A stretch of 64,000 nt of DNA from Mesotoga infera (GTDB taxonomy: Bacteria > Thermotogota > Thermotogae > Petrotogales > Kosmotogaceae), in contig NZ_LS974202.1 of NCBI RefSeq assembly GCF_900157305.1, positions 1,178,001-1,242,000 on the forward strand. The letters are read 5' to 3'. Numbering within the stretch: position 1 is the first letter of the stretch; the number at the start of each line of letters is the position of its first letter. The position numbers and the translations under genes are program-made. The notes under the pieces are model-generated. The model worked only from the letters and a program-made list of their open reading frames with translations. It was not told the DNA's origin and ran no database searches. This document shows positions 1-64,000 of this stretch, piece by piece.

Positions 1-359
1 TTAATCCACTCAACTGCTTGTTTGTGCTCATCTCTTGCTCTTTTGACAATCCACACAATCACTTCGGCTCCCTTACCTGAAGCGTAGGTGATTATCTTAC
101 CCAAGTGGTCATGGTTTGTATCTTCCAGCTGGTTTTCGATAATGATTTTCCGACCTGTGCCGTCTTCAGTTCCATAGAGATCGACATTGAACCCTCCAAC
201 AGGAGATTCTAGTTCTTCGAAAACAATATCAATACCGATTGCTTCACTAAGTAGGACCAGATTCTCTTCTTGAGCTAACCATTTGGAAAAGTCATGCGTC
301 TCATGTTGCCAGATTGTTCGTAAATCATCTACGCGTTCAATTCTACCCAGCGCTGGCAT
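1..359 (-). CDS. DUF4268-type PD-(D/E)XK-like protein, 3' end off the window
   Basis: This reading frame starts at the ATG at 359-357 and is open to base 1, so only the first 119 residues are visible. A good ribosome site (GGAGG) lies 7 bases before the ATG. The N-terminal part (MPALGRIERVDDLRTIWQ) is followed by a stretch with the order GGFNVDLYG, then KIIIENQLEDTNHDHLG, then ITYASGKGAEVIVWIVKRAR. This is the pattern of the N-terminal domain of DUF4268 proteins, which resembles a restriction-endonuclease fold with D and E-x-Q core residues. Such proteins often lie in defence regions, and this one is directly downstream of a BREX operon on the same strand. A defence role is inference. The 240 bases separating it from brxL hold no other gene that I can see. 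Confidence 0.75.
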   Translation of the reverse strand, partial: MPALGRIERVDDLRTIWQHETHDFSKWLAQEENLVLLSEAIGIDIVFEELESPVGGFNVDLYGTEDGTGRKIIIENQLEDTNHDHLGKIITYASGKGAEVIVWIVKRARDEHKQAVEWI

Positions 360-599
360 GCAGTTACCTCCTTGTTTCGCAAAGAACTCTCTGAACCCTT
401 CTGTGGACAATCCGCTTAGCAAGAAAAGCAAAAGTAGAAATGCTAGAACAAAATCGCCTCAATACTCTTTAGCGATAAGGCTTTCTTCACAGTATTATTG
501 TTTTCACTTAGGTCCTTTCGGTGCATTAACTACTCGTCATTAATTCTCGTTTCATTCCTCTTTGATAATTCGGATGTTCTTTAGCCCCAGTTGCAGCCC

Positions 600-2615
600 T
601 CAATCCTCCAGCCTGGCGCGCATAAAGGCATCTTCCGGGCCGGCGATGGGTATCGGGATGATTTTCGAGATCGTGTCCATCGAGACGCTAGACAGGTTTC
701 CCATCTGCTCCAGAGGTATGGTGACTGCCCTTGCACCGTTCTCGGCGAGCATAGTGACCCTGTCGGCGAAGGACAGTGTGGTCTTAAGGCTTCCGGTTAT
801 AGTCATATCCCCTATGATCCCCAGCCCCTTCTTCAGCGTGTTTCTGTGTATGGCCGAGAGTATGGAGACGAATATGGCGACGGTTATGTCATCGCCCACT
901 TCACTGCCTATCATAGGGGTTAACTGTACTGCTATGTCATAGTCTTTCAAAGCCGAGTTGGATGGCAGGTACTTGCGCTGGTTGGAGGCTATGCAGGAGA
1001 CCGTTGTCTTCAGCGCCTCTTTGGCAGGCGTCCCGCCACCGCTTATGTTCTGCTTCCCCGAGCCCGGTACTACGATACTTTCGACTTTCAGCAGCGTGGT
1101 CTTTCCACCGGCTATCGAGACGGTATAAACAACCCCCGGAGGAAGAGGATCCTGAGAGATGAGAGCTTTGCTGCCGCCTTCGTTTACGGACACGTAGGTC
1201 TCTTTCTTGCTCTCTTTGTCTATATACGAGAAGTTGGTGTCCCAGAACTCGAGGCCTCCCAGTTTCTTCAGCTGTTCTTTTACACGTCTCCTGCATTCTA
1301 TGGCGAAGGAAAGAACACTCTCTATCCCCTCTTTCGTGTACTCGCCGTCGGGATAGAGGAGTTTGAGAAGGCCCGAGCAGGTCTTGCGTACCGCCTTCTC
1401 GTCCCTCCTGTTCAGCTGGCTCCCCAGATTGAAGTGTCTGTCCGGTACGTTTACCGCAGAGGTGCCCCTTAAGGATCTCATAACTTCCGAGAGGTAGTCT
1501 ATGGCAAATCCGAAGTGGTCGGTGAAGAGGTCCGCTCTCAGTTTCTCCACTTCCCAGCCTGGGAGGTAGGCGTGTATCCTGTCGAGTAAGGCGGTATCTT
1601 GCATCTCCACGGGGAATGGCTCAAAGAGGTGCGACATCTTCAGTAGCGTCTGCACATCGTCGTTTATATTCCCGTTGAAGACTATCCCGGCCTCGGCCAC
1701 TACCTCCACCTTTCTGGCGAACGAGCCTGCCTCCATAAAGTCTTTGAGCATCTGCAGCGCCTGTTTGTCCTTGAACTGTATGCCGGCGACTTCATCAAAA
1801 GCTATAAGGTCCCACTCTCCCACGAGCCCTACCTTGCGTGTGGCTATGTTGTAGAAGAGCTGTGCGACGGTCGTATTGCCTCCGGATAGCAAGAACGAGT
1901 ACGGCGAGATTTCACGGTAGATGTACGATTTACCCGTAGCCCTGGGTCCAAGCTCCACGAGGTTGTAGTTCTTCTCCACCAGAGGGACGAGTCTGAGGAG
2001 TTGAAAGAGCTTCTGTCTCTCGTCCATTTTCTTCGGCTCCAGGCCTATCGAGCGGATTATGAGGTCTATCCACTCCTGTGTGGTGAACTCCTTTCTCCTT
2101 TCCACGAACTGGTCGCGTATGAAGTTGCTCAGCTGTATTGGGTGTATCTTATCTACCACGAAGGGTCTTCCCGGGTAGGTGTTGTGGTCGTAGATCAGAT
2201 CGATTATCGCCCACATTCCGCCCAGAAGCATCTTCGGGTGTTCCTTGACCAGAAAGTCGCTTATCACTCCGTTGCGTATGCTCAGGTTCTGGAGGCCGGC
2301 AACGTATTCGTTCTGCTTTATGTCAAGCCAGGCGTCTATCCTGTCGATCACCCTGAAAAAACCCTTGTCACGAAGCTGCATTTTGACCAGTTCTGCCATA
2401 TCCGGCCGGAGGAAGTGTTTCTGGAGGATCTCTTCTACGTTTTCCACGCCCTTAATATTCCTCGGGTCTGAGAGGTCGGCGTAAGTCCCAAGCAGGTGCT
2501 CGAGGACGTATGTGGGCACGTTGTAGCCTATCTTGAGGTTCCTCACGAGTGATTTCTTTATCACGTATTCGGGGTATATCTTCAGCACTTTCAGGTCAAG
2601 GGCGTCCAGTTCCAC
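600..2615 (-). CDS. brxL: BrxL, Lon-like AAA+ protein of type 1 BREX
   Basis: This 671-residue protein is the last gene of the BREX operon. The N-terminal third is the BrxL-specific region. An ATPase core follows, with a P-loop GPRATGKS near residue 223 and an acidic strand DLIAFDEVAG near 270. The C-terminal 150 residues resemble the Lon protease fold (GDMTITGSLKTTLSFADRV is the Lon GEITL-like segment). The usual Lon PSAG serine motif is not visible: the equivalent stretch reads GSEVGDD, so peptidase activity is doubtful. In BREX systems BrxL is needed for phage exclusion and can bind DNA. The start lies 15 bases after the pglZ stop, so the two are probably co-transcribed. Length and gene order fit type 1 BREX. 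Confidence 0.93.
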   Translation of the reverse strand: MELDALDLKVLKIYPEYVIKKSLVRNLKIGYNVPTYVLEHLLGTYADLSDPRNIKGVENVEEILQKHFLRPDMAELVKMQLRDKGFFRVIDRIDAWLDIKQNEYVAGLQNLSIRNGVISDFLVKEHPKMLLGGMWAIIDLIYDHNTYPGRPFVVDKIHPIQLSNFIRDQFVERRKEFTTQEWIDLIIRSIGLEPKKMDERQKLFQLLRLVPLVEKNYNLVELGPRATGKSYIYREISPYSFLLSGGNTTVAQLFYNIATRKVGLVGEWDLIAFDEVAGIQFKDKQALQMLKDFMEAGSFARKVEVVAEAGIVFNGNINDDVQTLLKMSHLFEPFPVEMQDTALLDRIHAYLPGWEVEKLRADLFTDHFGFAIDYLSEVMRSLRGTSAVNVPDRHFNLGSQLNRRDEKAVRKTCSGLLKLLYPDGEYTKEGIESVLSFAIECRRRVKEQLKKLGGLEFWDTNFSYIDKESKKETYVSVNEGGSKALISQDPLPPGVVYTVSIAGGKTTLLKVESIVVPGSGKQNISGGGTPAKEALKTTVSCIASNQRKYLPSNSALKDYDIAVQLTPMIGSEVGDDITVAIFVSILSAIHRNTLKKGLGIIGDMTITGSLKTTLSFADRVTMLAENGARAVTIPLEQMGNLSSVSMDTISKIIPIPIAGPEDAFMRARLED

Positions 2616-2630
2616 GTGCGTGTCCTCCTA

Positions 2631-4844
2631 TCAGAAGAGCCGCTCTCTCGTCGGAAGGTATTTGCATTCTACCCAGTCCAGTAGAGCTCCGTCTTCTAAG
2701 TCTCTTATCTCTATTTTGAATGTGTCACCGCTCTTTGCAGCTATTTTGAGCGTCTGCCTCGTCTCATCTTCTACCGGTTCGTCCAGTTCGATCCTCTCGT
2801 CCAGACACTGTATGTACACTCTCGGAGCGCTGCCGAAGAGGTCTTTTTCGGGGAAGAGGAGTATGTCGAAGCGGTCTTTCTGGACTGTCTTCAGTCTGTC
2901 TTTGTTTCCTATCTCCACTCTCCAGCGCTTCTTCCCTTTGATCGGTGTTATTACCAGATGCGGGATTATGACTTCCTGATGTGTTATACCGCCGTGCCAG
3001 AAGTGGCCGCCGTAGTCTTTGAATACGTTTCCGCTGCCGGCGTACAGCACGAAGCTGCTGCCGGCCTGTTCGTACTTCCCCTCTTCGGGTTTGACACTGT
3101 TCAGGCTATACCTTACTCCGGCTGAGTAGCTCCCCGTCCCGTCCTGTTTGACTTTCTCCCCTTCGAGCGGGAGGTAAAAACCGTGGTCGCTTGTGAAGTG
3201 TACCTCATACCCCCTCTTGAGCAGTCCGTCGGCCAGTTCTGAAAGGTCGGCAATTATCCCGTCGTAGAACTTTATCAGGTCGTCGTGGCCCATAGAGTCT
3301 ATGTCCCTTGTCTTTATAACTATCTTCTCGGCTTCCGGTAATCTGGTGCCCATTTCGACTATCTCGACCCCGGGTACGAGCTCTTTGAGGTTCTCCTCTC
3401 TGCTAGTCACATTATCCAGTATTCTGCCCGTCTCTTTGTCACGGATAATGACTCTCCTGTCCTTGAGGCTCTTTTCAATATGCCCAGATGAGTATAGAGC
3501 GCCCATTCCCACGGGCGTTTCGGTCGGTGTCGCCGCCAGTACAGGGTCGTACTCTGTCTTGACTTCTCTCTTGAGTTTGAGATCGCGGGCAAGTTCATAC
3601 CTTAGAGCGTCCACGACGATGACCGCCTTCTTGCCCTCTCCTGTAAGTATCCGCCTCAAAAGGCCGGCCTGTTGGGGCTCTATTGAGGGTTCGTAGTAGT
3701 TGGTCCAGTGGTTTGAGATCACTTCGTTCAGCTTTGAGAGTCTGTCTGAGGCCCATTTCTTCAGTCTTTCGGGCAGGTGTGAGCCTCTGAGCTTTCTGTA
3801 CAGCGAGTCGTAACGCCAGAGTCTTTCTTTGTAGGCCTTGAGAAAGCTCTCGAGTGAGTCTATGCCGCCGAGGTCTTCATCTTGAAGAAGAGGTTCGAGA
3901 CTTGCGAGTTCTTCCCAGTAGATACCGGCCTCTCTGTCCTGTTCTCTTTTCTTGCGTTTCCCGGTGCGCTCTTTTGCAAAAGCTATGACTTCCTCCGCAT
4001 CTTCCCCATTCAAAAGGGCGTCTATCCTTCTTTCGTACAGCTCAAGCTCTATGGAAACAAACGGGTGTTTGTAGTCGCGCTCGAAGGTGTCTATGTTTTT
4101 CAGAAGTTCGTCTTTATGGCTCTTTTCAAATCTCTCCGCGTGCAAATGTATGCTGTCTGAGTATGTGCTAGAGTCTGCCCATTCGTTGTAGTAGTCGAAA
4201 AGTTCGTCGCCCGGTCTGCTCTTGTAGGAGGATTGGAGTATCTTCTCGCCTATCTGCGTCGATGCCTCTTCCGGTGATGACGATGCCACGAGTTTAAGGC
4301 CGAAGGTAGTGTTTGCAAAGTGTATGAATACAAACTCTCGCTCCGCTTGAGTGAGGCTCTCCGCATAAACGCTGTTATTAAGGAGTTCCCAAAGGCTTGC
4401 CCTCAATACTTTGCTTATATTCTCCACACCGCGTGCCTTGAGGTCTTTCCACCAGTCTTCGTCTTTGGACAGACCGTACCTGACAAGGGAGACGAGGAAG
4501 TCTTTTTTGAAGTCTTTCCGGTCGATCCTCAATTCACTCAACAGGTTTATGGCCGAGACTAGCTCTCCGTTTCCCCTGTCCCAGTATTCGGCGAGGAAGA
4601 CGAGGTCTTTCTCGGACCTGTTGGCTATGTAAATGAGGACTTTTCTACCCGATTGTGCAAGGCTCTCGGCCTCGAGCATAGTGAGGTACTCCCTGTCCAT
4701 ATCCGTCAGGGTCAGGCAGTGCCAGCCCCTGTCCTCGAAGTATGAGAGGCTCTCTCCAAGTAAGAGATCGGAGTCTTTAAGGACGACGGGTATGGAATCG
4801 TCCAGTCTCTCGAGTCTAGCCAGTACGGTATTAAGTAAGTGCAT
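2631..4844 (-). CDS. pglZ: PglZ, alkaline-phosphatase-superfamily BREX protein
   Basis: This 737-residue protein has the PglZ layout: a variable N-terminal half and a C-terminal alkaline-phosphatase-like domain. The metal-site strand reads KAVIVVDALRYELARDL near residue 410, followed by ATPTETPVGMGAL. A later metal-binding segment reads EVHFTSDHGFYLP, and the sequence GGHFWHGGITHQEVIIPH near the end supplies His residues typical of the superfamily. PglZ is the signature protein of all BREX types. Its biochemical role is still debated, and proposals include a nuclease or phosphodiesterase acting with PglX. The start is only 4 bases after the pglX stop, indicating translational coupling. Confidence 0.93.
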   Translation of the reverse strand: MHLLNTVLARLERLDDSIPVVLKDSDLLLGESLSYFEDRGWHCLTLTDMDREYLTMLEAESLAQSGRKVLIYIANRSEKDLVFLAEYWDRGNGELVSAINLLSELRIDRKDFKKDFLVSLVRYGLSKDEDWWKDLKARGVENISKVLRASLWELLNNSVYAESLTQAEREFVFIHFANTTFGLKLVASSSPEEASTQIGEKILQSSYKSRPGDELFDYYNEWADSSTYSDSIHLHAERFEKSHKDELLKNIDTFERDYKHPFVSIELELYERRIDALLNGEDAEEVIAFAKERTGKRKKREQDREAGIYWEELASLEPLLQDEDLGGIDSLESFLKAYKERLWRYDSLYRKLRGSHLPERLKKWASDRLSKLNEVISNHWTNYYEPSIEPQQAGLLRRILTGEGKKAVIVVDALRYELARDLKLKREVKTEYDPVLAATPTETPVGMGALYSSGHIEKSLKDRRVIIRDKETGRILDNVTSREENLKELVPGVEIVEMGTRLPEAEKIVIKTRDIDSMGHDDLIKFYDGIIADLSELADGLLKRGYEVHFTSDHGFYLPLEGEKVKQDGTGSYSAGVRYSLNSVKPEEGKYEQAGSSFVLYAGSGNVFKDYGGHFWHGGITHQEVIIPHLVITPIKGKKRWRVEIGNKDRLKTVQKDRFDILLFPEKDLFGSAPRVYIQCLDERIELDEPVEDETRQTLKIAAKSGDTFKIEIRDLEDGALLDWVECKYLPTRERLF

Positions 4845-4848
4845 AGTG

Positions 4849-7800
4849 TTACCACTCCACTTTCAGCATTTTATCCACCAGCTTTGTGCTGAGGGGGTTG
4901 TATTTGAGCAGGCCCTTCTTCTGGAGGGGCGCTATGTTTTTGGCCACTCCTCCGTCTATCTCGGGGAGGTAACAACCGTCAGAGAGTTCGTCAAGCGAGA
5001 TCGCCAGTCTCTCGAGCTCTTCCATCCTCTCCATTAGCTTTGCCCTCTTCTTCTCGTCGGTCTCGGTGGCGAGCGTGTTCTCCAGTGTCATTTTGACGTG
5101 GCTCAAATATTTGGATTTCAGGAGGAGCATTCTGTCGTAGCACCATATGTGATGCAGCACAAAGAAGTTTACGCTGCCTTTGTCGGACACCAGATGCCAT
5201 ATTATTGGCCTGTTCATAAACCGCTTCGAGTGGTCTTTGAAGAAGTCTTTTAGCAGGTATTCCTCCAGTTTCTTGCCCAGCAGGTTTTCTACTTCGTTAT
5301 ACGTGTCTCCAATGCCGAGAGCGCGCCATTTCTTCACTATTCTTGTGGGCAGTGAGGGCTCGGCACTGTCTGTTGACAGTGATACTATCCCGTCGTTGTC
5401 CTCGCGCAGTATATCCAGTGTGAGCGCCTGTATGTGCTCGGAAAGTACGTCCTTTACGGCTTCTTCGGGTAGGGCGTCAATTTTCGACAGCTCTTCGGCT
5501 ACGGTAACTGGACTGACTTTAAGCGCGCCGGCGAGCTCTTCGACGATCCCGAACTCCATCCCCGTTATGGCCTCGCTTTTGCCCGAACCCCTGTCGTGCC
5601 TGTGCTTGAGATAGAGTTTTCTGAGTTTCTCCCTCTCTTTTTCGGTCAGTTCGCGCCGGGGATATGCACCGACGGGTATGCCTTCCGATTCAAGGACCTC
5701 GAGAACGGCAGCGTAGAGGTCAGAAGAGCCGTCCTGCGTCCTTCGTCCCAGATCGTGGACCCGTCCTTCGTTAAGAGCAGAAGGCGCATCTTCCGTGAGC
5801 GACCCCAAGAGCCCGGATTGTGTAATCACATCTGAAAGTGTCAGGTCTTCGGGCAGGAGTCCATACAGTTTGAAGACGAGTTCGTCGTTCACCGCTTCGT
5901 TTATAAGAAGTCTCGCCTCGAGCTCAGCCTTATGGATGAAGAACTTCTTCAGGGCGTCTTTTACCCTCACTTGCCCGCCCTCTTCTCTTAATTCTTTCAG
6001 TCCCCAGCTCAATGGGTCGTGTTTGAAGTCGCGTTCCATAACGTGGAAGCTGTACAGCTCTTTCTTTAGCTCTATGCAGTCCCGAGCGAGAGAGGAGAGA
6101 GTAACCGAGTTGAGCGTGGAGAGTGGAGAGTGGGACGAGAGACCGCCGAGAAGGTCACGGATTTCGGCAGCGCTTATGGCTTTACTCCCGAGGGTTGATG
6201 GTTCGGGAATTGGTATGGTTTTCAAGTCTCCAACTTGGAAGTCAACGTTTGGTCTTATTGACAGAGACATATATGAAAATAATTTCGAGGTCAGTACCGA
6301 CAGAAACTCCCAATCTGAGCCCATTATGGGAAAGATAGCACTTCCCTTTACATCAAAAATGTGGTTGATGGGCATTTGCCTATAAGTAGGACCTGAACTG
6401 GTCGTTAAAGTATAAGTCAACCCCTCTCTGAAGTAGTCGGATTCGTTAGTAACTACAAAAGAATAATTTCCTTTCAAGTATGGGAATTTCTCTACAATAG
6501 ATTGTTTTATCTCTTTCCCATCGTCTTCCCAGTCAACTACCCACCACAAATTCCCGTACCACTTGTTGTAAGGCCCGCCCTTAGCATAGGGTACCCATTT
6601 CTTTCTATCACTCTTGTAATCAAGCGAGATGTCTTCCTGCTTCACTTCCCACCAGAAGCGAAGGAAACGGTCATTATTGCAGGTAGATAATCCGTGAGAT
6701 ACGTTGGCATACTTCATCAGGGGCTTGTACTTCTTGAACAGCTCCCTTATCCTATCGCTTATCCAGTGAACGAAGGGATAGCCCGGGATCTTCTTGAACT
6801 CGGACTGGTTCAATGTATAGGCCCTCTCCGGTACTCTGCCTGCGAGCGTCTCACTTATCGTCCTGACTTTTTCGCCGTAGTCGAGATCCTTCACACTGTG
6901 GAAGGATGTTTCCAGATGCCCGTTGCCCCTCTCTATGGCGAACATAACGGTGTTGACTATCTCGCCGCCTATACTCCTGAAGGCTCGCGGCCCTAGATGA
7001 ACCAGAGATGAGATCCTCGCTTCCTCCAGAAGGAGCTTCCTTAGCTTCTCGTGTGAGGATATGAACATAAACGACTGCATAGTAACCATCCCAAGAAAGC
7101 CTCTCTCCCCGGTCAGGTCAAGACACTTCTCAATGAAGGCAGAGTACATATCCGATTTCGAGTCCGGGTAGTATTCCTTCAGGAAGGTCTTCATATCTTC
7201 AGAGAGTGTGCCCGAGTCTCTGTAAGGCGGATTTGTCACAACAACATCGTATTCGCTCAACAAAAGCCTTATCGCGTTGAACTGCTTTGCATAGTCGCTG
7301 TTAAGGAGAGCCGAGACGGCGTCTGCCTGTACCGGTAACTTCTCTTCTATCGTGTTGACCATCTTCTGTATGAGTCTGTCCATCGACCTGTCGGTGGAGG
7401 CCTCCATAAGAACCGCAGTCTTCTCTATCTTCTTTTTCTTGCCTGCCGGCTTCATTCTGAAGAGGGAGCCGATCATATTGAGCTTTTTGAGGCTCGTGAG
7501 TGTTTCCATAAGGTTGCGGATCACAGGGTTGGTGAGGTCGGAAAGGCCCATTGAGATCATTAGGTCGGATTCGTCGAAGTGATCCATAGATAAGGCATAG
7601 AGATTCGATCTCGTAAGTTTGGTCTTCCTAGACAGATTCTTGGCCTTCAGATAGAGACTCAATGCCGTCAGTTGTATCGCCCTGTCATCTATGTCCAGAC
7701 CGAAGAGGTTGTTCTCAACTATCTTCCGGGGTATATCTTCGGTGTGCCCGGAATCGAGATACATCTGGTGCAGGAGGTCCATAGCGTAGAGAAGAAAGTG

Positions 7801-8643
7801 GCCACTCCCGCAAGCCGGGTCCATAACGGTTATCTCCTCGACAGGTTTCTTATCGCGGCTCTTTACCGGTACAGTTGTGTCGTAATACTTCAGCGAGTTT
7901 CTTAAGGGGCTTTCGGGGTGCATCTCCAGCCAGTAACGGCCCAGCGTGTTGTCGAGTATGTATTTGACTATGTAGTCTTCAGTGTAGAACTGGGTGACAC
8001 TCACGAGTTTGTAAGAGGAATCGACCTTCTTTTTTGCCGAAATTTCAGCGTAGATTCTCGCTTTTTCTGCTTCCTGGTAATACTGATAAATCCAGCCGAT
8101 TATGTCGTCTTTCAGCCATTTCTCCGGGTCTATGGAGTTAATGAGATCGATCACCGTAACGGTGTCGTTTGGACGCGGGAGAAAGCCGTAACGGCTGCCG
8201 TTGTAGAGCTGGGGAAGTTCCTGTGACAGCTCCTGAAATATCTCTCTGAGGACGTTGTTAATGCCCTGTCCCGGCTCACTCCGGGCCTGCGGGTTTCTGC
8301 TGAGATACAGGTAATGTGCCTCGCTCTTTCCGCCGGTGTCTATGCTCTTGGTAACATACGTCCTCTCCAGCAGGCCCCGCGCTTCCATCGCTTTGAGCCC
8401 GACGAGCCTGTTGAGAGTGGTGAACGAGGCCTCCTGAACGAACTTCTCTCTGGCTTCTTTAATGCCCAGTTGCTTTTCATCTGCCTGCACTATCGGGAGT
8501 ATCTGCTCACGTAGCCCTTCAGAGCCAGGGAAGGCCCTGCCCATATCGCCGCTCTCCGTAATCCCGCACTGTTTAAGAAGGAGCGGATACGATCGCTCCA
8601 GTGTCTCGCGTATCTGTATTATCGTCTTTTCTAGATCGGCCAT
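4849..8643 (-). CDS. pglX: PglX/BrxX, BREX adenine-specific DNA methyltransferase
   Basis: This 1264-residue protein is a class I N6-adenine methyltransferase. The AdoMet site is DPACGSGHFLLYAMDLL near residue 275, and the catalytic motif is VVVTNPPYRD near residue 470. The flanking regions and C-terminal target-recognition part match PglX of type 1 BREX. Known PglX proteins methylate one strand of a non-palindromic site to mark self DNA and are also required for defence. Residues about 955-974 (EGRVHDLGRRTQDGSSDL) are encoded by a copy of an intergenic repeat found several times elsewhere in this window, joined in frame; this segment lies well outside the catalytic motifs. The start follows the brxC stop by one base. 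No frameshift is visible. Confidence 0.94.
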   Translation of the reverse strand: MADLEKTIIQIRETLERSYPLLLKQCGITESGDMGRAFPGSEGLREQILPIVQADEKQLGIKEAREKFVQEASFTTLNRLVGLKAMEARGLLERTYVTKSIDTGGKSEAHYLYLSRNPQARSEPGQGINNVLREIFQELSQELPQLYNGSRYGFLPRPNDTVTVIDLINSIDPEKWLKDDIIGWIYQYYQEAEKARIYAEISAKKKVDSSYKLVSVTQFYTEDYIVKYILDNTLGRYWLEMHPESPLRNSLKYYDTTVPVKSRDKKPVEEITVMDPACGSGHFLLYAMDLLHQMYLDSGHTEDIPRKIVENNLFGLDIDDRAIQLTALSLYLKAKNLSRKTKLTRSNLYALSMDHFDESDLMISMGLSDLTNPVIRNLMETLTSLKKLNMIGSLFRMKPAGKKKKIEKTAVLMEASTDRSMDRLIQKMVNTIEEKLPVQADAVSALLNSDYAKQFNAIRLLLSEYDVVVTNPPYRDSGTLSEDMKTFLKEYYPDSKSDMYSAFIEKCLDLTGERGFLGMVTMQSFMFISSHEKLRKLLLEEARISSLVHLGPRAFRSIGGEIVNTVMFAIERGNGHLETSFHSVKDLDYGEKVRTISETLAGRVPERAYTLNQSEFKKIPGYPFVHWISDRIRELFKKYKPLMKYANVSHGLSTCNNDRFLRFWWEVKQEDISLDYKSDRKKWVPYAKGGPYNKWYGNLWWVVDWEDDGKEIKQSIVEKFPYLKGNYSFVVTNESDYFREGLTYTLTTSSGPTYRQMPINHIFDVKGSAIFPIMGSDWEFLSVLTSKLFSYMSLSIRPNVDFQVGDLKTIPIPEPSTLGSKAISAAEIRDLLGGLSSHSPLSTLNSVTLSSLARDCIELKKELYSFHVMERDFKHDPLSWGLKELREEGGQVRVKDALKKFFIHKAELEARLLINEAVNDELVFKLYGLLPEDLTLSDVITQSGLLGSLTEDAPSALNEGRVHDLGRRTQDGSSDLYAAVLEVLESEGIPVGAYPRRELTEKEREKLRKLYLKHRHDRGSGKSEAITGMEFGIVEELAGALKVSPVTVAEELSKIDALPEEAVKDVLSEHIQALTLDILREDNDGIVSLSTDSAEPSLPTRIVKKWRALGIGDTYNEVENLLGKKLEEYLLKDFFKDHSKRFMNRPIIWHLVSDKGSVNFFVLHHIWCYDRMLLLKSKYLSHVKMTLENTLATETDEKKRAKLMERMEELERLAISLDELSDGCYLPEIDGGVAKNIAPLQKKGLLKYNPLSTKLVDKMLKVEW
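5722..5779 (-). repeat. Intergenic-type repeat inserted in frame within pglX
   Basis: The 58 bases here align at about 50 positions, with one 2-base gap, to the non-coding repeat at 57294-57351, which contains the words GAGCCGTCC, GTCCCAGATC and GTGGACCCGTCCTT in the same order. Related copies lie near 16210-16252, 31921-31981, 46828-46880 and 60413-60457. Read on the minus strand in the pglX frame, it encodes part of residues 955-974. The sense orientation and frame are kept, so it adds a short peptide and does not break the gene. Confidence 0.8.
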
Positions 8644-8644
8644 A

Positions 8645-11600
8645 TCAGTCCTCCAGCTCTATTTCTATCTCTGTGTTATCGTTCAGCGTCAGTTTCTCAA
8701 GCTCTCTCTTCAGTTGCAGATATGTGAGTCTTCTCTTGAGCTTTAATCTCTCACGTCTGACCGGCGGAGGCGTGGTAACGGGTCTCTCTTCCATAAACTT
8801 CTCATAAGAGGCCTTCAACCCTTCAAGTTTGCCCTTGAGGCTCGCTATCTCCAGAACGGCCTCACGGAAGCCTATATGGCAGTGCTCGCACTTTGAGGAG
8901 AAGCGTATCTCGAGTTCGTTGCAGGGAGAATTCGGCGCTTTGAACCAGCTCTGGTCCGCCGCCCTCTTACCCAGCTGGTTTCGCTCTTCACGTATGGAGT
9001 CGAGGTACTCTTCTATCTCGCTCAGCAGTCGGTCTCTTTCGTTATGGACGGGGTTGAAGTAGCCTTTGTAGGTGTTTCTTAGCTTCTCGAAGATACCGTC
9101 CAGATCGGTGCCAAATGAGGCGATGCTCGGGAGAGTGTCTCTATACTCCTTCACCAGCGCAGATAACTCTTCAGACTGCCCGTCGTCGAACTCTCTCTTG
9201 GCTATCTCGCCATCTATGTCTTTCAAAAAGCCCCTCTGCTTCTTTATCTTCTCGTAGTTTTTCTTAAGGAAGTCTTCGGTCTTGTCTGCGATTTCCTTCA
9301 GCTCCCTTAAGATAGTCCTCTCCTCCAGTAGTTTGTCAAGACAGTCGTGGCCGCCCCCGACAAGCAGGTTTATAAGTCCCTTCGTCTTGTCCAGCTCCCA
9401 GTTAACGGCCGCACCGAGCTCTTCCATCTTTCCCTTGAGTTCTTCAAGGGTTCTGTACAGACGTTTAAGGCCATCGAGGGCGTGAGTTATGAACTCGCTC
9501 CTTGGTGACTGGAGCGAGAGTTTCCCGTCGTCCAGCAGAGGGTTTATAAGCTGTATTAGTCTGTTCCTGTCTTCTGTCGAGAGCACAACGCTCTTGCGTA
9601 TCTTTGCATTTTTGAACTCGCCGACACTCTTAAATGCCTTGTGCACTTCGGGCTTGCCGTACGAGTCTATGTTGTTCAGCGTTATCTTGCCCCCGCGCAT
9701 AAGGCAGGCCACAGAGTACATAACCGTCTCCTGAGTCCAGCCGTATGGAGGAGATGTGAACTCCTCCAGCAAGTCCGCGCCCGTCCTGTCTTCTTTCAAT
9801 GACCGTATAACGGGCGAGATTATCTTGTGGGTCTCTATTAGCTCGCCATTCTCGTCGAAGACACGGTGGTCATCGTCAACCCGCACTGTCTTCAACGTGT
9901 TCTGCGGTCTGGTCAGCACGTCCTCTATGTCTTTGGACTTCGCAGTAGTGGCGGTAATGTCAGTATAGTAAGCAGGGATAACCCTGTCTTTTATGAACTC
10001 CTTGAGTTTGTAAAGTATGTTGCCACCGGAGATTAACTCACCCACATAGACGAGCTTTCCCTTCTCGAAGCTGTGGCGGATCTCTCCGGTCAGCTCTCTC
10101 TTCTTGTTTTCCATAGTCTCCGAATACTTTGCGAGTATCTCTCTGGTGTCACCGCCTGTCTTGTATGTGCGGAACGAGTCTAAAGAGACCTCCAGCCTCT
10201 TTATCTCGCGGGCCAGCGTGTCTATTTTGTCGTTTTCCTCGGGTATTAGATAGACCGTATCGGCGTGGTTCACAGACTCGAACTCTATACCCTCCACATT
10301 CGCCCCGGTGAATGAAGCGACACTGACTTTTAGGCCCTTTTTCTTGCTACTGATCGAATTACCTTCAAAGAGCCACTCTACGGGTACGCTTGGGCCGTCT
10401 CCGTACTGGATCTCTCTGTAATCCCTGTGGTTGGATATTGCCTGAAGCTGCCTGACTATCTCTTCGTTTCTTTTGGGTATGTCTATGATGGTTTCATTCA
10501 TCTCTTTTATAAACTCTCTCTCGAGATCGGTCACCAGATCTATCTCGCCGTTATAGCGGGTCACGTATCTGTTATCAACTAGATAGTCAATAACGTCCCT
10601 GACTTCTTTGCCCAGATCGTACTCTTTGTCGTAGATGCTTTTCACGAGCAGCCGGGTTATGACCGTCTCGCTTGCCTTTATCTTCGTCAGGTTCTTCAGG
10701 ATATGGAGAGTCTTGAGTATGTCGGAAGCCTTTACGTTTCTGCCAAGGTAGTCGTCGGCGCTTCTTACAAGCGCCATTACTTCAGAGCCGAAGAAGCCCG
10801 GTCCGAGTGCGTCGAAGAGGTCGGTGGCGTTCACCATCCTGCCAAACTCTTCATCCTTCAGGTTCTTCAGTATGAAATCGACCAGAGAGATAAACTTGCG
10901 GGTCGTTGCCTGCTGGTAAGATTTCCCTCTGGCGTTCTGCACAAAGTCCGGTATGAGCTGGAAATGGTAGGGATGGAAGGGATAGTAGTTCATAAGGTCG
11001 TCTTTGGTTTCGGTCTTTTTGTAGCTTCCTTCCGTGTTGCTCAGTGTGGTTATGTTACCCTGATTGTCTCGCATCGTCTTCTCAAAAAGCGGCTCTGTCT
11101 CTATCTTTTTCTTCAGCAGCCTCTCACGGGCCACCTCGTCCACGTTCTCGGAAGTTAGGTCTAGCCTTACCTCGAAGCGGTCGGTCAGTTTTCCGAGTTT
11201 GTGCTTGTCGAAGTTGCTGTTGGCTATTAACTGGTCTAGCTTCTCCTGAGAGGTCACTATAAGCCTTACCGAGCCCTTACCTTTGGACGAGAAGGCTTCG
11301 GCCACCGCCTGTAAGGCGAGTATCCTGTCGTCGTTGTCTTTTATTGAGGTCACGTACTGGCCTATCTCGTCTATGATGAAGACCAGGCGTTTCCCTGTCT
11401 TCTCTGTATAGGCGACGCAGTGATCGGCAAACTCACCGGGCGTGAGATTTTTGTATTTGTCCACCGCCGATCTAAGGAAGTCTTTAGCCTCTTCCAAGCT
11501 GTACCCGAGCCGTTCTGCCATAACGCGCGATACGAGGCGGCGGAACTCGCCAGCATTGGTGGTTATTTTGCCGTAGTCGTCTCCTCCGGCCTTTATGAGC

Positions 11601-12139
11601 TCTCTTATCTTTTCCAGATGGCCGAACTCGTCCAGTTCATACTCCATAATCGCGACGCTCGGGACGCTAGAGTAACCGCCCGCCTGAAGGAGTTTTTTGA
11701 ACATCACCTGCTGTACGGTATCTTCGGTCATAGAGCCTTCGCCTATTATCTCGAACATTATCACCGTGGCAGGTATGCTGTTGAGAGCGCTTATACTTGC
11801 CTTGAGGAATTCGGGGTTTGCGCAGCTGGCTACCCTTTCGTTGAAGAGCTCGCGTGCCGTTATGCCCCTGGGCAGGGCGTGATTGGAGAGCAGGTAGCCC
11901 AGTATCTTGGCAAAATATGACTTTCCCGAGCCAAAGAAGCCCGAGATCCAGACGCCTATCTTTTCGGTGGATGGGAGCTTATAGTTCAGGAGAAAATTCT
12001 CGAGATGGCTCTCTATTTGGTGAGTCACTATGTACTGGGAGATTTCCTTCTGCTCGAGTTCAAGGTTCTGATCCCCCGCTTTTATGACCAGAGGGACTTC
12101 CTCAGCTATGTTTATCTTCAGAAGATCTTTTATTTTCAT
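8645..12139 (-). CDS. brxC: BrxC, large P-loop ATPase of BREX
   Basis: This 1164-residue protein carries a P-loop GFFGSGKSYFAK near residue 67 and an acidic Walker B strand RLVFIIDEIGQYV near residue 270, followed by a sensor segment LRLIVTSQEKLDQL. The C-terminal third is rich in heptad-like charged helices and contains a CEHCH cluster (residues near 1090) that could bind metal. BrxC (also called PglY-like) is a conserved BREX ATPase thought to drive assembly or DNA engagement. It lies second from the promoter side in a tight operon with brxB (24-base gap) and pglX (1-base gap). Confidence 0.94.
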   Translation of the reverse strand: MKIKDLLKINIAEEVPLVIKAGDQNLELEQKEISQYIVTHQIESHLENFLLNYKLPSTEKIGVWISGFFGSGKSYFAKILGYLLSNHALPRGITARELFNERVASCANPEFLKASISALNSIPATVIMFEIIGEGSMTEDTVQQVMFKKLLQAGGYSSVPSVAIMEYELDEFGHLEKIRELIKAGGDDYGKITTNAGEFRRLVSRVMAERLGYSLEEAKDFLRSAVDKYKNLTPGEFADHCVAYTEKTGKRLVFIIDEIGQYVTSIKDNDDRILALQAVAEAFSSKGKGSVRLIVTSQEKLDQLIANSNFDKHKLGKLTDRFEVRLDLTSENVDEVARERLLKKKIETEPLFEKTMRDNQGNITTLSNTEGSYKKTETKDDLMNYYPFHPYHFQLIPDFVQNARGKSYQQATTRKFISLVDFILKNLKDEEFGRMVNATDLFDALGPGFFGSEVMALVRSADDYLGRNVKASDILKTLHILKNLTKIKASETVITRLLVKSIYDKEYDLGKEVRDVIDYLVDNRYVTRYNGEIDLVTDLEREFIKEMNETIIDIPKRNEEIVRQLQAISNHRDYREIQYGDGPSVPVEWLFEGNSISSKKKGLKVSVASFTGANVEGIEFESVNHADTVYLIPEENDKIDTLAREIKRLEVSLDSFRTYKTGGDTREILAKYSETMENKKRELTGEIRHSFEKGKLVYVGELISGGNILYKLKEFIKDRVIPAYYTDITATTAKSKDIEDVLTRPQNTLKTVRVDDDHRVFDENGELIETHKIISPVIRSLKEDRTGADLLEEFTSPPYGWTQETVMYSVACLMRGGKITLNNIDSYGKPEVHKAFKSVGEFKNAKIRKSVVLSTEDRNRLIQLINPLLDDGKLSLQSPRSEFITHALDGLKRLYRTLEELKGKMEELGAAVNWELDKTKGLINLLVGGGHDCLDKLLEERTILRELKEIADKTEDFLKKNYEKIKKQRGFLKDIDGEIAKREFDDGQSEELSALVKEYRDTLPSIASFGTDLDGIFEKLRNTYKGYFNPVHNERDRLLSEIEEYLDSIREERNQLGKRAADQSWFKAPNSPCNELEIRFSSKCEHCHIGFREAVLEIASLKGKLEGLKASYEKFMEERPVTTPPPVRRERLKLKRRLTYLQLKRELEKLTLNDNTEIEIELED

Positions 12140-12163
12140 TACCCCGACCCCCTACTGTCTATT

Positions 12164-12697
12164 TCAGATCACTAAAGCCCTGTAAACCGATGTCGTGTGC
12201 CTTCCGTCTAGAAATGTGAGGATATGGTCCTTCCTCTTTCCCGGATAAATAAAGAGGGCGGGATTGGCGAGATTGCCGGTCACGCCCTCGATCAACGGGT
12301 TGAGACCAAAGAAACCGTTGAGTATCCCGAGTCTGTGTACGGCCGTTATAGGGTTCGCCTTTGAAGACTCGACGATACTCTCGATAAGACCGTTTAGCAG
12401 TAGCTTTGAGAAGTCGCCTATGCTAGACTTCCCTAGAAACGAGAAGTCGTCCTCCAGATTCTCCATACCATAACTCTTAGCAGTCTCTACGAGTTTAGCC
12501 CCGAAATTGAGCAGGTTTATCCTGCCCTCGAAACGCATCTTCAACTCACGTACCGCCGTCGCCTCTTCCTTCGGAGCTACTATGAGGACTATTACCCGGG
12601 AACCTTCCGTCTCGCTGACGAGTGAATCCGCCCTTGAGAGCTTGTCTGAGACCATATCCAGCTTCTCTGAGAGTGTGAGGTTATCGCGCAAGTGCAT
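12164..12697 (-). CDS. brxB: BrxB, DUF1788 protein of BREX
   Basis: This is a small 177-residue protein with the DUF1788 pattern: an N-terminal helix-rich half, IVLIVAPKEEATAVRELKMRFEGRINLLNFG in the middle (quoted in part: RELKMRFEGRINLLN), and a C-terminal strand NPALFIYPGKRKDHILTFLDG (key part ALFIYPGK). BrxB occurs next to BrxA and BrxC in type 1 BREX and is required for activity in studied systems; its biochemical role is unknown. Its first 17 bases overlap the end of brxA, which points to coupled translation. Confidence 0.9.
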   Translation of the reverse strand: MHLRDNLTLSEKLDMVSDKLSRADSLVSETEGSRVIVLIVAPKEEATAVRELKMRFEGRINLLNFGAKLVETAKSYGMENLEDDFSFLGKSSIGDFSKLLLNGLIESIVESSKANPITAVHRLGILNGFFGLNPLIEGVTGNLANPALFIYPGKRKDHILTFLDGRHTTSVYRALVI

Positions 12698-13436
12698 CGA
12701 GCAACACCTCGAAGTCTATCTTCGGCTCAAGCCTTACAACGTCTCCTGCCATAGCGAACTCTATGATCCCGGAAGCGTTCAGCCCCGCAAGGTAAGAGAG
12801 GAGATCCCTCTCGTCCAGAAGCAAGTATTTGAAATCGTCTGCCTTCAAAATGGCGGAAGGTGAAAGTTTTGAGTTGAAGAGGAAGTACAGGACCGCGGTA
12901 ACGCTCTCTCGTTTAGGGCGGAAAAAATGCAAATCTATATTCTTGCCGTTAGATTCGGCCATACCGAGCTTTGATGTTATTGAGAGGTAGTTTGTTATCC
13001 TCTTGTCAGACATATACTTTGTGAAGCCCGCCTTCTTGACGATAAACTCGACTACGTCTTCACGTAGCAGGAAGGGCTCTCCCCTGTGGTAGGCAGGATA
13101 TATATGCTCGAGTGTGAGCGCCCTGGCGAGCGAGTCCCTTTCGCAGTTCTTCCAGAAGAGCAACTCACGTTTTATCTGCGTCTCTATTACGTCGGAAGTC
13201 ATTATGCGCGCAAAGACGTCCAGCGCTGAAGGAGTGAAGCCCCTGACGTAGTCGCCGATTAGCCAGTTGGCTATATTGCCTCTGTACTCTCTCGACTTGT
13301 TGAAGGGATCGTCTTCCACCAGGTGTTTTCTGATCTCTTCGGCATTTCTTCCCTTTATTACTTCGCCCATTATGTAGATGACATTGTCCAGGTGATCGAA
13401 CGCTTTATCCAGATGTGTTCTTGAGTTCGGTTGCAT
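12681..13436 (-). CDS. brxA: BrxA, DUF1819 protein of BREX
   Basis: This 251-residue protein is the first gene of the BREX operon. The sequence shows the DUF1819 pattern with WLIGDYVRGFTPSALD near residue 60 and a helical centre with LFWKNCERDSLARALTLEH. BrxA of other bacteria is a small DNA-binding protein built of winged-helix-like units. The start ATG at 13436 has GGAGG 9 bases upstream and a promoter-like pair just before it, so transcription of the operon probably begins here. No WYL-type BrxR regulator gene is present upstream; the neighbouring DNA is repeat sequence. Confidence 0.9.
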   Translation of the reverse strand: MQPNSRTHLDKAFDHLDNVIYIMGEVIKGRNAEEIRKHLVEDDPFNKSREYRGNIANWLIGDYVRGFTPSALDVFARIMTSDVIETQIKRELLFWKNCERDSLARALTLEHIYPAYHRGEPFLLREDVVEFIVKKAGFTKYMSDKRITNYLSITSKLGMAESNGKNIDLHFFRPKRESVTAVLYFLFNSKLSPSAILKADDFKYLLLDERDLLSYLAGLNASGIIEFAMAGDVVRLEPKIDFEVLLDALAR

Positions 13437-13465
13437 ACACTGGGACCTCCGTGTCGGGTAACTGG

Positions 13466-13495
13466 ATTATAACAACTATATTGTCGTTTGAACAA
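13466..13495 (-). promoter_or_regulatory. Putative BREX operon promoter
   Basis: On the minus strand a TTGTTC box (13495-13490) is followed after 18 bases by a perfect TATAAT (13471-13466). The brxA start codon lies about 30 bases downstream with its GGAGG site between. This is the only strong sigma70-like pair I see upstream of brxA. Confidence 0.6.
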
Positions 13496-13786
13496 GTGTA
13501 GAATCTGACAGGATAAACCCTTGTGGCACAGTTAGAAGCCGAATCGGTGTTTACGGGACAATTATCCTCTTCGGTACTAAGATACCTGAGGAATTGGAGA
13601 AAGATATCGAGCGTATCCTTGAAAGACTGTTATAGCGGCTTATAAAAGATACTGCCTGTTATCTGTTTAAAGCCATTAGCCTGACGCCGTGAAACCCTTC
13701 GCTCACGAGGCGGACCAGCGGTAAGAAGATCAAGAACTTTGCGCTCTTCCAACCTCACGCCTCCGACCTCTACTCTTTCATTGCGT

Positions 13787-14206
13787 CAGTTCCGCTTCGC
13801 GGGCAGAATATCGGTGGAGAGTGGGGAGAAAGAGCGTTATCGAGAGTTGGCTGCCGGTTGTTGGTAAGAACGAGATCCCGTATAGGAGTACTACGGGATG
13901 ACACGGGATGACGGTACAGGGACACCACGGGATGACAGTCTCCTTACGTCATCCTGACGCGCTCCCAGTCAGGATCCCGGTCTTCCTCCCTCACGTCATG
14001 CCCGGTCTTCGCGAAAAACGGGGACAGACATGAAGAGATTTGTCAGTCCCCATTTTCGCGGTCTTTCCTCCCTTTCCGTCATGCCGGACCCCGATCCGGC
14101 ATCTCCGCTCCCTCGAAAGAGCGGGAAGAGCGGGGTCCCGTATAGGAGCATTACGGGATGACAGTCTTACTCCTTTCCCGTCATTCTGAGCTTGACTCAG
14201 AATCAC
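13787..14206. repeat. Cluster of modular intergenic hairpin repeats
   Basis: This stretch has no credible gene. It opens with a 103-bp segment (13787-13889) present again at 31607-31709. Individual hairpins follow: ATCCCGTA...TACGGGAT (13875 onward), ATCCTGAC...GTCAGGAT (13951-13975), a GGGGACAGAC terminator-like element (14010-14060), ATGCCGGA...TCCGGCAT (near 14090) and ATTCTGAG...CTCAGAAT (14182-14203). All share the flank CGTC before the stem. The last hairpin ends three bases before the group II intron. Confidence 0.85.
14010..14060. terminator. Repeat with symmetrical terminator-like hairpin, copy 1
   Basis: The left arm is CGCGAAAAACGGGGACAGAC and the right arm is GTCAGTCCCCATTTTCGCG, separated by about 12 bases. 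An A-tract precedes and a T-tract follows the GC-rich stem, so it could terminate transcription on both strands. Similar copies lie at 30234-30283 and 56227-56276. Confidence 0.55.
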
Positions 14207-16141
14207 GTGCGCCCGGCATGGTACACAACTATAGGGTGAAAGACCCGAATGTGGGGAGTCAAAGAAGCATTAGCCAGAGGCAAGGGTGTCACTGGTAACG
14301 GTGAATCTGAAGGAAGCCCGAGGCAAAGTCCGGAACTGAACGAAAGTGAACCAGAGATGGCCGTTACAGAGGGTAACCCTGCGAGATAAGGGAAAGCCCT
14401 GACTCCAGCTGTAAAGGTTCGGATGGCAGGATTCGGATGAAAGTGGTGTATCTTACCCGGGGAAGTCCTCATGAGTCCGAAAGGGGTAACCGTTAGCAAG
14501 GAGGAGATCCAAGTTAAGGGAAAGCTCAGGAGGATGGCAGATGAACCCGTAGTAGTGAAGAACCTCTCCGAAAGGAGAAGGGACCTTGGCTATAAGCCAA
14601 GGGGGTGATGAGGAGGTCGAAAGGCTCCATCACTTGCGAAGGGGAGAAGGATCGAAGAAATGTGATCGGAAGACAGTGAAGAGACTTAGGTCAGACAGTT
14701 AAAGACAAGGTACATATTCCCGGGAGGGTAGAGAAGCCAGTCATTAATTGTCGCAACAATATCTGAGGCTGGAGCTGTTGGAAGGGAGCATGCAGGAGAA
14801 AGAGATGAAGTATTACAGTCTAATCGACAAAGTCTATTCGAAGAAGAACCTATTGAAAGCCTATCACAGGGTAAACTCCAACAGAGGAGCTCCTGGGATA
14901 GACGGAGTAACCGTAAAATCATTCGGGGAGAAACTCCTTGAAGAAATCGAGAGATTATCCGAAGAAATCAAGAGCGGTGAGTACATGCCCATGCCACTCA
15001 GGAGAGTAGAAATCCCAAAAGCAGATGGTAAAACAAGGCAATTGGGAATACCTGCTGTGAGAGACAGGGTGGTACAACAATCTCTCAAGGAGATACTGGA
15101 ACCTATATTCGAGGAAAGATTCCATCCCTCCAGTTACGGTTACAGAAAGGGAAGAAATGCCTGGCAGGCGGTGGAGAAGGCGAAAGCTTTTGCATCCAAA
15201 TACGGTCTGTGCAATGTAGTGGAACTTGACCTGAGCAAATGTTTCGACACTCTGGATCATGAGAAGATAATAGACTCCGTAGCAGAGAGAGTGAGTGATG
15301 GAAAGATACTCAAACTCATACGCGCAATGCTGAAGAGCGGAGTAATGGAAGATGGAGTCTGGAAGGCAACAGAAACTGGCAGTCCACAGGGTAGTGTAAT
15401 AAGTCCCCTGCTGGCGAACATCTACCTGGACGAGTTCGACCAGAAGATGAAAGCCAGAGGAATAAGGATAGTCAGATATGCAGACGACATATTAATCTTC
15501 TCGAAAACCCAGGAAGAAGCCCGAGAGTTTCTGGCAATCGCGATCAACATACTGGAGATTGACATGAAGCTCAAGGTCAACAGAAACAAGACGAGAATCA
15601 CAACACTGGAGGAGGGCTTTCACTTTCTTGGCTTCGAAATAAAAGGCGAGAGAGTTGGGATAGAGAAATCCAGATTGAAAAGGTTCAAGGGAAAGGTCAA
15701 GGGACTTACAAGAAGGAACCAGAGCACACCGGTAAAGGAAATAGTGAAAGAGCTAAATCCACTGTTGAGAGGATTTGCCAGCTATTTCAGGATAGTAGAC
15801 TTACAATCTACCTTGAGAGGGCTTTTGAGCTGGATAAGGAGAAGGCTTAGAGCCATCATACTACACCAGTGGAAGAGCACAAAGAAACTGAACAGAGTCC
15901 TTAGAAGGGCTGGATGGGAAGAGAAAGTCAATTTGAGAATGAACAAATGGCGCTCTTCTCACACAAAAGCAGTCAATTACGCCATTCCCAACAGGTTCTT
16001 TGAAGAGATGAACTTATTCGATATGACATCGTACTATCATCCCCTGTCGAAGTATCCGATACTCGATCCATGAGCCGTGTACGAGGCCCGTACGCACGGT
16101 TCTGTGAGAGGACGAGGGGCTCCGCCCCTCTCCTACTCGAT
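14207..16141 (+). mobile_element. Group IIC intron, apparently intact
   Basis: The 5' end GTGCGCCCGGCATGG and the following words CTATAGGGTGAAAG, GCAAGGGTGTC, GAATCTGAAGGAAGC and TCTTACCCGGGGA match the domain I core of the Oceanobacillus-type group IIC intron. Domain V starts at 16072 (GAGCCGTGTACGAGGCCCG, then GTACGCACGGTTC), overlapping the stop codon of the encoded protein. Domain VI ends in CTCCTACTCGAT at 16141. The 1935-nt element carries a reverse transcriptase gene. It is inserted exactly three bases after the hairpin ATTCTGAG...CTCAGAAT, the mode of insertion known for group IIC introns. The 3' flank GTTCTTTCCTC resembles the sequence that follows uninterrupted copies of the hairpin. 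Confidence 0.92.
14748..16073 (+). CDS. ltrA: Group II intron reverse transcriptase/maturase
   Basis: This protein of 441 residues has RT motifs in order: NRGAPGIDGVTVKSF, RRVEIPKADGKTRQLGIP, VVELDLSKCFDTLDHEK, TGSPQGSVISPLLANIYLDEFD, the catalytic VRYADDILIF, and GFHFLGFEI. A GIIM maturase domain follows (FASYFRIVDLQ, LLSWIRRRLRAIILHQWK). There is no HNH endonuclease domain, which fits class C introns. The longest frame begins with TTG at 14748, but an ATG at 14805 has AGGAG six bases upstream and is the best-supported start; the ATG at 14790 is also possible. The gene is in domain IV of the intron and its stop overlaps domain V. It would splice and mobilise its own intron and perhaps the broken copy at 57415-60372. 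Confidence 0.93.
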   Translation: MSQQYLRLELLEGSMQEKEMKYYSLIDKVYSKKNLLKAYHRVNSNRGAPGIDGVTVKSFGEKLLEEIERLSEEIKSGEYMPMPLRRVEIPKADGKTRQLGIPAVRDRVVQQSLKEILEPIFEERFHPSSYGYRKGRNAWQAVEKAKAFASKYGLCNVVELDLSKCFDTLDHEKIIDSVAERVSDGKILKLIRAMLKSGVMEDGVWKATETGSPQGSVISPLLANIYLDEFDQKMKARGIRIVRYADDILIFSKTQEEAREFLAIAINILEIDMKLKVNRNKTRITTLEEGFHFLGFEIKGERVGIEKSRLKRFKGKVKGLTRRNQSTPVKEIVKELNPLLRGFASYFRIVDLQSTLRGLLSWIRRRLRAIILHQWKSTKKLNRVLRRAGWEEKVNLRMNKWRSSHTKAVNYAIPNRFFEEMNLFDMTSYYHPLSKYPILDP

Positions 16142-16385
16142 GTTCTTTCCTCTGTCTTGAACCAGGAACGAGGAACCTGGACTCGCAGCATCGGAACGAG
16201 AAACTGCACGAAGGACGGGTCCATGATCTGTGACGAACAACGAAGGACGTCTCCTCGAAGCTTACAGCGTCTCTTTTTGCTCGCGAAGCGGAACTAGCCA
16301 GGCATAGCCTGACTGGCTTGCGCCAGCAGATTGGCTTTAAAAACGCCTCCTGCCGAAGGCAGTCTCATGTCTTTCAATTCGCAGC
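16142..16385. repeat. Repeat sequence 3' of the intron
   Basis: The 248 bases before the next gene contain a segment (16143-16200) matching the 3' flank of the second intron copy, then the GGACGGGTCCATGATCTG repeat (16215-16232), the word GCGAAGCGGAACT also seen reversed in the 103-bp repeat, and an imperfect hairpin AGCCAGGC...CTGACTGGCT near 16300. I see no gene. Confidence 0.6.
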
Positions 16386-16390
16386 CGTAA

Positions 16391-18217
16391 TCAGATCTTA
16401 TTCTTGAAGATCAGTTTCGCAAGCGAGGCTCCGGTTGAGAAATCCGGAATTATCACATCTGCCCCGGCTTTCTCCAGTCTTTCAAATTTCTTTTTGTTCC
16501 AGCCAAATCCAGCCTTTTCGTTTGAGGCAACCCCTATGGTGAAGGCTCCGACTTCTCTGCCCACAGTAATTTCGACTGGTCCATCACCAATTACCACGAG
16601 TTCGTCAGGTCTTATTCTCTCCTCTTTCATGAGCCTTTCAATGACTTTCTTTTTCGAATACTCCTCGATGCTGTCTAGCGCTCCAAATACCCCGCCATTC
16701 ATGTAACTGTGTACCCCTAGGTACTGTGATTCCTTTATTACATCTTCCTCATCGGTTCCCGATGCAAGCAGAAGAGTGACTCCTCCTTTTCGCAGCGTCT
16801 TTAGAAACCCAAGCGCTCCACGAAGCAGGTATTTGCTCTCCGCGTTTTCATTGATGCGTTCCTCCACTATCTTTTTCAAGCAGCCGGTATAGATCCTCTT
16901 GTACTCCAGCGGAGTCAGAATCTCGTTTGGTGGAACCAAACCGTACTCAATAACGAGCTTACGGAGTCCTTCCATTTGCAGGATTGTTTGAAGACCTGTG
17001 GTCTCGGCAATAAATTCATCTACCTCGACCATGATTCTTGAAAGCGCCTCTTCTTCAATCTCCTTCTCTCCTGTGATAAAACGTATCATGAGATCTCTCA
17101 TAATTGGCTGCCAGCCCTCTCTGAGTAGAGAGATCGTGCCATCAAAATCAAAAAGTACTCGCTTAACATTGCCAGGAAGCCTGCAGCTGTTTCTGAAGAT
17201 TGACGGATTGTCGATTTCGCAATATTCGGGTTCGCTCATCTCGGAAAGCGCCTGCCTTGAAAGCTTTCCCGTCCCCTTATGAGAGACGCAAAGTGCTGCG
17301 GCTTTTGTGGCCAATCTAGCCGAATCCAATAGAGGCTTTTCTCCGGAGCAGTGATCTACCGCGAGTGCTGCAATGTAAGCATCTCCCGCTCCGCAGACGT
17401 CTTTCACTTCTCCTTCAAGACTGAAAACCCGGTTCAACACACCACACTCGAAACAGAACGATCCGTCCTCGCCGGCGGTAACCACAACTGGAGATCTCAC
17501 TTTCCGAGAGAAATCCGTCAAATACTGCTGAACCAGTATTTTGTGGGGAATTTCGCTTTCATCGTTGCCTATGATACCCATTCTCTTCAAACCAGATATG
17601 AATTCATTCATATTTGGCTTCACCAGAAAACCGGCGAAGGCCTCGGGCTTAGTCCTGGAATCCGCAACGAAGGTCTTGTCTCGAAATCTTGTGCTCATAT
17701 CGAGAAGCCGGCATACTATCTCGCCGTCTATACAGCCCCTCCCTGGAATTTCTGCCTGGTCTTCGACTACGACGGCATCGACAGTCGGCACAAGAAGTTC
17801 GATTGCTCTTATCATCTCGGCCCTGCTGGTCTCGTTCAGACCAATCGGCGGAATGTCCAACCTTGGAAGATCCTCCTCTCCCGTGTTTGTGTTTATGAAC
17901 TTAGTATAGACGGGCGTTACATGGGACTGCGATTTTATTAGGAACTGAGTGCAGATGCCATACTTACTGAGTTCTCTTTCGAGATCGTACTGCCTTCCGT
18001 CGCACCCTACAGGGCCTAGCACGATTACCTCTACATCTAGCATCGCAAGATTCTTCGCCACGTTTCCGGCTGCCCCGGGAGAATACTCCTCTTTGATTCC
18101 GGTTATCGTCATTAGCCCCGTCTCCAGGCTTGGTTTGGACAGAGCTGGGTCGTAATAGACGTATCTGTCTAGAAATAAGTCTCCGATCACAAGGATTTTT
18201 GGTTTCTTTTGATCCAT
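16391..18217 (-). CDS. PfkB-family sugar kinase fused to HAD phosphatase
   Basis: This 608-residue fusion has an N-terminal PfkB kinase (residues 1-330) closest in pattern to the HldE/RfaE heptose-7-phosphate kinase domain: VIGDLFLDRYVYYDP, YSPGAAGNVAKNLAML, and the ATP/catalytic loop CGAGDAYIAAL at 275. A HAD hydrolase (350-608) follows with DFDGTISL at 357, LLASGTDEE in the middle and VVIGDGPVEI near 555; a long helical cap sits between motifs I and II, so it resembles phosphoglycolate-type phosphatases, not GmhB. The kinase would phosphorylate a sugar phosphate and the HAD part could remove a phosphate. It is the last gene of the mannoside operon, 5 bases after the upstream stop. The true substrate is unknown. 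Confidence 0.85.
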   Translation of the reverse strand: MDQKKPKILVIGDLFLDRYVYYDPALSKPSLETGLMTITGIKEEYSPGAAGNVAKNLAMLDVEVIVLGPVGCDGRQYDLERELSKYGICTQFLIKSQSHVTPVYTKFINTNTGEEDLPRLDIPPIGLNETSRAEMIRAIELLVPTVDAVVVEDQAEIPGRGCIDGEIVCRLLDMSTRFRDKTFVADSRTKPEAFAGFLVKPNMNEFISGLKRMGIIGNDESEIPHKILVQQYLTDFSRKVRSPVVVTAGEDGSFCFECGVLNRVFSLEGEVKDVCGAGDAYIAALAVDHCSGEKPLLDSARLATKAAALCVSHKGTGKLSRQALSEMSEPEYCEIDNPSIFRNSCRLPGNVKRVLFDFDGTISLLREGWQPIMRDLMIRFITGEKEIEEEALSRIMVEVDEFIAETTGLQTILQMEGLRKLVIEYGLVPPNEILTPLEYKRIYTGCLKKIVEERINENAESKYLLRGALGFLKTLRKGGVTLLLASGTDEEDVIKESQYLGVHSYMNGGVFGALDSIEEYSKKKVIERLMKEERIRPDELVVIGDGPVEITVGREVGAFTIGVASNEKAGFGWNKKKFERLEKAGADVIIPDFSTGASLAKLIFKNKI

Positions 18218-18222
18218 TAAGC

Positions 18223-19227
18223 TTATGCCGACCTCCTCACAATCGACCTGTAAAATGCCGGCAGAGTCTCTCTGTGGTCGCCCTTTATGTAGTAACCAGC
18301 ACCACCAAATGCTTCTGGAATTCTTGTAACGATCGATTTTATATCCCTAAAGTAATACGATGGAGCATTCTTGTTGTTCTTGGAAGTTTGTTCGAGATCA
18401 GCCTCTCTTATATCGAAGCTGGCCGTCGTAATTCCCTTTGGAGGCTTTCCAACATTTGCGGCCATCGAAATCGCCTTAAGTATCACTTCAACCCCTATCA
18501 CGGCCGAACCGACAACTATTACTACTCCGCCGTTAACCAGTTTTGAAATCTCGTTGGCAAATATAAGAAAATCTCTTCCGGAGCAACCCCCAAGAGCCTC
18601 TCCATCAAAATAAGGGCTCATATGATAGATATCTGTTCCCACGGCGCAGTGAACACAGAGCGGAATATTCTTCTTGTATGCGCTATACTGAATCGATACC
18701 TCGGGATACATGAATTTCACCTTTTCGGGAAAGGGTTCGCCAGATATCAATCTGCCCATTGCCTCTCCATAACCAATACGAAGCCTGTTTCCATGGACAA
18801 GTGCCTGGTTTATGAATCTGTTCGTCTCTTCTGCAAAACCGAAAAGCCCTTCTGACAAGGCGTTTGGAATGCTCTCGGAGGTCTTTCCGCTGTAGGCCAG
18901 TTCGAAATCGTGTATTGTAAAGGCCCCGTTGACGCCAAGGGCAGAGATGATTCCCTTTTTTATGAGCGATGAAAGAAGCGGCCCCATCCCATTCTTGATT
19001 ATATGGGCCCCGCTGAACATTATCACCGGTTTATCCTGACTCTTAGCTTCCACAACCTTCGAAGCCAGCTCTTCCAAGTCTCCTGACAAGTTGCTATCGA
19101 CTTCATCGATCACTTTATTTTCATCGATCAAGTCTGAGATATTGACCTCGCTTGGTCTATCCTTAAGCGGATAGGTTCTTACACTTGAACTGTCAAATAC
19201 CTCGAACTTTCCTTCGTATCTCATCAT
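18223..19227 (-). CDS. Deoxyhypusine-synthase-like protein of unknown function
   Basis: This 334-residue protein has the Rossmann-like pattern of bacterial deoxyhypusine-synthase-like proteins: MFSGAHIIKNGMGPLLSSLI, then GVNGAFTIHDFELAYSGKTSE, CVHCAVGTDIYHMSPYFDG and VVIVVGSAVIGVEVILKA. The lysine-bearing active-site motif of true deoxyhypusine synthase is not visible, and bacteria lack eIF5A, so a different substrate is expected. NAD binding is likely from the fold. It lies between the PfkB-HAD gene (5-base gap) and a GmhA-like isomerase (27-base gap), which suggests a sugar-phosphate role, but that is inference from context. Confidence 0.7.
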   Translation of the reverse strand: MMRYEGKFEVFDSSSVRTYPLKDRPSEVNISDLIDENKVIDEVDSNLSGDLEELASKVVEAKSQDKPVIMFSGAHIIKNGMGPLLSSLIKKGIISALGVNGAFTIHDFELAYSGKTSESIPNALSEGLFGFAEETNRFINQALVHGNRLRIGYGEAMGRLISGEPFPEKVKFMYPEVSIQYSAYKKNIPLCVHCAVGTDIYHMSPYFDGEALGGCSGRDFLIFANEISKLVNGGVVIVVGSAVIGVEVILKAISMAANVGKPPKGITTASFDIREADLEQTSKNNKNAPSYYFRDIKSIVTRIPEAFGGAGYYIKGDHRETLPAFYRSIVRRSA

Positions 19228-19254
19228 TCCACCTACCGTTTCATATCTGCCAAT

Positions 19255-19836
19255 TCAACTTTTTTCAGCTACCATCGCTTCTATTAGCTGGCACAGCACG
19301 TGTCCCAGTGTTATGTGCGTCTCCTGTATTCTCGGTACATCCGTTGAATCAACCTTGAACAAATAGTCACAGCGATCGATCATGTCTCCGCCAGTCCTGC
19401 CAGTCATGCCTATTCTCAAAGATAGCCTTTTCCTTGCCACTTCGAGAGCTCTCAAGATATTGTTCGAGTTTCCGCTTGTGCTTATTGCTATCACAACATC
19501 CTCTTCTCTCAAAAAGGCTTCCAGCTGTCTCGAAAAGATCTGATCATATCCGAAATCATTCGGGATCTCGGTAAGAATCGAGTCGTTGCTGGGCAATGAT
19601 ACCGCCCTTATCGGTCTTCTCTCAATATAGAATCTTCCCACAAGTTCCGCTGCCAGATGAGCGGCATCTGCAGCGCTTCCTCCATTTCCCATGAAATAGA
19701 CCGTACCACCGTTGCCGATTCTACGCGTAACCTCACGGGCAACCTCTAAAAGAGCATTTTCATAACGTTCAATGAAATCTCTTTTCACCCGTATGCTCTC
19801 TTCAAAGGCCTTTCGGGCCACGTCTTCAAGCTCCAT
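19255..19836 (-). CDS. GmhA-like SIS phosphosugar isomerase
   Basis: This 193-residue single SIS domain has the sedoheptulose-7-phosphate isomerase (GmhA) pattern: YFMGNGGSAADAAHLAAELVG near residue 48, VVIAISTSGNSNNILRAL near 115, and the C-terminal RIQETHITLGHVLCQLIE that supplies the catalytic His of the family. Family members convert sedoheptulose 7-phosphate to D-glycero-D-manno-heptose 7-phosphate. Finding it with an HldE-like kinase would fit a heptose route, yet the operon also carries a mannosidase and a sugar importer, so a catabolic ketose/aldose phosphate isomerase is an alternative. It starts 3 bases after the ROK kinase gene. Confidence 0.85.
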   Translation of the reverse strand: MELEDVARKAFEESIRVKRDFIERYENALLEVAREVTRRIGNGGTVYFMGNGGSAADAAHLAAELVGRFYIERRPIRAVSLPSNDSILTEIPNDFGYDQIFSRQLEAFLREEDVVIAISTSGNSNNILRALEVARKRLSLRIGMTGRTGGDMIDRCDYLFKVDSTDVPRIQETHITLGHVLCQLIEAMVAEKS

Positions 19837-19839
19837 CTC

Positions 19840-20775
19840 CTATCCTCTCCTTCCTCTTCGGCTGGCCACAATCAAAGCCGCATAATCACCTATCTTGTCT
19901 TTGAGCGCCGATAGGACAACTCTTTCTCTCGCCTTCTCGCCGATCAAAGACTCGTTGACCGCCTCTTTCATAGCGGACTCCAGCCATATTCCCTGAAGAC
20001 GCCACGCAAGATTTCCAAGTATTATCCTGTCAGGATCTAAAATGTCCAGCAGTACGGCCAGTCCTTTGCCGAAGTAAGTTCCGCTTTCTTCAAGTACTGT
20101 GACGGCGTAAGGATCTCCCTTTAGGGCCATGCCTGCGATTTTCTCAGTGCTCGTTCCACGTATGAATCTCTCCGGGAATCTATAACTGGCGTACAGCGAA
20201 ATCCCGGTCCCACTGCAATATGACTCCCAGGAACCATTCTTGCCGAAGAGCGAAGGTCCGTCTTCGGCCACTCTCATGTGGCCGACCTCTCCGGCTAATC
20301 CCTTCGACCCGTTGTACAGTTTGCCATCTATGATTATTCCTGCTCCAAGACCGGTTCCCAGCGTCAGAAAGATAATGTTTGAGAAACCCTTGCCCGCTCC
20401 AAGAATACTCTCTGCCAGAGCCCCCGCTCTTCCATCATGCTGAACGGTTACTGAAAAATGAAAGCGCTCCTCAAGCGGTTGAACTATGTTGACCGTCCCC
20501 CACCTGAGATGAGGAGGATTGAAAAGAGTCCCCGTATTTGAATCCATTGGACCTCCAACAGATACTCCAGCTCTTGCCGGAACTTCCCTCTTCACTAGAA
20601 GATCGATTTCTAGGGATAGTCTCTCTAAAAAGCTTTCAAAGCCTCTGTCGGGTTCGGTAGGAAACTCTCTTCTCCTGATGATATTCAGATCTTCATCGCC
20701 CAAAACAACTGCGGTCTTTGTGCCTCCAATATCTATTCCCAGTATCCTGCCTTTTACTTCATTCATCTTCATCAC
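19840..20775 (-). CDS. ROK-family sugar kinase
   Basis: This 311-residue protein has the ROK fold: ILGIDIGGTKTAVVLGDED at the N-terminus (phosphate loop), VQHDGRAGALAES with the catalytic Asp, and LTLGTGLGAGIIIDG. The segment GEVGHMRVAEDG is present, but the usual CxCGxxGCxE zinc motif is replaced by FGKNGSWESYCSG, with only one Cys left. ROK kinases phosphorylate glucose, mannose, fructose, GlcNAc or ManNAc; the mannosidase next door makes mannose or an N-glycan sugar plausible. The ATG is 18 bases after the alpha-mannosidase stop, with a second in-frame ATG two codons later. Confidence 0.85.
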   Translation of the reverse strand: MMKMNEVKGRILGIDIGGTKTAVVLGDEDLNIIRRREFPTEPDRGFESFLERLSLEIDLLVKREVPARAGVSVGGPMDSNTGTLFNPPHLRWGTVNIVQPLEERFHFSVTVQHDGRAGALAESILGAGKGFSNIIFLTLGTGLGAGIIIDGKLYNGSKGLAGEVGHMRVAEDGPSLFGKNGSWESYCSGTGISLYASYRFPERFIRGTSTEKIAGMALKGDPYAVTVLEESGTYFGKGLAVLLDILDPDRIILGNLAWRLQGIWLESAMKEAVNESLIGEKARERVVLSALKDKIGDYAALIVASRRGRRG

Positions 20776-20793
20776 TTTCCATAGCTTCTATCT

Positions 20794-23700
20794 TCACTCA
20801 AAAATCAGAGTATGTATTCCGAACTGCCGGTACTCGAGTTGAACTCTACCATCTACAACAGGAAGTTCGCAGACTCTGTCTTCGAGAATGTTGGAAATCC
20901 AGCAGCGACTAAAGGGCAGGGAAGTTCTGACACTGGCGACTCCACATCTGCCTTCAACTTCGGCCAGTCTGAGCACATAACCGGTACTCTCGGAATGCTT
21001 CAGGGCGAGAACTTTTAGATTCCTGGCAGATATCTGAAGGCAATCTTCACTCAAATTGAGACTGCCTGATGCCAGAACTAGAGGCTTATTTAGACTTTCT
21101 GCTTCTGTAACTGCCTTAAGAGCGTCTGTGGAGTCATGGGAAAACAAGGAATAGGTGAAACCGTGCCTTCCCTCATCGGCGAAGAAATCGGGATAGATCG
21201 GCGATCTGAGAAGCGTCAATGAGACGTCTGAATTGCGGCAGGCATGACCGTACTTTCCGTCATTCAATATGGAGACGGCGAAGCCCGGTTCCGAAACCTC
21301 CACCCATCGATGCGCCGGAAATTCGAATCGCGCATCTTCGAATGAATTTCTGACCCTGGTGCTTCTGAGCGAATAACCGGCCGAAAGGTCACACTTGATT
21401 TCCCGGGTGAGAAGATTGATGGGAAAATTGGCCTTCAGCAAAGTCCTTCTTGTATGCCATTCGATTTCAGTTTCAATATCCAGTCTCTTTGAAAGAGCGT
21501 TCAGAACGTATCTCTGTATTATCGTGCTTCCCTCGTAATGATAGGTTGCTTGAACAACCTTTCTTACAGGACCGCTTTCTATCGTTCTCACTTCAGAAGC
21601 ATCGAGCTTTCTTTTCGATCTGGCATAGTCATGATCGATATCCCAACCGTCCCAAGCAACGGGAATGTCTTTATATACATAGAGAGAGTTTCCCGGTCCC
21701 GAAAGAAGCGGCCTGTCAAGAGTCTTGTCGTAGGCAGATATGCTTCCGTCTGCATTTACTTCAACGATCAAGTAAGCGTTCTCCATCACGGTATCGTCGT
21801 CGGGCGCATGCCGATCGACTTTCTCGTCTATGTATTCGAATACTTGAGCGGAGAAAGGAGAGATCATCCCGCCCAAACTGTATACGGATTTCCCGTCATA
21901 TGTTCTTTGGGAAGCGAGCTTCTTGCCGTCGGACCTTCGCAAACATCTTTCGTCTTCATCGGAAAAGATTACTTCTCGAGAAAAGGAGCTTGCATTGATA
22001 ACGGTCTTGAATCTAGGATTCCCGTCGCTCCTAGAACTCACGAAGCCTTCAGAGATCTTATTCGTTTCCTCAATTACACCGCTGAGTTCACTTTCAGCCT
22101 GATGATGAACTTCGTTTATCGACGAGCCGGGAAGGATGTCGTGGAATTCGTTGTGAAGAAGCATCTCCCACAGCCTTCTAACTCTCTCGATCGGATATTC
22201 TTCTCTTTCGACAAGTAGCGCTCCAAATACCTCAAGTCTGTACAGCGCGTCTTCGGCCTCTTTGTGAAGCTTCTTAGTTCTTGCCTGAGTCGTGAAAGTG
22301 CCTCTGTGCAGTTCAAAGTAGAGTTCGTCATCCCAGAGGGGTAGCTCGACATCCTTCGGTAGATTCTCGTAGTACTTCTGCAGCGGGGCCATTTCAAGAC
22401 TGGGCATACCAGGATAGTTCTTCAGCCGTTCATAGTACTCAAGCATTTCGTCGGTCGGACCCCCGCCGCCGTCACCGTATCCAAAAGTTGTGACGGTCTT
22501 GTTGTGAACCTGTTTGTTCTGGAAGTTATCCCATGTTCCAAGAATCGCTTCGGGGTTGATCATTCCGTTGTAGCCACCTTGAGGGTTATCGAAGAAATGA
22601 CAGACAATCTCGCTTCCGTCCAGACCTCTCCATCGGAATAGGTCAAGGGGAAAGCGGTTCTTCTCATTCCATTTCAGTTTAGTCGTGGAGAAGTACTTTA
22701 TTCCCGCCTCTTTCATGATCTGGGGAAGAATCCAGGAGAAACCGAAGACATCGGGCAGCCACGCCACCGAAGACCTGACGCCAAACTCCTCTTCAAAGAA
22801 CCTCTGGCCGTACAAGAACTGTCTCGCGAGGGATTCCGCGCTGGCAATGTTGCAATCGCTTTCTACCCACATTCCGCCTATCGCTTCCCAGCTTCCCCGC
22901 ACAATACTATCCCTGACTCTCTCGTAGAGGTCTGGATCGTTCTCTTTAAGATCCTTGTACATCTGTGCCGAAGACTGGATATACACGAACTTGGGATATT
23001 TCTCCATAAGTCTCAGAGCATTGGCAAAGGTTCTTCTGATCTTTCTTTTCGTTTCGTTGATTGGCCAGAGCCACGCATAGTCAATATGCGCCTGCCCGGT
23101 AACCTGAACAGAGCCTGTGGATCCGTGCTCCTCTGTAAGCTTCACTATTGAATCTTTCAGATTGTCGCACGCCCTCAATACCGTAACCCTGTAATCTTCA
23201 GGCAATTCGTTACCGCTCGACTTCTCGAAACTTGGGGAGCGCCAGAGATAATTGACGCTTCCGTATTGCTGCTGACCAAAAAGGGTGGGATTGTCGGGAG
23301 CGGTCTTGAAATACTCATCCGTCGATCTCGGCAGTTCAATTGCCGAGAGGCAAGCGCTGATGATTTTAAACAGTTTCTCGGCAAGCACGTCATCCTTTGT
23401 CGCTTCAAAGACATCTATTGCCACCATGAAATCGAGATAGGTCCCCGAAACCAGCTCATCTTCAAGGAGCAGTTCCGCAGCTTCAAAGACGGGGCCGGAT
23501 AGATGGGTTCCGAAGAGTCCTTTCGGGACGGTCTGAATATCCAGAATATGGCGCTTTCCGTCCGCAAATTTCGTGACATCCAGGAGTTGGTGATAGACGT
23601 TTATCTCGCCATAAGAATGACCATCTACCATCACAAGACTCTCGCCTCCCGGGACGACTCTCAGAAAGAGCCTTTCGCCGTCTTTGAGCTTTTCTCTCTC

Positions 23701-23910
23701 AAAACTCGATCTGAACCAGACAGGAAAGCTTTCTTCATCCCAGCAATAACCGGCCGATATCTCCTTCCATCCTTCTTCAGGCGGAGTCTCCGAGCGCGAT
23801 CCGCTGAACAGCCAGCCGTCGATCCTTTCTCTCTCTCTCACAGTATAGGGAAAGAGCTCAGACAGTTCCTTCTTGAGCCTTACGCATGACTCGGATCTAG
23901 AACGATACAC
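20794..23910 (-). CDS. GH38 alpha-mannosidase
   Basis: This 1038-residue protein has the complete GH38 layout. An N-terminal all-beta or linker region is followed by the catalytic barrel at about 260-600: GQAHIDYAWLWPINETKRK (metal ligands H and D), IGGMWVESDCN, and the nucleophile-bearing WLPDVFGFSWILPQI. The three-helix bundle contains LLHNEFHDILPGSS. C-terminal beta domains complete it. It has no signal peptide, so it acts in the cytoplasm on imported mannosides. The start is GTG at 23910 with GGAGGAG five bases before it. Substrate linkage cannot be deduced from sequence. It is central to the operon 16391-29413. Confidence 0.94.
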   Translation of the reverse strand: MYRSRSESCVRLKKELSELFPYTVRERERIDGWLFSGSRSETPPEEGWKEISAGYCWDEESFPVWFRSSFEREKLKDGERLFLRVVPGGESLVMVDGHSYGEINVYHQLLDVTKFADGKRHILDIQTVPKGLFGTHLSGPVFEAAELLLEDELVSGTYLDFMVAIDVFEATKDDVLAEKLFKIISACLSAIELPRSTDEYFKTAPDNPTLFGQQQYGSVNYLWRSPSFEKSSGNELPEDYRVTVLRACDNLKDSIVKLTEEHGSTGSVQVTGQAHIDYAWLWPINETKRKIRRTFANALRLMEKYPKFVYIQSSAQMYKDLKENDPDLYERVRDSIVRGSWEAIGGMWVESDCNIASAESLARQFLYGQRFFEEEFGVRSSVAWLPDVFGFSWILPQIMKEAGIKYFSTTKLKWNEKNRFPLDLFRWRGLDGSEIVCHFFDNPQGGYNGMINPEAILGTWDNFQNKQVHNKTVTTFGYGDGGGGPTDEMLEYYERLKNYPGMPSLEMAPLQKYYENLPKDVELPLWDDELYFELHRGTFTTQARTKKLHKEAEDALYRLEVFGALLVEREEYPIERVRRLWEMLLHNEFHDILPGSSINEVHHQAESELSGVIEETNKISEGFVSSRSDGNPRFKTVINASSFSREVIFSDEDERCLRRSDGKKLASQRTYDGKSVYSLGGMISPFSAQVFEYIDEKVDRHAPDDDTVMENAYLIVEVNADGSISAYDKTLDRPLLSGPGNSLYVYKDIPVAWDGWDIDHDYARSKRKLDASEVRTIESGPVRKVVQATYHYEGSTIIQRYVLNALSKRLDIETEIEWHTRRTLLKANFPINLLTREIKCDLSAGYSLRSTRVRNSFEDARFEFPAHRWVEVSEPGFAVSILNDGKYGHACRNSDVSLTLLRSPIYPDFFADEGRHGFTYSLFSHDSTDALKAVTEAESLNKPLVLASGSLNLSEDCLQISARNLKVLALKHSESTGYVLRLAEVEGRCGVASVRTSLPFSRCWISNILEDRVCELPVVDGRVQLEYRQFGIHTLIFE

Positions 23911-23968
23911 AGTATCTCCTCCAATATCCTGGAAAGTCCTTTCTCATGAGCAGTCTGACAAGAACCAC

Positions 23969-25123
23969 TCAGAGAGCTGATCTAATTGCGCTCTCAAGAT
24001 CCTCGGAAAGGACTTCAATTTCCTCCAATCCTGCGTGAATCCGTATTAGAGAGACATTCTCACCGGGATCTCTGTGAGAAACCGCATAAGGAGAGACGAG
24101 GCTCTCATAACCGCCCCAGCTTACTGCCCTCCTGAAGAACTTGAGAGAGTTCACAAACCTCTTGATCCTGTCGATGTCTCTTGTTTTGAGCTTGAACGAA
24201 AAGAGGCCGGAACCTCCCCTCATCTGCTTTTTCGCAAGAGAGTACTGATCAGAAGATTCGAGCATCGGATACAGGACATATTCAACGGCTTCGTTTTCCT
24301 GCAATCTTCTGCTGAGCTCCATCGCATTCTGGAAATGAACCGGCATGCGGATGTGAAGAGTCCTGATTCCCCTTAGTATCAACCAGGCGGCAAAGGGATC
24401 GGGCACGGCCCCGGTATTTAGAAACTCCTTTTCGAAGATTCTCTTGATATCTTCATTCGAACCGGCAACGACACCGCCGACTACATCGCTGTTTCCGCCA
24501 AGGTATTTTGAAGCCGAATGCACCACTAGATCAACTCCGAAATCAATCGGATTCTGATAAATCGGAGTTGCCCATGTATTATCGATTATCGTCTTGATTC
24601 CCTTTGATCTTCCCAGCGAGGCCACTTCGGTCAGATCTTGAAGTTTGAAAGTGAATGTCGTTGGGCTTTCGAGATATATGATCTTTGTGTTTGGCCTTAG
24701 CGCCGCTTCAAGTTCATTCGCATCGCTTCCTTCCACAAATGTGTGTTCTACACCGAATCTCGCCATATACTTCGCTACATACGTGGATGTCCAGCTGTAG
24801 CAGTCCTTGATCGTCACTATGTGATCACCGCTCTGCACGAAGGCCGAAATACTGGAGACTATCGCAGCAACGCCAGATGCGAAAAGCTTTGCTCTCTCTG
24901 CATGCTCGAGCGCAGCCAATTTCTGTTCAAGAATGTTTACGGTCGGATTGTTTCCCCGAGTGTACAGAAAGTGGTTCGTCTCATCTGAAATGGCCGTTGA
25001 AAAATCATCAAAGTCCTTGAACGAGAAAATCGAAGTCTGGAACAACGGAGGATTGACCGCTCCAGAAGGTAAATCCTCTTCTCCAAGATAGTGCAAGATC
25101 TCTGTTATGTGCTTTCTCTGCAT
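23969..25123 (-). CDS. Cystathionine gamma-lyase/synthase-family PLP enzyme
   Basis: This 384-residue fold-type I PLP protein belongs to the Cys/Met metabolism family. The PLP lysine is in DLVVHSASKYLGGNSDVVGG, the substrate side includes FLYTRGNNPTVNILEQKLAALE, and TIIDNTWATPIYQNP carries the Asp that contacts the pyridine ring. The C-terminal end has ISLIRIHAG-like residues (VSLIRIHAGLEEIEVL). Members cleave or form C-S bonds in cystathionine, methionine or homocysteine. Its place inside a glycan operon, 58 bases from the mannosidase gene and 21 from a permease, is unusual. Whether it has any role in sugar use is unknown. Confidence 0.9.
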   Translation of the reverse strand: MQRKHITEILHYLGEEDLPSGAVNPPLFQTSIFSFKDFDDFSTAISDETNHFLYTRGNNPTVNILEQKLAALEHAERAKLFASGVAAIVSSISAFVQSGDHIVTIKDCYSWTSTYVAKYMARFGVEHTFVEGSDANELEAALRPNTKIIYLESPTTFTFKLQDLTEVASLGRSKGIKTIIDNTWATPIYQNPIDFGVDLVVHSASKYLGGNSDVVGGVVAGSNEDIKRIFEKEFLNTGAVPDPFAAWLILRGIRTLHIRMPVHFQNAMELSRRLQENEAVEYVLYPMLESSDQYSLAKKQMRGGSGLFSFKLKTRDIDRIKRFVNSLKFFRRAVSWGGYESLVSPYAVSHRDPGENVSLIRIHAGLEEIEVLSEDLESAIRSAL

Positions 25124-25144
25124 CCTAAAAATCCTCCAGTCCTT

Positions 25145-25984
25145 TTATCCTTTTATTGCGCCTTCGGTAAGTCCGGCAATTATATATCTTTGGGCAAAGG
25201 CAAACACTATCATCGTCGGCAAGAGAGAAATAACGAGTCCCGCGCTCAAGACATCCCAGCTTATACCTGCCTTTGAGATGAAGGAGTTCAGCGCAACTGG
25301 AACCGTCATCTTTTCATCCGAGAAGATGAACATCGAAGCCAGAAACAGCTCGTTCCAGATGTTCACGAAGGCAAAACTGAAAATCGCCGCCAGTCCCGGC
25401 TTGGTAAGGGGAAATACGACTCTGAACATTGCCTGCAGAGTATTGCAGCCGTCAATCACCGCGGCCTCCTCCAGCGAAACGGGGATCCTGTCAAAGAAGC
25501 TCTTTGACATGATAGTGCTGAAAGCAATTACCATGGTCACATAGAGGATGAACAGCGTAGAAAGTTTATCGGTCATCCCGTAATTTGCGAGCATTACAAA
25601 CAGCGGAGCCATAAGTATGAACGACGGCACCATCTGCGTGAAATACATGGCAAGCAAAGTCCCGTTCCTGAATTTTTTCGCCTGAATTCGAGAGAGCGCA
25701 TAGCCGCTGAACATGGATATTAGCATGGCTACGAAGGCCGCAACAAGCGCCACTATTGCGCTGTTTCGAAAGTAGACCCCGAAGTTTGCGAAACCAAAGA
25801 GCTTGGCGTAACTCTCAAACGACAACTTCGCAGGAAGATACTTCAGCGGAAAGGTGTAGATCTCTCTGGAACCCTTGAAGGATGTCACCGCTACCCAATA
25901 GAGGGGCAAGAGCGCAGCCAAAAGATACAGCCCGAGAGCGAAGATCTTCAATATCTTGCCTACAACTTTCATGAGCGCCTTCAT
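25145..25984 (-). CDS. ABC sugar transporter permease (MalG type)
   Basis: This 279-residue membrane protein has six predicted hydrophobic segments and the EAA loop EEAAVIDGCNTLQAMFRVVFPLTKPG that contacts the ATPase. The N-terminal LLPLYWVAVTSFKGSREIY and C-terminal QRYIIAGLTEGAIKG are typical of MalG-like (CUT1) permeases. It overlaps the upstream permease gene by 4 bases. No ATPase gene is in the operon; a shared MsmX/MalK-type ATPase elsewhere on the chromosome would be needed, as is common for CUT1 importers. Confidence 0.93.
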   Translation of the reverse strand: MKALMKVVGKILKIFALGLYLLAALLPLYWVAVTSFKGSREIYTFPLKYLPAKLSFESYAKLFGFANFGVYFRNSAIVALVAAFVAMLISMFSGYALSRIQAKKFRNGTLLAMYFTQMVPSFILMAPLFVMLANYGMTDKLSTLFILYVTMVIAFSTIMSKSFFDRIPVSLEEAAVIDGCNTLQAMFRVVFPLTKPGLAAIFSFAFVNIWNELFLASMFIFSDEKMTVPVALNSFISKAGISWDVLSAGLVISLLPTMIVFAFAQRYIIAGLTEGAIKG

Positions 25985-26874
25985 AAGGTAACCTCCTTTC
26001 GGGAAGAGATTTTCAGGAATACAATCGCATAAAGCAGCAGCATCGACATTATTATGAAGCCAATCGCCGCACCCTGGCCGTAATCATAGAACTGGTAAAT
26101 CCTGTTGATCATGTGAGTCGCCAATATTTGCGTCGAATTGGCCGGCCCCCCACCGGTCATTCCATAGATTATCTCAGGGAAATTCATGATCCACATAGTC
26201 CTTAGAAGGACCGTGCTGATAATGGTCGGCCTTATGTAAGGTATGGTTATTTTGAGCAATTGCTTGAACCTGTTGGCTCCATCGATTCTCGAGGCTTCGT
26301 AAAGCTCGTCAGGAACCGATTGAAGAGCTGCCAGCAGCATGATTGCGAAGTAGGGTATCCCATACCAGACGTTGGCGATTATCACTGACATCATCGCATA
26401 CTTCGGATTAGAAAGGAAGCCGATAGGATTGCTTATTATCCCCAGCCTCACAAGAATATCATTTACTATCCCGAACTGGCCGTTGAACATCCACGCCCAG
26501 ATAAGACCGATAGCAAAACCCGATACTGCCCACGGATAGAATACTAGAGCCGAATAGATTCCTCTGCCCTTGAAAGGCTTTCTCATCAGGAGAGCAAGAC
26601 CAAAGCCGAGCCCGAATTGGAATACCAAAGAGAAAGAGACCCATACCAACGTATTGACAACTATTCTGAAAAAATCGAAATTGCGATCGTTTATTATTGC
26701 TTTGAAATTTCCAAGTCCTATAAACCCTATCTTAGAGAGATCGAACATATTGTAGCGTTGAAAAGCCATAACTCCGCCACGAATAATGGGAGTGTACGTG
26801 AAAACAATCAGGAGAATGAAAGCTGGAATCATCATTATGAAAAACTTCCAGAAGCTCTTTCTCAAATCCAACAC
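25981..26874 (-). CDS. ABC sugar transporter permease (MalF type)
   Basis: This 297-residue protein has a short cytoplasmic N-terminus, six hydrophobic segments and the EAA loop YEASRIDGANRFKQLLKITIPYI. The segments FTYTPIIRGGVMAFQRYNMFD and VFYPWAVSGFAIGLIWAWMF are characteristic of MalF-like CUT1 permeases. It pairs with the 4-base-overlapping gene downstream. A hairpin lies between it and the binding-protein gene upstream and may lower its expression. Confidence 0.93.
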   Translation of the reverse strand: MLDLRKSFWKFFIMMIPAFILLIVFTYTPIIRGGVMAFQRYNMFDLSKIGFIGLGNFKAIINDRNFDFFRIVVNTLVWVSFSLVFQFGLGFGLALLMRKPFKGRGIYSALVFYPWAVSGFAIGLIWAWMFNGQFGIVNDILVRLGIISNPIGFLSNPKYAMMSVIIANVWYGIPYFAIMLLAALQSVPDELYEASRIDGANRFKQLLKITIPYIRPTIISTVLLRTMWIMNFPEIIYGMTGGGPANSTQILATHMINRIYQFYDYGQGAAIGFIIMSMLLLYAIVFLKISSRKEVTL

Positions 26875-26908
26875 CTCTCAGTAGACCGCTCTGAATACTT
26901 CAGAGAAA

Positions 26909-26950
26909 CGGCACGGCGTCTAAATCATCGAATCTTTTTCCGCCGTGCCG
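26909..26950 (-). promoter_or_regulatory. Intercistronic hairpin between binding-protein and permease genes
   Basis: Perfect 10-base inverted repeats, CGGCACGGCG at 26909-26918 and CGCCGTGCCG at 26941-26950, flank a 22-base loop in the 106-base gap. On the transcript (minus strand) no long U-tract follows. Hairpins at this position in other importers stabilise the binding-protein mRNA and reduce read-through into the permeases; that role here is inference. Confidence 0.65.
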
Positions 26951-26980
26951 AATCGTTAGTCAATCTCTTTCAGTTCTTAA

Positions 26981-28231
26981 TCAGTCTGCCCAGTACTCGG
27001 CCCATTTAGCCGCAACGGCTTCGATCGTTGTCTCGCCAAGGAGGAGTGACTGCATATCCTGCTGATGAATCTCGGGCCAACCCGGCCACTTTTCGGAATC
27101 TAGAGGATATGACGCGAAGATGTACTTCTCCGGATGGCTCATCATGTAACTCCATGCCGTGTAGACGCCGGAGCTGAAGTATGGATCATTCTCATATGTG
27201 GAAGAATGGATTGGAAGCGGGCCGTAACTCTTGCTGTAGTATGCGTTAACCTCGGGGCTAGAGATATATTTAATGAACTCCCATGCCTCTTCCTTGTGCT
27301 TCGAGTATGATGGGATTCCCAGCCCGCTGAATCCATAGTCCAGATAAGCTTTCCCCGAAGGACCTACTGGAACCGGGACCACTGTGTAATGCTCTCTTCC
27401 AAGCATCTCGTCTACTAGGGCAACCGTATCCGGGTCCTGAATAAGGAACGGAGTAATTCCCGACACAAAGGCATTGACCTGTTCGTTGAATCCCCAGTTG
27501 ATTCCGTCAGCGGGAACTCCTCCTTCGAAGAGTCTCACATACATCTTAAGTCCCTCAAGCGCCCTCGGGTCATCGAAGTAGACATCTCCGGACTGAGTCT
27601 TATAGATATTGGCCGCATCGATGTCACTCAAGAATGATGTGGCGATCAGATCAGAGAATTTGAACTCCCAGGACTTTCCTCTGAATCCGAATCCGAACTG
27701 ATTCTTGTCCGGATCCGTGATCTCTATACAGAGTTCAACCAGTTCGCTCATCGTCTTTGGAATATAGTTGACGCCTAATTCTTCGAGGACGTCCGTTCTC
27801 ACGAAAAGTCCCTTGATGAAGAAAAACTGCGGCACGATGAATGCAGTGTCATCTACCGTTCTTGCGGCCTGATTCGCGACGAAAGTGAGAGTGTCATTGT
27901 GCTCCCAGCCAGCCAGATAGCTCTCAAGGTTCTCCAGCTTTCCGTTGTTCACGAACTGCTTCACTGTGTAGTCCCTGACTTCGATGATGTCAAGGGGCTG
28001 GTTGGTATTGAGCATGAGCGTTGCCCTCTGATCGGCCTGCTCATAAGGCGGAGATATGAGATTTATCTTGATATCCGGATTCTTGGCCTCGAAATCTGCG
28101 ATGATTTCCTTGATTACCTGTGTCCTCGCAGGACTCGTAAGAACCTCGATGAAATTGAGCGTGACTACGCCGAATGAAAACACTCCGATTAACATTACCA
28201 GTAGCAGCGAAATAAAAACTCTCTTTTTCAT
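26981..28231 (-). CDS. ABC transporter sugar-binding protein (family 1)
   Basis: This 416-residue secreted protein has a signal peptide (MKKRVFISLLLVMLIGVFSF) with no lipobox cysteine, then the extracellular family 1 pattern: VIKEIIADFEAKNPDIKINL near the mature N-terminus, GKAYLDYGFSGLGIPSYSK, and KEEAWEFIKYISSPEVN. It would capture an oligosaccharide and deliver it to the two downstream permeases. The frame also has an ATG at 28237, but AAAGGAGG ends one base before that codon and seven before the ATG at 28231, so 28231 is the better start. Confidence 0.92.
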   Translation of the reverse strand: MKKRVFISLLLVMLIGVFSFGVVTLNFIEVLTSPARTQVIKEIIADFEAKNPDIKINLISPPYEQADQRATLMLNTNQPLDIIEVRDYTVKQFVNNGKLENLESYLAGWEHNDTLTFVANQAARTVDDTAFIVPQFFFIKGLFVRTDVLEELGVNYIPKTMSELVELCIEITDPDKNQFGFGFRGKSWEFKFSDLIATSFLSDIDAANIYKTQSGDVYFDDPRALEGLKMYVRLFEGGVPADGINWGFNEQVNAFVSGITPFLIQDPDTVALVDEMLGREHYTVVPVPVGPSGKAYLDYGFSGLGIPSYSKHKEEAWEFIKYISSPEVNAYYSKSYGPLPIHSSTYENDPYFSSGVYTAWSYMMSHPEKYIFASYPLDSEKWPGWPEIHQQDMQSLLLGETTIEAVAAKWAEYWAD

Positions 28232-28261
28232 TTGCATGCCTCCTTTTGTAGTTTTGTGGTG

Positions 28262-29413
28262 CTAATCTGTTAGTGCCTTGCTCATCAAGTAACTGAATAT
28301 CGCATAACTCGCGGCTCCGGTCGAGAATGCTTCAAATTGGTCATTGTTGCCCTCCAAAAGCCGAACTCGATCTCCTGAAAAGAGGTTGGATTCGAAAGAG
28401 CTTTTCAAAGCTTCGAAGAAGATCTCTCCAAAATCCAGAAGTTTTCCATTGACTACTACGGCTTCCGGACCAAAAATGTTGGAAACAAGCGCCGCAATCC
28501 GACCCAGTTCATCGCCGACTCTTCCGATCACAGAGGCCGTTCTTCGACCTAAGGCAGATCCTTTGCGGAGAAACTCATCGATACTCCCGAGATTCTCTCC
28601 AAGCTCAGAGTTAAGAGCCGAGACAATTGTATCCAGACTCAAGCCGCTGTTATCGATTGGCTCATCACAGAAGCTCTTAAGAAGAGCGTAGCTGATCTCT
28701 CCAGAATAACCGAAACTCCCGCTGTAGATCTCATCTTTCAGGATTATTCCGGCGCCAATTCCTTCGTCGAAATACAGACTTATAAAGGAACTGATGTCTC
28801 TGCACTTTCCGAAGCATTTCATGCCAAAGGCCGCGCCATCACTGTCATTAACGAGAAAGACAGGAAGGCCAAACTTCTTCTCCGTAATCTCTCCTATCGC
28901 AAAATTACGCCAATCACTCAGACCAAATGGAGAATAGACTACCCCACTCTTCTTGTCGAGTGGGGAGGGAGCCCCAATTCCAATAGCATCTACCCTGGTT
29001 TCATTCCTGTAAGACTCATTAATCAGTCTTTGAACAACATCGAAGAGATTGGCCGTGGCATCGGCCCTGGTCTTGTTCGAGACTGACTTAACACACGAAG
29101 CGAGAAGCTTGCCGCTAGCTGACATGACCACACCTGTCGTACTGCCTCTTGCGAGGTTCACTCCGACAACTGTTGCAGCATCACTGGGTATCCTCACAGG
29201 AATCGGCGCCTTGCCGACAAGACCCATCTTCTCACCCGGAAGCTCTTCAGCTATCCCGAGATCAATCAGCGATGCAACAATCGAGGAAATCGTAGTCTTT
29301 GTTAGCTCTGTCTGCCTCGCGAGCTCGACCCTTGGTGTGCCGGGCTTTGCGAGGAGAAGCTGGATGACTCTTCCGATGTTTTTTCCTTTAAGGTCGCTGG
29401 GCTTGGATATCAC
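28262..29413 (-). CDS. ROK-family transcriptional repressor
   Basis: This 383-residue regulator has an N-terminal winged helix (GRVIQLLLAKPGTPRVELAR and the recognition segment LTKTTISSIVASLIDLGIAEE) joined to a ROK sugar-binding domain: VVGVNLARGSTTGVVMSA, IGIGAPSPLDKKSG, VFLVNDSDGAAFGMKC and FDEGIGAGIILKDEIYSG. The zinc motif of the ROK domain is not obvious. It starts with GTG at 29413, four bases after GAGGTGA. It is the first gene of the operon and lies just behind a 27-bp palindrome, so it probably represses its own operon and is released by a sugar ligand. Confidence 0.92.
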   Translation of the reverse strand: MISKPSDLKGKNIGRVIQLLLAKPGTPRVELARQTELTKTTISSIVASLIDLGIAEELPGEKMGLVGKAPIPVRIPSDAATVVGVNLARGSTTGVVMSASGKLLASCVKSVSNKTRADATANLFDVVQRLINESYRNETRVDAIGIGAPSPLDKKSGVVYSPFGLSDWRNFAIGEITEKKFGLPVFLVNDSDGAAFGMKCFGKCRDISSFISLYFDEGIGAGIILKDEIYSGSFGYSGEISYALLKSFCDEPIDNSGLSLDTIVSALNSELGENLGSIDEFLRKGSALGRRTASVIGRVGDELGRIAALVSNIFGPEAVVVNGKLLDFGEIFFEALKSSFESNLFSGDRVRLLEGNNDQFEAFSTGAASYAIFSYLMSKALTD

Positions 29414-29441
29414 TCGCTCACCTCAAGCAACTAAAGAAATC

Positions 29442-29473
29442 TATTTAGTAATAGTCTATTACTAAATATTATA
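29442..29473 (-). promoter_or_regulatory. Promoter with 27-bp palindromic operator for the mannoside operon
   Basis: A perfect palindrome spans 29442-29468: arm TATTTAGTAATAG, one central base, arm CTATTACTAAATA. On the minus strand a perfect -10 box TATAAT (29473-29468) abuts it, so the operator covers the expected start of transcription. A weaker related word, ATTTAGTGGATAAAT, lies directly upstream. The ROK gene is the first gene downstream and is the likely ligand of this site. Confidence 0.85.
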
Positions 29474-29926
29474 TACTATTTATCCACTAAATAAAAGGAA
29501 ATTCAAGTCAAATTATGTTCATTTAGAGACGGTTAAACCCGCTGAGGAGTGTTCAACATTCGATTTCACCTAAGGACCTCTCTCGAGAGTCCATCACTGA
29601 GGGCAAGTCAAAAAGTTAAGTGCCAATCATATACTGGTGCTTGTACGAATGCTGTGGTTAGCCCCTGAAAAACATGATCTTTATCCTCCCTTGAGGAACT
29701 AATCATTACCCAAAAGTCAGGGAACTAAACAAAGATCATATCATGCTCCTTCTCCCTTGGCAGTACATGCTGTATTTGGCTCCTGATGATCCTGATCTTA
29801 AATCTTCCCTTGAGAGAGGAGGGCCACGAAGTGGCGGAGGGTGTTCTCTTGAGAGCAGAAGAGCGAGATCTTGGTTTTCTTACCTCTAACCTCTGACCTC
29901 ATTCCTCTTACCTCTGTTTAGAGACG
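29474..29926. other. Intergenic stretch without a recognisable gene
   Basis: This AT-richer DNA contains short words such as CCCTTGAG repeated near 29689 and 29809, and AAGATCAT/CATGATCTT near 29669 and 29736, but no reading frame with a ribosome site or a recognisable product. The last part (29815-29926) begins the repeat-rich style seen elsewhere (GGAGGGCCACGAAGTGGCGG, then CCTCTTACCTCTG). Confidence 0.4.
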
Positions 29927-30300
29927 AATGAGAAGAGCGAGATCCCGTATAGGAGCACTACGGGATGACATTAGTGTCGCACTACGGTATGAAAGCCCCC
30001 TCACGTCATTCTGGCATGTTCCTAGCCAGAATCACGTTCTTCTTCCTTCCCGTCATGCCGGACTTGATCCGGCATCTCCGCTCCTTCGAAAGAGCGAAAA
30101 AGCGAGATCCCGTATAGGAGCACTACGGGATGACATGAGGGGGAGCGTTTCAGGGCAGGCTCTCCTTTAACGTCATCCTGACGCGCTCCCAGTCAGGATC
30201 CCGGTCTTCCTCCCTCACGTCATGCCCGGTCTTCGCGAAAAACGGGGACAGACACGAAGAGATTTGTCAGTCCCCATTTTTCGTAGGATCATTACGGGAT
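29927..30300. repeat. Modular intergenic hairpin repeats
   Basis: Hairpins in order: ATCCCGTA...TACGGGAT (29950 onward), ATTCTGGC...GCCAGAAT (30008-30033, followed by CACGTTCTTC), ATGCCGGA...TCCGGCAT (30055 onward), a second ATCCCGTA unit (30105 onward), ATCCTGAC...GTCAGGAT (30174 onward) and the GGGGACAGAC terminator-like element (30234-30283). The order 30168-30283 repeats the order at 13945-14060. No gene is seen. Confidence 0.85.
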
Positions 30301-30354
30301 GGCGGGATGCGAAAAAAACGAACTGAACCCGTATCCATCTCGAGCGGATTCGTT

Positions 30355-30404
30355 TTGCATGAGAACGAATATGTGCTATTATCGTTTCATGGCGATACGA
30401 AACG
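30355..30404 (+). promoter_or_regulatory. Putative promoter and dyad upstream of the DUF4143-type ATPase
   Basis: TTGCAT (30355-30360) and TATTAT (30377-30382) are separated by 16 bases. A dyad CGTTTC (30383-30388) / GAAACG (30399-30404) follows at the expected start of transcription. These elements lie inside the 5' part of the longest open frame, which argues that translation starts further downstream. Confidence 0.5.
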
Positions 30405-30471
30405 GGCGGTGAGCATTCTGAACACAGATGAGTTAATTCAATCGCTTGAAGAGATAAAGAAAAGGAAGGAA

Positions 30472-31581
30472 ATGGAGCTTCCTAGATTGTTGAGGCCTTA
30501 CTTCGAAGAAATAGATATGAAGAACAGGGCAGTACTGGTCTTTGGATCTCGTGGTGTTGGAAAGACTACATTCCTTTTGAACAGGTTCAGAGACAGAAGA
30601 ATGCTCTACCTGTCGGCCGACAATCCTCTGGTCGCCACAACTGACCTCTGGAGTATAGCGAGTACAGCGTTTGTCAGGGGCTACGAAGGAATAATCGTCG
30701 ATGAAGCTCACTATGCGAGAGACTGGAGCGTTCATTTGAAGGCCATCTACGACGCCTATCCGACAAAGCTAATAATAGCCAGCGATAGCAGCAGCCTTAT
30801 ACTGAGACAGGGTATTGCGGATCTCTCCAGAAGATTTTCCAGAGTCCGCATCCCTCTAATGTCTTTGCGAGAGTATATATACCTGAGAGATGGAGCGCTT
30901 TTGCCGCTACTCAGTCCATTCGCTCTCGACTCTTCAGTGGTCAAAGAGATAATGGGCAGTACAAACGTTCTGGCTGCTTTCGAGGAGTATCTTGACCGCG
31001 GGTTCAGGCCGTCATATCTGGAGTGGGACTACAAAGAGCAGATTGAACACATTATCGAAAAAACGATTCACGGCGATGTCCCGTTCTTTGTGCCTCAAAT
31101 CTCGGATATTCACTTTAGATTGATGAGCGCCGTTCTGGGATTCCTGGCGATATCGAAAGTCCCTACCCTCAATATCGAGAGAATGTGCAGAGAATGGGGA
31201 ATAGGAAAGAGAAAACTCTATGAACTTCTCTCGGTTATGGACGCAACGGGTATAATAAGGATAATTTTCAAAGAGAATGACAATCGAACCTTTTCCAAAG
31301 GCGAGAAGATATTCTTCGGCGACCCTTCTTTCTACTCCATAGGCTCAAAAAATACAGGCACAAGAAGAGAGGCTTATGTAGCCGAGGCCTTCGAAGACGC
31401 GGGTAGCAGAGTCTTCGCCTGCCCGGACGAGCGAAACGGGGACTTCCTGATAAACGAAACACTCGTTGAGGTGGGCGGAAAGAACAAAAAAAAGAAGCAC
31501 GCAGACTTCGTAATAAGAGACGACACGGATGTTCCTCACTTGAACTGCATCCCGATGTGGATCCTTGGCTTTCAGTATTAG
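30472..31581 (+). CDS. AAA ATPase with DUF4143-type C-terminal domain
   Basis: From the ATG at 30472 the protein has 369 residues. It shows a P-loop VFGSRGVGKTTFLLN, Walker B GIIVDEAHYARDW, a sensor segment KLIIASDSSSLILRQG and the PLMSLREYIYLRDG segment typical of this ATPase/DUF4143 family. A winged-helix-like part follows (REWGIGKRKLYELLSVMDATGI). The C-terminal domain has GDFLINETLVEVGGKNK, a PD-(D/E)XK-like pattern. The frame is open back to an ATG at 30307, but a promoter-like pair lies at 30355-30382 and AAGGAAGG precedes 30472, where family-like sequence begins (MELPRLLRPYF). It stands alone between repeat clusters. The cellular role of the family is not established. Confidence 0.8.
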   Translation: MELPRLLRPYFEEIDMKNRAVLVFGSRGVGKTTFLLNRFRDRRMLYLSADNPLVATTDLWSIASTAFVRGYEGIIVDEAHYARDWSVHLKAIYDAYPTKLIIASDSSSLILRQGIADLSRRFSRVRIPLMSLREYIYLRDGALLPLLSPFALDSSVVKEIMGSTNVLAAFEEYLDRGFRPSYLEWDYKEQIEHIIEKTIHGDVPFFVPQISDIHFRLMSAVLGFLAISKVPTLNIERMCREWGIGKRKLYELLSVMDATGIIRIIFKENDNRTFSKGEKIFFGDPSFYSIGSKNTGTRREAYVAEAFEDAGSRVFACPDERNGDFLINETLVEVGGKNKKKKHADFVIRDDTDVPHLNCIPMWILGFQY

Positions 31582-32100
31582 TAAATGAAACATGTTTTCG
31601 TGGTGCCAGTTCCGCTTCGCGGGCAGAAGATCGGTGGAGAGTGGGGAGAAAGAGCGTTATCGAGAGTTGGCTGCCGGTTGTTGGTAAGAACGAGATCCCG
31701 TATAGGAGTCCTGAATTTGATCATATCAGGACAGGCTCCACTGGATGACACGGGATGACAGCCCCCTCACGTCATTCTGGCATGTTCCTAGCCAGAATCA
31801 CGTTCTTCCTCCTTCCCGTCATTCTGAGCTTGACTCAGAATCACGGTTTTCTAAGGAGTGAATCCCGGGTCGGAGCCCGGGATGAAAGGATGGGGGCATT
31901 CTGGATGCGTAACGTCGAGGACCGCTCTTTCCAAGGACGGGTCCATGATCTGGGACGACTGACGAAGGACGGCTCTTTCCGGTCTTCTCACAGACATCTT
32001 CCGATGCTTTTCATATCCATCGTCTCTTCCAAAAAGAAAATGCATCCGGGCCCATTTTATGTCGGGCTAAGATGCATCTTCTGTCTTTCTCGTTCAGAAC
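31582..32100. repeat. Repeat cluster including a 103-bp segment shared with 13787-13889
   Basis: 31607-31709 repeats 13787-13889 almost exactly, differing at about one position. It is followed by hairpins ATTCTGGC...GCCAGAAT (31774-31799, then CACGTTCTTC), ATTCTGAG...CTCAGAAT (31822 onward) and the GGACGGGTCCATGATCTG repeat (31937-31954) that also occurs inside pglX. I see no gene on either strand. Confidence 0.8.
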
Positions 32101-32132
32101 TGACCTGAGATCAGTTCGCTGTGACGTTTTTG

Positions 32133-32208
32133 TGGTCGGGGCGACTGGACTTGAACCAGCGACCTTCTGCGCCCCATGCAGACACGCTTCCAACTGCGCC
32201 ACGCCCCG
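32133..32208 (-). tRNA. tRNA-Pro (anticodon GGG)
   Basis: The minus strand folds into a standard 76-nt cloverleaf including an encoded CCA end. The acceptor stem is CGGGGCG paired with CGCCCCG, the anticodon arm is TCTGC-ATGGGGC-GCAGA with anticodon GGG (32175-32173), and the T arm contains GGTTCAAGTCC. The C1-G72 pair and G anticodon identify proline. It reads CCC and CCU codons. Confidence 0.95.
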
Positions 32209-32294
32209 TACTGGAAAATTGTATCATAACCGGCACTCTCTTTCAAGAGCGAGGCGGCATCGGGTGCGGTCTTTTCGAGCACCCCAGAATCGTT

Positions 32295-32756
32295 CTATTT
32301 GACTTCGAAGGTCAGAAAGTCAAGTTCTTTTCCGTTGTTGTCCGTATCGTGGAGTCTGAAATCGTACATTCCGGGTTTTGCGGGAGCCTTGAAGGTCATC
32401 GTCCCTTCGCTCATGCCGTTCAGGTATTTAAAAGTGAGATCGTGCTTGTCGTTTTCGGCCTCGCTTCCGTGTGGTATTTCGGAAGGCACTATTCCTATCC
32501 ATGCGTTGGACGGTAGTGTCGTCGCGATGAAGAAACGTAGTTTGATCTCCTCGCCGGGAGTGAAGGTCAGCTTTTCGAGAGACATGTTGATCGAGTTGAG
32601 CGGTTTCGGCTCTTCGACTTTGTACAGTATGCTCTCGATGTCTTCCATGTTGTATTCGATCACCGTGCCGTCTTTCAGGGTTATTATTAGCCTGGCCGTA
32701 GAGAAGGCCAGCGTGGCTACAACTATTATCATGAAAAATAAAACGAATCTCTTCAC
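32295..32756 (-). CDS. Small secreted protein of unknown function
   Basis: This 153-residue protein has a signal peptide (MKRFVLFFMIIVVATLAFS), a short segment LIITLKDGTVIEYNMEDIES that resembles bacterial surface motifs, and a C-terminal beta-sandwich-like part with the words WIGIVPSEIPHGSE and GMYDFRLHDTDNNGKELD. The latter pattern recurs in secreted bacterial proteins of unknown role. The start is GTG with GGAGGTG upstream, and a perfect TATAAT lies on the minus strand at 32781-32776. It is monocistronic, ending about 90 bases before the tRNA. Confidence 0.65.
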   Translation of the reverse strand: MKRFVLFFMIIVVATLAFSTARLIITLKDGTVIEYNMEDIESILYKVEEPKPLNSINMSLEKLTFTPGEEIKLRFFIATTLPSNAWIGIVPSEIPHGSEAENDKHDLTFKYLNGMSEGTMTFKAPAKPGMYDFRLHDTDNNGKELDFLTFEVK

Positions 32757-32849
32757 AGAACCACCTCCAGTTGAGATTATAGAATATCGGCGGCCGTTAT
32801 CACAGCTTTCACAAATGTGATGTTAAAATTTCCCGAGGAGGTGTTTGCG

Positions 32850-32948
32850 ATGACTCTTACGAGTGTACTTGTCGCGGTATCGGTTCTGCTTACGATCGTG
32901 GGGCTGGTTTCTACAATCTATATGATGATTCTGATCTCCAAACTCTAG
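32850..32948 (+). CDS. 32-residue single-pass membrane peptide
   Basis: This short frame encodes MTLTSVLVAVSVLLTIVGLV followed by STIYMMILISKL. It is almost entirely one hydrophobic helix with a basic C-terminal end. A strong ribosome site (GAGGAGGTG) lies 7 bases before the ATG, which argues for translation. It starts 94 bases from a divergent gene and ends 106 bases before the NifX-like gene on the same strand. No family is recognised. Confidence 0.55.
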   Translation: MTLTSVLVAVSVLLTIVGLVSTIYMMILISKL

Positions 32949-33013
32949 TTCTCTATCTCGATACCGGCCGGCCTGTTCCTCCGGTGTGGTTGTACACACG
33001 GTCTAGGTGTAAT

Positions 33014-33021
33014 GATATAAT
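33014..33021 (+). promoter_or_regulatory. Extended -10 promoter of the NifX-like gene
   Basis: TG (33013-33014), one base, then TATAAT (33016-33021) forms an extended -10 box. The downstream leader contains CGAGGAGGAG just before the ATG at 33055. A TTGTAC word lies 20 bases upstream of the -10, too far to be a good -35. Confidence 0.5.
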
Positions 33022-33054
33022 ATATGTAATATAAATATACCGAGGAGGAGAAAC

Positions 33055-33426
33055 ATGAAGATAGCTATACCAGTAATCGATAACGCCGGTCTTGAATCGA
33101 GAATATCCGAGCATTTCGGACACGCCCCTTACTTCGCGTTCGTCGTCGCGGAAAACGGTGGCATCCTCTCCCACGAAATAGTCTCCAACCCCTTCGAAGA
33201 ACATCAGCCAGGTCAGATACCCGATTTCGTTAAGAGTCATGGAGCGAACGTTATAATCACGCGCGGTATGGGTTCCCGGGCCAAGCAGTTCTTCCAGGCA
33301 CTGGGGATTGAGGCCATAACCGGCGCCGGAGGGACAGTGAAGGAGTTAGTCGAAAGCTATCTCGACGGCAAGCTGCAAAGCAGAGATTACGAGCCCGAGG
33401 GTCACGGACAACACCACAACCACTGA
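33055..33426 (+). CDS. NifX/NifB-like (dinitrogenase cofactor domain) protein
   Basis: This 123-residue protein matches the small NifX/NifB C-terminal-like family: MKIAIPVIDNAGLESRISEH, GHAPYFAFVV, and NVIITRGMGSRAKQFFQALG. The C-terminal tail GHGQHHNH is His-rich. Family members bind iron-molybdenum cofactor precursors or iron-sulfur clusters, but many non-nitrogen-fixing anaerobes have them with unknown roles. GAGGAGGAG precedes the start. A PadR regulator gene follows 27 bases later, probably in the same transcript. Confidence 0.85.
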   Translation: MKIAIPVIDNAGLESRISEHFGHAPYFAFVVAENGGILSHEIVSNPFEEHQPGQIPDFVKSHGANVIITRGMGSRAKQFFQALGIEAITGAGGTVKELVESYLDGKLQSRDYEPEGHGQHHNH

Positions 33427-33453
33427 GGCTCTCGACAGGCGTGGAGGAGAGGG

Positions 33454-33816
33454 ATGAGAAATATGAGGGGAAGTAGAATGGGTATGGGAAGGCCCTGGAT
33501 CGAGCTTTATCTGCTGTTGCTAATAGCCGAGAAGCCGGCCCACGGATACGAGCTTTCAACCAGGTTGGAGGAATTCGAGGTTCCGATATTCAGCGTCGGT
33601 CAGATGGGAAATCTCTACCGTGTGCTATCTAACATCGAAGAGATGGGGTTGATAACCTCCGAGTGGGACACCGAGGAGGCCGGCCCGGCCAGAAAGATTT
33701 ACAGGATAACCACACCGGGCCTCGAATATCTCAAGAACGCCGAGATGAGGATACGAAGATTCAGAGACAACATCGACGGCTTTTTGAAGAGAATAGAACA
33801 GCTTAAAAAGGTTTGA
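33454..33816 (+). CDS. PadR-family transcriptional regulator
   Basis: This 120-residue protein has the PadR winged helix: WIELYLLLLIAEKPAHGYEL, VGQMGNLYRVLSNIEEMGLI, a wing with GPARKIYRITTPGLEYL, and a C-terminal dimerisation helix (MRIRRFRDNIDGFLKRIEQL). The ATG at 33454 follows GGAGGAGAGGG. It is downstream of the NifX-like gene and convergent with the DeoR gene. The regulated genes cannot be read from sequence. Confidence 0.9.
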   Translation: MRNMRGSRMGMGRPWIELYLLLLIAEKPAHGYELSTRLEEFEVPIFSVGQMGNLYRVLSNIEEMGLITSEWDTEEAGPARKIYRITTPGLEYLKNAEMRIRRFRDNIDGFLKRIEQLKKV

Positions 33817-33824
33817 GCGGAAGG

Positions 33825-34592
33825 TCAGTCTTTCGCTATCACCAGGTTTAACCTTCCGGAGAGCTTACCGGCCGTCTCGCTGTCTATTAGGCCGTCCGTT
33901 ATCATGCAATCGATCTCGTCCAGATCCACCGATTTGAAGGGAGCGATTCTGTGAAATTTGCTCGAGTCGCAGACTACAAAGACCTGTCTGGAAGAATCGA
34001 CCATGGCCCTGTTCAGAAAAGCGCTCGATTCATCCACTGCGAAAACCCCACGCTCGATATCTACCGAGTTAGCCCCTATGAAGGCCTTATCCACCATGAC
34101 GGTTCTGAGATACTCTATCGCGACGAGGCCGACGGTTGACATATTGTGCCAGTCGAGGTTTCCGCCCAGCAGCGTGACGCCCGGACCTATGTAATCGGCG
34201 GTCTCCTGGGCGATCGCAATGCTGTTGGTGATTATCTGAACGTGTTTTCCGCTTTTGACAAGCAGTTTCGCGATCTGGAGCGTCGTGGTGCCGGCGTCCA
34301 GTATTATCGTTTCGCCGTCTTCGATTCTTTCGAGCGCCGCCGCGGCGATTTTTAGCTTTTCCACGTTGTGCTGGTTGATACGCCTGTTGAAAGAGACCTC
34401 GAACCTCTTCTTGTTGCTCAAGACCGCGCCTCCGTGGAAGCGTTCGAGAAGCCCTTCGCTTTCGAGCTCGGCCAGGTCCCTTCGTATCGTCGCGTGGGAA
34501 GTGTTAACGATTTTGCAGAGCTCGTTCACGCTTATGCTCGAGTTGCTGGCTATCAGTTTCAAGATTTTTTCGTGTCTTTCCAGTTTGGTCAT
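33825..34592 (-). CDS. DeoR-family transcriptional regulator
   Basis: This 255-residue regulator has the N-terminal DeoR helix-turn-helix (ISVNELCKIVNTSHATIRRD followed by LAELESEGLLERFHGGAVL) and the DeoR C-terminal sensor with ILDAGTTTLQIAKLL, TNSIAIAQE and VDKAFIGANSVD. Such regulators respond to sugar phosphates. It is divergent from the GH3-led cluster 34838-46824 with a 245-base shared region, so it probably controls that cluster. The start has GGGGGAAG upstream. Confidence 0.92.
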   Translation of the reverse strand: MTKLERHEKILKLIASNSSISVNELCKIVNTSHATIRRDLAELESEGLLERFHGGAVLSNKKRFEVSFNRRINQHNVEKLKIAAAALERIEDGETIILDAGTTTLQIAKLLVKSGKHVQIITNSIAIAQETADYIGPGVTLLGGNLDWHNMSTVGLVAIEYLRTVMVDKAFIGANSVDIERGVFAVDESSAFLNRAMVDSSRQVFVVCDSSKFHRIAPFKSVDLDEIDCMITDGLIDSETAGKLSGRLNLVIAKD

Positions 34593-34771
34593 CTATCTTC
34601 CCCCAACGGTAAGATATTTTATGATAACACAACGTTCTGCACATTCCCGGTTTCGGATCGTATTTTCGCCGGTATGGATCTTTCCATTGTTTTTCACTCA
34701 ATTAAAGACGTTTATCCGTCTTTCTTTTCTTTTTTCTTGTCCTTACTGTGTGTTCTGGTGGTTGATTTACT

Positions 34772-34810
34772 TTGATCGAAATATTAGTATTAGATCATAA
34801 ACGATCATAA
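34772..34810. promoter_or_regulatory. Candidate DeoR operator in the divergent region
   Basis: GATCATAA occurs twice with a 10-base period (34793-34800 and 34803-34810), and a related TTTGATCGAAA lies at 34771-34781. Helically phased direct repeats are typical of DeoR-type sites. It lies 28-66 bases before the GH3 start codon. No clear -35/-10 pair is visible. Confidence 0.4.
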
Positions 34811-34837
34811 GATGCAAATCCTTTTTTCATTGGAGTG

Positions 34838-36376
34838 ATGTTTATAAAAAGTATAAATTCAGGGATTATAAGTCGTTTCTTTTCTTTCGGTTTCGGATTA
34901 AACGAAGAAAAAGGAGCAATAGGTCCTTCGCTCATAAATCTGCTCGAAGAAGGTGTTTCGGCCTTTAACCTTTCGGCCAGGAACGTTGTGAACCCGCCGA
35001 GTCTATGGAACCTGATCGGTTTTATAAGGGAACGGTCGGGATCGATCCCTTTCATCATGTCCGATGAAGAGGGCGGACCGGTGAAGAGACTGGTGCCGGG
35101 TTTCACAAGGGGGATAAGCCATATGGGTCTGGCGAAGGCCGGCCCCTCCATGGCTTACGACATGGCCAATTGCATGGCCCGGGAAGCTTCGGCAGTCGGA
35201 GTGAACGTGTTTTTCAGTCCTGTCCTCGACTGCAACAGCGAGACAGCCAATCCGATAATAGGCATCAGGTCTTTTTCGGCCGATCCTCACGAGACTGCCC
35301 TCCTCGGCGCCGAGTTCTGCAAGGGTCTTCATTCGGCCGGCGTTTTGACTACGGGCAAACATTTCCCCGGCCACGGAGCCACCCGGGAGGACTCCCATCT
35401 CTGCCTGCCGGTGGTGGACATTTCCGAGAAAACCTTCCGCAGCGTACATCTCTTCCCCTTCGAAAAACTGATCGGGGAGGACCATCTTGATTTCCTTATG
35501 ACGGCGCACATAGTCTATCCTTCGATCGACGATAAGCCGGCGACGCTTTCCAGAAAGATTCTCACCACCATCGCGAGGGAGGAGCTGGGGTTCACGGGCG
35601 TCATCATAACCGATTGTCTGGAAATGGACGCGATGAAGAAAATTTACGGCATAGAACGTGCCACGGTCGATGCTTTCAACGCCGGCGCAGATATGATTCT
35701 TCTCAGCCATACTCCCGAACTTCAAAGGAAAGCGATCGAGGCTATGAAGGGGGCTGTGGAGGATGGAACCATACCGATGCGACGCGTGAAGGAAAGTCTC
35801 TTGAGGATTGAAGAGACCAGGGAGAAACTCTCCCGCCAAGATTATCCATATTGCCGCGCCGACTTTTCAAGGGCGTTGTTCGCTCCCGACGATTCCCTGC
35901 AGAAGGCCCTTGCCGAAAAGAGCGTGGTGATCTGGAGAAACGGCGGGAATATACCCCTTGAGAAAAACTCCGCGATAGTGCTCGTCGAGCTGAGTCCCAC
36001 GGTCACGGGTTTGAACGAAGTCGAGGTCTCAAGCTCGGTAACCAGGAAGATTGTCTCCCGCTTCTTCAAGATCGAGCGCAGTTACACCCTCGGTTACGAT
36101 ACACCGCCCGATAAGCTCGTCGCTCTGGAGGAACTCGTCAATTCGGGCGCTTCTCTGGTGGTGATAACTGCCTCGAGGGGCTCTGAACAAATAAAGCCGC
36201 TCAGGGAAACGCTCGAAAGGCTGGCCGGCAAGAGCGGGAAGTCCATTCTCATTTCTGGAAGAGATCCCTACGATGCCGATACTCTTGAAGCTTTCGGCGC
36301 GTCACTGGCGACGTTCGGCCTGCTACCCGATTCGATCGAGGCAGCCTGTATGGCTATCTGCGGAGAGTTGAAATGA
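34838..36376 (+). CDS. GH3 family beta-N-acetylhexosaminidase (NagZ-like)
   Basis: This roughly 512-residue enzyme has the GH3 barrel with NagZ-type features: FIMSDEEGGPVKRLVPGF, the loop TTGKHFPGHGATREDSHLCL carrying the His-Asp dyad of hexosaminidases, and the nucleophile segment VIITDCLEMDAMKKIYG. A C-terminal domain of about 170 residues follows the barrel, as in Gram-positive NagZ. There is no signal peptide, so it works in the cytoplasm. It would remove N-acetylhexosamine from imported glycans or muropeptides. GTG at 34835 and ATG at 34838 are adjacent start options, with TGGAG overlapping; the start is not certain. Confidence 0.9.
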   Translation: MFIKSINSGIISRFFSFGFGLNEEKGAIGPSLINLLEEGVSAFNLSARNVVNPPSLWNLIGFIRERSGSIPFIMSDEEGGPVKRLVPGFTRGISHMGLAKAGPSMAYDMANCMAREASAVGVNVFFSPVLDCNSETANPIIGIRSFSADPHETALLGAEFCKGLHSAGVLTTGKHFPGHGATREDSHLCLPVVDISEKTFRSVHLFPFEKLIGEDHLDFLMTAHIVYPSIDDKPATLSRKILTTIAREELGFTGVIITDCLEMDAMKKIYGIERATVDAFNAGADMILLSHTPELQRKAIEAMKGAVEDGTIPMRRVKESLLRIEETREKLSRQDYPYCRADFSRALFAPDDSLQKALAEKSVVIWRNGGNIPLEKNSAIVLVELSPTVTGLNEVEVSSSVTRKIVSRFFKIERSYTLGYDTPPDKLVALEELVNSGASLVVITASRGSEQIKPLRETLERLAGKSGKSILISGRDPYDADTLEAFGASLATFGLLPDSIEAACMAICGELK

Positions 36377-36981
36377 ACATCCTTCTGATTTCCGAGGAGG
36401 GAAGGTCGAAGGAAGCTCTGAAGGCCATGTTCAGCGAGCATGGTTTCTTCCTCGCGCAGACGCTAGAGGAAACTACGGATCTGGGTCGAGTCGATCTGGT
36501 TGTTATAGGCGCCGGCAGGGCGACGACCTTCGGATCGCGGCTGGGCCGTGGTGTGTTGAAAAAACTGGCCCGATACGTTTTCGAAGGCGGAAGGTATCTT
36601 GGGATATGCGCCGGCGCGTACCTTGCCCTCCAGCCTTACAACAGTGAAACAACCGGGTTCAACCTCTCTCCCAGAGAGGCGCTGGATATAGGTAACTGGA
36701 ATAGGGGCTGCGGCGACGTGAAAATCAGCTGGGAGGGCCGGCCCTGCGTGGTTCATTACGAAAACGGACCGATCTTCGGTGGCGCGCCCGACGGTTGCGA
36801 GGAAGTAGTTGCGTTCTACATCGATGGTTTCGATGATGTCATGAAAGATGGAATCGCAGCGGTAAAGGGCCAGGCCGGAAGAGGCAGGTACTTTCTTTTC
36901 GGGTTCCATCCAGAATTGAAGGAAACTACCCGGTTCATGTTGGAAGAAGCGATCTATTTCCTTTTCCGGAAGGAGTGTTGA
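36373..36981 (+). CDS. Biotin-ligase N-domain-like amidotransferase-fold protein
   Basis: This 202-residue protein has a class I glutamine-amidotransferase-like fold: VDLVVIGAGRATTFGSRLG, nucleophile elbow RYLGICAGAYLALQPY and a late segment FLFGFHPELKETTRFMLEEA. The pattern matches the BPL_N family, which is found fused to or apart from biotin ligase and has no settled reaction. Its start overlaps the GH3 stop as ATGA, which indicates coupled expression. A role in amino-sugar or peptide processing is guessed from context. Confidence 0.75.
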   Translation: MNILLISEEGRSKEALKAMFSEHGFFLAQTLEETTDLGRVDLVVIGAGRATTFGSRLGRGVLKKLARYVFEGGRYLGICAGAYLALQPYNSETTGFNLSPREALDIGNWNRGCGDVKISWEGRPCVVHYENGPIFGGAPDGCEEVVAFYIDGFDDVMKDGIAAVKGQAGRGRYFLFGFHPELKETTRFMLEEAIYFLFRKEC

Positions 36982-36983
36982 AC

Positions 36984-37709
36984 TTGTGGAAGCAGTATTT
37001 TTCCAGACTGGAGAAGATTCTGGAAACGGTGGAAAGGAATGAAGGTTCGAAAATTGAGGAGGCGGCGCAGCTCATATTCGGAGCGCTCCAAAGGAACCGG
37101 CTTGTTTATGTGTTCGGCACCGGCCACTCCCATATGCTCGCCGAGGAGATGTTTTACAGGGCCGGAGGTCTAGTGTCGGTTTATCCGATTCTCGAGACTT
37201 CTCTCATGCTTCACGAAAGCGCCGCGCGTTCCAGCAAGCTTGAAAGGCTTCCCGGCCTGGCCCGGGTGATACTGGAGCGTTACTCCCTGAAGGAGGGCGA
37301 CGTGATGATCGTCGCTTCAAACTCCGGAGTCAACGCTGTCCCGGTCGAGGTCGCCATGAGGGCAAGAGAACTAGGCGTCAGAGTGATCTGCATAACTTCC
37401 ATAGCCCACTCTACCTCGGTGGAACCCAGAAACCCCGCCGGAAAGAGGCTTTTCGAGGTTGCCGACGTCGTTATAGATAATCATATTCCAATAGGGGACG
37501 GTCTTCTGGATATCTCGAACACGAAAGTGTCGCCGGCTTCTACGGCCGTGGGCGCGACCATACTCAATTCGATCGTCGGACAGGTGGCATGGCTTTATTC
37601 GAAGAAAGGGGAGCTTCCACCGGTTTTCAGCAGCGCCAATACGCAGAACGGCGACCTGGAAAACTCCGAGCTGATACAGATATACCGGAAAATAATTCCG
37701 ATCTTGTAA
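36984..37709 (+). CDS. SIS-domain sugar isomerase-like protein (UPF0309 type)
   Basis: This single SIS-domain protein of about 241 residues shows YVFGTGHSHMLAEEMFYRAG near the N-terminus, DVMIVASNSGVNAVPVEVA in the middle and DISNTKVSPASTAVGATILN later, the pattern of UPF0309 proteins. They bind phosphosugars; the reaction is not established, and an isomerase or MurNAc-6-phosphate etherase-like role is possible here. The frame can begin at GTG 36975, but GGAG (36972-36975) fits a TTG start at 36984 with eight bases of spacing. It overlaps the upstream operon gene at the longer start only. Confidence 0.8.
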   Translation: MWKQYFSRLEKILETVERNEGSKIEEAAQLIFGALQRNRLVYVFGTGHSHMLAEEMFYRAGGLVSVYPILETSLMLHESAARSSKLERLPGLARVILERYSLKEGDVMIVASNSGVNAVPVEVAMRARELGVRVICITSIAHSTSVEPRNPAGKRLFEVADVVIDNHIPIGDGLLDISNTKVSPASTAVGATILNSIVGQVAWLYSKKGELPPVFSSANTQNGDLENSELIQIYRKIIPIL

Positions 37710-37727
37710 ACATAGGGAGGTGTTTGT

Positions 37728-39401
37728 ATGAAAAGGTTCTTGATCCTTCTAGTTCTTCTCCTGTTGACGGTGGGATTGATGGCAATCGAGTTCGACGGAG
37801 CCGCCATAATGAAAATGGCGATCAATCTGAACACGAAGATCAACGATTCGGGTCGCGTGATTCCCGATACCATCGAAATTCCGGGAACCGATAGGAGCGT
37901 CTCGATGGAAGAGGCTCTGTATCTGATCGCCAAATGGATGGCTATATACGGTGCCAACGGAGAGAAGATAGGACAATTACCGGAATCTGTGCCGTACATC
38001 GAGGTTAAGGCTCCACAAAAGCAGCTCCAGGGCGAAATAGGCGGCATGATAAACTGGCCGGATATTTACGAGGTTTCCAAACAAATCACGGCGAAACTTG
38101 AGGCCGACCCGCTCATCCCGTCGCAGGTGGAGTTCCTTCTGAACGGCGAGAGTATGGCCGTCATGACTCCGGATATTCTGCTGTACGTACTGACGAGATC
38201 GGTGAACTGGGTGAACGACAACGGCAGCATGCCCAACTACGCATCGCTTAGAGAGGTTAGCGGACCCAGCAATTGGCCGCCGGTAGAGAAAGCCACTTCC
38301 GAAGTTATCGAGAAGATCCCGGGTAGCGAAGGAGAGATCAGGGCTGTGTGGGCCTGGTCAACCGATTTCATATCTTACGGCGTGGACAGGGCCGTCAATG
38401 AATTGAAAGAGGCTGGCTTCACGGATGTGTTCCTGCTTGTGAAGGGGACGGCGGGGCAGGTCTCGTGGCCTTCTGCGATCGCGTACGAGAAGATCTCCGA
38501 TACGACGATACTCGAAAAGACCGTCGCGGCCTGCAGAGAGGTCGGGCTCAGAATACACGCGTGGTTCGTCGTGAACCAGGACCAGGCATATCTTAAGAGG
38601 TTCCCGGAATCCAAGATGTGGGGAGTTCCGATCGAGGAAGGCGCCGATCCTCAGAAGGCCGGCTCGACGGTGGACTTCGTTCAGGACACCCGTTACAGAG
38701 AGTACCTGATCGATCTAATGAAAGAGGTAATTTTGCTGTACGACGTCGATGGGATACATCTGGACTATATAAGGTATCCAACCGGAGCATGGGGCTGGGG
38801 CCCTTACAACATAGGCAGGGCCTGGCTCGAGGGACTCGATGTTGATTTCCTCATGGAGACGGCTAAGGAGACATGGAGCTCCGTCGGCGACAACAAGAAA
38901 TTCATCGATCTGTACAGGCAGTTCATATATTTCGATATCAACCGCTGGGTAGAGATGAGAATGGACGACATAAGGGCTTTCGTGGAAGAGATCAAGGCCG
39001 GAATAGAGTCAGTGAAACCGGAGATAATCTACAGCGCCTCTCTTATGCCTGAAGGTGGAGACATAGACGCCGCCTCCAATGGATTCGCGATGGTACACTA
39101 CGGTCAGAGGTACGCCGATTTTGGAGAACTATGCGATATAGTAATCCCGATGACGTACCATCTTGATTTCGGTGAGAAGGCAAACTGGGTCGCCGACGTG
39201 GCGACCGGAACCAGGGACGTTATGAAGTCCGACACCAAAGTCGTAATGGGCATTCAGGCTTACGATCTCTCACCGGCCGAATTGCAGAAGGCTATATACT
39301 ACGCCAGAGGCGCAGGGGCCGACGGAATCATGTTCTTCAGGTTCGGTACGCTGTTCGGCAACGAAAATCTCAAAAACGCCATGCTGGAAGCTCTTAAGTG
39401 A
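37728..39401 (+). CDS. Secreted GHL10-type glycosidase with pseudomurein-binding-like repeats
   Basis: This 557-residue protein has a signal peptide (MKRFLILLVLLLLTVGLMA). Residues 25-200 hold two repeat-like units of the pseudomurein-binding type: VSMEEALYLIAKWMAIYG and VMTPDILLYVLTRSVNWVND followed by GSMPNYASLREVSGPSNW. The C-terminal 340 residues form a glycosidase-like barrel with GIHLDYIRYPTGAWGW, the hallmark of GHL10 (DUF187) proteins, and AWFVVNQDQAY earlier. It probably acts outside the cytoplasm on cell-wall glycan. It lies in the amino-sugar cluster, 18 bases after the SIS gene, with GGGAGGTG as ribosome site. Confidence 0.8.
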   Translation: MKRFLILLVLLLLTVGLMAIEFDGAAIMKMAINLNTKINDSGRVIPDTIEIPGTDRSVSMEEALYLIAKWMAIYGANGEKIGQLPESVPYIEVKAPQKQLQGEIGGMINWPDIYEVSKQITAKLEADPLIPSQVEFLLNGESMAVMTPDILLYVLTRSVNWVNDNGSMPNYASLREVSGPSNWPPVEKATSEVIEKIPGSEGEIRAVWAWSTDFISYGVDRAVNELKEAGFTDVFLLVKGTAGQVSWPSAIAYEKISDTTILEKTVAACREVGLRIHAWFVVNQDQAYLKRFPESKMWGVPIEEGADPQKAGSTVDFVQDTRYREYLIDLMKEVILLYDVDGIHLDYIRYPTGAWGWGPYNIGRAWLEGLDVDFLMETAKETWSSVGDNKKFIDLYRQFIYFDINRWVEMRMDDIRAFVEEIKAGIESVKPEIIYSASLMPEGGDIDAASNGFAMVHYGQRYADFGELCDIVIPMTYHLDFGEKANWVADVATGTRDVMKSDTKVVMGIQAYDLSPAELQKAIYYARGAGADGIMFFRFGTLFGNENLKNAMLEALK

Positions 39402-39415
39402 GAGGGGGAGAGACT

Positions 39416-40690
39416 ATGAAAGGTAAATTGCTTATTTTTCTCGCGATCGTGCTTCTCTCGACGTCGCTTTGTGCGAAGGAGATCACTTTCTGGTTCGCCG
39501 GAGGCGATCCCACTCTCGATCTTCCCGTGGTGCAGAGACAGGTCGAGGAATTTGAAAAGGAGACAGGCATAAAAGTCAAACTGGTTGTCGTGCCGTGGGC
39601 CGAGGATCCCCACACGAAACTGCAGGTGGCCATAATGTCGGGAAAGGCGCCCGATCTGGTGAAGCTCGGCTCTCCTTTCGAACATGTCCTGGCGCGCTTC
39701 GGCGTGCTCGAACCGCTAGACGGTCTCATCTCGGAGGAACTGAAGGAGCAGCTTCTTCCTTCCGTACTGACGGCAAGTTTTTACAGATCGATAACGCCGA
39801 AAGACATGACGGGCAAGCTGATATCTATCCCCTATTTCACGGATACCAGGGCGATCCTGTACAGAAAAGATATCTTCCAGGAGCGGGGCGTGCCGGAACC
39901 GATAGGCTGGACCTGGAGCGAGTTCGTCACGTACGCCAAACAGCTCACCTTCGACAGGGACGGCGATGGAAAGATAGATGTTTATGGTTTCGGAACGGCG
40001 GCCAACTACACTTACCAGGCGGTCATGTATGCCTGGCAGGCCGGAGGGGAGCTCATGGGAGCCGACGATAGACCGGCCTTCACGACGGATGAATTCAACG
40101 AAGGCATCAAGTTCTACGCCGATCTCTTCAACGTGCACAAAGTCGTTCAGCCGGGCGCGATAAACGTGGATCTATGGGACGTGAGGAGACAGCTCGCCGA
40201 GGGTACGATCGCCATGTACATAGACGCGGGCGATAGCGCCAAAGAGCTCCAGAAGATTTTGGGAGACAACCTCGGGGTGGGATTGCTCCCCAGGAACGAG
40301 AAAACCGGGAAATTCACATCCTACTTCGGCTCGGACGCTCTGGTGATACCGAAACAATCCAGAAACAAGGCCGAAGCCGCCAAGTTGCTCGAATGGCTGG
40401 TGGATAAGGACCGCATGACCGAATACTGTATCGTCTCGGGCTTTCTGCCGGCCAGACTCGACTCGGCGGCCGATCCGCACTTCTCGGACAGTCCCGTCGT
40501 CTCGATGTATCTCAGGCAACTCGAAGACGCGCACGCCTGGATAGCCCACCCTGAGGCCAACTTCATCGCCAGAACGTTGAGAGTCGAGATCCAGAACGCC
40601 ATTTCCGAAAACTCCGATATCTCGGCGGCATTGAAGAGGGCTCAGGAACTCGTTGAGAAACAGTTGAAAGACAAGGGCTTTTTGAAATGA
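39416..40690 (+). CDS. ABC transporter sugar-binding protein (family 1)
   Basis: This protein of about 424 residues has a signal peptide (MKGKLLIFLAIVLLSTSLCA; no good lipobox) and the family 1 pattern: EITFWFAGGDPTLDLPVVQR, SGKAPDLVKLGSPFEHVLAR, RAILYRKDIFQERGVPEPIG and SKNKAEAAKLLEWLVDKD-like residues. The frame opens at 39398, overlapping the previous stop, but GGGGGAG precedes the ATG at 39416. It serves the two permeases that follow. The substrate is probably a cell-wall or amino-sugar oligosaccharide, from context. Confidence 0.92.
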   Translation: MKGKLLIFLAIVLLSTSLCAKEITFWFAGGDPTLDLPVVQRQVEEFEKETGIKVKLVVVPWAEDPHTKLQVAIMSGKAPDLVKLGSPFEHVLARFGVLEPLDGLISEELKEQLLPSVLTASFYRSITPKDMTGKLISIPYFTDTRAILYRKDIFQERGVPEPIGWTWSEFVTYAKQLTFDRDGDGKIDVYGFGTAANYTYQAVMYAWQAGGELMGADDRPAFTTDEFNEGIKFYADLFNVHKVVQPGAINVDLWDVRRQLAEGTIAMYIDAGDSAKELQKILGDNLGVGLLPRNEKTGKFTSYFGSDALVIPKQSRNKAEAAKLLEWLVDKDRMTEYCIVSGFLPARLDSAADPHFSDSPVVSMYLRQLEDAHAWIAHPEANFIARTLRVEIQNAISENSDISAALKRAQELVEKQLKDKGFLK

Positions 40691-40743
40691 GAAGAGGAGA
40701 GAGCTCCGCTCTCTCCTTGTATTTTCTACGAGGAGGTTTATAG

Positions 40744-41634
40744 ATGCCCAAACGCAGGCTCTGGCGCGATACTTTGGTGGCATATCTCTTCTGTGCGCCG
40801 GCTTATACAGTCTTCGTACTTTTCATATTCATACCGATAATCTGGGCTCTTTTCTTGAGTTTCTACGATTTCAACATAATGACGTTCCTCTTCCCCGATT
40901 TCGTGGGGCTGAGGAATTACCAGAAACTGCTTACAGATCGTTATTTCTGGCTGGCGTTGAAGAACACGGCCGTCTTCTCTATTATGTACGTTCCCATAAG
41001 CATTCTGGCCGGTCTCGTCTTCGCGCTGATGCTTCAGGAGAGATTCCCCGGGAGGAATATCTTCCGTCTCTCGATATTCATACCCAGTGTGATCTCCATG
41101 GTTGTTGCCAGTATAGTCTGGATGTTGATCCTATCACCCGGCTCTTCGGGGCTTGCCAACAGGCTTCTCGCGGCTTTCGGGCTCGAGTCGAAGGGCTGGC
41201 TTTCCGACTCGCGGCTGGCGATGTTTTCGATCGTTATTGTGATGGTCTGGAAGGACTTCGGCTACAATATGCTGATCTATCTGGCCGGTCTTCAAAACAT
41301 TCCCGAAGAGCTTTACCAGGCCGCTGAACTGGACGGCGCTTCAAAGCTGCAGAGGATACTGAAGATAACTCTGCCTCTTTTGAAGCCGACCACCTTCTTT
41401 TTGAGCGTGACTACAATAATCGGATCGTTCCAGATATTCACTCCGATTTATATAATGACCGGGGGCGGTCCCGGGTACGCGACGACCACACTGGTCAACT
41501 ATCTGTACACCAAAGGTTTTCAGGAGTTCGAGATGGGTTACGCGACGGCGATCAGTTTCGTTCTCTTCGTTATACTGCTGGGACTGACGATTGTCCAGAG
41601 AAGGCTTTCTCGCGACGCGGACACGGTCATATGA
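40744..41634 (+). CDS. ABC sugar transporter permease (MalF/UgpA type)
   Basis: This 296-residue integral membrane protein has six hydrophobic segments and the EAA loop YQAAELDGASKLQRILKITL. The C-terminal QIFTPIYIMTGGGPGYATTT is the typical MalF/UgpA segment. ACGAGGAGG lies upstream of the ATG. It is 53 bases after the binding-protein gene and 12 bases before its partner permease. No ATPase gene is present in the cluster. Confidence 0.93.
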   Translation: MPKRRLWRDTLVAYLFCAPAYTVFVLFIFIPIIWALFLSFYDFNIMTFLFPDFVGLRNYQKLLTDRYFWLALKNTAVFSIMYVPISILAGLVFALMLQERFPGRNIFRLSIFIPSVISMVVASIVWMLILSPGSSGLANRLLAAFGLESKGWLSDSRLAMFSIVIVMVWKDFGYNMLIYLAGLQNIPEELYQAAELDGASKLQRILKITLPLLKPTTFFLSVTTIIGSFQIFTPIYIMTGGGPGYATTTLVNYLYTKGFQEFEMGYATAISFVLFVILLGLTIVQRRLSRDADTVI

Positions 41635-41646
41635 GGGGGGATTGGG

Positions 41647-42495
41647 ATGAATAAAAAAAGCAAAAAGCTCATCTGTGGATTGGTGAGATACTTGGTCCTT
41701 ATAGGAGTTTCCCTATTCACGCTGATGCCTCTTATCTGGACCTTCTCTACCTCCATCACTCCCGATACCGGCATAGTGACTTACAAGATAATTCCGAAAT
41801 CCGTGACGCTCGATAACTACCAGGCCGCGTGGGATTATCCGAGGCTGTTCGACGAGAATGTCACGCTCGGGACCATGTTCCTCAACAGTATCCTGGTGGC
41901 CGGGGCGGTCACCCTGGCGAGCCTTCTCTTCGATTCCATGGCCGGCTATGCGCTGGCCAGAAAGCAGTTCTTTGGCAAGACTCTGCTCTTCTGGGCCGCG
42001 CTTTCGACACTCATGATCCCCTTTTACGTTATAGTGATACCCCTCTACCTTATAATACTCAGGATGGGACTGATAAATTCTTACACGAGCATGATAATCC
42101 CTTTCATGTCGAGCGGTTTCGGGGTCTTCATGTTCAGGCAGACGTTTTTCAGTATCCCCCTCGAACTGGAGGAGGCGGCAAGGATGGACGGCGCGAAGGA
42201 CTTCTATATATACTGGAAAGTGATGCTGCCACTGGTCAAACCGACGATAGCCACGATGGCCATCATGAAGGTCCTCTGGTCGTGGAATATGTTTATCTGG
42301 CCGTTGCTGGTAATTCAGGATTACTCGAAGATGCCGATCAACCTTGGTTTGACCGTCTTCAGGGGACACAACATAACGCGCTGGGGGTTGATGAGTGCCG
42401 GTATGATAATCGCCACTATCCCGGTTCTGATTCTCTTCTTATCGCTTCAGAAGTGGTACATACAGGGACTCACATCGGGCGCCGTAAAGGGGTAG
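41647..42495 (+). CDS. ABC sugar transporter permease (MalG/UgpE type)
   Basis: This 282-residue membrane protein carries the EAA loop EEAARMDGAKDFYIYWKVML and ends in QKWYIQGLTSGAVKG, the usual MalG-type C-terminus. The N-terminal LFTLMPLIWTFSTSITPDTG also fits. GAGGGGGG precedes its ATG. The kinase gene starts 3 bases after its stop. Confidence 0.93.
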   Translation: MNKKSKKLICGLVRYLVLIGVSLFTLMPLIWTFSTSITPDTGIVTYKIIPKSVTLDNYQAAWDYPRLFDENVTLGTMFLNSILVAGAVTLASLLFDSMAGYALARKQFFGKTLLFWAALSTLMIPFYVIVIPLYLIILRMGLINSYTSMIIPFMSSGFGVFMFRQTFFSIPLELEEAARMDGAKDFYIYWKVMLPLVKPTIATMAIMKVLWSWNMFIWPLLVIQDYSKMPINLGLTVFRGHNITRWGLMSAGMIIATIPVLILFLSLQKWYIQGLTSGAVKG

Positions 42496-42498
42496 TTT

Positions 42499-43458
42499 AT
42501 GGAGAGAGAGCTGTTCATAGGGATCGACGCCGGTGGATCTGAAACCAAGCTCGTGGCCTGCGACGGCCGGGGAAACCTCGTCGGCTATGGGAAGGGCGGA
42601 CCGGCAAACCACCTCTCGGTGGGATTAGAAAGGATGAAAGAGTCGCTCGTGGAGGCGATGAAAGACGCGGGTTGCGACGGACTGCATTTCGAATCGGCTT
42701 ACATAGGTTACTCCGGTCTGGGTATCTGGAGTCCCTCGGAGCTTCTCGAAAAGATAGGCCACGAGGTGATCGACACCGATAGACTGGCGATAAACAACGA
42801 CTGCTACAACGCACTGTACGGAGGCTTTGGCGGCGAATCCGGCATAGTGGCCGTTACAGGCACCGGCTCGATGGTCCTCGCCATCGATGAAGACGGAGAG
42901 GTAACCAGGCTCGGGGGCTGGGGACACTTACTCGGAGACTGGGGCAGCGGCTTCAGGATAGCAATGGACGCCATACAGGTCGCGCTCAAAGTGCATGACG
43001 GGACAGTGGATTCCAAGCTGCACGATAAAATGATGAATTTTTTCGGGTTCGATTCGTCGAGAGCCATCGTCCGCTACTTCTACATAGAACAGCATTCAAA
43101 ATCCGAGATCGCAGCCTTCGCGCCCGTTGTAATTGAAGCCGCCGTTTCCGGCGATCGCGAGGCCCGCAGGATAGTCGAGGCAAACGCCATAGAAGTAGCC
43201 AGAACGGCGGTCGTAATGTACAATAGAGTGGCCGTAGCTCCGAGACTGGCCGTGGTCGGCGGATTGAGCAAATCGGAGTTCTTCATGGAGCAACTCCGGT
43301 GGGGGGTCAGCGGCTGGCTGAAACTCTGCAAGCCACTGCTCCAGCCGGTTTTTGGAGCCGTTCTGATCGCCATGAACAACTTCCGAAAGGTAGATAAACC
43401 CGTACTCGAGAGACTCAGCGAAATATCCGGGGAGTACGAACGTGAAGGCCGGCTTTAG
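42499..43458 (+). CDS. BadF/BadG-type N-acetylhexosamine kinase
   Basis: This 319-residue ASKHA kinase begins LFIGIDAGGSETKLVACDGRG, then shows AINNDCYNALYGGFGGESGI with the catalytic Asp, GTGSMVLAIDEDGEV and GGWGHLLGDWGSGFRI. The pattern fits GlcNAc/MurNAc kinases of the BadF/BadG/BcrA/BcrD family (human NAGK and clostridial MurK are known members). It would convert imported amino sugar to its 6-phosphate. It is 3 bases from the permease gene and overlaps the next gene by 17 bases. Confidence 0.88.
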   Translation: MERELFIGIDAGGSETKLVACDGRGNLVGYGKGGPANHLSVGLERMKESLVEAMKDAGCDGLHFESAYIGYSGLGIWSPSELLEKIGHEVIDTDRLAINNDCYNALYGGFGGESGIVAVTGTGSMVLAIDEDGEVTRLGGWGHLLGDWGSGFRIAMDAIQVALKVHDGTVDSKLHDKMMNFFGFDSSRAIVRYFYIEQHSKSEIAAFAPVVIEAAVSGDREARRIVEANAIEVARTAVVMYNRVAVAPRLAVVGGLSKSEFFMEQLRWGVSGWLKLCKPLLQPVFGAVLIAMNNFRKVDKPVLERLSEISGEYEREGRL

Positions 43459-44569
43459 CGAGACCAGGATCGAGCCGGAAGTCGGGCTCGAGATGGCCGG
43501 TTACATCGACAGGGTGGAGAAGTCCTCGGGGATTCACGGACCGCTCGAAATGAAGACGCTGTTCATGGGAGACCGCGATCCCTTTTGGCTGGTCGCCGTA
43601 GATCTTCTCGGCATACCGGCCTCTTTCAGACCGAGCGGCACCGTAGCCGTCGCCACACATACCCACGCCGCGCCGGAACCGGGACTAATGACAGGTCAGT
43701 TGAATTCGACCTTCGATATTAGCCGCGACCGGGCAAGAAAGGCGGCCAGTCCTCTCTCCAGTATAGAATATATAGCCTTCGAGGTTGAGGGCGTCTGTTC
43801 GCGCCGCACAGGCGGCGAGCGGTCGAGCGTGTTAGGGGGAGAAATTCTTGTGCTCGAGTGCGAGACGGGGAGGACAGGGATAGTGATCTTCCCGTGCCAC
43901 CCGACGGTTCTGGGGCCGGAAAACACTCTCTACTCGCCCGATCTGGCTGGCGGTATCCGTCAGGCACTTACCTGGAAGTTTGGCTTCCCCTTCATGTACT
44001 TAAACTCCTGCGCGGGAGATGTCAGCACGCGCTACACACGAGCGGGCAGATCTCCCGACGAGATAGAGAGACTCTCCTGTCTCTTCGTGTCCAGCATGGT
44101 CGAAACCGGTAGAAAGAGGATAATTCCATCTGGCACGTCATACAGCGAATACTCTTTCGAGATGCCCGTAAAATCGCCCGATGAAAAGCCCCCCTTCCCT
44201 ACCAGACCCGAAGCGCTCCCGGGCTATAAACTGGCCCTGAAGCGGCTCGAATCTAAGGGACTGGAGAAGTACAGGTCGGCCAGGCTAGGCATGCTGGAGC
44301 TGGGAGAGATCGCCATGCTCTTTCTGCCATTCGAGCTCTTTCTCGACACTGGGGAAATCCTGAAGAGAATAGCCAAAAAGCGTTTTGAGATACCGCTGAT
44401 CGTCTGTTACGCGCTAGGGTATCTGCCCTACGTCGTGCCAGCCGGAATGGAGGGGAGTTACGAATGGTACGCTTCGCCCTACGAAGAAAGGGCCGAAAGC
44501 CATTTGGTTAGTGAAGTAGAGAGCTTTTTGCTTGGCAGGAGGTTAAAAGATGGACAGGAGCTTTATTGA
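43442..44569 (+). CDS. Neutral ceramidase N-domain-like hydrolase
   Basis: This 375-residue protein matches the N-terminal domain of neutral/alkaline ceramidases: KAGFSETRIEPEVGLEMAGY, GIHGPLEMKTLFMGDRDPFW, the metal-site segment AVATHTHAAPEPGL and MYLNSCAGDVS later. Ceramidases are zinc amidohydrolases; many bacterial relatives of this length sit in sugar clusters and have no known substrate. No signal peptide is visible, so it is cytoplasmic. An N-acetyl-sugar amidase role is speculative. The GTG start lies within the end of the kinase gene, and the C-terminus overlaps the M20 gene by 20 bases. Confidence 0.75.
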   Translation: MKAGFSETRIEPEVGLEMAGYIDRVEKSSGIHGPLEMKTLFMGDRDPFWLVAVDLLGIPASFRPSGTVAVATHTHAAPEPGLMTGQLNSTFDISRDRARKAASPLSSIEYIAFEVEGVCSRRTGGERSSVLGGEILVLECETGRTGIVIFPCHPTVLGPENTLYSPDLAGGIRQALTWKFGFPFMYLNSCAGDVSTRYTRAGRSPDEIERLSCLFVSSMVETGRKRIIPSGTSYSEYSFEMPVKSPDEKPPFPTRPEALPGYKLALKRLESKGLEKYRSARLGMLELGEIAMLFLPFELFLDTGEILKRIAKKRFEIPLIVCYALGYLPYVVPAGMEGSYEWYASPYEERAESHLVSEVESFLLGRRLKDGQELY

Positions 44570-45644
44570 ACTATTAAAGAGAATCTCGACGATTCCTTCT
44601 CCAACCTTCCGCGAAAAGGAAAAGGGAGAACTTATCGCCAGCCTCCTAGCCCGGGCCGGCCTGAGAGTATGCCGCGACGAGCTGTACAACGTGCTGGCCT
44701 GGTCGGGTGAGGAACTCCCGCGGTCGGTAATACTTATAGAGGCACACATGGACACCGTCTTCGATGAATCCGTCCCGCTGAGCTGGGTAGAAGATGATGG
44801 GACAATAAGGTGCCCCTCGGTCGCCGATAACTCCGTCGCTCTCGCCGCGCTGATTACGCTGGCGCAGAAACACTCTAACTGGCCGGATGCAGTTTTCGCG
44901 GCCACGACCAGGGAAGAGGGTCCGGGAAAGGGAGAAGGGATGAAGCGTCTCATAGAGGGGATTCTCGGCGCCGGAAGAGAGATCAAATACTCGATCTCGC
45001 TGGAAGGCATACCGCAGGGAAGGATCACATACACCGGCATAGGTTCTATAAGAGCGAAGGTTTCCATAGAAACGACCGGCGGCCACCCCTGGCTGGAACC
45101 CGCCGCACCCAGCGCCGTTCACACCGCGGCCGCCATCGTCTCGAAAATCGTCGATTCGAGCGGTTACAGAGAATCGCCAAAGACTACGGTTAACGTCGGA
45201 ACAATATGCGGAGGTACGTTGCCAACCGTGAGGGCCTCGGAGAGTCACTTCACGCTTGATATAAGATCGGTTGACAGGGAGAGCCTCCATAAAACCTTCG
45301 ATCTCTGCAAACGTCTGGCCGGTGATATCTGCGAGCAGGCAAAGGCCTGTATGAACTGGGAGATCATCAGCTCGCGAGACCCTGTAAGCCTCAGGGAAGA
45401 CCACGAATTGATCGGGTATATCAAGAAGGTGCACCGTCGGCTGGGCATCGAAAGCCAGATACGACCGGCCGCTACCAACGCCAGCCTCCCGCTTTCGATG
45501 GGACTGGCGGCTGCAACGGTAGGGGTCTGCGATGGTGGAAAGACACACAGCAGGGAGGAATGGATCTCAAAGAAGGGAATAGAGAGAGGTATGCTCCAGC
45601 TCGAATATCTCCTGGATCTGTTGCAGAGAGGTGATGGTGCTTGA
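44550..45644 (+). CDS. M20-family metallohydrolase
   Basis: This 364-residue protein has the two-zinc M20 site: VILIEAHMDTVFDES near residue 70 (His and catalytic Asp), CPSVADNSVALAALI (bridging Asp), TREEGPGKGEGMKRL (catalytic Glu), and SEC-like ends. The middle of the protein is a dimerisation domain (ISLEGIPQGRITYTGIGSIR). M20 enzymes are peptidases or deacylases. In this cluster it could cleave muropeptide amino acids or deacetylate an amino sugar; sequence alone cannot decide. It overlaps both neighbours (20 bases and 4 bases), so tight co-expression is expected. Confidence 0.85.
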   Translation: MDRSFIELLKRISTIPSPTFREKEKGELIASLLARAGLRVCRDELYNVLAWSGEELPRSVILIEAHMDTVFDESVPLSWVEDDGTIRCPSVADNSVALAALITLAQKHSNWPDAVFAATTREEGPGKGEGMKRLIEGILGAGREIKYSISLEGIPQGRITYTGIGSIRAKVSIETTGGHPWLEPAAPSAVHTAAAIVSKIVDSSGYRESPKTTVNVGTICGGTLPTVRASESHFTLDIRSVDRESLHKTFDLCKRLAGDICEQAKACMNWEIISSRDPVSLREDHELIGYIKKVHRRLGIESQIRPAATNASLPLSMGLAAATVGVCDGGKTHSREEWISKKGIERGMLQLEYLLDLLQRGDGA

Positions 45645-46824
45645 GCGGTCCACTGTCAGGTCTTAAAGTCCTGGACCTCACGAGAGTTCTCGCGGGACCC
45701 TTCTGTACAATGCTGCTGTGCGATCTTGGCGCGACGGTTATAAAAGTGGAGAGACCGGTAACCGGAGACGATTCGAGGAGCTTCGGCCCGATGGTTAACG
45801 GCGAGAGCGCCTATTTCATGAGTATAAACAGGGGTAAAAAGGGTATCACGCTCAACCTAAAAAGGGCCAGGGGTAGGGAGATTCTGCTCGAGCTGGCAGC
45901 CAGATCCGATATACTGGTGGAGAACTTCAGGCCGGGAACGATGGAAAGACTCGGCCTAGGATACGAAAGACTCAAAGAAAAAAACCCCGCTCTCATATAC
46001 GCCAGCAGTTCGGGTTTCGGCCACTTCGGACCCCTTAAGGAAAGAACCGCTTACGACATCGTCATTCAGGGAATGAGCGGCATGATGAGTATCACAGGTC
46101 CGGACGAGGAAAACCAGAGCAAGGTCGGCAGCTCGATAGCCGATATACTTTGTGGAATCTTCACCGCTCTTGCCATAACGGCCGCCCTCAACAGCAGGCG
46201 AGAAACCGGCAGGGGGCAGTATATAGATGTGGCGATGCTCGATTGCATGATATCGGTGCTGGAGAATGCCATTCTCCGCTATTCTGTGACGGGCGAGATT
46301 CCCCGGCCACTTGGAAACCGGCACGCATCGATCGCTCCCTTCGGAACTTTCGAGTGTCTGGACGGAAAGATAAACATCGGCGTTGGCAACGATCAGTTGT
46401 GGAAAACCTTCTGTCGCGTGCTATCGATGGAAGAGCACGAGAAGGACGAACGTTTTTCGAAAAACACGAGCAGAGCTGAAAATGTCAATGAACTGACAAA
46501 ATAATAAACGAAAAGCTCAGTGTAAAAACCGTTGATGAGTGGTTGAGAATATTCGAAAGAGAAGGGATCCCCGCCGGAAAAATCTGCACCATTGCCGACC
46601 TCTTCGAAAACCCCCAGGTGATCGCCAGAGAGATGATAGTGAACCTGTCTGTTGGAGAGAGGAAGATCGGTATGGCCGGAAATCCCTTGAAATTCTCCGA
46701 AACGCCCGTAAATATAGGTGTTCCGGCCCCAAAGCTCGGGGAACACACCGAAGAGATACTGAGAGGCCTGCTGGGAATGGAGAGCGATGAAATCGAAAAG
46801 TTGAGACGGGAGGGGATAATCTAG
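45641..46824 (+). pseudogene. Class III CoA-transferase (CaiB/BaiF), interrupted by a frameshift
   Basis: The first part (45641-46504, 287 residues) is a typical class III CoA-transferase: LKVLDLTRVLAGPFCTMLLC, DILVENFRPGTMERLGLGYE and the catalytic Asp in RTAYDIVIQGMSGMM. It stops at tandem TAA codons at 46502. The C-terminal part resumes in another frame (VKTVDEWLRIFEREGIPAG, RKIGMAGNPLKFSETP) and ends at 46824. Adding one A to the AAAA run near 46498-46501 restores a protein of about 394 residues, the normal family length. It is either a recent pseudogene, a sequencing error or, less likely, a recoding site. The start is TTG overlapping the M20 stop. Confidence 0.85.
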
Positions 46825-46951
46825 AGTGGAAGAACCGTCCATCGTCCGGCGTCCCGGAGCGTGAACCCGTCCTTCGAAAGAGCCTAGAGCACGAGCGGAG
46901 TACATCAATCCGTCATTCTGAGCTTGACTCAGAATCACGTTCTTCCTCCTT
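46825..46951. repeat. Hairpin repeats before the tandem array
   Basis: 46828-46880 carries the CGTCC-rich repeat (GAACCGTCCATCGTCC, then GAACCCGTCCTTCGAAAG). 46913-46938 is the hairpin ATTCTGAG...CTCAGAAT followed by CAC and GTTCTTCCTCC. This last junction, 46938/46939, is the uninterrupted equivalent of the site that holds the intron at 14207. Confidence 0.75.
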
Positions 46952-47426
46952 CCCGTCATGCCGGACCTGATCCGGCATCTCCGCTCCTTTGAAAGAGCGA
47001 GAAGAGCGAGATCCCGTATAGAAGCACTACGGGATGACAGTGCGGGGGCGTTGCGGAATGACAGTCCCTTCCCGTCATGCCGGACTTGATCCGGCATCTC
47101 CGCTCCTTTAAAAGAGCGGAAGAGCGAGATCCCGTATAGAAGCACTACGGGATGACAGTGCGGGGGCGTTGCGGAATGACAGTCCCTTCCCGTCATGCCG
47201 GACCTGATCCGGCATCTCCGCTCCTTTGAAAGAGCGAGAAGAGCGAGATCCCGTATAGAAGCACTACGGGATGACAGTGCGGGGGCGTTGCGGAATGACA
47301 GTCCCTTCCCGTCATGCCGGACTTGATCCGGCATCTCCGCTCCTTTGAAAGAGCGAGAAGAGCGGGATCCCGTATAGAAGCACTACGGGATGACAGTGCG
47401 GGGGCGTTGCGAAATGACAGTCCCTT
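46952..47426. repeat. Tandem array of four 118-119 bp units
   Basis: Units begin with CCCGTCATGCCGGAC at 46952, 47071, 47189 and 47308 and end at 47426. Each holds the hairpins ATGCCGGA...TCCGGCAT and ATCCCGTA...TACGGGAT, then GTGCGGGGGCGTTGCGG. Units 1 and 3 have loop CCTGA, units 2 and 4 have CTTGA, so the array looks like a duplicated two-unit block. Long minus-strand frames across it are artefacts of the repeat. Confidence 0.92.
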
Positions 47427-47566
47427 CCCGTCATTCTGAGCTTGACTCAGAATCACGGTTTTCCAAGGAGTGGATCCCTGGAGCCCGGGATGACGGGATC
47501 GGTGCAATAGGGAAAAGGTTTGAGGTTTATTATTGTTATTGAATGACGATACTGAGGAGGCGTCGA

Positions 47567-48586
47567 ATGATAACCAGGAATGAGATATTCGAGCAGCCGC
47601 GAAAGCATGGGATTCTCTCAAGAAGGTACCGTAGTCTTTCGCGGCCTCTGGTCGATTTCATAGAGAAGAATGGGCCTGCGTGCGTCGATTTTGTCGGCTG
47701 CGGAACTTCGTACTTTCTCGCCATGGGTTGCGCGAAGCAACTGGAAAGGCTTTCGAAGGGAAGGATCAAGTCGTCCTATTACAGCGGCTCGGAGATAATG
47801 CTCGGTCTTGCCGCGCCATCGAAGGGAGATCTGCTTATAGGGCTTTCGAGGTCCGGAACTTCCACCGAAACGCTCCTCGCACTCGAGAAGGCCCGCCGGG
47901 ACGGCGTGAAGACCGCGGCCCTCACCTGCCATCCAGGAAGCGTAATGATCGAGATGGCCGATCTTCCAGTCGTGATGGATTTCATAGAAGAGTCGGCGAT
48001 AGTGATGACGAAATCCTTCACGTCCATGGCCTTCTTCGTGAGCGCCCTTGCCAGAGAGCTGTTCACACCCGGTAGTCTTGACGATTACCTGAGCAACATC
48101 CCCGTGTCCTCCCGCGCAGTTCTTGACGGTTCGCTGAATTTTCTCGAGACTCTTGCGATAGCGGATTTTGATCACTTCGTCTTTCTGGGATACGACGAGT
48201 ACTTCGCCGCCTCGATGGAGGGGATAATAAAGGTGACGGAGATGTCTCTCACCGAGGCCGACTGTTACCAGACGCTAGAATACAGGCACGGGCCGAAATC
48301 CAAAGTCAGAAAGAGCACTCTGGCAGTCGTTTCGGCAAACGAAAGATCCCTGGGCGAGGAGCTGGCGATGGCCGGGGAAATAGAAAAACTCGGCGGCCGG
48401 CCGGTGATAATATCCTGCGGAAAAGTCGAAGGGTTCGCGAACATAGTTACACGGTACGGCGGAAAAGACTTCGGCGACTGGTTCCTCAGAGCTGTACCGC
48501 TCCAGCTGCTCGGTCTAGAACGGGCGATCGCAAAAAACCTCGATCCCGATAGACCGAGGAACCTCACTAAGGTCGTTCAACTTTAG
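47567..48586 (+). CDS. Double-SIS phosphosugar deaminase/isomerase (NagB-II/AgaS-like)
   Basis: This 339-residue protein has two SIS domains like the isomerase half of GlmS. The first has FVGCGTSYFLAMGCAKQLER and GLSRSGTSTETLLALEKAR; the second has FVFLGYDEYFAASMEGIIKV and the GlmS-like TLEYRHGPKSKVRK. Such proteins include NagB-II, which deaminates glucosamine 6-phosphate to fructose 6-phosphate, and AgaS. With the hexosaminidase and amino-sugar kinase upstream, GlcN-6-P deaminase is the leading guess. The start is the ATG at 47567, preceded by GAGGAGG; the frame is open a little further upstream. It is separated from the rest of the cluster by the tandem array. Confidence 0.85.
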   Translation: MITRNEIFEQPRKHGILSRRYRSLSRPLVDFIEKNGPACVDFVGCGTSYFLAMGCAKQLERLSKGRIKSSYYSGSEIMLGLAAPSKGDLLIGLSRSGTSTETLLALEKARRDGVKTAALTCHPGSVMIEMADLPVVMDFIEESAIVMTKSFTSMAFFVSALARELFTPGSLDDYLSNIPVSSRAVLDGSLNFLETLAIADFDHFVFLGYDEYFAASMEGIIKVTEMSLTEADCYQTLEYRHGPKSKVRKSTLAVVSANERSLGEELAMAGEIEKLGGRPVIISCGKVEGFANIVTRYGGKDFGDWFLRAVPLQLLGLERAIAKNLDPDRPRNLTKVVQL

Positions 48587-48618
48587 ATGTAACGAGGAGC
48601 CGGCGGGAAGGCGTTGAG

Positions 48619-48646
48619 AAAAAAAGGGACCGCTCAAGGCGGTCCC
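48619..48646 (-). terminator. Intrinsic terminator of the cDPG-synthetase gene
   Basis: On the minus strand a perfect stem GGGACCGC/GCGGTCCC with a 5-base loop is followed by seven T residues. It lies 16 bases after the stop codon of the gene at 48662-49999. Confidence 0.85.
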
Positions 48647-48661
48647 TTCGGTAGAATCAGT

Positions 48662-49999
48662 TCAGATTTTGTGTTTCTTGAGGAATTCGTCTATGATCTC
48701 TTCCAGATTTGGTCTGCCTATTTCCTGAAGTTCGTAGCCTATCCTCACTGCCGGCTTGTTTATATCTATGACCCTTCTGAGATCTATCGGCGTGCCGATT
48801 ATTACCAGATCTGCGTCGGCCTTGTTTATGGTCTCTTCCAGTTCTTTCATCTGTTTCTCGCCGTAACCCATGGCCGGCAGGATCTCGTCGATATGGTTGT
48901 ACTTCTCGTACGTGGCCACGATCGAGCCGACAGCGTACGGTCTGGGATCGACGATCTCTTTGGCGCCGAACTTCTTGGCGGCCACCCAGCCGGCTCCGTA
49001 TCTCATTCCACCGTGCGTCAGCGTCGGGCCGTCTTCGACCACGAGTACCCTTTTGCCCTTTATCTCAGATGCCTTGCCGCCTTCGATCATTATCGGGGAG
49101 GCGCCATCGATCACTATTGCGTCGGGGTTGTATTTGGCGATGTTCTTGCGGACCGTTTCGATTCCCTCGGGCGAGGCTGTCTCTTCTTTGTTTATCACCA
49201 CGACGTCGGCCATCATGAGGTTGGTGAAGCCCGGGTAGAAAGTGGTCTCGTGACCGGGTCTGTGCGGATCCACGACAGTTATGTAGAGATCGGTTTTGTA
49301 GAAGGAGAAGTCGTTGTTTCCACCGTCCCAGATGATGACATCCACGTCTTCCTTTTCGGCCTCTCTCATGATCGCTTCGTAATCGACTCCGGCGTATATG
49401 ACCGCCTTCCTGTCGATGTGAGGCTCGTACTCTTCTCTCTCCTCTATCGTGCATTCGTGTCTGTCCAGATCGGCGTAGTCGGCGAATCTCTGGACCTTTT
49501 GCTTCACGAGATCGCCATAAGGCATCGGGTGTCTTATGGACACGACTTTCTTTCCCTTAGCCCTGAGGATGTCGAGCACCCTTCTGGTGGTCTGGCTCTT
49601 TCCACAGCCCGTCCTGACGGCGACGATCGAGATCACCGGTTTCGAGGATTTTATCATCGTCTTGGAAGGCCCGAGCAGGATGAAATCGGCCCCGTGCGCG
49701 TTGGCAATGGCGGCCCTTTCCATTACGTACTGGTGCGGTAGATCGCTATATGCAAGGACTACCTGGTCTATCTTGTGCTGGTCGATCAGTTTTCCAAAGT
49801 TGTCTTCGGGCAGTATAGGGATGCCATCCGGGTAAAGCCTGCCGGCCAGCTCGGCGGGATATTTCTTGTCATCGATTCCCGGAATCTGGGTCGCCGTGAA
49901 GGCCACGACTTCGAACTCTTCATTGTCGCGGTAATATGTGTTGAAGTTGTGGAAATCTCTTCCGGCAGCTCCAAGTATCAGAACACGTTTCTTTTCCAT
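48662..49999 (-). CDS. Cyclic 2,3-diphosphoglycerate synthetase-like P-loop protein
   Basis: This 445-residue protein has an N-terminal Rossmann-like region (VLILGAAGRDFHNFNTYYRD), a P-loop VISIVAVRTGCGKSQTTRR near residue 125, VDVIIWDGGNNDFSFYKTD, and GKRVLVVEDGPTLTHGGM near the C-terminal third. The pattern matches cyclic 2,3-diphosphoglycerate synthetase of methanogens and its bacterial homologues. The archaeal enzyme makes a thermoprotective cyclic metabolite from 2,3-diphosphoglycerate; the role in bacteria is unproven. GGAGGTG precedes the ATG. The gene appears monocistronic with its own terminator. Confidence 0.85.
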   Translation of the reverse strand: MEKKRVLILGAAGRDFHNFNTYYRDNEEFEVVAFTATQIPGIDDKKYPAELAGRLYPDGIPILPEDNFGKLIDQHKIDQVVLAYSDLPHQYVMERAAIANAHGADFILLGPSKTMIKSSKPVISIVAVRTGCGKSQTTRRVLDILRAKGKKVVSIRHPMPYGDLVKQKVQRFADYADLDRHECTIEEREEYEPHIDRKAVIYAGVDYEAIMREAEKEDVDVIIWDGGNNDFSFYKTDLYITVVDPHRPGHETTFYPGFTNLMMADVVVINKEETASPEGIETVRKNIAKYNPDAIVIDGASPIMIEGGKASEIKGKRVLVVEDGPTLTHGGMRYGAGWVAAKKFGAKEIVDPRPYAVGSIVATYEKYNHIDEILPAMGYGEKQMKELEETINKADADLVIIGTPIDLRRVIDINKPAVRIGYELQEIGRPNLEEIIDEFLKKHKI

Positions 50000-50083
50000 T
50001 TTCTACACCTCCGTATTTCTTCCGTTATCTATAAGATTCTAGCAGTACATAAAGACAGTTTTCAAAAAGAACCAATCGCCCAC

Positions 50084-50113
50084 AAAAAACAATAGGGGCC
50101 AAAAAACCCCTAT
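50084..50113 (-). terminator. Intrinsic terminator of the sulfur-carrier/E1-like operon
   Basis: On the minus strand the stem ATAGGGG/CCCCTAT (50113-50092) with an 8-base loop is followed by TGTTTTTTG. It lies about 40 bases after the stop of the gene at 50155. Confidence 0.7.
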
Positions 50114-50154
50114 ATACGGCATTATGCGACGGTATGCGTGAGTATGCTGGCGTA

Positions 50155-50343
50155 TCATCCTCCATTTGCCGCGCTAATTATAAGCACCTTCGATCCGACC
50201 GGAATGGTTTCGCCCTCTCTTATCAGCCGACCATCGGCCATTACAAGGACCGCCTCTCTCCTGAGACCCGTTTCTTCGACCAGCTTTTCAAGAGGCATCG
50301 CCCTGTCGAAGCTCCATCTTTTCTGTCCGTAAACCACTTCCAT
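50155..50343 (-). CDS. ThiS/MoaD-like ubiquitin-fold sulfur carrier
   Basis: This 62-residue protein begins MEVVYGQKRWSFDRAMPLEK and ends VLIISAANGG. The C-terminal Gly-Gly is the adenylated and thiolated end of ThiS/MoaD carriers, and DGRLIREGETIPVGSKV matches the family beta-grasp core. It is 15 bases downstream of an E1-like adenylyltransferase gene, the expected partner. The thiolated product (thiazole, molybdopterin or tungsten cofactor, or another thio-compound) is not shown by the neighbours, as no MoaE or ThiG gene is nearby. Confidence 0.85.
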   Translation of the reverse strand: MEVVYGQKRWSFDRAMPLEKLVEETGLRREAVLVMADGRLIREGETIPVGSKVLIISAANGG

Positions 50344-50358
50344 CGCCGTTTCACCTCT

Positions 50359-51423
50359 TCAATTGCAGACCTCGCAGCTTTCTCGTTTTCCGACATCGAT
50401 CTCTTCGTACATGTCGTTCCTTAGGTCGAACCAGAAGACTTTCTCGATGGACCTTCTCCGGTTCAGGAAGTCGATCGTCACGGCCGCCTGGAGCATAGCC
50501 CCGAAGTAACTCGTGAAGGGCAATATGCCTTTCGGCGCGGTGGTATCCTTCCTGTCGTCGCCCATGAAACACCTGTAACAGGCCAGGTCGCGTCTCCTGA
50601 AAATCACGTAGCCGCTGAATCCTTCGACGGCCGAATCAACGTATGGAATTCCAGAGCGGTAAGAGGAATCGTTTATCTCGTAACGCGTACCATAATTGTC
50701 TACGCAGCTCACCACCAGGTCAGGTTTCTCGCTTCTGAGAAGACCTTCGGCAAAATGCTCTTTGTAGATCTTCACTCTCGCCGACGGGTACATCCTTGAG
50801 AGTTTCCTCTCGAGTATCGTCGCTTTGGGATATCCAACGTCACCATAATCGTACAATATTTGTCGGTGCAGGTTGTTAAGTTTTATTTCACCGGGCTCTA
50901 CGATCGTGATATCTTTCAGGCCACGATCAAGCAGCAGCTTTATGAGCGGGGCTCCCAGGCCGCCGGCACCGACCACCATGACTTTTCCGGGCCGTCCGAT
51001 GCGATCGAGACCGGCCGGGAGTTTCATGTTGAAGGCCTTTTCGTACTTGCCGTCCATAAACCATGAGAAGATCCTGCCCGCGATTATCGGAGCGTAGGTC
51101 ACCGGCAGGGAATGGGGGAAGGAGATTCTCTTCTTCTCCTTATCGACGACAATTTCGAGAAGGGGACCGTCTTCGAAGATAACGGTCTCTTCCTGCCTGT
51201 ATATGAGCGGAGAGTAGAAGGGGAGTATCTCCTGCCGGGGAAACTCCTTGGTTATTCCGGAAAGGCCACTCCTTATAAGCAACTCCGCCACGAGCTCTTC
51301 GAGCTCTCCGGAGATTCTTCCAAAGGTCTCCTCCGAGAGCTTCAACTGTAATCTGTCGTCGATCCCTTTCACCAGGAGCTGTCTCTCGTACCAGTTGAGC
51401 AAGAATTCACTTTCCATATCCAT
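50359..51423 (-). CDS. MoeB/ThiF/HesA-family E1-like adenylyltransferase
   Basis: This 354-residue protein has the ATP-binding Rossmann segment KVMVVGAGGLGAPLIKLLLD near residue 147, IVEPGEIKLNNLHRQILYD with the catalytic residues, PDLVVSCVDNYGTRYEIN and a zinc pair CYRC (near 275) matched by CEVC at the C-terminus. The first 140 residues are unusual: a helix with WYERQLLVKGIDDRLQLKL recalls the N-terminal arginine helix of MoeB, but about 120 extra residues lie before the Rossmann fold. It would adenylate the Gly-Gly tail of the carrier encoded 15 bases downstream. GGGAGGGATGAG precedes the start. Confidence 0.87.
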   Translation of the reverse strand: MDMESEFLLNWYERQLLVKGIDDRLQLKLSEETFGRISGELEELVAELLIRSGLSGITKEFPRQEILPFYSPLIYRQEETVIFEDGPLLEIVVDKEKKRISFPHSLPVTYAPIIAGRIFSWFMDGKYEKAFNMKLPAGLDRIGRPGKVMVVGAGGLGAPLIKLLLDRGLKDITIVEPGEIKLNNLHRQILYDYGDVGYPKATILERKLSRMYPSARVKIYKEHFAEGLLRSEKPDLVVSCVDNYGTRYEINDSSYRSGIPYVDSAVEGFSGYVIFRRRDLACYRCFMGDDRKDTTAPKGILPFTSYFGAMLQAAVTIDFLNRRRSIEKVFWFDLRNDMYEEIDVGKRESCEVCN

Positions 51424-51521
51424 AACTCATCCCTCCCGTGGATCGAAACACAACACAAGTATATCAGCTATGTCTTTTCAGGGGAGGCCGTTCGAGGGGT
51501 CGCGAAACGCGGCGCCTGCTT

Positions 51522-53252
51522 TTACATATCCGGTATGTAGCCCTTGAATTGGGCTTTGTAGAGTCTGGCGTAGTGGCCTGAGAGTTTCAACAGTTCGGAA
51601 TGGTTTCCCCTCTCTATTATTCCGTCGGCCGTGATGACAACTATCTCATCCGCGTTCTTTATAGTCGATAATCTGTGGGCTATTACCAGAGAGGTTCTTC
51701 CCCTCGAAAGCATTTCGAGAGAGGCCTGTATCTTCAATTCGGTCTCGTTGTCGAGAGAGGAGGTCGCCTCGTCGAGGATCAGAATCGGCGGATTCTTGAG
51801 GAAGACCCTGGCGATGGAGATCCTCTGTTTCTGTCCGCCGGAAAGCATAACGCCCCTCTCACCGACGTAAGAATCGTAACCTTTATCTAGCGTCATTATG
51901 AAGTCGTGTATATTGGCCTTCTTGGCTGCTTCGATTATCTCTTCGTCCGTCGCGTCGCCCTTTCCGTAAGCTATATTGTCGCGGATCGTCCCGGCGAAGA
52001 GGAAGACGTCCTGCTGGACTATCCCGATATTCCTGCGCAGAGAATGCAGCGTGACATCCCTTATATCCTTCCCGTCGATCGTGATTCTCCCTTCCTTAAC
52101 ATCGTAGAAGCGCGGTATGAGGTGGCAGAGCGTGGTCTTGCCCCCTCCGGAAGGTCCGACCAGGGCGATCATCTTTCCGGCCGGTATATCCAGAGATACG
52201 TTCTTCAGGACGTTTTCTCCGCCGTCGTAGGCGAAAGTAACGTTCTCGACCTTAACCTCTCCGATCACGTCTTTGAGTTCGACTGCGTTCGGGCTGTCGA
52301 TTATTGAAGATTTGGTCTCCATTATCTCTATGAATCTCTCGAAGCCGGACATTCCATCCTCGTACTGCTGGGCGAACTGCATCAACCTCCTGATAGGCTG
52401 CAAAAACAATTCTATGTACAGAAAGAAGGCCACGAACGACCCGACAGAGATCTCGCCGGCGTACGTGAGATACCCGCCCATAGCCAGCACCGTGACCTTC
52501 AGAAGGTTCATCAGAAGGTCGATGCCGGTCGTCATCTCGGCCATAGATTTGAAGGCGAACTGACGGGATTCTTTGAACTCCCGGTTGCCCGTATCGAATT
52601 TGATCTTCTCGAAGTTCTCGTTGGTGAAGGACTGGGCCACCCTTATTCCGGAGATGCTGTTCTCCACTTGCGCGTTGACGTTGGCTATCTTCTTTCGCAC
52701 GATCCTGAAGGCCTGAGCCATCTTCTGTCTCTTCTTCACGCCGAACCATATCATGAAGGGAATGTACATGAAAACTACCAGTGTCAATCTCCAGTCGGTC
52801 TGCACCAGAATGATGAAAGCGCCCGTCAGGGTGATCAAGGATATCAGCAGATCTTCCGGACCGTGGTGGGCGAGCTCGGTTATCTCTCTGAGATCGTTGA
52901 CGATCCTCGACATTATCTTTCCCGTTCTCACCCTGTCAAAATAACTAAAAGAGAGGGTCTGAAGATGAGAGAAGATATCCTTCCTCATGTTGTATTCCAT
53001 ACGGACACCGACAACGTGGCCCCAGTAGTTCACGATGTAGTTGAACACAGCCCTCAACACGAATAGCAGGGCCATAACCACGGTGATTGTCGCTATACCC
53101 CGCATATTTCCCGAGGGGATATAGTCGTCGAGCGCCCTGCTCGTGAAAGTCGGGAAGACCAGATCTATGCCCGCGATCATGAAGGCGCAGGCCATGTCCA
53201 GAATGAACAGCCTCAAGTGTGGACGATAATAGGCGATAAATTTGCGAATCAT
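51522..53252 (-). CDS. ABC half-transporter, exporter type
   Basis: This 576-residue protein has an N-terminal six-helix type IV exporter domain (FDRVRTGKIMSRIVNDLREI is the coupling-helix region) and a C-terminal ATPase: Walker A VGPSGGGKTTLCHLIPRFYD, Q-loop IGIVQQDVFLFAGTIRDNI, signature LSGGQKQRISIARVFL and Walker B PILILDEATSSLD, then the H-loop IAHRLSTIKN. One gene only, so it would function as a homodimer, exporting a lipid, peptide or drug. TGGAGG precedes the ATG. Confidence 0.93.
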   Translation of the reverse strand: MIRKFIAYYRPHLRLFILDMACAFMIAGIDLVFPTFTSRALDDYIPSGNMRGIATITVVMALLFVLRAVFNYIVNYWGHVVGVRMEYNMRKDIFSHLQTLSFSYFDRVRTGKIMSRIVNDLREITELAHHGPEDLLISLITLTGAFIILVQTDWRLTLVVFMYIPFMIWFGVKKRQKMAQAFRIVRKKIANVNAQVENSISGIRVAQSFTNENFEKIKFDTGNREFKESRQFAFKSMAEMTTGIDLLMNLLKVTVLAMGGYLTYAGEISVGSFVAFFLYIELFLQPIRRLMQFAQQYEDGMSGFERFIEIMETKSSIIDSPNAVELKDVIGEVKVENVTFAYDGGENVLKNVSLDIPAGKMIALVGPSGGGKTTLCHLIPRFYDVKEGRITIDGKDIRDVTLHSLRRNIGIVQQDVFLFAGTIRDNIAYGKGDATDEEIIEAAKKANIHDFIMTLDKGYDSYVGERGVMLSGGQKQRISIARVFLKNPPILILDEATSSLDNETELKIQASLEMLSRGRTSLVIAHRLSTIKNADEIVVITADGIIERGNHSELLKLSGHYARLYKAQFKGYIPDM

Positions 53253-53469
53253 TCAGAGCCTCCAGTAAAGTAAGGTAAGCGTCTCAATTTTACTCCCTCG
53301 CGCGAAGTATAACAAGCGAGCAAAAGGAAAACAGAAGCATCGTCCGGCTGGATATCACTTTCCACACTAAATCCCACAATCTCCCAAATTCTCACTGTAT
53401 TTCTCCCAAATTCATTTACTAGAATGGGTTTGAAAGAAAAAGACAGCGGGAGTGGCGAAGGTGATAGGA

Positions 53470-54123
53470 ATGAAAACGACAGTTTCACATACAGATAGAT
53501 CAACCTTTGGAAAGAACGGCCAAGTGAAAGAAACGAGCAAAAATCGATTAAAAGAGCTGTTCTCCGAACGGAAAGTCAAGAAAGTCGGGGAGGTGGTTCT
53601 TACTGGAAGAGAGTTCATCAGAGAGAACTTGGAGAACTTGCCACAATCGATGACCATCGAGCAATTCATCGAAAAATACAACAGCTGGTACAGTCAGGGA
53701 ACGATAGAAATTAGATTTCGGGACGTAACCAGGACCGAACATTACACGATGCAGAGCGACAGGAGACTTTCTCTGGATGAGCTGATATATTTCATGAAAT
53801 TGTGGAAAGATGAAGGTCTTGAAAGAATTCTCTTTTACGAGACAAGAACGGAGAGCGACATTCCAACCGGCTGGGATGGAGCGGCTCTGGAAGATCTGAA
53901 AAGTCTCAAACCCCGGGAAGGTGAAAGAAAATTCTCGACAAGACAGGCAATACCATCGCAGAAAGTGCTCGTCCTTAGAATGTCGGATGAATTCGGTGTC
54001 AGGGTTACCGTTCTGAGAAACGTAACAACAGGCGGTAAGGTGCCACAAATCAGGAGATCGGCAGGTGATGAGATTATTGTAGAAAGAGCGATCGTCAACG
54101 AAGGGAACACGGAAATCAACTGA
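53470..54123 (+). CDS. Orphan protein of unknown function
   Basis: From the ATG at 53470 this protein has 217 residues and no recognised family. It has a basic N-terminal 60 residues, no signal peptide and no membrane segment. A central region (FIEKYNSWYSQGTIEIRFRD) followed by LSLDELIYFMKLWKDEGLER appears helical, and the C-terminus is beta-rich (KVLVLRMSDEFGVRVTVLRN). The frame is open to GTG at 53452, but GAAGGTGA fits the ATG at 53470. It is flanked by the exporter gene on the other strand and a hairpin downstream. Confidence 0.6.
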   Translation: MKTTVSHTDRSTFGKNGQVKETSKNRLKELFSERKVKKVGEVVLTGREFIRENLENLPQSMTIEQFIEKYNSWYSQGTIEIRFRDVTRTEHYTMQSDRRLSLDELIYFMKLWKDEGLERILFYETRTESDIPTGWDGAALEDLKSLKPREGERKFSTRQAIPSQKVLVLRMSDEFGVRVTVLRNVTTGGKVPQIRRSAGDEIIVERAIVNEGNTEIN

Positions 54124-54236
54124 ATACTTTATCCCCCCCAATTGAAAGTGAAATGAGTCAAGCGCAGAACCTTAAAGTGGAAACGACACAGCAACTGTCA
54201 CAGAACGCCGTTTAGACTTCGTAAAACCTCCAATAA

Positions 54237-54256
54237 CCCGGGCCAGATGGCCCGGG
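54237..54256 (+). terminator. Strong hairpin, possible terminator
   Basis: CCCGGGCC, AGAT, GGCCCGGG forms a perfect 8-bp GC stem. The following DNA (CTTCATATGGGTTTT) is only partly T-rich, so termination is plausible but not certain. It lies 114 bases after the orphan gene and 41 bases before the permease start. Confidence 0.5.
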
Positions 54257-54296
54257 CTTCATATGGGTTTTGCAAAGAGCGCGTGTCGGGTTTACA

Positions 54297-55586
54297 ATGA
54301 ACAGTATGGACAAACTCTTTGTCGGCATCTATTTCATACTGGCCTTCACGCTCATAGTCTTTTCGAAGAAGCGGCGGGTTTTACTCGCCTTCACTGCCGG
54401 AATGCTGCTGGTAGTGCTAAAAGTCTCCGAAAGCATGCGCATAGAGACCATATCCGAATTCGTCGATTTCAACGCCATATTTTTGCTTATAGGTATGATG
54501 GTGATAGTGGCGATAATAAAATCGACAGGTTTCTTCCAGTACATAGCCATCAGGACTTTGAAGTGGACGCGGGGTAACATCATGCTCCTCTCGGCCCTGT
54601 TCGCCGCCCTGATCGCGCTCTTTTCGATGATCCTCGACAACGTGACCACCATGATAATGTTCATGCCAGTCATTTTCTTTGTCGCCGATGGAGCCGGCTT
54701 CAACCCCTTCGCCTTCACCACGGTCATGATACTGGCCTCCAACGTGGGCGGCTGCATGACGCTCGTGGGAGATCCACCGAACATAATAATCGGAAACGCA
54801 TCGAAGATACCCTTCCTCACGTTCACGGCCCTGGTCTTCATTCCACTGGCCTTATCGTTTGCCGTGCTCTTGTTGATGTCGAGATTCAGCATACTCAAGA
54901 GCCTCGCCTCGCTCTCTCAAAACAACTCGGTGATAAAAGAGATGAGAACCGAGGGTGTCATAACCAATCCAAAGCTCATGATAGTCTCCCTATCTACACT
55001 GGTGATCGTTGTGATAGGCTTCATAATCCACAGCGTCGTCGATATAGAGATGTCGCTCTTCGCCATACTCGGCGCGGCCTTCCTGCTACTGTATACCGGC
55101 AAGGACTTCGATCACATGGCAAACGAAGTTGACTGGAACGCGATACTCTTCTTCATAGGCCTCTTTTCGCTCGCTTACTCTCTGGAAAGCTCGGGAATCG
55201 CCGGCGATCTCTCCCGGATAGCCATGAAGCTCGAAGGTAATCCAATCCTGCTCTCAAGCGCGATCCTGTGGCTCAGCGGCTTCATCGCCATGATCACCGG
55301 CGCCATACCAGTCGTGACGATCTTCATACCCATCGTGGCCAATCTCTCGGCCATATACCCGCTGCCCTACGACCTATGGATAGCACTGGCCCTGGGCGCA
55401 AACCTCGGGGGAAACGGCACGCTCACCGGCCACCTGGCCAACATAATAACTTTCGAAATGCTCAACAAAGAGGCCCGAAAGAAAAACACGTTTTTGGACT
55501 TCCTGAAGCTGGGCTTCCCGTTTTCCGTAGTTTCTCTCGCAATCTCGAACCTCTATCTCATAGTCAGGCTGCTCATGATTGGATAA
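54297..55586 (+). CDS. ArsB/NhaD-superfamily ion permease
   Basis: This membrane protein of about 429 residues has 10-12 hydrophobic segments. The family hallmarks are SMILDNVTTMIMFMPVIFFV, NVGGCMTLVGDPPNIIIGNA and the late ALGANLGGNGTLTGHLANII, arranged as two inverted halves as in ArsB, NhaD and other IT-superfamily carriers. The transported ion (arsenite, Na+/H+ or a dicarboxylate) cannot be told. No arsR or arsA lies nearby. The frame opens at TTG 54270, but the ATGs at 54297 and 54306 fit the family N-terminus better. No strong ribosome site is visible. Confidence 0.88.
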   Translation: MNSMDKLFVGIYFILAFTLIVFSKKRRVLLAFTAGMLLVVLKVSESMRIETISEFVDFNAIFLLIGMMVIVAIIKSTGFFQYIAIRTLKWTRGNIMLLSALFAALIALFSMILDNVTTMIMFMPVIFFVADGAGFNPFAFTTVMILASNVGGCMTLVGDPPNIIIGNASKIPFLTFTALVFIPLALSFAVLLLMSRFSILKSLASLSQNNSVIKEMRTEGVITNPKLMIVSLSTLVIVVIGFIIHSVVDIEMSLFAILGAAFLLLYTGKDFDHMANEVDWNAILFFIGLFSLAYSLESSGIAGDLSRIAMKLEGNPILLSSAILWLSGFIAMITGAIPVVTIFIPIVANLSAIYPLPYDLWIALALGANLGGNGTLTGHLANIITFEMLNKEARKKNTFLDFLKLGFPFSVVSLAISNLYLIVRLLMIG

Positions 55587-55599
55587 AGGACTCTAAAAT

Positions 55600-56082
55600 T
55601 TGGAAATTGATTTCCAATTCCGTGAAACGAATTTCCAAGAGTAAATTTTTGTGAAATCTATTTCCAAAACACGCGGTTATTCGGGAAATACACTTCCTTT
55701 TTTTAGGGAGTTATGAACATTGAATGTTCATAACTCGGTCCGAAATCTCTAAAAGCCTTATTTAAAGACAATCATAGCGATGTTCATAACTCAAATCGAC
55801 GCATCTGGCTATCTAAGGCGATTTCCGCATATCGATTCGTATGGCGAACCTAGTTATGAACATGCCCACCGAGTTATGAACATGCGTCTCGAAGGAAAAA
55901 ACGCCTGAAATATACTCCAGAAAACAAATACGGGCGTTTTGAGTTTTCTACATTCTACAATCGGCCATTCATGGTACACATGTGAGTTATCTACATTCAA
56001 TGTAGAAAACTTTTGAGTTATGAACATGGGTCAAATTCGCTGCCACAAAAGCTTTGACTGAGTTTTCTACGAGTTTTCTACG
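55600..56082. repeat. Dense cluster of three short palindromic motif families
   Basis: Four ATTTCCAA half-sites occur at 55600-55617 (as TTGGAAAT-TG-ATTTCCAA), 55631 and 55660. Six GAGTTATGAACAT half-sites follow: 55708-55736 (a perfect 29-bp palindrome made of two), 55780-55792 (reverse), 55852, 55871 and 56015. Five GAGTT(A/T)TCTAC half-sites are at 55941, 55984, 55999-56011 (reverse, near-perfect palindrome with the previous one) and an exact 11-bp tandem at 56060 and 56071. The second and third families share the frame GAGTTWTSWACAT. The region is non-coding in all frames and ends in a (TTA)n-like AT tract. Confidence 0.9.
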
Positions 56083-56488
56083 AAGATTATTATTATTATT
56101 TATTTATATATCAAGAGAGAAATAATAAAAGAGGAAAGATAACTCTCTTGAGAGCAGCGGCGAGAGGCAAGTTATTGGAAAAATACGCGAGAAAAAAGAG
56201 TTCACTCCGCTCACGAGAAGGCGAAAGCGAAAATGGGGACTGACGATTCTCCTGACGTCTGTCCCCGTTTTTCGCGAAGACCGGGATCCTGACTAGGAAC
56301 ATGCCAGAATGACGGGAAGGGAGTAAGACTGTTATCCCGTGTCATACCGTTAACCGCCCCACTCATGTCATCCCGTAATGCTCCTATACGGGATCTCCTC
56401 TCCTCTCTCTCCTCCTCTCGAATCTTTTACCAAGAACCTGGACGCGCAGCGTCGTTGAGAAACCTCACTCCAACTCTTTTATGGAGCG
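56083..56488. repeat. AT tract and modular hairpin repeats
   Basis: 56085-56110 is an ATT-rich tract. From 56215 onward the repeat modules return: the GGGGACTGAC terminator-like element (56227-56276), ATCCTGAC...GCCAGAAT-type words (56283-56315) and ATCCCGTA...TACGGGAT in reverse (56371-56393). There is no gene before the PIN toxin stop at 56489. Confidence 0.75.
56227..56276. terminator. Repeat with symmetrical terminator-like hairpin, copy 3
   Basis: The arms GGGGACTGACG and CGTCTGTCCCC (one mismatch) are flanked by GCGAAAAT and GTTTTTCGCG. This is the same element as at 14010-14060 and 30234-30283 in inverted orientation, with a different loop. Confidence 0.55.
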
Positions 56489-56887
56489 TCAAAGAGAGTC
56501 CTTCAGATATTGTGATGGCGTCTTGCATTTTACATTACCCCGCAGTGCACTTTGCAGACAGAGCTTGTCCCCGGTTATAAGCAAGGCATTTCTGGCCGCC
56601 GCCAATGAAATGAAATGATTGTCCGGAGGATCAGCACTGAAACTAACTAACTGATAGTCATCGACAATCTCTACCACCGTTATGAAATACTCTACAAAGT
56701 TGGAAAGAGCTTCCAATTCAGCATTTCTACGCTTTCCCATCAATTTCACTATAAACCTTCGCAACTCTTGAGTGAATATTCCCGGTTCAATTACCTCTTG
56801 CTCCAGTGCTTTAATGATGGCCATGCTACATGTTCTGGAGCCAAGAGCCGCTGAAATCACAACGTTCGTATCAATAACTACCTTCAT
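56489..56887 (-). CDS. PIN-domain toxin
   Basis: This 132-residue protein has the PIN nuclease pattern: KVVIDTNVVISAALGS at the N-terminus (first acidic residue), an acidic residue in IFTQELRRFIVKL, and SADPPDNHFISLAAARNALLITGDK with the C-terminal acidic cluster. PIN toxins of type II systems cut RNA. Its start lies within the end of the antitoxin gene (17-base overlap), the usual arrangement. Confidence 0.9.
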   Translation of the reverse strand: MKVVIDTNVVISAALGSRTCSMAIIKALEQEVIEPGIFTQELRRFIVKLMGKRRNAELEALSNFVEYFITVVEIVDDYQLVSFSADPPDNHFISLAAARNALLITGDKLCLQSALRGNVKCKTPSQYLKDSL

Positions 56888-57119
56888 CTTTCATCTCTTT
56901 TCTTACCTCATCCAGAACTTCTAATCCCTCTTTTTCGCTGAGTCCAATCTTTCTCGCTTCTTCATGGGCTTTTGAAAGATAGTAATTCATCAAATCCTCC
57001 TTAGACAAGGGTGATATCTTCATGATCGGAACCCCGCGCCTAAGAATCAGAAGTTCTTCTTTGCTTTCGACAATCTCGCTGAACCTGTTTCGAATATCCC
57101 TAACATTAACAGTCTTCAT
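56871..57119 (-). CDS. Phd/YefM-type antitoxin
   Basis: From the ATG at 57119 this 82-residue protein begins KTVNVRDIRNRFSEIVESKE and continues LLILRRGVPIMKISPLS, the Phd/YefM DNA-binding fold; the acidic, charged C-terminal half would wrap the PIN toxin. The frame is open to GTG at 57128, but GAGGTGAT lies 4 bases before the ATG at 57119. It probably represses its own promoter through the palindrome upstream. Confidence 0.88.
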   Translation of the reverse strand: MKTVNVRDIRNRFSEIVESKEELLILRRGVPIMKISPLSKEDLMNYYLSKAHEEARKIGLSEKEGLEVLDEVRKEMKDEGSY

Positions 57120-57139
57120 AACAATCACCTCAAAACCAT

Positions 57140-57179
57140 TGTATCACAAATATAATCTTTAGTGATACAAATGTATCAC
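57140..57179 (-). promoter_or_regulatory. Operator of the PIN toxin-antitoxin pair
   Basis: A perfect 18-bp palindrome GTGATACAAATGTATCAC lies at 57162-57179, and a further half-site TGTATCAC is at 57140-57147, 21 bases before the antitoxin ATG. The minus-strand TACAAT word between the sites could be a -10 box. Repeated half-sites of this kind are typical antitoxin operators. Confidence 0.75.
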
Positions 57180-57414
57180 ACTTGTTGTCGACCTGAATAA
57201 CCTCCCCCTCGGCTACCCGCACCGTCATTTCGTGTCATACCGTTAACCGCCCCACTCATGTCATCCCGTAATGATCTTATACGGGATCTCGCTCAGAAGA
57301 GCCGTCCATCGTCCTGCGTCCCAGATCATGGACCCGTCCTTGGAAGAGCAGTTCCTTGTTCCGACGCTGTGCGTTCAGGTTACTCGTTCTTGGTTCAAGA
57401 CAGAGGAAAGAGCG
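57180..57414. repeat. Hairpin repeats adjoining the second intron
   Basis: The segment contains ATCCCGTA...TACGGGAT in reverse (57263-57288), the CGTCC-rich repeat 57294-57351 that is the closest relative of the pglX insertion, and the 3' flank of the intron (57352-57414), which matches 16142-16200. No gene is present. Confidence 0.75.
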
Positions 57415-57482
57415 ATCGAGTAGGAGAGGGGCGGAGCCCCTCGTCCTCTCACAGAACCGTGCGTACGGGCCTCGTACACGGC

Positions 57483-57847
57483 TCATGGATCGAGTATCGG
57501 ATACTTCGACAGGGGATGATAGTACGATGTCATATCGAATAAGTTCATCTCTTCAAAGAACCTGTTGGGAATGGCGTAATTGACTGCTTTTGTGTGAGAA
57601 GAGCGCCATTTGTTCATTCTCAAATTGACTTTCTCTTCCCATCCAGCCCTTCTAAGGACTCTGTTCAGTTTCTTTGTGCTCTTCCACTGGTGTAGTATGA
57701 TGGCTCTAAGCCTTCTCCTTATCCAGCTCAAAAGCCCTCTCAAGGTAGATTGTAAGTCTACTATCCTGAAATAGCTGGCAAATCCTCTCAACAGTGGATT
57801 TAGCTCTTTCACTATTTCCTTTACCGGTGTGCTCTGGTTCCTTCTTG
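57483..57847 (-). pseudogene. C-terminal remnant of group II intron reverse transcriptase
   Basis: This frame encodes the last 121 residues of the maturase (from RRNQSTPVKEIVKELNPLLR to YHPLSKYPILDP), including the GIIM domain, identical over the compared length to the copy at 14748-16073. The RT catalytic domain is lost. The frame continues a few codons into the IS21 end, which could create a short chimeric protein from an internal ATG, but there is no sign that it is used. Confidence 0.85.
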
Positions 57848-57958
57848 TGTCGACATCAACAGTAAAATAAGAAAAACGCCGGTAGAAAATGTGAAAAAGC
57901 ATCGGGAGAAATTGTGGACTAACATTTGAATATTCTCAGGCAAAAAGGGGGTATTCAG

Positions 57959-59050
57959 ATGTTGGGAGAGAAGCAGGTCATTGAAATAAGAATACTTAGC
58001 AAGAGGGGAATTACAAACAGAGAGATAGCCAGAGAAATGGGCTGCCATGAAAACACAGTCAGCAAGTATTTGAAGGAGGATTGGAAGAAGATGAAGGGTA
58101 TTTCAAAACTGGATCCTTACAAAGAGCACATAATCAAAAGGCTAGAAGAGTATCCGTCAATAAAAGCCACAGTGTTGTTCAAAGAGATAAAGGCTCAAGG
58201 TTACACCGGAGGAATGACGATAGTTCGGATGTATGTGCACTCCATACGTCCGGAGGATGAAATTGAGAGCACAAGATTTGAGACAGCTCCGGGCAGGCAA
58301 TTCCAGGCCGATTGGGGAGAGGGTGAGACCAGGATAGGTGGAAAGTCGGTGGTGATAAAGTTCTTCACCATGGTCCTAGGATACTCGCGAATGTTGTATG
58401 TCCAGATAGTCAATGACGAGAAGCTTGAGACACTTCTTCAAGCTCACAACAAGGCATTCGAATACTTCGGAGGTTATCCACATGAAGGGCTGTACGACAA
58501 CATGAAAGCCGTGGTCAAGTCTCTTGAGAGGAAGAAAGAATACAATGCCAAGTTCACAGACTTCGCAGACTTCTATGGCTTCAGGATAATAACTCATCGT
58601 CCATACAACCCGAAGGCCAAAGGGAAGGTTGAGAGGATGGTTCCGTATGTGAGAAACAACATACTGTATGCTCAAAGCTACTCAAGCCTCTCTGAATTAG
58701 AGAACACTCTTCTCGATTGGTTGGTCATTGCCAACCAGAGATTACATTCCTATCTAAAAGAAACCCCTCTCGAGAGGTTCGAGAGGGAAAAGGAACATCT
58801 GAATAAACTAACTAGATTCTATCCCTTGAGGAGATTAAACACAAGGCTGGTAAGAGAGTCCGGACAGGTCATTTACAAAGAAAGAGCTTACAGGGTACCT
58901 GAGAAATACACCGGCAAGAAAGTCAACCTGCAAACGGAAGGTCAGATGCTGAAGATTTATTGTGAAGATGATCTGATCAACAGCCAGCCACTCAAAGACC
59001 AGGTTGAAGTAAGGTCCTTGAAGGAATACCAGAAACTGGTGGGGGCATGA
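57959..59050 (+). CDS. istA: IS21-family transposase IstA
   Basis: From the ATG at 57959 the protein has 363 residues. It has an N-terminal helix-turn-helix (ISKRGITNREIAREM-like, key residues RGITNREIAREMGCHENTVS) and a DDE integrase core: Asp in FQADWGEGETRIGG, Asp in GLYDNMKAVVKSLE and Glu in PKAKGKVERMVPYVR. A beta-rich C-terminal domain follows. It inserts the element together with IstB. A TTG at 57926 is an alternative start; GGGGGT six bases before 57959 supports the ATG. It ends one base before istB. Confidence 0.93.
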   Translation: MLGEKQVIEIRILSKRGITNREIAREMGCHENTVSKYLKEDWKKMKGISKLDPYKEHIIKRLEEYPSIKATVLFKEIKAQGYTGGMTIVRMYVHSIRPEDEIESTRFETAPGRQFQADWGEGETRIGGKSVVIKFFTMVLGYSRMLYVQIVNDEKLETLLQAHNKAFEYFGGYPHEGLYDNMKAVVKSLERKKEYNAKFTDFADFYGFRIITHRPYNPKAKGKVERMVPYVRNNILYAQSYSSLSELENTLLDWLVIANQRLHSYLKETPLERFEREKEHLNKLTRFYPLRRLNTRLVRESGQVIYKERAYRVPEKYTGKKVNLQTEGQMLKIYCEDDLINSQPLKDQVEVRSLKEYQKLVGA

Positions 59051-59051
59051 A

Positions 59052-59828
59052 ATGGCATACGAAAAAGTGAGAGAGTTAATGGAATCGCTCAAGCTTACCG
59101 GAATGATGAACTCGCTGGATTTCTCTCTACACAATTGGGGCAAAGGAGAGAAAGATGTAACCGAGCTCTTGGAAGAATTACTGCTGGCTGAAGTAAAGGA
59201 GAAGAGTGAAAGAAGATATCTCACAGCTCTCAAATACAGTGGACTTCCATTTCACAAAACACTCGAAGAATTCGACTTCTCCTTTCAGCCTTCAATAGAC
59301 AGGAAACAGATAATGGAACTGAAGAGCTTGAGATTCCTGTACGAAAAAGAGAATGTCGTTCTGCTTGGACCTCCCGGGGTTGGAAAAACACATCTGGCAG
59401 TAGCCCTGGGAATGGAAGCGCTCAGAGAAGGGAAGAAAGTTTACTTTGTGAATGCAATATCGCTTGTGGACAAACTGAAGAAGGCCTTTTCTGAAAGACG
59501 GTTTGAAAAGACGATAGGTTACTTCAAATCGATTGAGCTACTCATTGTAGACGAGTTGGGGTATCTCCCACTTGAAAATGAAGGTGCAAAGCTCTTCTTT
59601 GAACTGGTGAGTGAGAAATACGAAAAGGGAAGCATAATCCTTACTTCAAACAGAGGCTTTGCAGAATGGAACAGAATCTTTGAAGACGAGATACTCGCAA
59701 CAGCCGTTCTTGACAGACTATTGCATCACTGTACCATTGTCAACATACGAGGAAAGAGTTACAGGCTTAGAGAGAAACAGAAAACCGGTCTTATTGGTAC
59801 ACAATTGATTAGTTCGCCTGGTCATTGA
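59052..59828 (+). CDS. istB: IS21-family helper ATPase IstB
   Basis: This 258-residue AAA+ protein has Walker A VLLGPPGVGKTHLAVALG, Walker B LLIVDELGYLPLENEGA, sensor IILTSNRGFAEWNRIF and an arginine-rich C-terminus (LDRLLHHCTIVNIRGKSYR). It is related to DnaC and selects target DNA for IstA. No truncation is visible, so the element may still be active. Confidence 0.95.
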   Translation: MAYEKVRELMESLKLTGMMNSLDFSLHNWGKGEKDVTELLEELLLAEVKEKSERRYLTALKYSGLPFHKTLEEFDFSFQPSIDRKQIMELKSLRFLYEKENVVLLGPPGVGKTHLAVALGMEALREGKKVYFVNAISLVDKLKKAFSERRFEKTIGYFKSIELLIVDELGYLPLENEGAKLFFELVSEKYEKGSIILTSNRGFAEWNRIFEDEILATAVLDRLLHHCTIVNIRGKSYRLREKQKTGLIGTQLISSPGH

Positions 59829-60372
59829 TTTCACAAAAATCGTTGATGTTTTTCCACATTTCCGATCGATGTTTTTTCACATTTCCGATTGATGTTGACA
59901 CACTGTCTTCCGATCACATTTCTTCGATCCTTCTCCCCTTCGCAAGTGATGGAGCCTTTCGACCTCCTCATCACCCCCTTGGCTTATAGCCAAGGTCCCT
60001 TCTCCTTTCGGAGAGGTTCTTCACTACTACGGGTTCATCTGCCATCCTCCTGAGCTTTCCCTTAACTTGGATCTCCTCCTTGCTAACGGTTACCCCTTTC
60101 GGACTCATGAGGACTTCCCCGGGTAAGATACACCACTTTCATCCGAATCCTGCCATCCGAACCTTTACAGCTGGAGTCAGGGCTTTCCCTTATCTCGCAG
60201 GGTTACCCTCTGTAACGGCCATCTCTGGTTCACTTTCGTTCAGTTCCGGACTTTGCCTCGGGCTTCCTTCAGATTCACCGTTACCAGTGACACCCTTGCC
60301 TCTGGCTAATGCTTCTTTGACTCCCCACATTCGGGTCTTTCACCCTATAGTTGTGTACCATGCCGGGCGCAC

Positions 60373-60480
60373 GAGATGCCGGATCAGGTCCGGCATGACG
60401 GGAAGGAGGAAAGGACGGGTTCACGCTCCGGGACGCAGGACGATGGACGGTTCTTCTCGCTCTTCCCGCTCTTCATTCTG
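60373..60480. repeat. Hairpin repeat at the 5' side of the second intron
   Basis: ATGCCGGA...TCCGGCAT (60375-60398), then the CGTCC-rich repeat GACGGGTTCACGCTCCGGG and GACGATGGACGGTTCTTC (60414-60455). No gene is present. Confidence 0.7.
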
Positions 60481-60505
60481 CAAAGAATCATATAAATCAT
60501 TGCCC

Positions 60506-60550
60506 TTGAAATATAAAATAAGGCGTGATAGAATACTAACGAACGTTAAA
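60506..60550 (+). promoter_or_regulatory. Promoter and operator of the TetR gene
   Basis: TTGAAA (60506-60511), 17 bases, TAGAAT (60529-60534), immediately followed by TACTAACGAACGTTAAA (60534-60550). The last word contains the dyad TAACG-AA-CGTTA and is found again, base for base, at 61198-61214. Confidence 0.8.
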
Positions 60551-60566
60551 TATAAAGGTGCGTGCG

Positions 60567-61154
60567 ATGGCGGAGAAGGATTTAAAAGAGAGAATCAAGG
60601 AAGTGGCGGTTGAGCATTTCAACAGAAACGGTTATCACGGAACGACGATACGCAACATCGCCAACGATGTGGGATGTTCTCTACCGATGATCTATTATTA
60701 CTACAAGAACAAAAAAGAGTTGTTCGATGAAATAATCAAAAAGGAGTTCTTCAGCATTATAAAGAAGCAGGCTTCTCACCTGAAAACCTCCGGCATCGTG
60801 GATTTCTACACCAAGTTCATCAACGACCTGAACGCCCTGAACAACTACGATAAGCAGGTTTACCGGCTAGGGATAAAAGTTTATCTCTCCTTCGACGGCG
60901 ACGATGAATTGATGAACCTCATGGATGAATGGGAAAAGACCATACTGCCCAGGCATTACAAGATTCTGCAGCCTCATCTGAAGAACACCGAAAACGACAC
61001 GGCGGTTGTGCGGACTCTGGTGCATCTCATGGAAACGCTGATCGAGAACATAGTCGTGAAAAACAGATACTTGCCAGAGGGGGAGATCCGGGAAGAGATC
61101 GCCATCGTTCTGCGCGGTGTGGACGGTTCAATTCCCGATCCGCAATCACACTGA
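60567..61154 (+). CDS. TetR-family transcriptional regulator
   Basis: From the ATG at 60567 this 195-residue protein has the TetR DNA-binding domain: IKEVAVEHFNRNGYHGTTIR, NIANDVGCSLPMIYYYYKNK and KKELFDEIIKKEF. The helical ligand-binding domain that follows is not recognisable by ligand. AAAGGTG lies 6 bases before the ATG; the frame also opens at GTG 60558. Identical operator words in front of this gene and the next one imply that it controls both. Confidence 0.92.
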   Translation: MAEKDLKERIKEVAVEHFNRNGYHGTTIRNIANDVGCSLPMIYYYYKNKKELFDEIIKKEFFSIIKKQASHLKTSGIVDFYTKFINDLNALNNYDKQVYRLGIKVYLSFDGDDELMNLMDEWEKTILPRHYKILQPHLKNTENDTAVVRTLVHLMETLIENIVVKNRYLPEGEIREEIAIVLRGVDGSIPDPQSH

Positions 61155-61197
61155 ACGTAAGCCAAAATATAAAGATGCAGTTTTACTACATACACTT

Positions 61198-61214
61198 TAC
61201 TAACGAACGTTAAA
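61198..61214 (+). promoter_or_regulatory. Second copy of the TetR operator
   Basis: TACTAACGAACGTTAAA is identical to 60534-60550 and lies 24 bases before the GTG start of the next gene. A TACACT word (61191-61196) directly upstream may be its -10 box. Confidence 0.75.
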
Positions 61215-61237
61215 ACAACAAAGAGGAGAGGAGAAAA

Positions 61238-61687
61238 GTGGAAATCGAAAAGAGACTCGCAATACTTCAGAACACATACGCGGTATCGGTGGCGGAGGCC
61301 GTCAACACGTACGACAGATTGAAGGCGCTGGAGGCGATAGTCGAGAGAAGAAAAGAGAGGCAGGCCCAGACGGCTCCATACATGAATCAACAGCTGGGCA
61401 TAGAGAACGTAGAAGATGTCTTTTACAAGCTTTCGGAGATCTACGGCTGTGCGAACTGGGAGGTGGAGAAAACAGGGGAGGGCTATGTCGCCACAGCGAC
61501 TTCATGCAAACTCTGCGCGCTTTCCAAGAAGATGGGCGGGGCGAACCCCTGTGATGGATGGTGTCTAGACCCCATGATCGCCATGTTGTCGGCGGCCGTT
61601 AAAATCGACTCCAGACACATAACTGTTGAGAGTACTTTAATGAAAAGCGATAAATGTAGAATGCTGATTAATACAAAATTTGAATAG
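61238..61687 (+). CDS. Cys-rich protein, possibly L-2-amino-thiazoline-4-carboxylate hydrolase-like
   Basis: This 149-residue protein starts at GTG 61238 behind GAGGAGAGGAG. The N-terminal half is helical and charged. The C-terminal half holds clustered Cys residues: CKLCALSKKMGGANPCDGWC and, later, SDKCRMLI. The spacing recalls the C-terminal part of the L-2-amino-thiazoline-4-carboxylate hydrolase-like family, but I am not certain. The Cys residues could bind a metal or an iron-sulfur cluster. It is probably controlled by the adjacent TetR protein through the shared 17-bp site. Confidence 0.6.
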   Translation: MEIEKRLAILQNTYAVSVAEAVNTYDRLKALEAIVERRKERQAQTAPYMNQQLGIENVEDVFYKLSEIYGCANWEVEKTGEGYVATATSCKLCALSKKMGGANPCDGWCLDPMIAMLSAAVKIDSRHITVESTLMKSDKCRMLINTKFE

Positions 61688-61801
61688 CAATAGAAGCGAG
61701 TGAATCCAATTTGATTACTCAGAAATATCGTACAAAAAAGCCATTATGATTCCACACAAAAATTGAAACTTATCGTGTTGCGAACTATAGTTGATACAAG
61801 A

Positions 61802-61823
61802 AAGCGGGCCTTACGGCCCGCTT
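61802..61823. terminator. Bidirectional terminator-like hairpin
   Basis: AAGCGGGCC, TTAC, GGCCCGCTT forms a perfect 9-bp stem between two convergent genes. T-rich sequence follows on each strand (TATTCTT on plus, TCTTGT on minus), though short. Confidence 0.65.
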
Positions 61824-61840
61824 ATTCTTGCGCGGGGAGA

Positions 61841-64000
61841 TCACTTCCTTCTGAGCGTTATCGCGAATATATGGACGTTAGGGATCTGCGGAAAGACTAT
61901 GGTTTTGAGTGGTCTGTCGAGAGTTTCGATGCACCGGTAGTAAAGCATGCATTTTATTCTCTCTATGTTTCCGGTGTTGTCGTATCTGGAGGGAAAAGTG
62001 AAGGCTATATCCTCGCCCATCGAGGGGCCGCCGCACCAGTCGGAGAAGGAGACAGAGATGTTCTGTGTGGTTCCATCCTCGTAAACCAGCATCGCCTGTC
62101 CCGTGTAATCGCCGTGGTTGGCCGAACCCAGTATGCAGATCCGGCTGAAAACCTCCGGAACGAAGGTAACGGCCTGGCCGGTCAGGCGCATGTTGTCCCT
62201 TCCCTTCGTCGTAATCGCAAATTCTACGCCGGAGATCTCCAGCCTGCCGTCGATGAGGCTCTTTTCCAGTTCCTGCGCGGGATAAGAGGCACCGAAGATG
62301 CCCTGCGGGTTGTCGAAATTCGAGCTTTTCCTTTCATCGGCCGTTGCCAGACCGTCGTTGTCGAAGAGCGCCCTCAGATCTAGGTGTACCTGGTCGAGAT
62401 TCTCGATCAAATCAACGGCCACGGTCGGCACCTGAACGATCTTTCTCTCGGTAGATACGATTCTCCCTGGCAGCGCGGTCATTCCCTCTTCGTATCCGGG
62501 AACGGCCCTGTGATTCAAGACCAGTGTTTCGTCGCTCTCCGGTATGTACAGGGCGATCAGGTCGGGTAGAAACACCAGCTGATCGAGATCGAAGCTTCCC
62601 GACCCGACCTTTCCCCCCAGCGTGAGCGTCGAATCCTGACCTGTGCCGGTGATGCCACCAACTTTGAAGATCGAATTCCGGGCGATGGAAAGGGTCACTT
62701 CAGATCTCGACTCCCCCAGGCGGAGTGTGAAAGAGACGGGGCCGGTCTGAACATTGCCGACCCCGGCGAAGGCCGAATAAGGTACCGGAGGCAGCGCGAC
62801 GCTCTCCCTCAGACTGAAGACGCCACTTACCTTCAGAGAGGCGTTTCCCGAGATCCCTGTGCCCTGAAATGTATCGACTTCGGAGAGGCCGGTCCTCATC
62901 GCTTCGGCCTCTATCACCTTCGCCGGTGTAAGCAACTCGATCGTGCCGGAGAAGTACTTTTCGTACTCGTCAGGCAATCTCGAAAGTCTTTCCAGCGAAA
63001 GCAGCATGGATATCGTCGATTCGGCGCCGGCATTTCTGTTTATGTGGGAGAATTCCATACCGTCGTACCCCTCCCCGTTCGGTCCGATCATGGACTGGCC
63101 AAGTGAGTTGAGACCGATGAACCAGCTCCCCAGAAGCGCGGTGATCGTCGCGATCTCGCGGTCATTCGTAATGGAGAAGAGCGTGTAGCCGGTCGAAATG
63201 GCCGCCTCTGCAGCATAGGCGATCTGAGGGAAGAGCTGGACGAAACCGCTCAGAGAATACACCGGACCGGCGCTGAGCAGAAGCATGGCGCCGTCTTTGA
63301 AGGCGTCGGCCGCTAGCCCGAGCATTTCATCATCTTCCAGCGCCAGCGCGGTCATCGCGAGCGCTTCGAGCTGTCTGGAGCCCCAGCCGTGCCAGTGAGG
63401 GACGTTCTCCTGCGGAGCGTTCTCGTCCACCAGACCTCTGAAGATCGAGTCATTATCGGTGATCAGTTTCGATCTAAGAGAACCGGAACAGCGTTTTATG
63501 AAGTTAAGCACTTCGAGGTCGTTGGAGATTCTGTAAAGCTCGACCGCGCCAAGGAGCGCTACCGATGAGATGTCAGTGTATCCCTGGATCAGGCCATCTC
63601 TTTCGTAGTTGAGTAAAACTCTGAAGGCCTTATGCGAAGCCCTGGCCAACTCCATGGAGTAGGAAGGGTCTCTCTGACTCAGCACCCAAGCACCCGTCGA
63701 TAACGCCCAGAGCCCGCGAGCAGTCCACCAGTTGCCGCCTTTGCGCGAGGTGGGGCCGTTACGGTTTATCTTCCCGTCCGCGAAGATGAAATTGAAGAAG
63801 TCGCCGTCCACATCTTGCATGGCCAGAAGGAAGTCCAGGGCTTCCCGGGCCTTGAGATAATGAGACTCTTCGGCCGATTTCTCGAAGAGTCTCAGGTAGA
63901 GTATGGCGGCTCTGGCCACGTCGTCCACGCAGGTTACTCCCTCCCCCGGGGCCTGTGCGTGTCTGTAAGATCCATCGGGCTGCCGGTCGGCGTAGATCCA
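61841..64000 (-). CDS. Large alpha-toroid protein, 5' end off the window
   Basis: The frame runs from the stop at 61841 to the window edge without a stop, giving at least 719 residues; the first visible codons read WIYADRQPDGSYRHAQAPGE. The N-terminal 350 residues have repeated helix pairs of an alpha/alpha toroid, with TCVDDVARAAILYLRLFEKS and NWWTARGLWALSTGAWVLSQ, a pattern seen in glycosidase-like or lyase-like secreted proteins. The C-terminal half is beta-rich (GNASLKVSGVFSLRESVALP, SFTLRLGESRSEVTLSIARN), perhaps carbohydrate-binding domains. The true start and any signal peptide lie beyond base 64000, so the function cannot be assigned. Confidence 0.75.
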   Translation of the reverse strand, partial: WIYADRQPDGSYRHAQAPGEGVTCVDDVARAAILYLRLFEKSAEESHYLKAREALDFLLAMQDVDGDFFNFIFADGKINRNGPTSRKGGNWWTARGLWALSTGAWVLSQRDPSYSMELARASHKAFRVLLNYERDGLIQGYTDISSVALLGAVELYRISNDLEVLNFIKRCSGSLRSKLITDNDSIFRGLVDENAPQENVPHWHGWGSRQLEALAMTALALEDDEMLGLAADAFKDGAMLLLSAGPVYSLSGFVQLFPQIAYAAEAAISTGYTLFSITNDREIATITALLGSWFIGLNSLGQSMIGPNGEGYDGMEFSHINRNAGAESTISMLLSLERLSRLPDEYEKYFSGTIELLTPAKVIEAEAMRTGLSEVDTFQGTGISGNASLKVSGVFSLRESVALPPVPYSAFAGVGNVQTGPVSFTLRLGESRSEVTLSIARNSIFKVGGITGTGQDSTLTLGGKVGSGSFDLDQLVFLPDLIALYIPESDETLVLNHRAVPGYEEGMTALPGRIVSTERKIVQVPTVAVDLIENLDQVHLDLRALFDNDGLATADERKSSNFDNPQGIFGASYPAQELEKSLIDGRLEISGVEFAITTKGRDNMRLTGQAVTFVPEVFSRICILGSANHGDYTGQAMLVYEDGTTQNISVSFSDWCGGPSMGEDIAFTFPSRYDNTGNIERIKCMLYYRCIETLDRPLKTIVFPQIPNVHIFAITLRRK

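What the first reader, a model, noticed from the sequence alone, without database searches (positions are those of the whole stretch)
5722..5779. An intergenic repeat is embedded in frame inside the BREX methyltransferase gene
The sequence shows that a 58-bp element found at several non-coding places in the window (closest copy 57294-57351) also lies within pglX, on the coding strand and in frame, supplying residues about 955-974. The copies elsewhere would encode the same type of peptide (GRVHDLGRRT). In-frame coding insertions of palindromic repeats are known from Rickettsia (RPE elements). Here it is in a phage-defence gene that evolves fast, so the insertion could change target recognition or be a neutral loop.
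Basis: partly seen in the sequence, partly recalled or inferred. Interest (0 to 1): 0.8.

Follow-up and report, generated by a model that had tools for sequence, protein, structure and literature searches.

The report
Repeat insertion in Mesotoga PglX linker
A short repeat that is scattered between genes in Mesotoga bacteria has once landed, in frame, inside the phage-defence gene pglX, where it adds about 19 amino acids to a flexible linker outside the DNA-recognition part, and it was probably tolerated rather than useful.

Summary
A ~56-bp repeat (window 5723-5778) lies in frame in pglX of a type-1 BREX operon and encodes residues 956-974. The genome (genus Mesotoga) has 42 detectable copies. 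The repeat occurs in 10/10 Mesotoga genomes searched and 0/188 others. Among about 160 distinct copies sampled, only the pglX copy, shared by two species, lies inside a recognisable gene. PglX relatives from repeat-free genomes have a 24-34 residue linker there; this one has 49, so removing 19 restores a normal length. That supports insertion into pglX, not origin from it.

One unexpected feature: between the two species pglX has diverged strongly (dS about 1.2), yet across residues 936-971 all 31 comparable codons are identical (0/5000 shuffles) despite five amino-acid changes. I read this as a recently exchanged tract of about 110 bp carrying the repeat, under little protein constraint. Most likely a tolerated insertion in a variable linker: a new member of a known kind (intragenic REP/RPE).

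The parts
5723..5778 (-). The repeat inside pglX, encoding residues A956-S974
   Evidence: 88.5% to 57293-57351; 52 of 55 consensus positions, rank 3 of 137 copies
4849..8643 (-). pglX, BREX adenine methyltransferase, 1264 aa, intact ORF
   Evidence: Pfam Eco57I, PADLOC PglX 4.5e-179, PDB BrxX/PglX
5731..5838 (-). Tract (residues 936-971) without synonymous change against the other Mesotoga pglX; covers most of the repeat plus about 20 codons of linker
   Evidence: 31 of 31 same-amino-acid codons identical, 0 of 5000 shuffles reach that run
5713..5814 (-). Predicted coil, residues 944-977; residues 948-974 have pLDDT below 50
   Evidence: AlphaFold2 model of residues 582-1264 with three homologues
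57293..57351 (+). Closest copy in the window, intergenic
31924..31977 (-). Intergenic copy
16208..16256 (-). Intergenic copy
60411..60457 (-). Copy in a repeat-derived stretch next to a group II intron end
46829..46883 (+). Copy in a repeat array
8645..12139 (-). brxC
   Evidence: PADLOC BrxC 5.2e-115
2631..4844 (-). pglZ
   Evidence: Pfam PglZ, PADLOC
600..2615 (-). brxL
   Evidence: Pfam BrxL_ATPase 3.4e-133
12681..13436 (-). brxA
   Evidence: PADLOC BrxA 1.5e-9
12164..12697 (-). probable brxB
   Evidence: by position only; no family match

Best explanation
One copy of a Mesotoga-specific interspersed repeat of about 55 bp inserted, in frame and without a stop codon, into the length-variable linker of PglX that follows the two spacer helices, adding about 19 residues. 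It disrupts no predicted folded domain and does not touch the target recognition domain, so the reading frame and the operon stay intact and the peptide is a tolerated, probably disordered loop. After the insertion, a tract of roughly 110-140 bp carrying the repeat and some linker was exchanged by homologous recombination between pglX alleles of two Mesotoga lineages. Shown: presence, insertion relative to homologues, genus restriction, position outside the TRD by homology, and the tract without synonymous change. Inferred: neutrality, and recombination as the cause of that tract. Unknown: how the repeat moves.
For: Relatives lack the segment and have linkers of 34, 29 and 24 residues against 49 here. 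Repeat in 10/10 Mesotoga and 0/188 other genomes, including those of the insert-free PglX relatives. The second Mesotoga species has the insert at the same place with the same departure from consensus at its left end (GCTCTTAACG), so one event. Only recognisable gene among about 160 distinct copies. Element open in the frame used. Residues 944-977 predicted coil in an otherwise confident C-terminal domain. Residues 936-971: no synonymous and five amino-acid-changing codons against gene-wide dS 1.2, dN 0.11.
Against: Only three insert-free relatives, at 57-68% identity and two of them partial, so the exact empty site and insertion length cannot be read. No target-site duplication seen. The model rests on four sequences, and low confidence in a segment absent from the other rows is partly expected. 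Retention in two species could also mean use. Recombination over so short a tract is unusual.
Confidence: 0.8

Rival explanations
1. The inserted loop was recruited: it has a function in PglX, for example as a contact surface for another BREX protein, and selection keeps it in both species.
For: Kept in frame in two species; the C-terminal region of PglX is suspected to bind other BREX parts (PMC11341690).
Against: In the tract five codons changed the amino acid and none changed silently, the opposite of purifying selection on the peptide; linker length and sequence vary freely in relatives; predicted coil.
Confidence: 0.1
2. The low synonymous divergence reflects constraint on the DNA or RNA sequence itself (a functional nucleic-acid element), not recent exchange.
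For: The repeat family is well conserved (median 49 of 55 consensus positions).
Against: The tract extends about 20 codons into linker that is not repeat and has no similar sequence among the loci held; amino-acid-changing substitutions are not suppressed; no folding signal.
Confidence: 0.08
3. The repeat family originated from the pglX gene and spread to intergenic sites.
For: The pglX copy is close to the family consensus (52 of 55).
Against: Other PglX proteins lack the peptide; the repeat is abundant in Mesotoga genomes with no close pglX; intergenic copies share ends that differ from the pglX left end.
Confidence: 0.01
4. Chance resemblance.
For: None.
Against: E 3e-17 within the window and 1.5e-15 in the genome, and an insertion-sized length difference in homologues at that place.
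Confidence: 0.005

Closest known systems
Rickettsia palindromic elements (RPE) in protein genes (PMC2229807, PMC3767692, PMC10969869)
   Same: Interspersed repeat fused in frame inside a gene for a conserved protein, same site in related species, probably tolerated in a loop.
   Different: About 55 bp instead of 105-146 bp, no palindrome or terminal inverted repeats, and one gene instead of many.
Intragenic REPs, GTAG- and CGTC-tagged (PMC3733652)
   Same: Short repeats mostly between genes, occasionally inside ORFs where single or grouped units encode peptides (20-30 aa for dimers and groups). CGTC-3 REPs are reported from Mesotoga prima, and similar palindromes lie beside many intergenic copies of this repeat.
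   Different: This element is not a tagged stem-loop; it is a separate repeat in the same arrays.
Enterobacterial, Yersinia and Neisseria MITEs with open frames (PMC2229807)
   Same: Open frames that can fuse in frame with genes.
   Different: MITEs listed there are about 100-200 bp, mostly with inverted ends and target duplications; neither is seen here.
E. coli BrxX and Salmonella PglX (PDB 9ewz, 8zek, 8c45)
   Same: Homologous over methyltransferase and target recognition domain and over a C-terminal block.
   Different: Carries the repeat-encoded extra residues after the spacer helices.

Membership tests
Rickettsia palindromic elements (RPE) | Repeat unit inserted in frame inside a protein gene | tested here: met
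   Intact 1264-aa ORF; homologues lack the segment
Rickettsia palindromic elements (RPE) | Palindromic, long stem-loop with terminal inverted repeats | tested here: not met
   Folding z-scores -0.24 to +0.40; ends are direct GCTCTT
Rickettsia palindromic elements (RPE) | Length about 105-146 bp | tested here: not met
   Conserved span about 55 bp
Rickettsia palindromic elements (RPE) | Many unrelated genes carry it | tested here: not met
   Only pglX among about 160 distinct copies
GTAG/CGTC REP | 20-40 bp stem-loop with terminal GTAG or CGTC tag | tested here: not met
   No stable stem-loop
MITE | Terminal inverted repeats | tested here: not met
   Consensus ends are in direct orientation
MITE | Target-site duplication | tested here: inconclusive
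   No clean empty site found
Type 1 BREX | brxA, brxB, brxC, pglX, pglZ, brxL in order | tested here: met
   Family matches for five of six genes; brxB by position only
Type 1 BREX | Site-specific methylation and phage defence | not testable with these tools
   Needs bench work or modification-aware sequencing

The most novel reading that the evidence does not exclude
The repeat-containing linker acts as a recombination patch: the repeat or its surroundings promote very short exchanges between pglX alleles of different Mesotoga species, so that intergenic repeats, once inside a defence gene, help to reshuffle its recognition and C-terminal halves.
Probability: 0.07. Interest if true: 0.7.

Novelty: new member of a known kind. 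Interest (0 to 1): 0.38.

Why it matters
It extends in-frame capture of intergenic repeats to a phage-defence methyltransferase and to the Thermotogota, with a repeat that fails the tested defining features of RPE, REP and MITE. It marks a length-tolerant site in PglX outside the target recognition domain. The short tract without synonymous change is a testable sign of very local recombination between defence genes of different species.

Tried and rejected
Structure from the single sequence gave a useless model (mean pLDDT 38.7); the run with three homologues was usable for the C-terminal domain only (mean 55.7). Foldseek against the PDB returned only BrxX/PglX as significant but with poor superposition, so domain limits were mapped by sequence. 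Ten other ORFs over repeat copies were tested as possible coding copies: no Pfam match, and several read as chains of translated repeats. My first reading, an old insertion kept since the species split (notebook), was dropped when the synonymous pattern pointed to recent common ancestry of that tract. Three intergenic loci compared across the genus or with the nearest species gave no clean empty site: the arrays differ in size or the flanks lie on different contigs. No match of the pglX repeat in plasmids. A first count of 173 distinct copies fell to 160, 144 of them strong, after stricter merging. A first attempt to hand in this report was malformed and not accepted.

Full report
Setting. The window lies in a single-contig genome of 2,965,660 bp. 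A same-genus genome in the search set has a contig of exactly 2,974,229 bp, the published chromosome size of Mesotoga prima MesG1.Ag.4.2 (PMC4603820), and the named close PglX relatives are Thermotogae MAGs. I take the genus to be Mesotoga; the species is not determined.

The gene. 4849-8643 (-) is an intact pglX: Pfam Eco57I, PADLOC PglX 4.5e-179, BrxX/PglX of E. coli and Salmonella in the PDB. Around it, all on the minus strand and in type-1 order, are brxA, a probable brxB (position only), brxC, pglX, pglZ and brxL.

The repeat. The pglX stretch 5720-5780 is 88.5% identical to 57293-57351 and matches four more places in the window. The genome has 42 matches. All ten Mesotoga genomes searched have the repeat; none of 188 others does. 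From 137 anchored copies the consensus in pglX sense is GCTCTTTCGAAGGACGGGTCCATGATCTGGGACGAAGGACGAAGGACGGCTCTTC, and conservation falls off on both sides. Inside are 7-bp GGACGAA units; both ends carry GCTCTT in direct orientation. Single strands fold no better than shuffled sequence, so the element is not palindromic. Of 145 copies with enough flank, 78 have one of three palindromic repeat types within 250 bp; the pglX copy has none. CGTC-3 REPs are reported from M. prima (PMC3733652).

Is it an insertion? Four close PglX relatives were informative. G009 (same genus, 83% identity) has the same insert. Relatives from three repeat-free Thermotogae genomes lack it. The linker between conserved L930 and V980 is 49 residues in both Mesotoga proteins and 34, 29 and 24 in the others; taking out the 19 encoded residues leaves 30, inside that range. 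Both Mesotoga copies share the flank and the same departure from consensus at the left end (GCTCTTAACG), so there was one event.

How exceptional is it? About 160 distinct copies were sampled across the genus, 144 of them strong. The pglX copy is the only one found inside a recognisable gene. Other ORFs over copies are mostly short; ten tested have no Pfam match, and several are chains of translated repeats; recognisable neighbouring genes begin after the repeat. In the relative M. prima PhosAc3 about 85% of the genome is coding (2,646,577 of 3,113,612 bp), so insertions into genes are avoided or removed. Not every copy was read in every genome, and copies too diverged for the searches would be missed.

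Where in the protein? Matches to solved PglX/BrxX place the target recognition domain up to about residue 815 and a conserved C-terminal block at about 1125-1237. [quoted passage not shown] In the model made with three homologues, long helices lie at 849-872 and 894-926, residues 944-977 are coil, and 948-974 fall below pLDDT 50, while much of the C-terminal domain is at 70-89. The insert is thus in a loop after the spacer helices, not in the TRD. The low confidence there is partly due to the thin alignment.

Recent exchange. Between the two Mesotoga pglX genes dS is about 1.2 and dN 0.11 overall. In residues 936-971 all 31 same-amino-acid codons are identical, a run that none of 5000 shuffles reached; the four other BREX genes tested have longest runs of 6-11. 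In the same stretch five codons changed the amino acid (937, 945, 954, 967, 970). Purifying selection on the protein would give the opposite pattern; a recently shared tract with a relaxed protein fits. It covers most of the repeat and about 20 codons of linker that resemble nothing else among the loci held, and it ends within three codons of the end of the repeat. I infer short-tract homologous recombination between lineages after the insertion. The rest of the window and of the other contig share no long match outside the BREX region. This rests on one pair of sequences.

Conclusion. A known kind of event (in-frame intragenic repeat, as with RPEs and intragenic REPs) in a defence gene, with a repeat family that I did not find described; most likely neutral. 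Unexplained: how this non-palindromic element moves, and why the exchanged tract is so short. My literature search was limited to open-access papers, so the repeat may have been noted elsewhere.

Noticed in passing
window 14289-16141 (+) and 57415-60290 (-): Two inverted copies of a group II intron; segments 15708-16141 and 57415-57848 are 100% complementary. Both 3' ends sit about 65 bp from a copy of the repeat, so the introns lie inside the repeat arrays.
   Followed up: partly
window 6212-6529, PglX residues about 705-811: In the TRD region the two Mesotoga PglX proteins fall to 43% identity (residues 701-800) with gaps, against 83% overall; they may recognise different DNA motifs.
   Followed up: partly
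window 46948-47474: Tandem array of about 119-bp units made of palindromic repeats, beside a copy of the repeat; the 313-aa ORF 46393-47334 (-) over it is probably spurious.
   Followed up: partly
L103, L104 and L061 (G000) against G003: Intergenic repeat arrays differ by hundreds of bases from the nearest species, and their flanks can lie on different contigs there; arrays may mark rearrangement points.
   Followed up: partly
window 1-13507 against G009 contig C4: The match to the other species' contig is limited to the BREX operon and its edge, and brxL (93% aa) is far more alike than brxC (67%) or pglZ (70%), which suggests a mosaic history of the operon.
   Followed up: no

Follow-up and report, generated by a model that had tools for sequence, protein, structure and literature searches.

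Which reactions are catalysed by proteins resembling heptose enzymes that are encoded in one operon with an alpha-mannosidase? This question is raised by a locus of Mesotoga infera, which was analysed in a window (the whole stretch of DNA considered here) of 64,000 nucleotides. A sequence-only reading had described four open reading frames for putative sugar-phosphate enzymes as co-transcribed with a GH38 mannosidase and an importer, and all four are present on the minus strand in a tightly spaced operon with these genes:

16344..16361, minus strand: terminator-like hairpin directly past the last gene, from a consensus scan only, in which such sites were fewer than in shuffled sequences
16391..18217, minus strand: PfkB-HAD fusion (HldE-type PfkB, residues 1-330; HAD phosphatase, residues 350-608), from Pfam/NCBIfam, AlphaFold2 and Foldseek
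18223..19227, minus strand: GSU2086-family protein with deoxyhypusine-synthase/ornithine-cyclodeaminase fold, from NF052581 and an AlphaFold2 model
19255..19836, minus strand: GmhA-like zinc sugar-phosphate isomerase, from gmhA models, the 2XBL match and conserved residues
19840..20775, minus strand: sugar kinase of the ROK family, proposed to act on a hexose (mannose), from PF00480
20794..23910, minus strand: GH38 alpha-mannosidase, with GH38N, middle and C domains
23969..25123, minus strand: Cys/Met-metabolism PLP enzyme, from NF041088
25145..25984, minus strand: ABC sugar permease, from sequence and an orthologue at the equivalent place in relatives
25981..26874, minus strand: second ABC sugar permease, on the same grounds
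26981..28237, minus strand: sugar-binding protein of the importer (SBP_bac_1)
28262..29413, minus strand: ROK-family transcriptional regulator (repressor), with HTH and ROK domains

The gaps between the genes for the ROK kinase, the GmhA-like protein, the GSU2086-family protein and the fusion are 3, 27 and 5 bases, and 18 bases separate the GH38 gene from that of the ROK kinase. The PLP enzyme and the ROK repressor, which were absent from the earlier description, also belong to the operon; the PLP enzyme scores as L-alanine/L-glutamate racemase (NF041088, 672 bits, cut-off 629) and is retained in a related operon of another family.

The GmhA-like protein has a SIS_2 domain, and its best NCBIfam models are those for GmhA, with 167-169 bits and below the cut-offs of 209 and 276 (TIGR00441 equivalog model, 167 vs 209.45 bits). 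It matched 2XBL with an E value of 1.2e-43, and its conserved residues H60, E64, Q171 and H179 align with H61, E65, Q172 and H180 of E. coli GmhA, which we take to be the zinc ligands, so that the isomerase with conserved catalytic histidine was correctly recognised from the sequence. The GmhAs from Hdd clusters of the phylum score 213-229 bits with TIGR00441, and a tree placed the GmhA-like clade of the module apart from them with support of 100/99. A NagS-type SIS dehydratase was rejected as a model for this gene because it is related to MurQ rather than to GmhA (PMC12680351).

For the PfkB half of the fusion protein (AlphaFold2 model with pLDDT 89.4), rfaE domain I was the top model with 135 bits, short of the TIGR02198 equivalog cut-off of 345, and the top seven Foldseek matches in the PDB were all HldA. 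According to the alignment, this half keeps the HldE columns D13, D17, R119 and D121 together with the catalytic D279; the HldE-specific columns are missing in E. coli RbsK, PfkB, FruK and FrlD. The HAD half is of the HAD_2/Hydrolase type with a DxD nucleophile motif, has invariant D357/D359, K522 and D545, and does not have GmhB among its profile matches. Domain models, the HldA-like fold and the HldE columns thus bear out an HldE-like PfkB kinase fused to a HAD domain that is not of the GmhB type. The HAD half could not be equated with a known phosphatase, as its matches, all weak, were to HADs of the beta-phosphoglucomutase/phosphoserine-phosphatase type. A tree of PfkB halves had long branches and placed nothing reliably beyond the Thermotogota group, and a small PfkB gene by a related operon (G057) was discarded as a replacement of the fusion, being not HldE-like.

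One possible but doubtful explanation is that the cassette acts on a heptose and that the mannosidase is merely co-regulated with it. It is favoured by the derivation of isomerase and kinase from heptose enzymes, whose signature residues are kept, and by the presence of a transketolase in the genome, by which sedoheptulose 7-phosphate can be made. However, profile searches detected neither an HldE nucleotidyltransferase (TIGR02199), in the fusion gene or elsewhere in the genome, while control genomes gave matches, nor a GmhB (TIGR00213) in the genome, in agreement with the earlier description, which had no nucleotidyltransferase and a HAD part not of the GmhB type. The best genome matches to HldD (TIGR02197, 120.7 bits) and to the HddC guanylyltransferase (94 bits) did not reach the cut-offs of 274.6 and 300 bits, respectively. 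ADP-heptose synthesis is therefore ruled out by the lack of an HldE nucleotidyltransferase, of GmhB and of a clear HldD. GDP-heptose synthesis was rejected as well, because HddC remained below cut-off and the GmhA clade of the module differs from the Hdd-cluster GmhAs: the genuine heptose GmhAs of the phylum fall into a different group, which goes with HddA/HddC.

The module genes do not co-occur rarely. The GSU2086 gene was found in 14 of 103 genomes of the class and the fusion in 13 of 103, all of them within those 14, while none of the 89 genomes without the GSU2086 gene contained the fusion (0/89; Fisher p 1.3e-15, uncorrected for kinship). A GmhA-like gene directly adjoins in 13/14 class loci. 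The ROK kinase (PF00480, 178 bits; top subfamily ROK glucokinase, below cut-off) adjoins the GmhA-like gene in only 10/14 class loci and in two loci without GSU2086. Of the proposed four-gene set, the genes for the GmhA-like protein, the GSU2086-family protein and the fusion are thus a real conserved cassette, to which the ROK kinase does not constantly belong.

The profile scan of genome contigs covered Thermotogota-type records, and the plasmid, phage and viral collections added three further loci only; two rows from the plasmid collection were left out of the alignment for structure prediction. On a Chloroflexota plasmid, unfused HAD, GSU2086, PfkB and SIS genes are adjacent in a sugar-import operon that also contains Gfo/Idh/MocA and DeoC genes. 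The GSU2086 gene adjoins an HldE-type kinase gene on a Solidesulfovibrio plasmid and an HldE-type kinase-nucleotidyltransferase gene on a phage contig, and Geobacter GSU2085-2087 has the order hldE-GSU2086-gmhA, a triad with heptose annotations that lies in an operon for sugar biosynthesis. Because the distribution is patchy, the cassette appears to move horizontally. It is very unlikely that the substrates of the enzymes are unrelated and that block inheritance of the operon alone keeps the genes adjacent. The class loci may mostly stem from a few transfers, so that the co-occurrence count overstates independence, and one locus (G047, L019) on a short contig has GSU2086 without its partners, but the cassette genes are otherwise present or absent together, and the same partners recur in four distant settings in which gene order, fusion and orientation differ.

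The protein initially described as deoxyhypusine-synthase-like resembles deoxyhypusine synthase (DHS) in its predicted fold, whereas by sequence it belongs to NF052581 (319 bits, curated cut-off 250), a family that takes its name from the Geobacter gene GSU2086. The Pfam DS model PF01916 had no match anywhere in the genome, which speaks against DHS function, and gave weak matches below cut-off in three other loci (L030, L031 and L054); to our knowledge, bacteria do not have eIF5A. The AlphaFold2 model (pLDDT 78.8) was aligned by VIA-align with archaeal DHS 8put at Z 19.9 over 271 residues (rmsd 4.1) and with AgrE/ArgZ at Z of about 19.4. DHS and AgrE are NAD enzymes that run redox-neutral NAD cycles, and we propose from the model that the GSU2086-family protein may catalyse an NAD-dependent, redox-neutral step. 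Rather speculatively, GSU2086 proteins might represent a new class of sugar-phosphate enzymes with DHS fold and a redox-neutral NAD cycle (e.g. epimerases of sugar phosphates, not of nucleotide sugars), common to Geobacter-type heptose synthesis, phages and Thermotogota sugar catabolism, the last with an undescribed isomerase/kinase-phosphatase route. A limited open-access search retrieved no paper on the function of the family; the Geobacter member is among the genes affecting electrode growth (PMC5585712). What NCBI lists as a bare 'GSU2086 family protein' now has a tight genomic context, and with predicted cofactor and partners the family links the DHS fold to sugar-phosphate enzymes.

Which sugar enters the cassette is indicated by the mannosidase. 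In relatives, the GH38 of the window is replaced at the equivalent place by divergent GH38 types; the three types share 27-32% mutual identity, and each lies just upstream of ROK-GmhA, in one genus even where both GSU2086 and the fusion are missing. This repeated linkage points to mannose, as mannose 6-phosphate, and would be left unexplained if the cassette acted on heptose. The mannosidase occurs in two genera only, and most cassette loci outside of these have no nearby GH38, which speaks against the mannose reading. The HldE and GmhA signatures favour heptose, as does Geobacter, where the annotation of the triad as heptose genes is a further argument against mannose; the phage neighbourhood with a kinase-nucleotidyltransferase points the same way. 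The case bears either on a new mannose route or on an unrecognised step of heptose chemistry.

The cassette is probably an uncharacterised sugar-phosphate pathway, and the earlier proposal of an unreported route is plausible. We assign a probability of roughly 0.4 to the complete mannose route, with the cassette recruited from heptose-type enzymes, and infer its substrates, direction and GSU2086 reaction as follows. An alpha-mannoside would be imported and cut by the GH38 enzyme, and the ROK kinase would form mannose 6-phosphate, which the GmhA-like zinc isomerase could interconvert with fructose 6-phosphate, an aldose-ketose reaction like that between manno-heptose 7-phosphate and sedoheptulose 7-phosphate but shorter by one carbon. 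On a manno-configured sugar phosphate, the HldE-type kinase would phosphorylate O-1 and the distal phosphate would be removed by the fused HAD domain, for a net move from the 6- or 7-phosphate to the 1-phosphate, while the GSU2086 protein may perform an NAD-dependent step without net redox change (e.g. epimerisation) on one intermediate. The genome also contains a type I phosphomannose isomerase match, so that the route does not strictly require the GmhA-like enzyme for isomerising mannose 6-phosphate. Alternatively, an imported heptose or unusual manno-configured sugar might be catabolised, with phosphorylation by the ROK kinase, conversion of aldose to ketose phosphate by the GmhA-like enzyme for entry into the pentose phosphate pathway, and kinase, phosphatase and GSU2086 handling a stereoisomer. 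Importers of several unrelated types and a GH1 or aldolase gene by the cassette in relatives suggest various glycosides of one common sugar, and the Chloroflexota import operon fits as well, but GH38 enzymes are alpha-mannosidases, heptosides as substrates lack evidence and the kinase-phosphatase fusion would be superfluous, which makes this explanation unlikely.

Compared with known systems, the cassette shares with ADP-heptose synthesis the isomerase and kinase families, the set of isomerase, kinase and phosphatase, the GmhA zinc site and the HldE kinase signature, but differs in the type of HAD and its fusion to the kinase, the additional GSU2086 and ROK kinase, and scores below the NCBIfam cut-offs. 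With GDP-heptose synthesis (GmhA, HddA, GmhB, HddC), found here in other Thermotogota, it has the GmhA family in common, whereas its kinase is a PfkB and not a GHMP kinase, its GmhA-like clade is separate and HddC above cut-off is lacking. DHS and AgrE/ArgZ have the fold of the GSU2086 protein (Z about 19-20) as well as a short motif (NG/NA..HDxE) in common with it, at 11-19% identity and outside its sugar-operon context. The E. coli operon of the mannosylglycerate hydrolase MngB likewise has a GH38 releasing a mannose-type sugar (the Mesotoga enzyme reached 70 bits with the MngB model NF007331, cut-off 1138), but contains a PTS in place of the ABC importer and ROK kinase, and the cassette is extra in Mesotoga. 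Geobacter GSU2085-2086-2087 shares the GSU2086 family, the two kinds of neighbours and their order; there, the partner carries the annotation of a bifunctional HldE and belongs to an operon for sugar biosynthesis, whereas in Mesotoga it is a kinase-phosphatase in a mannoside operon.

The cassette forms the end of a tightly packed operon in the Mesotoga infera genome (one contig, 2.97 Mb), and the window holds these features:

16391-29413, minus strand: operon, tightly packed
23969-25123, minus strand: PLP enzyme, over the cut-off of the bifunctional L-alanine/L-glutamate racemase model
4849-13436, minus strand: BREX-type defence genes (PglX, BrxC, BrxA; PADLOC models)
14289-16141, plus strand: group II intron (Rfam)
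57415-60290, minus strand: group II intron (Rfam)

The operon encodes, in this order, a ROK regulator, a sugar-binding protein, two ABC permeases, the PLP enzyme, a GH38 alpha-mannosidase, a ROK sugar kinase, a GmhA-like SIS protein, a GSU2086-family protein and a PfkB-HAD fusion. Spacing among the last five genes is 18, 3, 27 and 5 bases. After the final gene comes a terminator-like hairpin, a bare consensus match like all results of the promoter and terminator scans. The sequence-only reading had described this module correctly in place and content, except for the label 'deoxyhypusine-synthase-like': the protein in question is a member of NF052581, the NCBIfam model 'GSU2086 family protein', with 319 bits against a cut-off of 250, and the Pfam model of deoxyhypusine synthase had no match in the whole genome. 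The racemase-like PLP enzyme is also kept in a related operon of another family (L045). The BREX-type genes adjoin the mannoside operon. On the strand opposite to the operon, the first intron, which contains a reverse transcriptase (14748-16073) and has the same Rfam score as the second, ends about 250 bases past the last operon gene.

Among 103 genomes of the class, 14 carried a GSU2086 gene and 13 the fusion. All 13 fusion carriers also had GSU2086, and in the sole GSU2086 carrier lacking the fusion the sequence stops at a contig edge (Fisher p 1.3e-15, overstated as kinship was not corrected for). Distribution across families was patchy. Of 14 class loci, 13 had the GmhA-like gene and 12 the fusion directly adjoining, and in 10 the ROK kinase was next to the GmhA-like gene; a single genome (G047) had the cassette genes split over separate short contigs. 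On a Chloroflexota plasmid, HAD, GSU2086, PfkB and SIS are four separate adjoining genes in a sugar-import operon, and a Solidesulfovibrio plasmid combines a nucleotidyltransferase-PfkB fusion with GSU2086 and SIS beside nonulosonate genes. In Geobacter sulfurreducens, hldE (GSU2085), GSU2086 and gmhA (GSU2087) are consecutive, and all three are listed as affecting electrode growth (PMC5585712). A viral contig of 73.8 kb (L054, IMGVR_UViG_3300010883_000017) contains:

2482-11369: genes for HldE-type kinase-nucleotidyltransferase, GSU2086, NTP_transferase and NAD-dependent epimerase

Here GSU2086 lies one gene from the HldE-type PfkB-nucleotidyltransferase, with the NTP_transferase and epimerase genes upstream and no SIS match on the contig, as if the phage made a nucleotide-activated heptose-like sugar. 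Because these neighbourhoods recur within and outside the phylum, the HldE-type kinase is the constant partner of GSU2086 and a GmhA-type isomerase the usual addition.

For the PfkB half of the fusion, the HldE kinase domain was the top model (135 bits, best non-HldE model 53 bits), and the seven best PDB matches of the AlphaFold2 model (pLDDT 89) were all HldA from Burkholderia cenocepacia. D13, D17, R119 and D121 are common to E. coli HldE and most HldE-type proteins, whereas as a set they are missing from E. coli ribokinase, PfkB, FruK and FrlD. The HAD half has the phosphatase motifs DFDGT, S/T, K and GDG; model searches found no close likeness to any named phosphatase and did not match GmhB, in agreement with the earlier claim that this part is not of the GmhB type. 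The GmhA-like protein matched GmhA models best, yet below their cut-offs (167 vs 209 bits), and keeps all four residues equivalent to E. coli GmhA H61, E65, Q172 and H180. Cassette GmhA-like proteins form a single group (support 100/99), from which the GmhAs beside HddA and HddC in GDP-heptose-type surface-sugar clusters of other Thermotogota branch apart.

We assign a probability of about 0.4 to a mechanism for which enzyme families and gene linkage were observed and all substrates are inferred: after sugar import and cleavage by GH38, the ROK kinase would phosphorylate C-6, the GmhA-like zinc enzyme would isomerise the product, and the fusion would phosphorylate O-1 and then remove the distal phosphate, while GSU2086 would contribute an NAD-dependent, redox-neutral step. 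The enzyme families of isomerase and kinase, the Geobacter and phage gene contexts and a transketolase able to supply sedoheptulose 7-phosphate speak for a pure heptose route, which we consider somewhat less probable than this mechanism. ADP-heptose synthesis was rejected, as no nucleotidyltransferase (its absence had been claimed before), GmhB or HldD scored over cut-off in the genome. In favour of mannose, the ROK and GmhA-like genes adjoin each other and closely follow a GH38 gene, for which three types occur (that of the window, that of L028 in a relative, and that of L045 and L046). These types are only 27-32% identical to each other, and therefore the pair probably acquired a GH38 neighbour on more than one occasion. 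At two of these loci, those of G057 and G061, GH38, ROK and GmhA-like genes stand with neither GSU2086 nor the fusion alongside, which would be a complete route from mannoside to fructose 6-phosphate if the GmhA-like protein accepts mannose 6-phosphate. Against this, mannose use need not depend on the GmhA-like protein, since the Mesotoga genome has a match to type I phosphomannose isomerase at another place. Further genes were observed at loci in relatives:

L028, 939-5525: corrinoid methyltransferase genes (URO-D type, RACo, CobW)
L024, 9958-14929: corrinoid methyltransferase genes (URO-D type, RACo, corrinoid-binding protein)
L045, 5933-7197; L046, 1709-2970; L028, 13621-14903: ECF transporter S component and small PfkB kinase

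In two genera the corrinoid genes lie near the cassette, possibly a sign that the substrate is methylated. The ECF component and small kinase adjoin the cassette or the related operon in one genus.

The component genes are of known kinds; the open-access literature searched held no description of their combination, the kinase-phosphatase fusion or the function of GSU2086, the uncharacterised enzyme at the centre of the cassette. Its AlphaFold2 model, built from 13 sequences (pLDDT 79, pTM 0.82), resembles two kinds of enzyme: archaeal deoxyhypusine synthase (8put; Z 19.9 and rmsd 4.1 over 271 residues) and, with Z about 19.4, AgrE/ArgZ in its ornithine cyclodeaminase part (6lrg is an AgrE structure with NAD). 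The sequence profile matched the same enzymes weakly, via one stretch ending NGAxxIHDxE. Identity in the structural matches is 11-19%. In deoxyhypusine synthase and AgrE/ArgZ, NAD is a transient hydride carrier with zero net redox change, and by analogy NAD may play the same part in the GSU2086 family.
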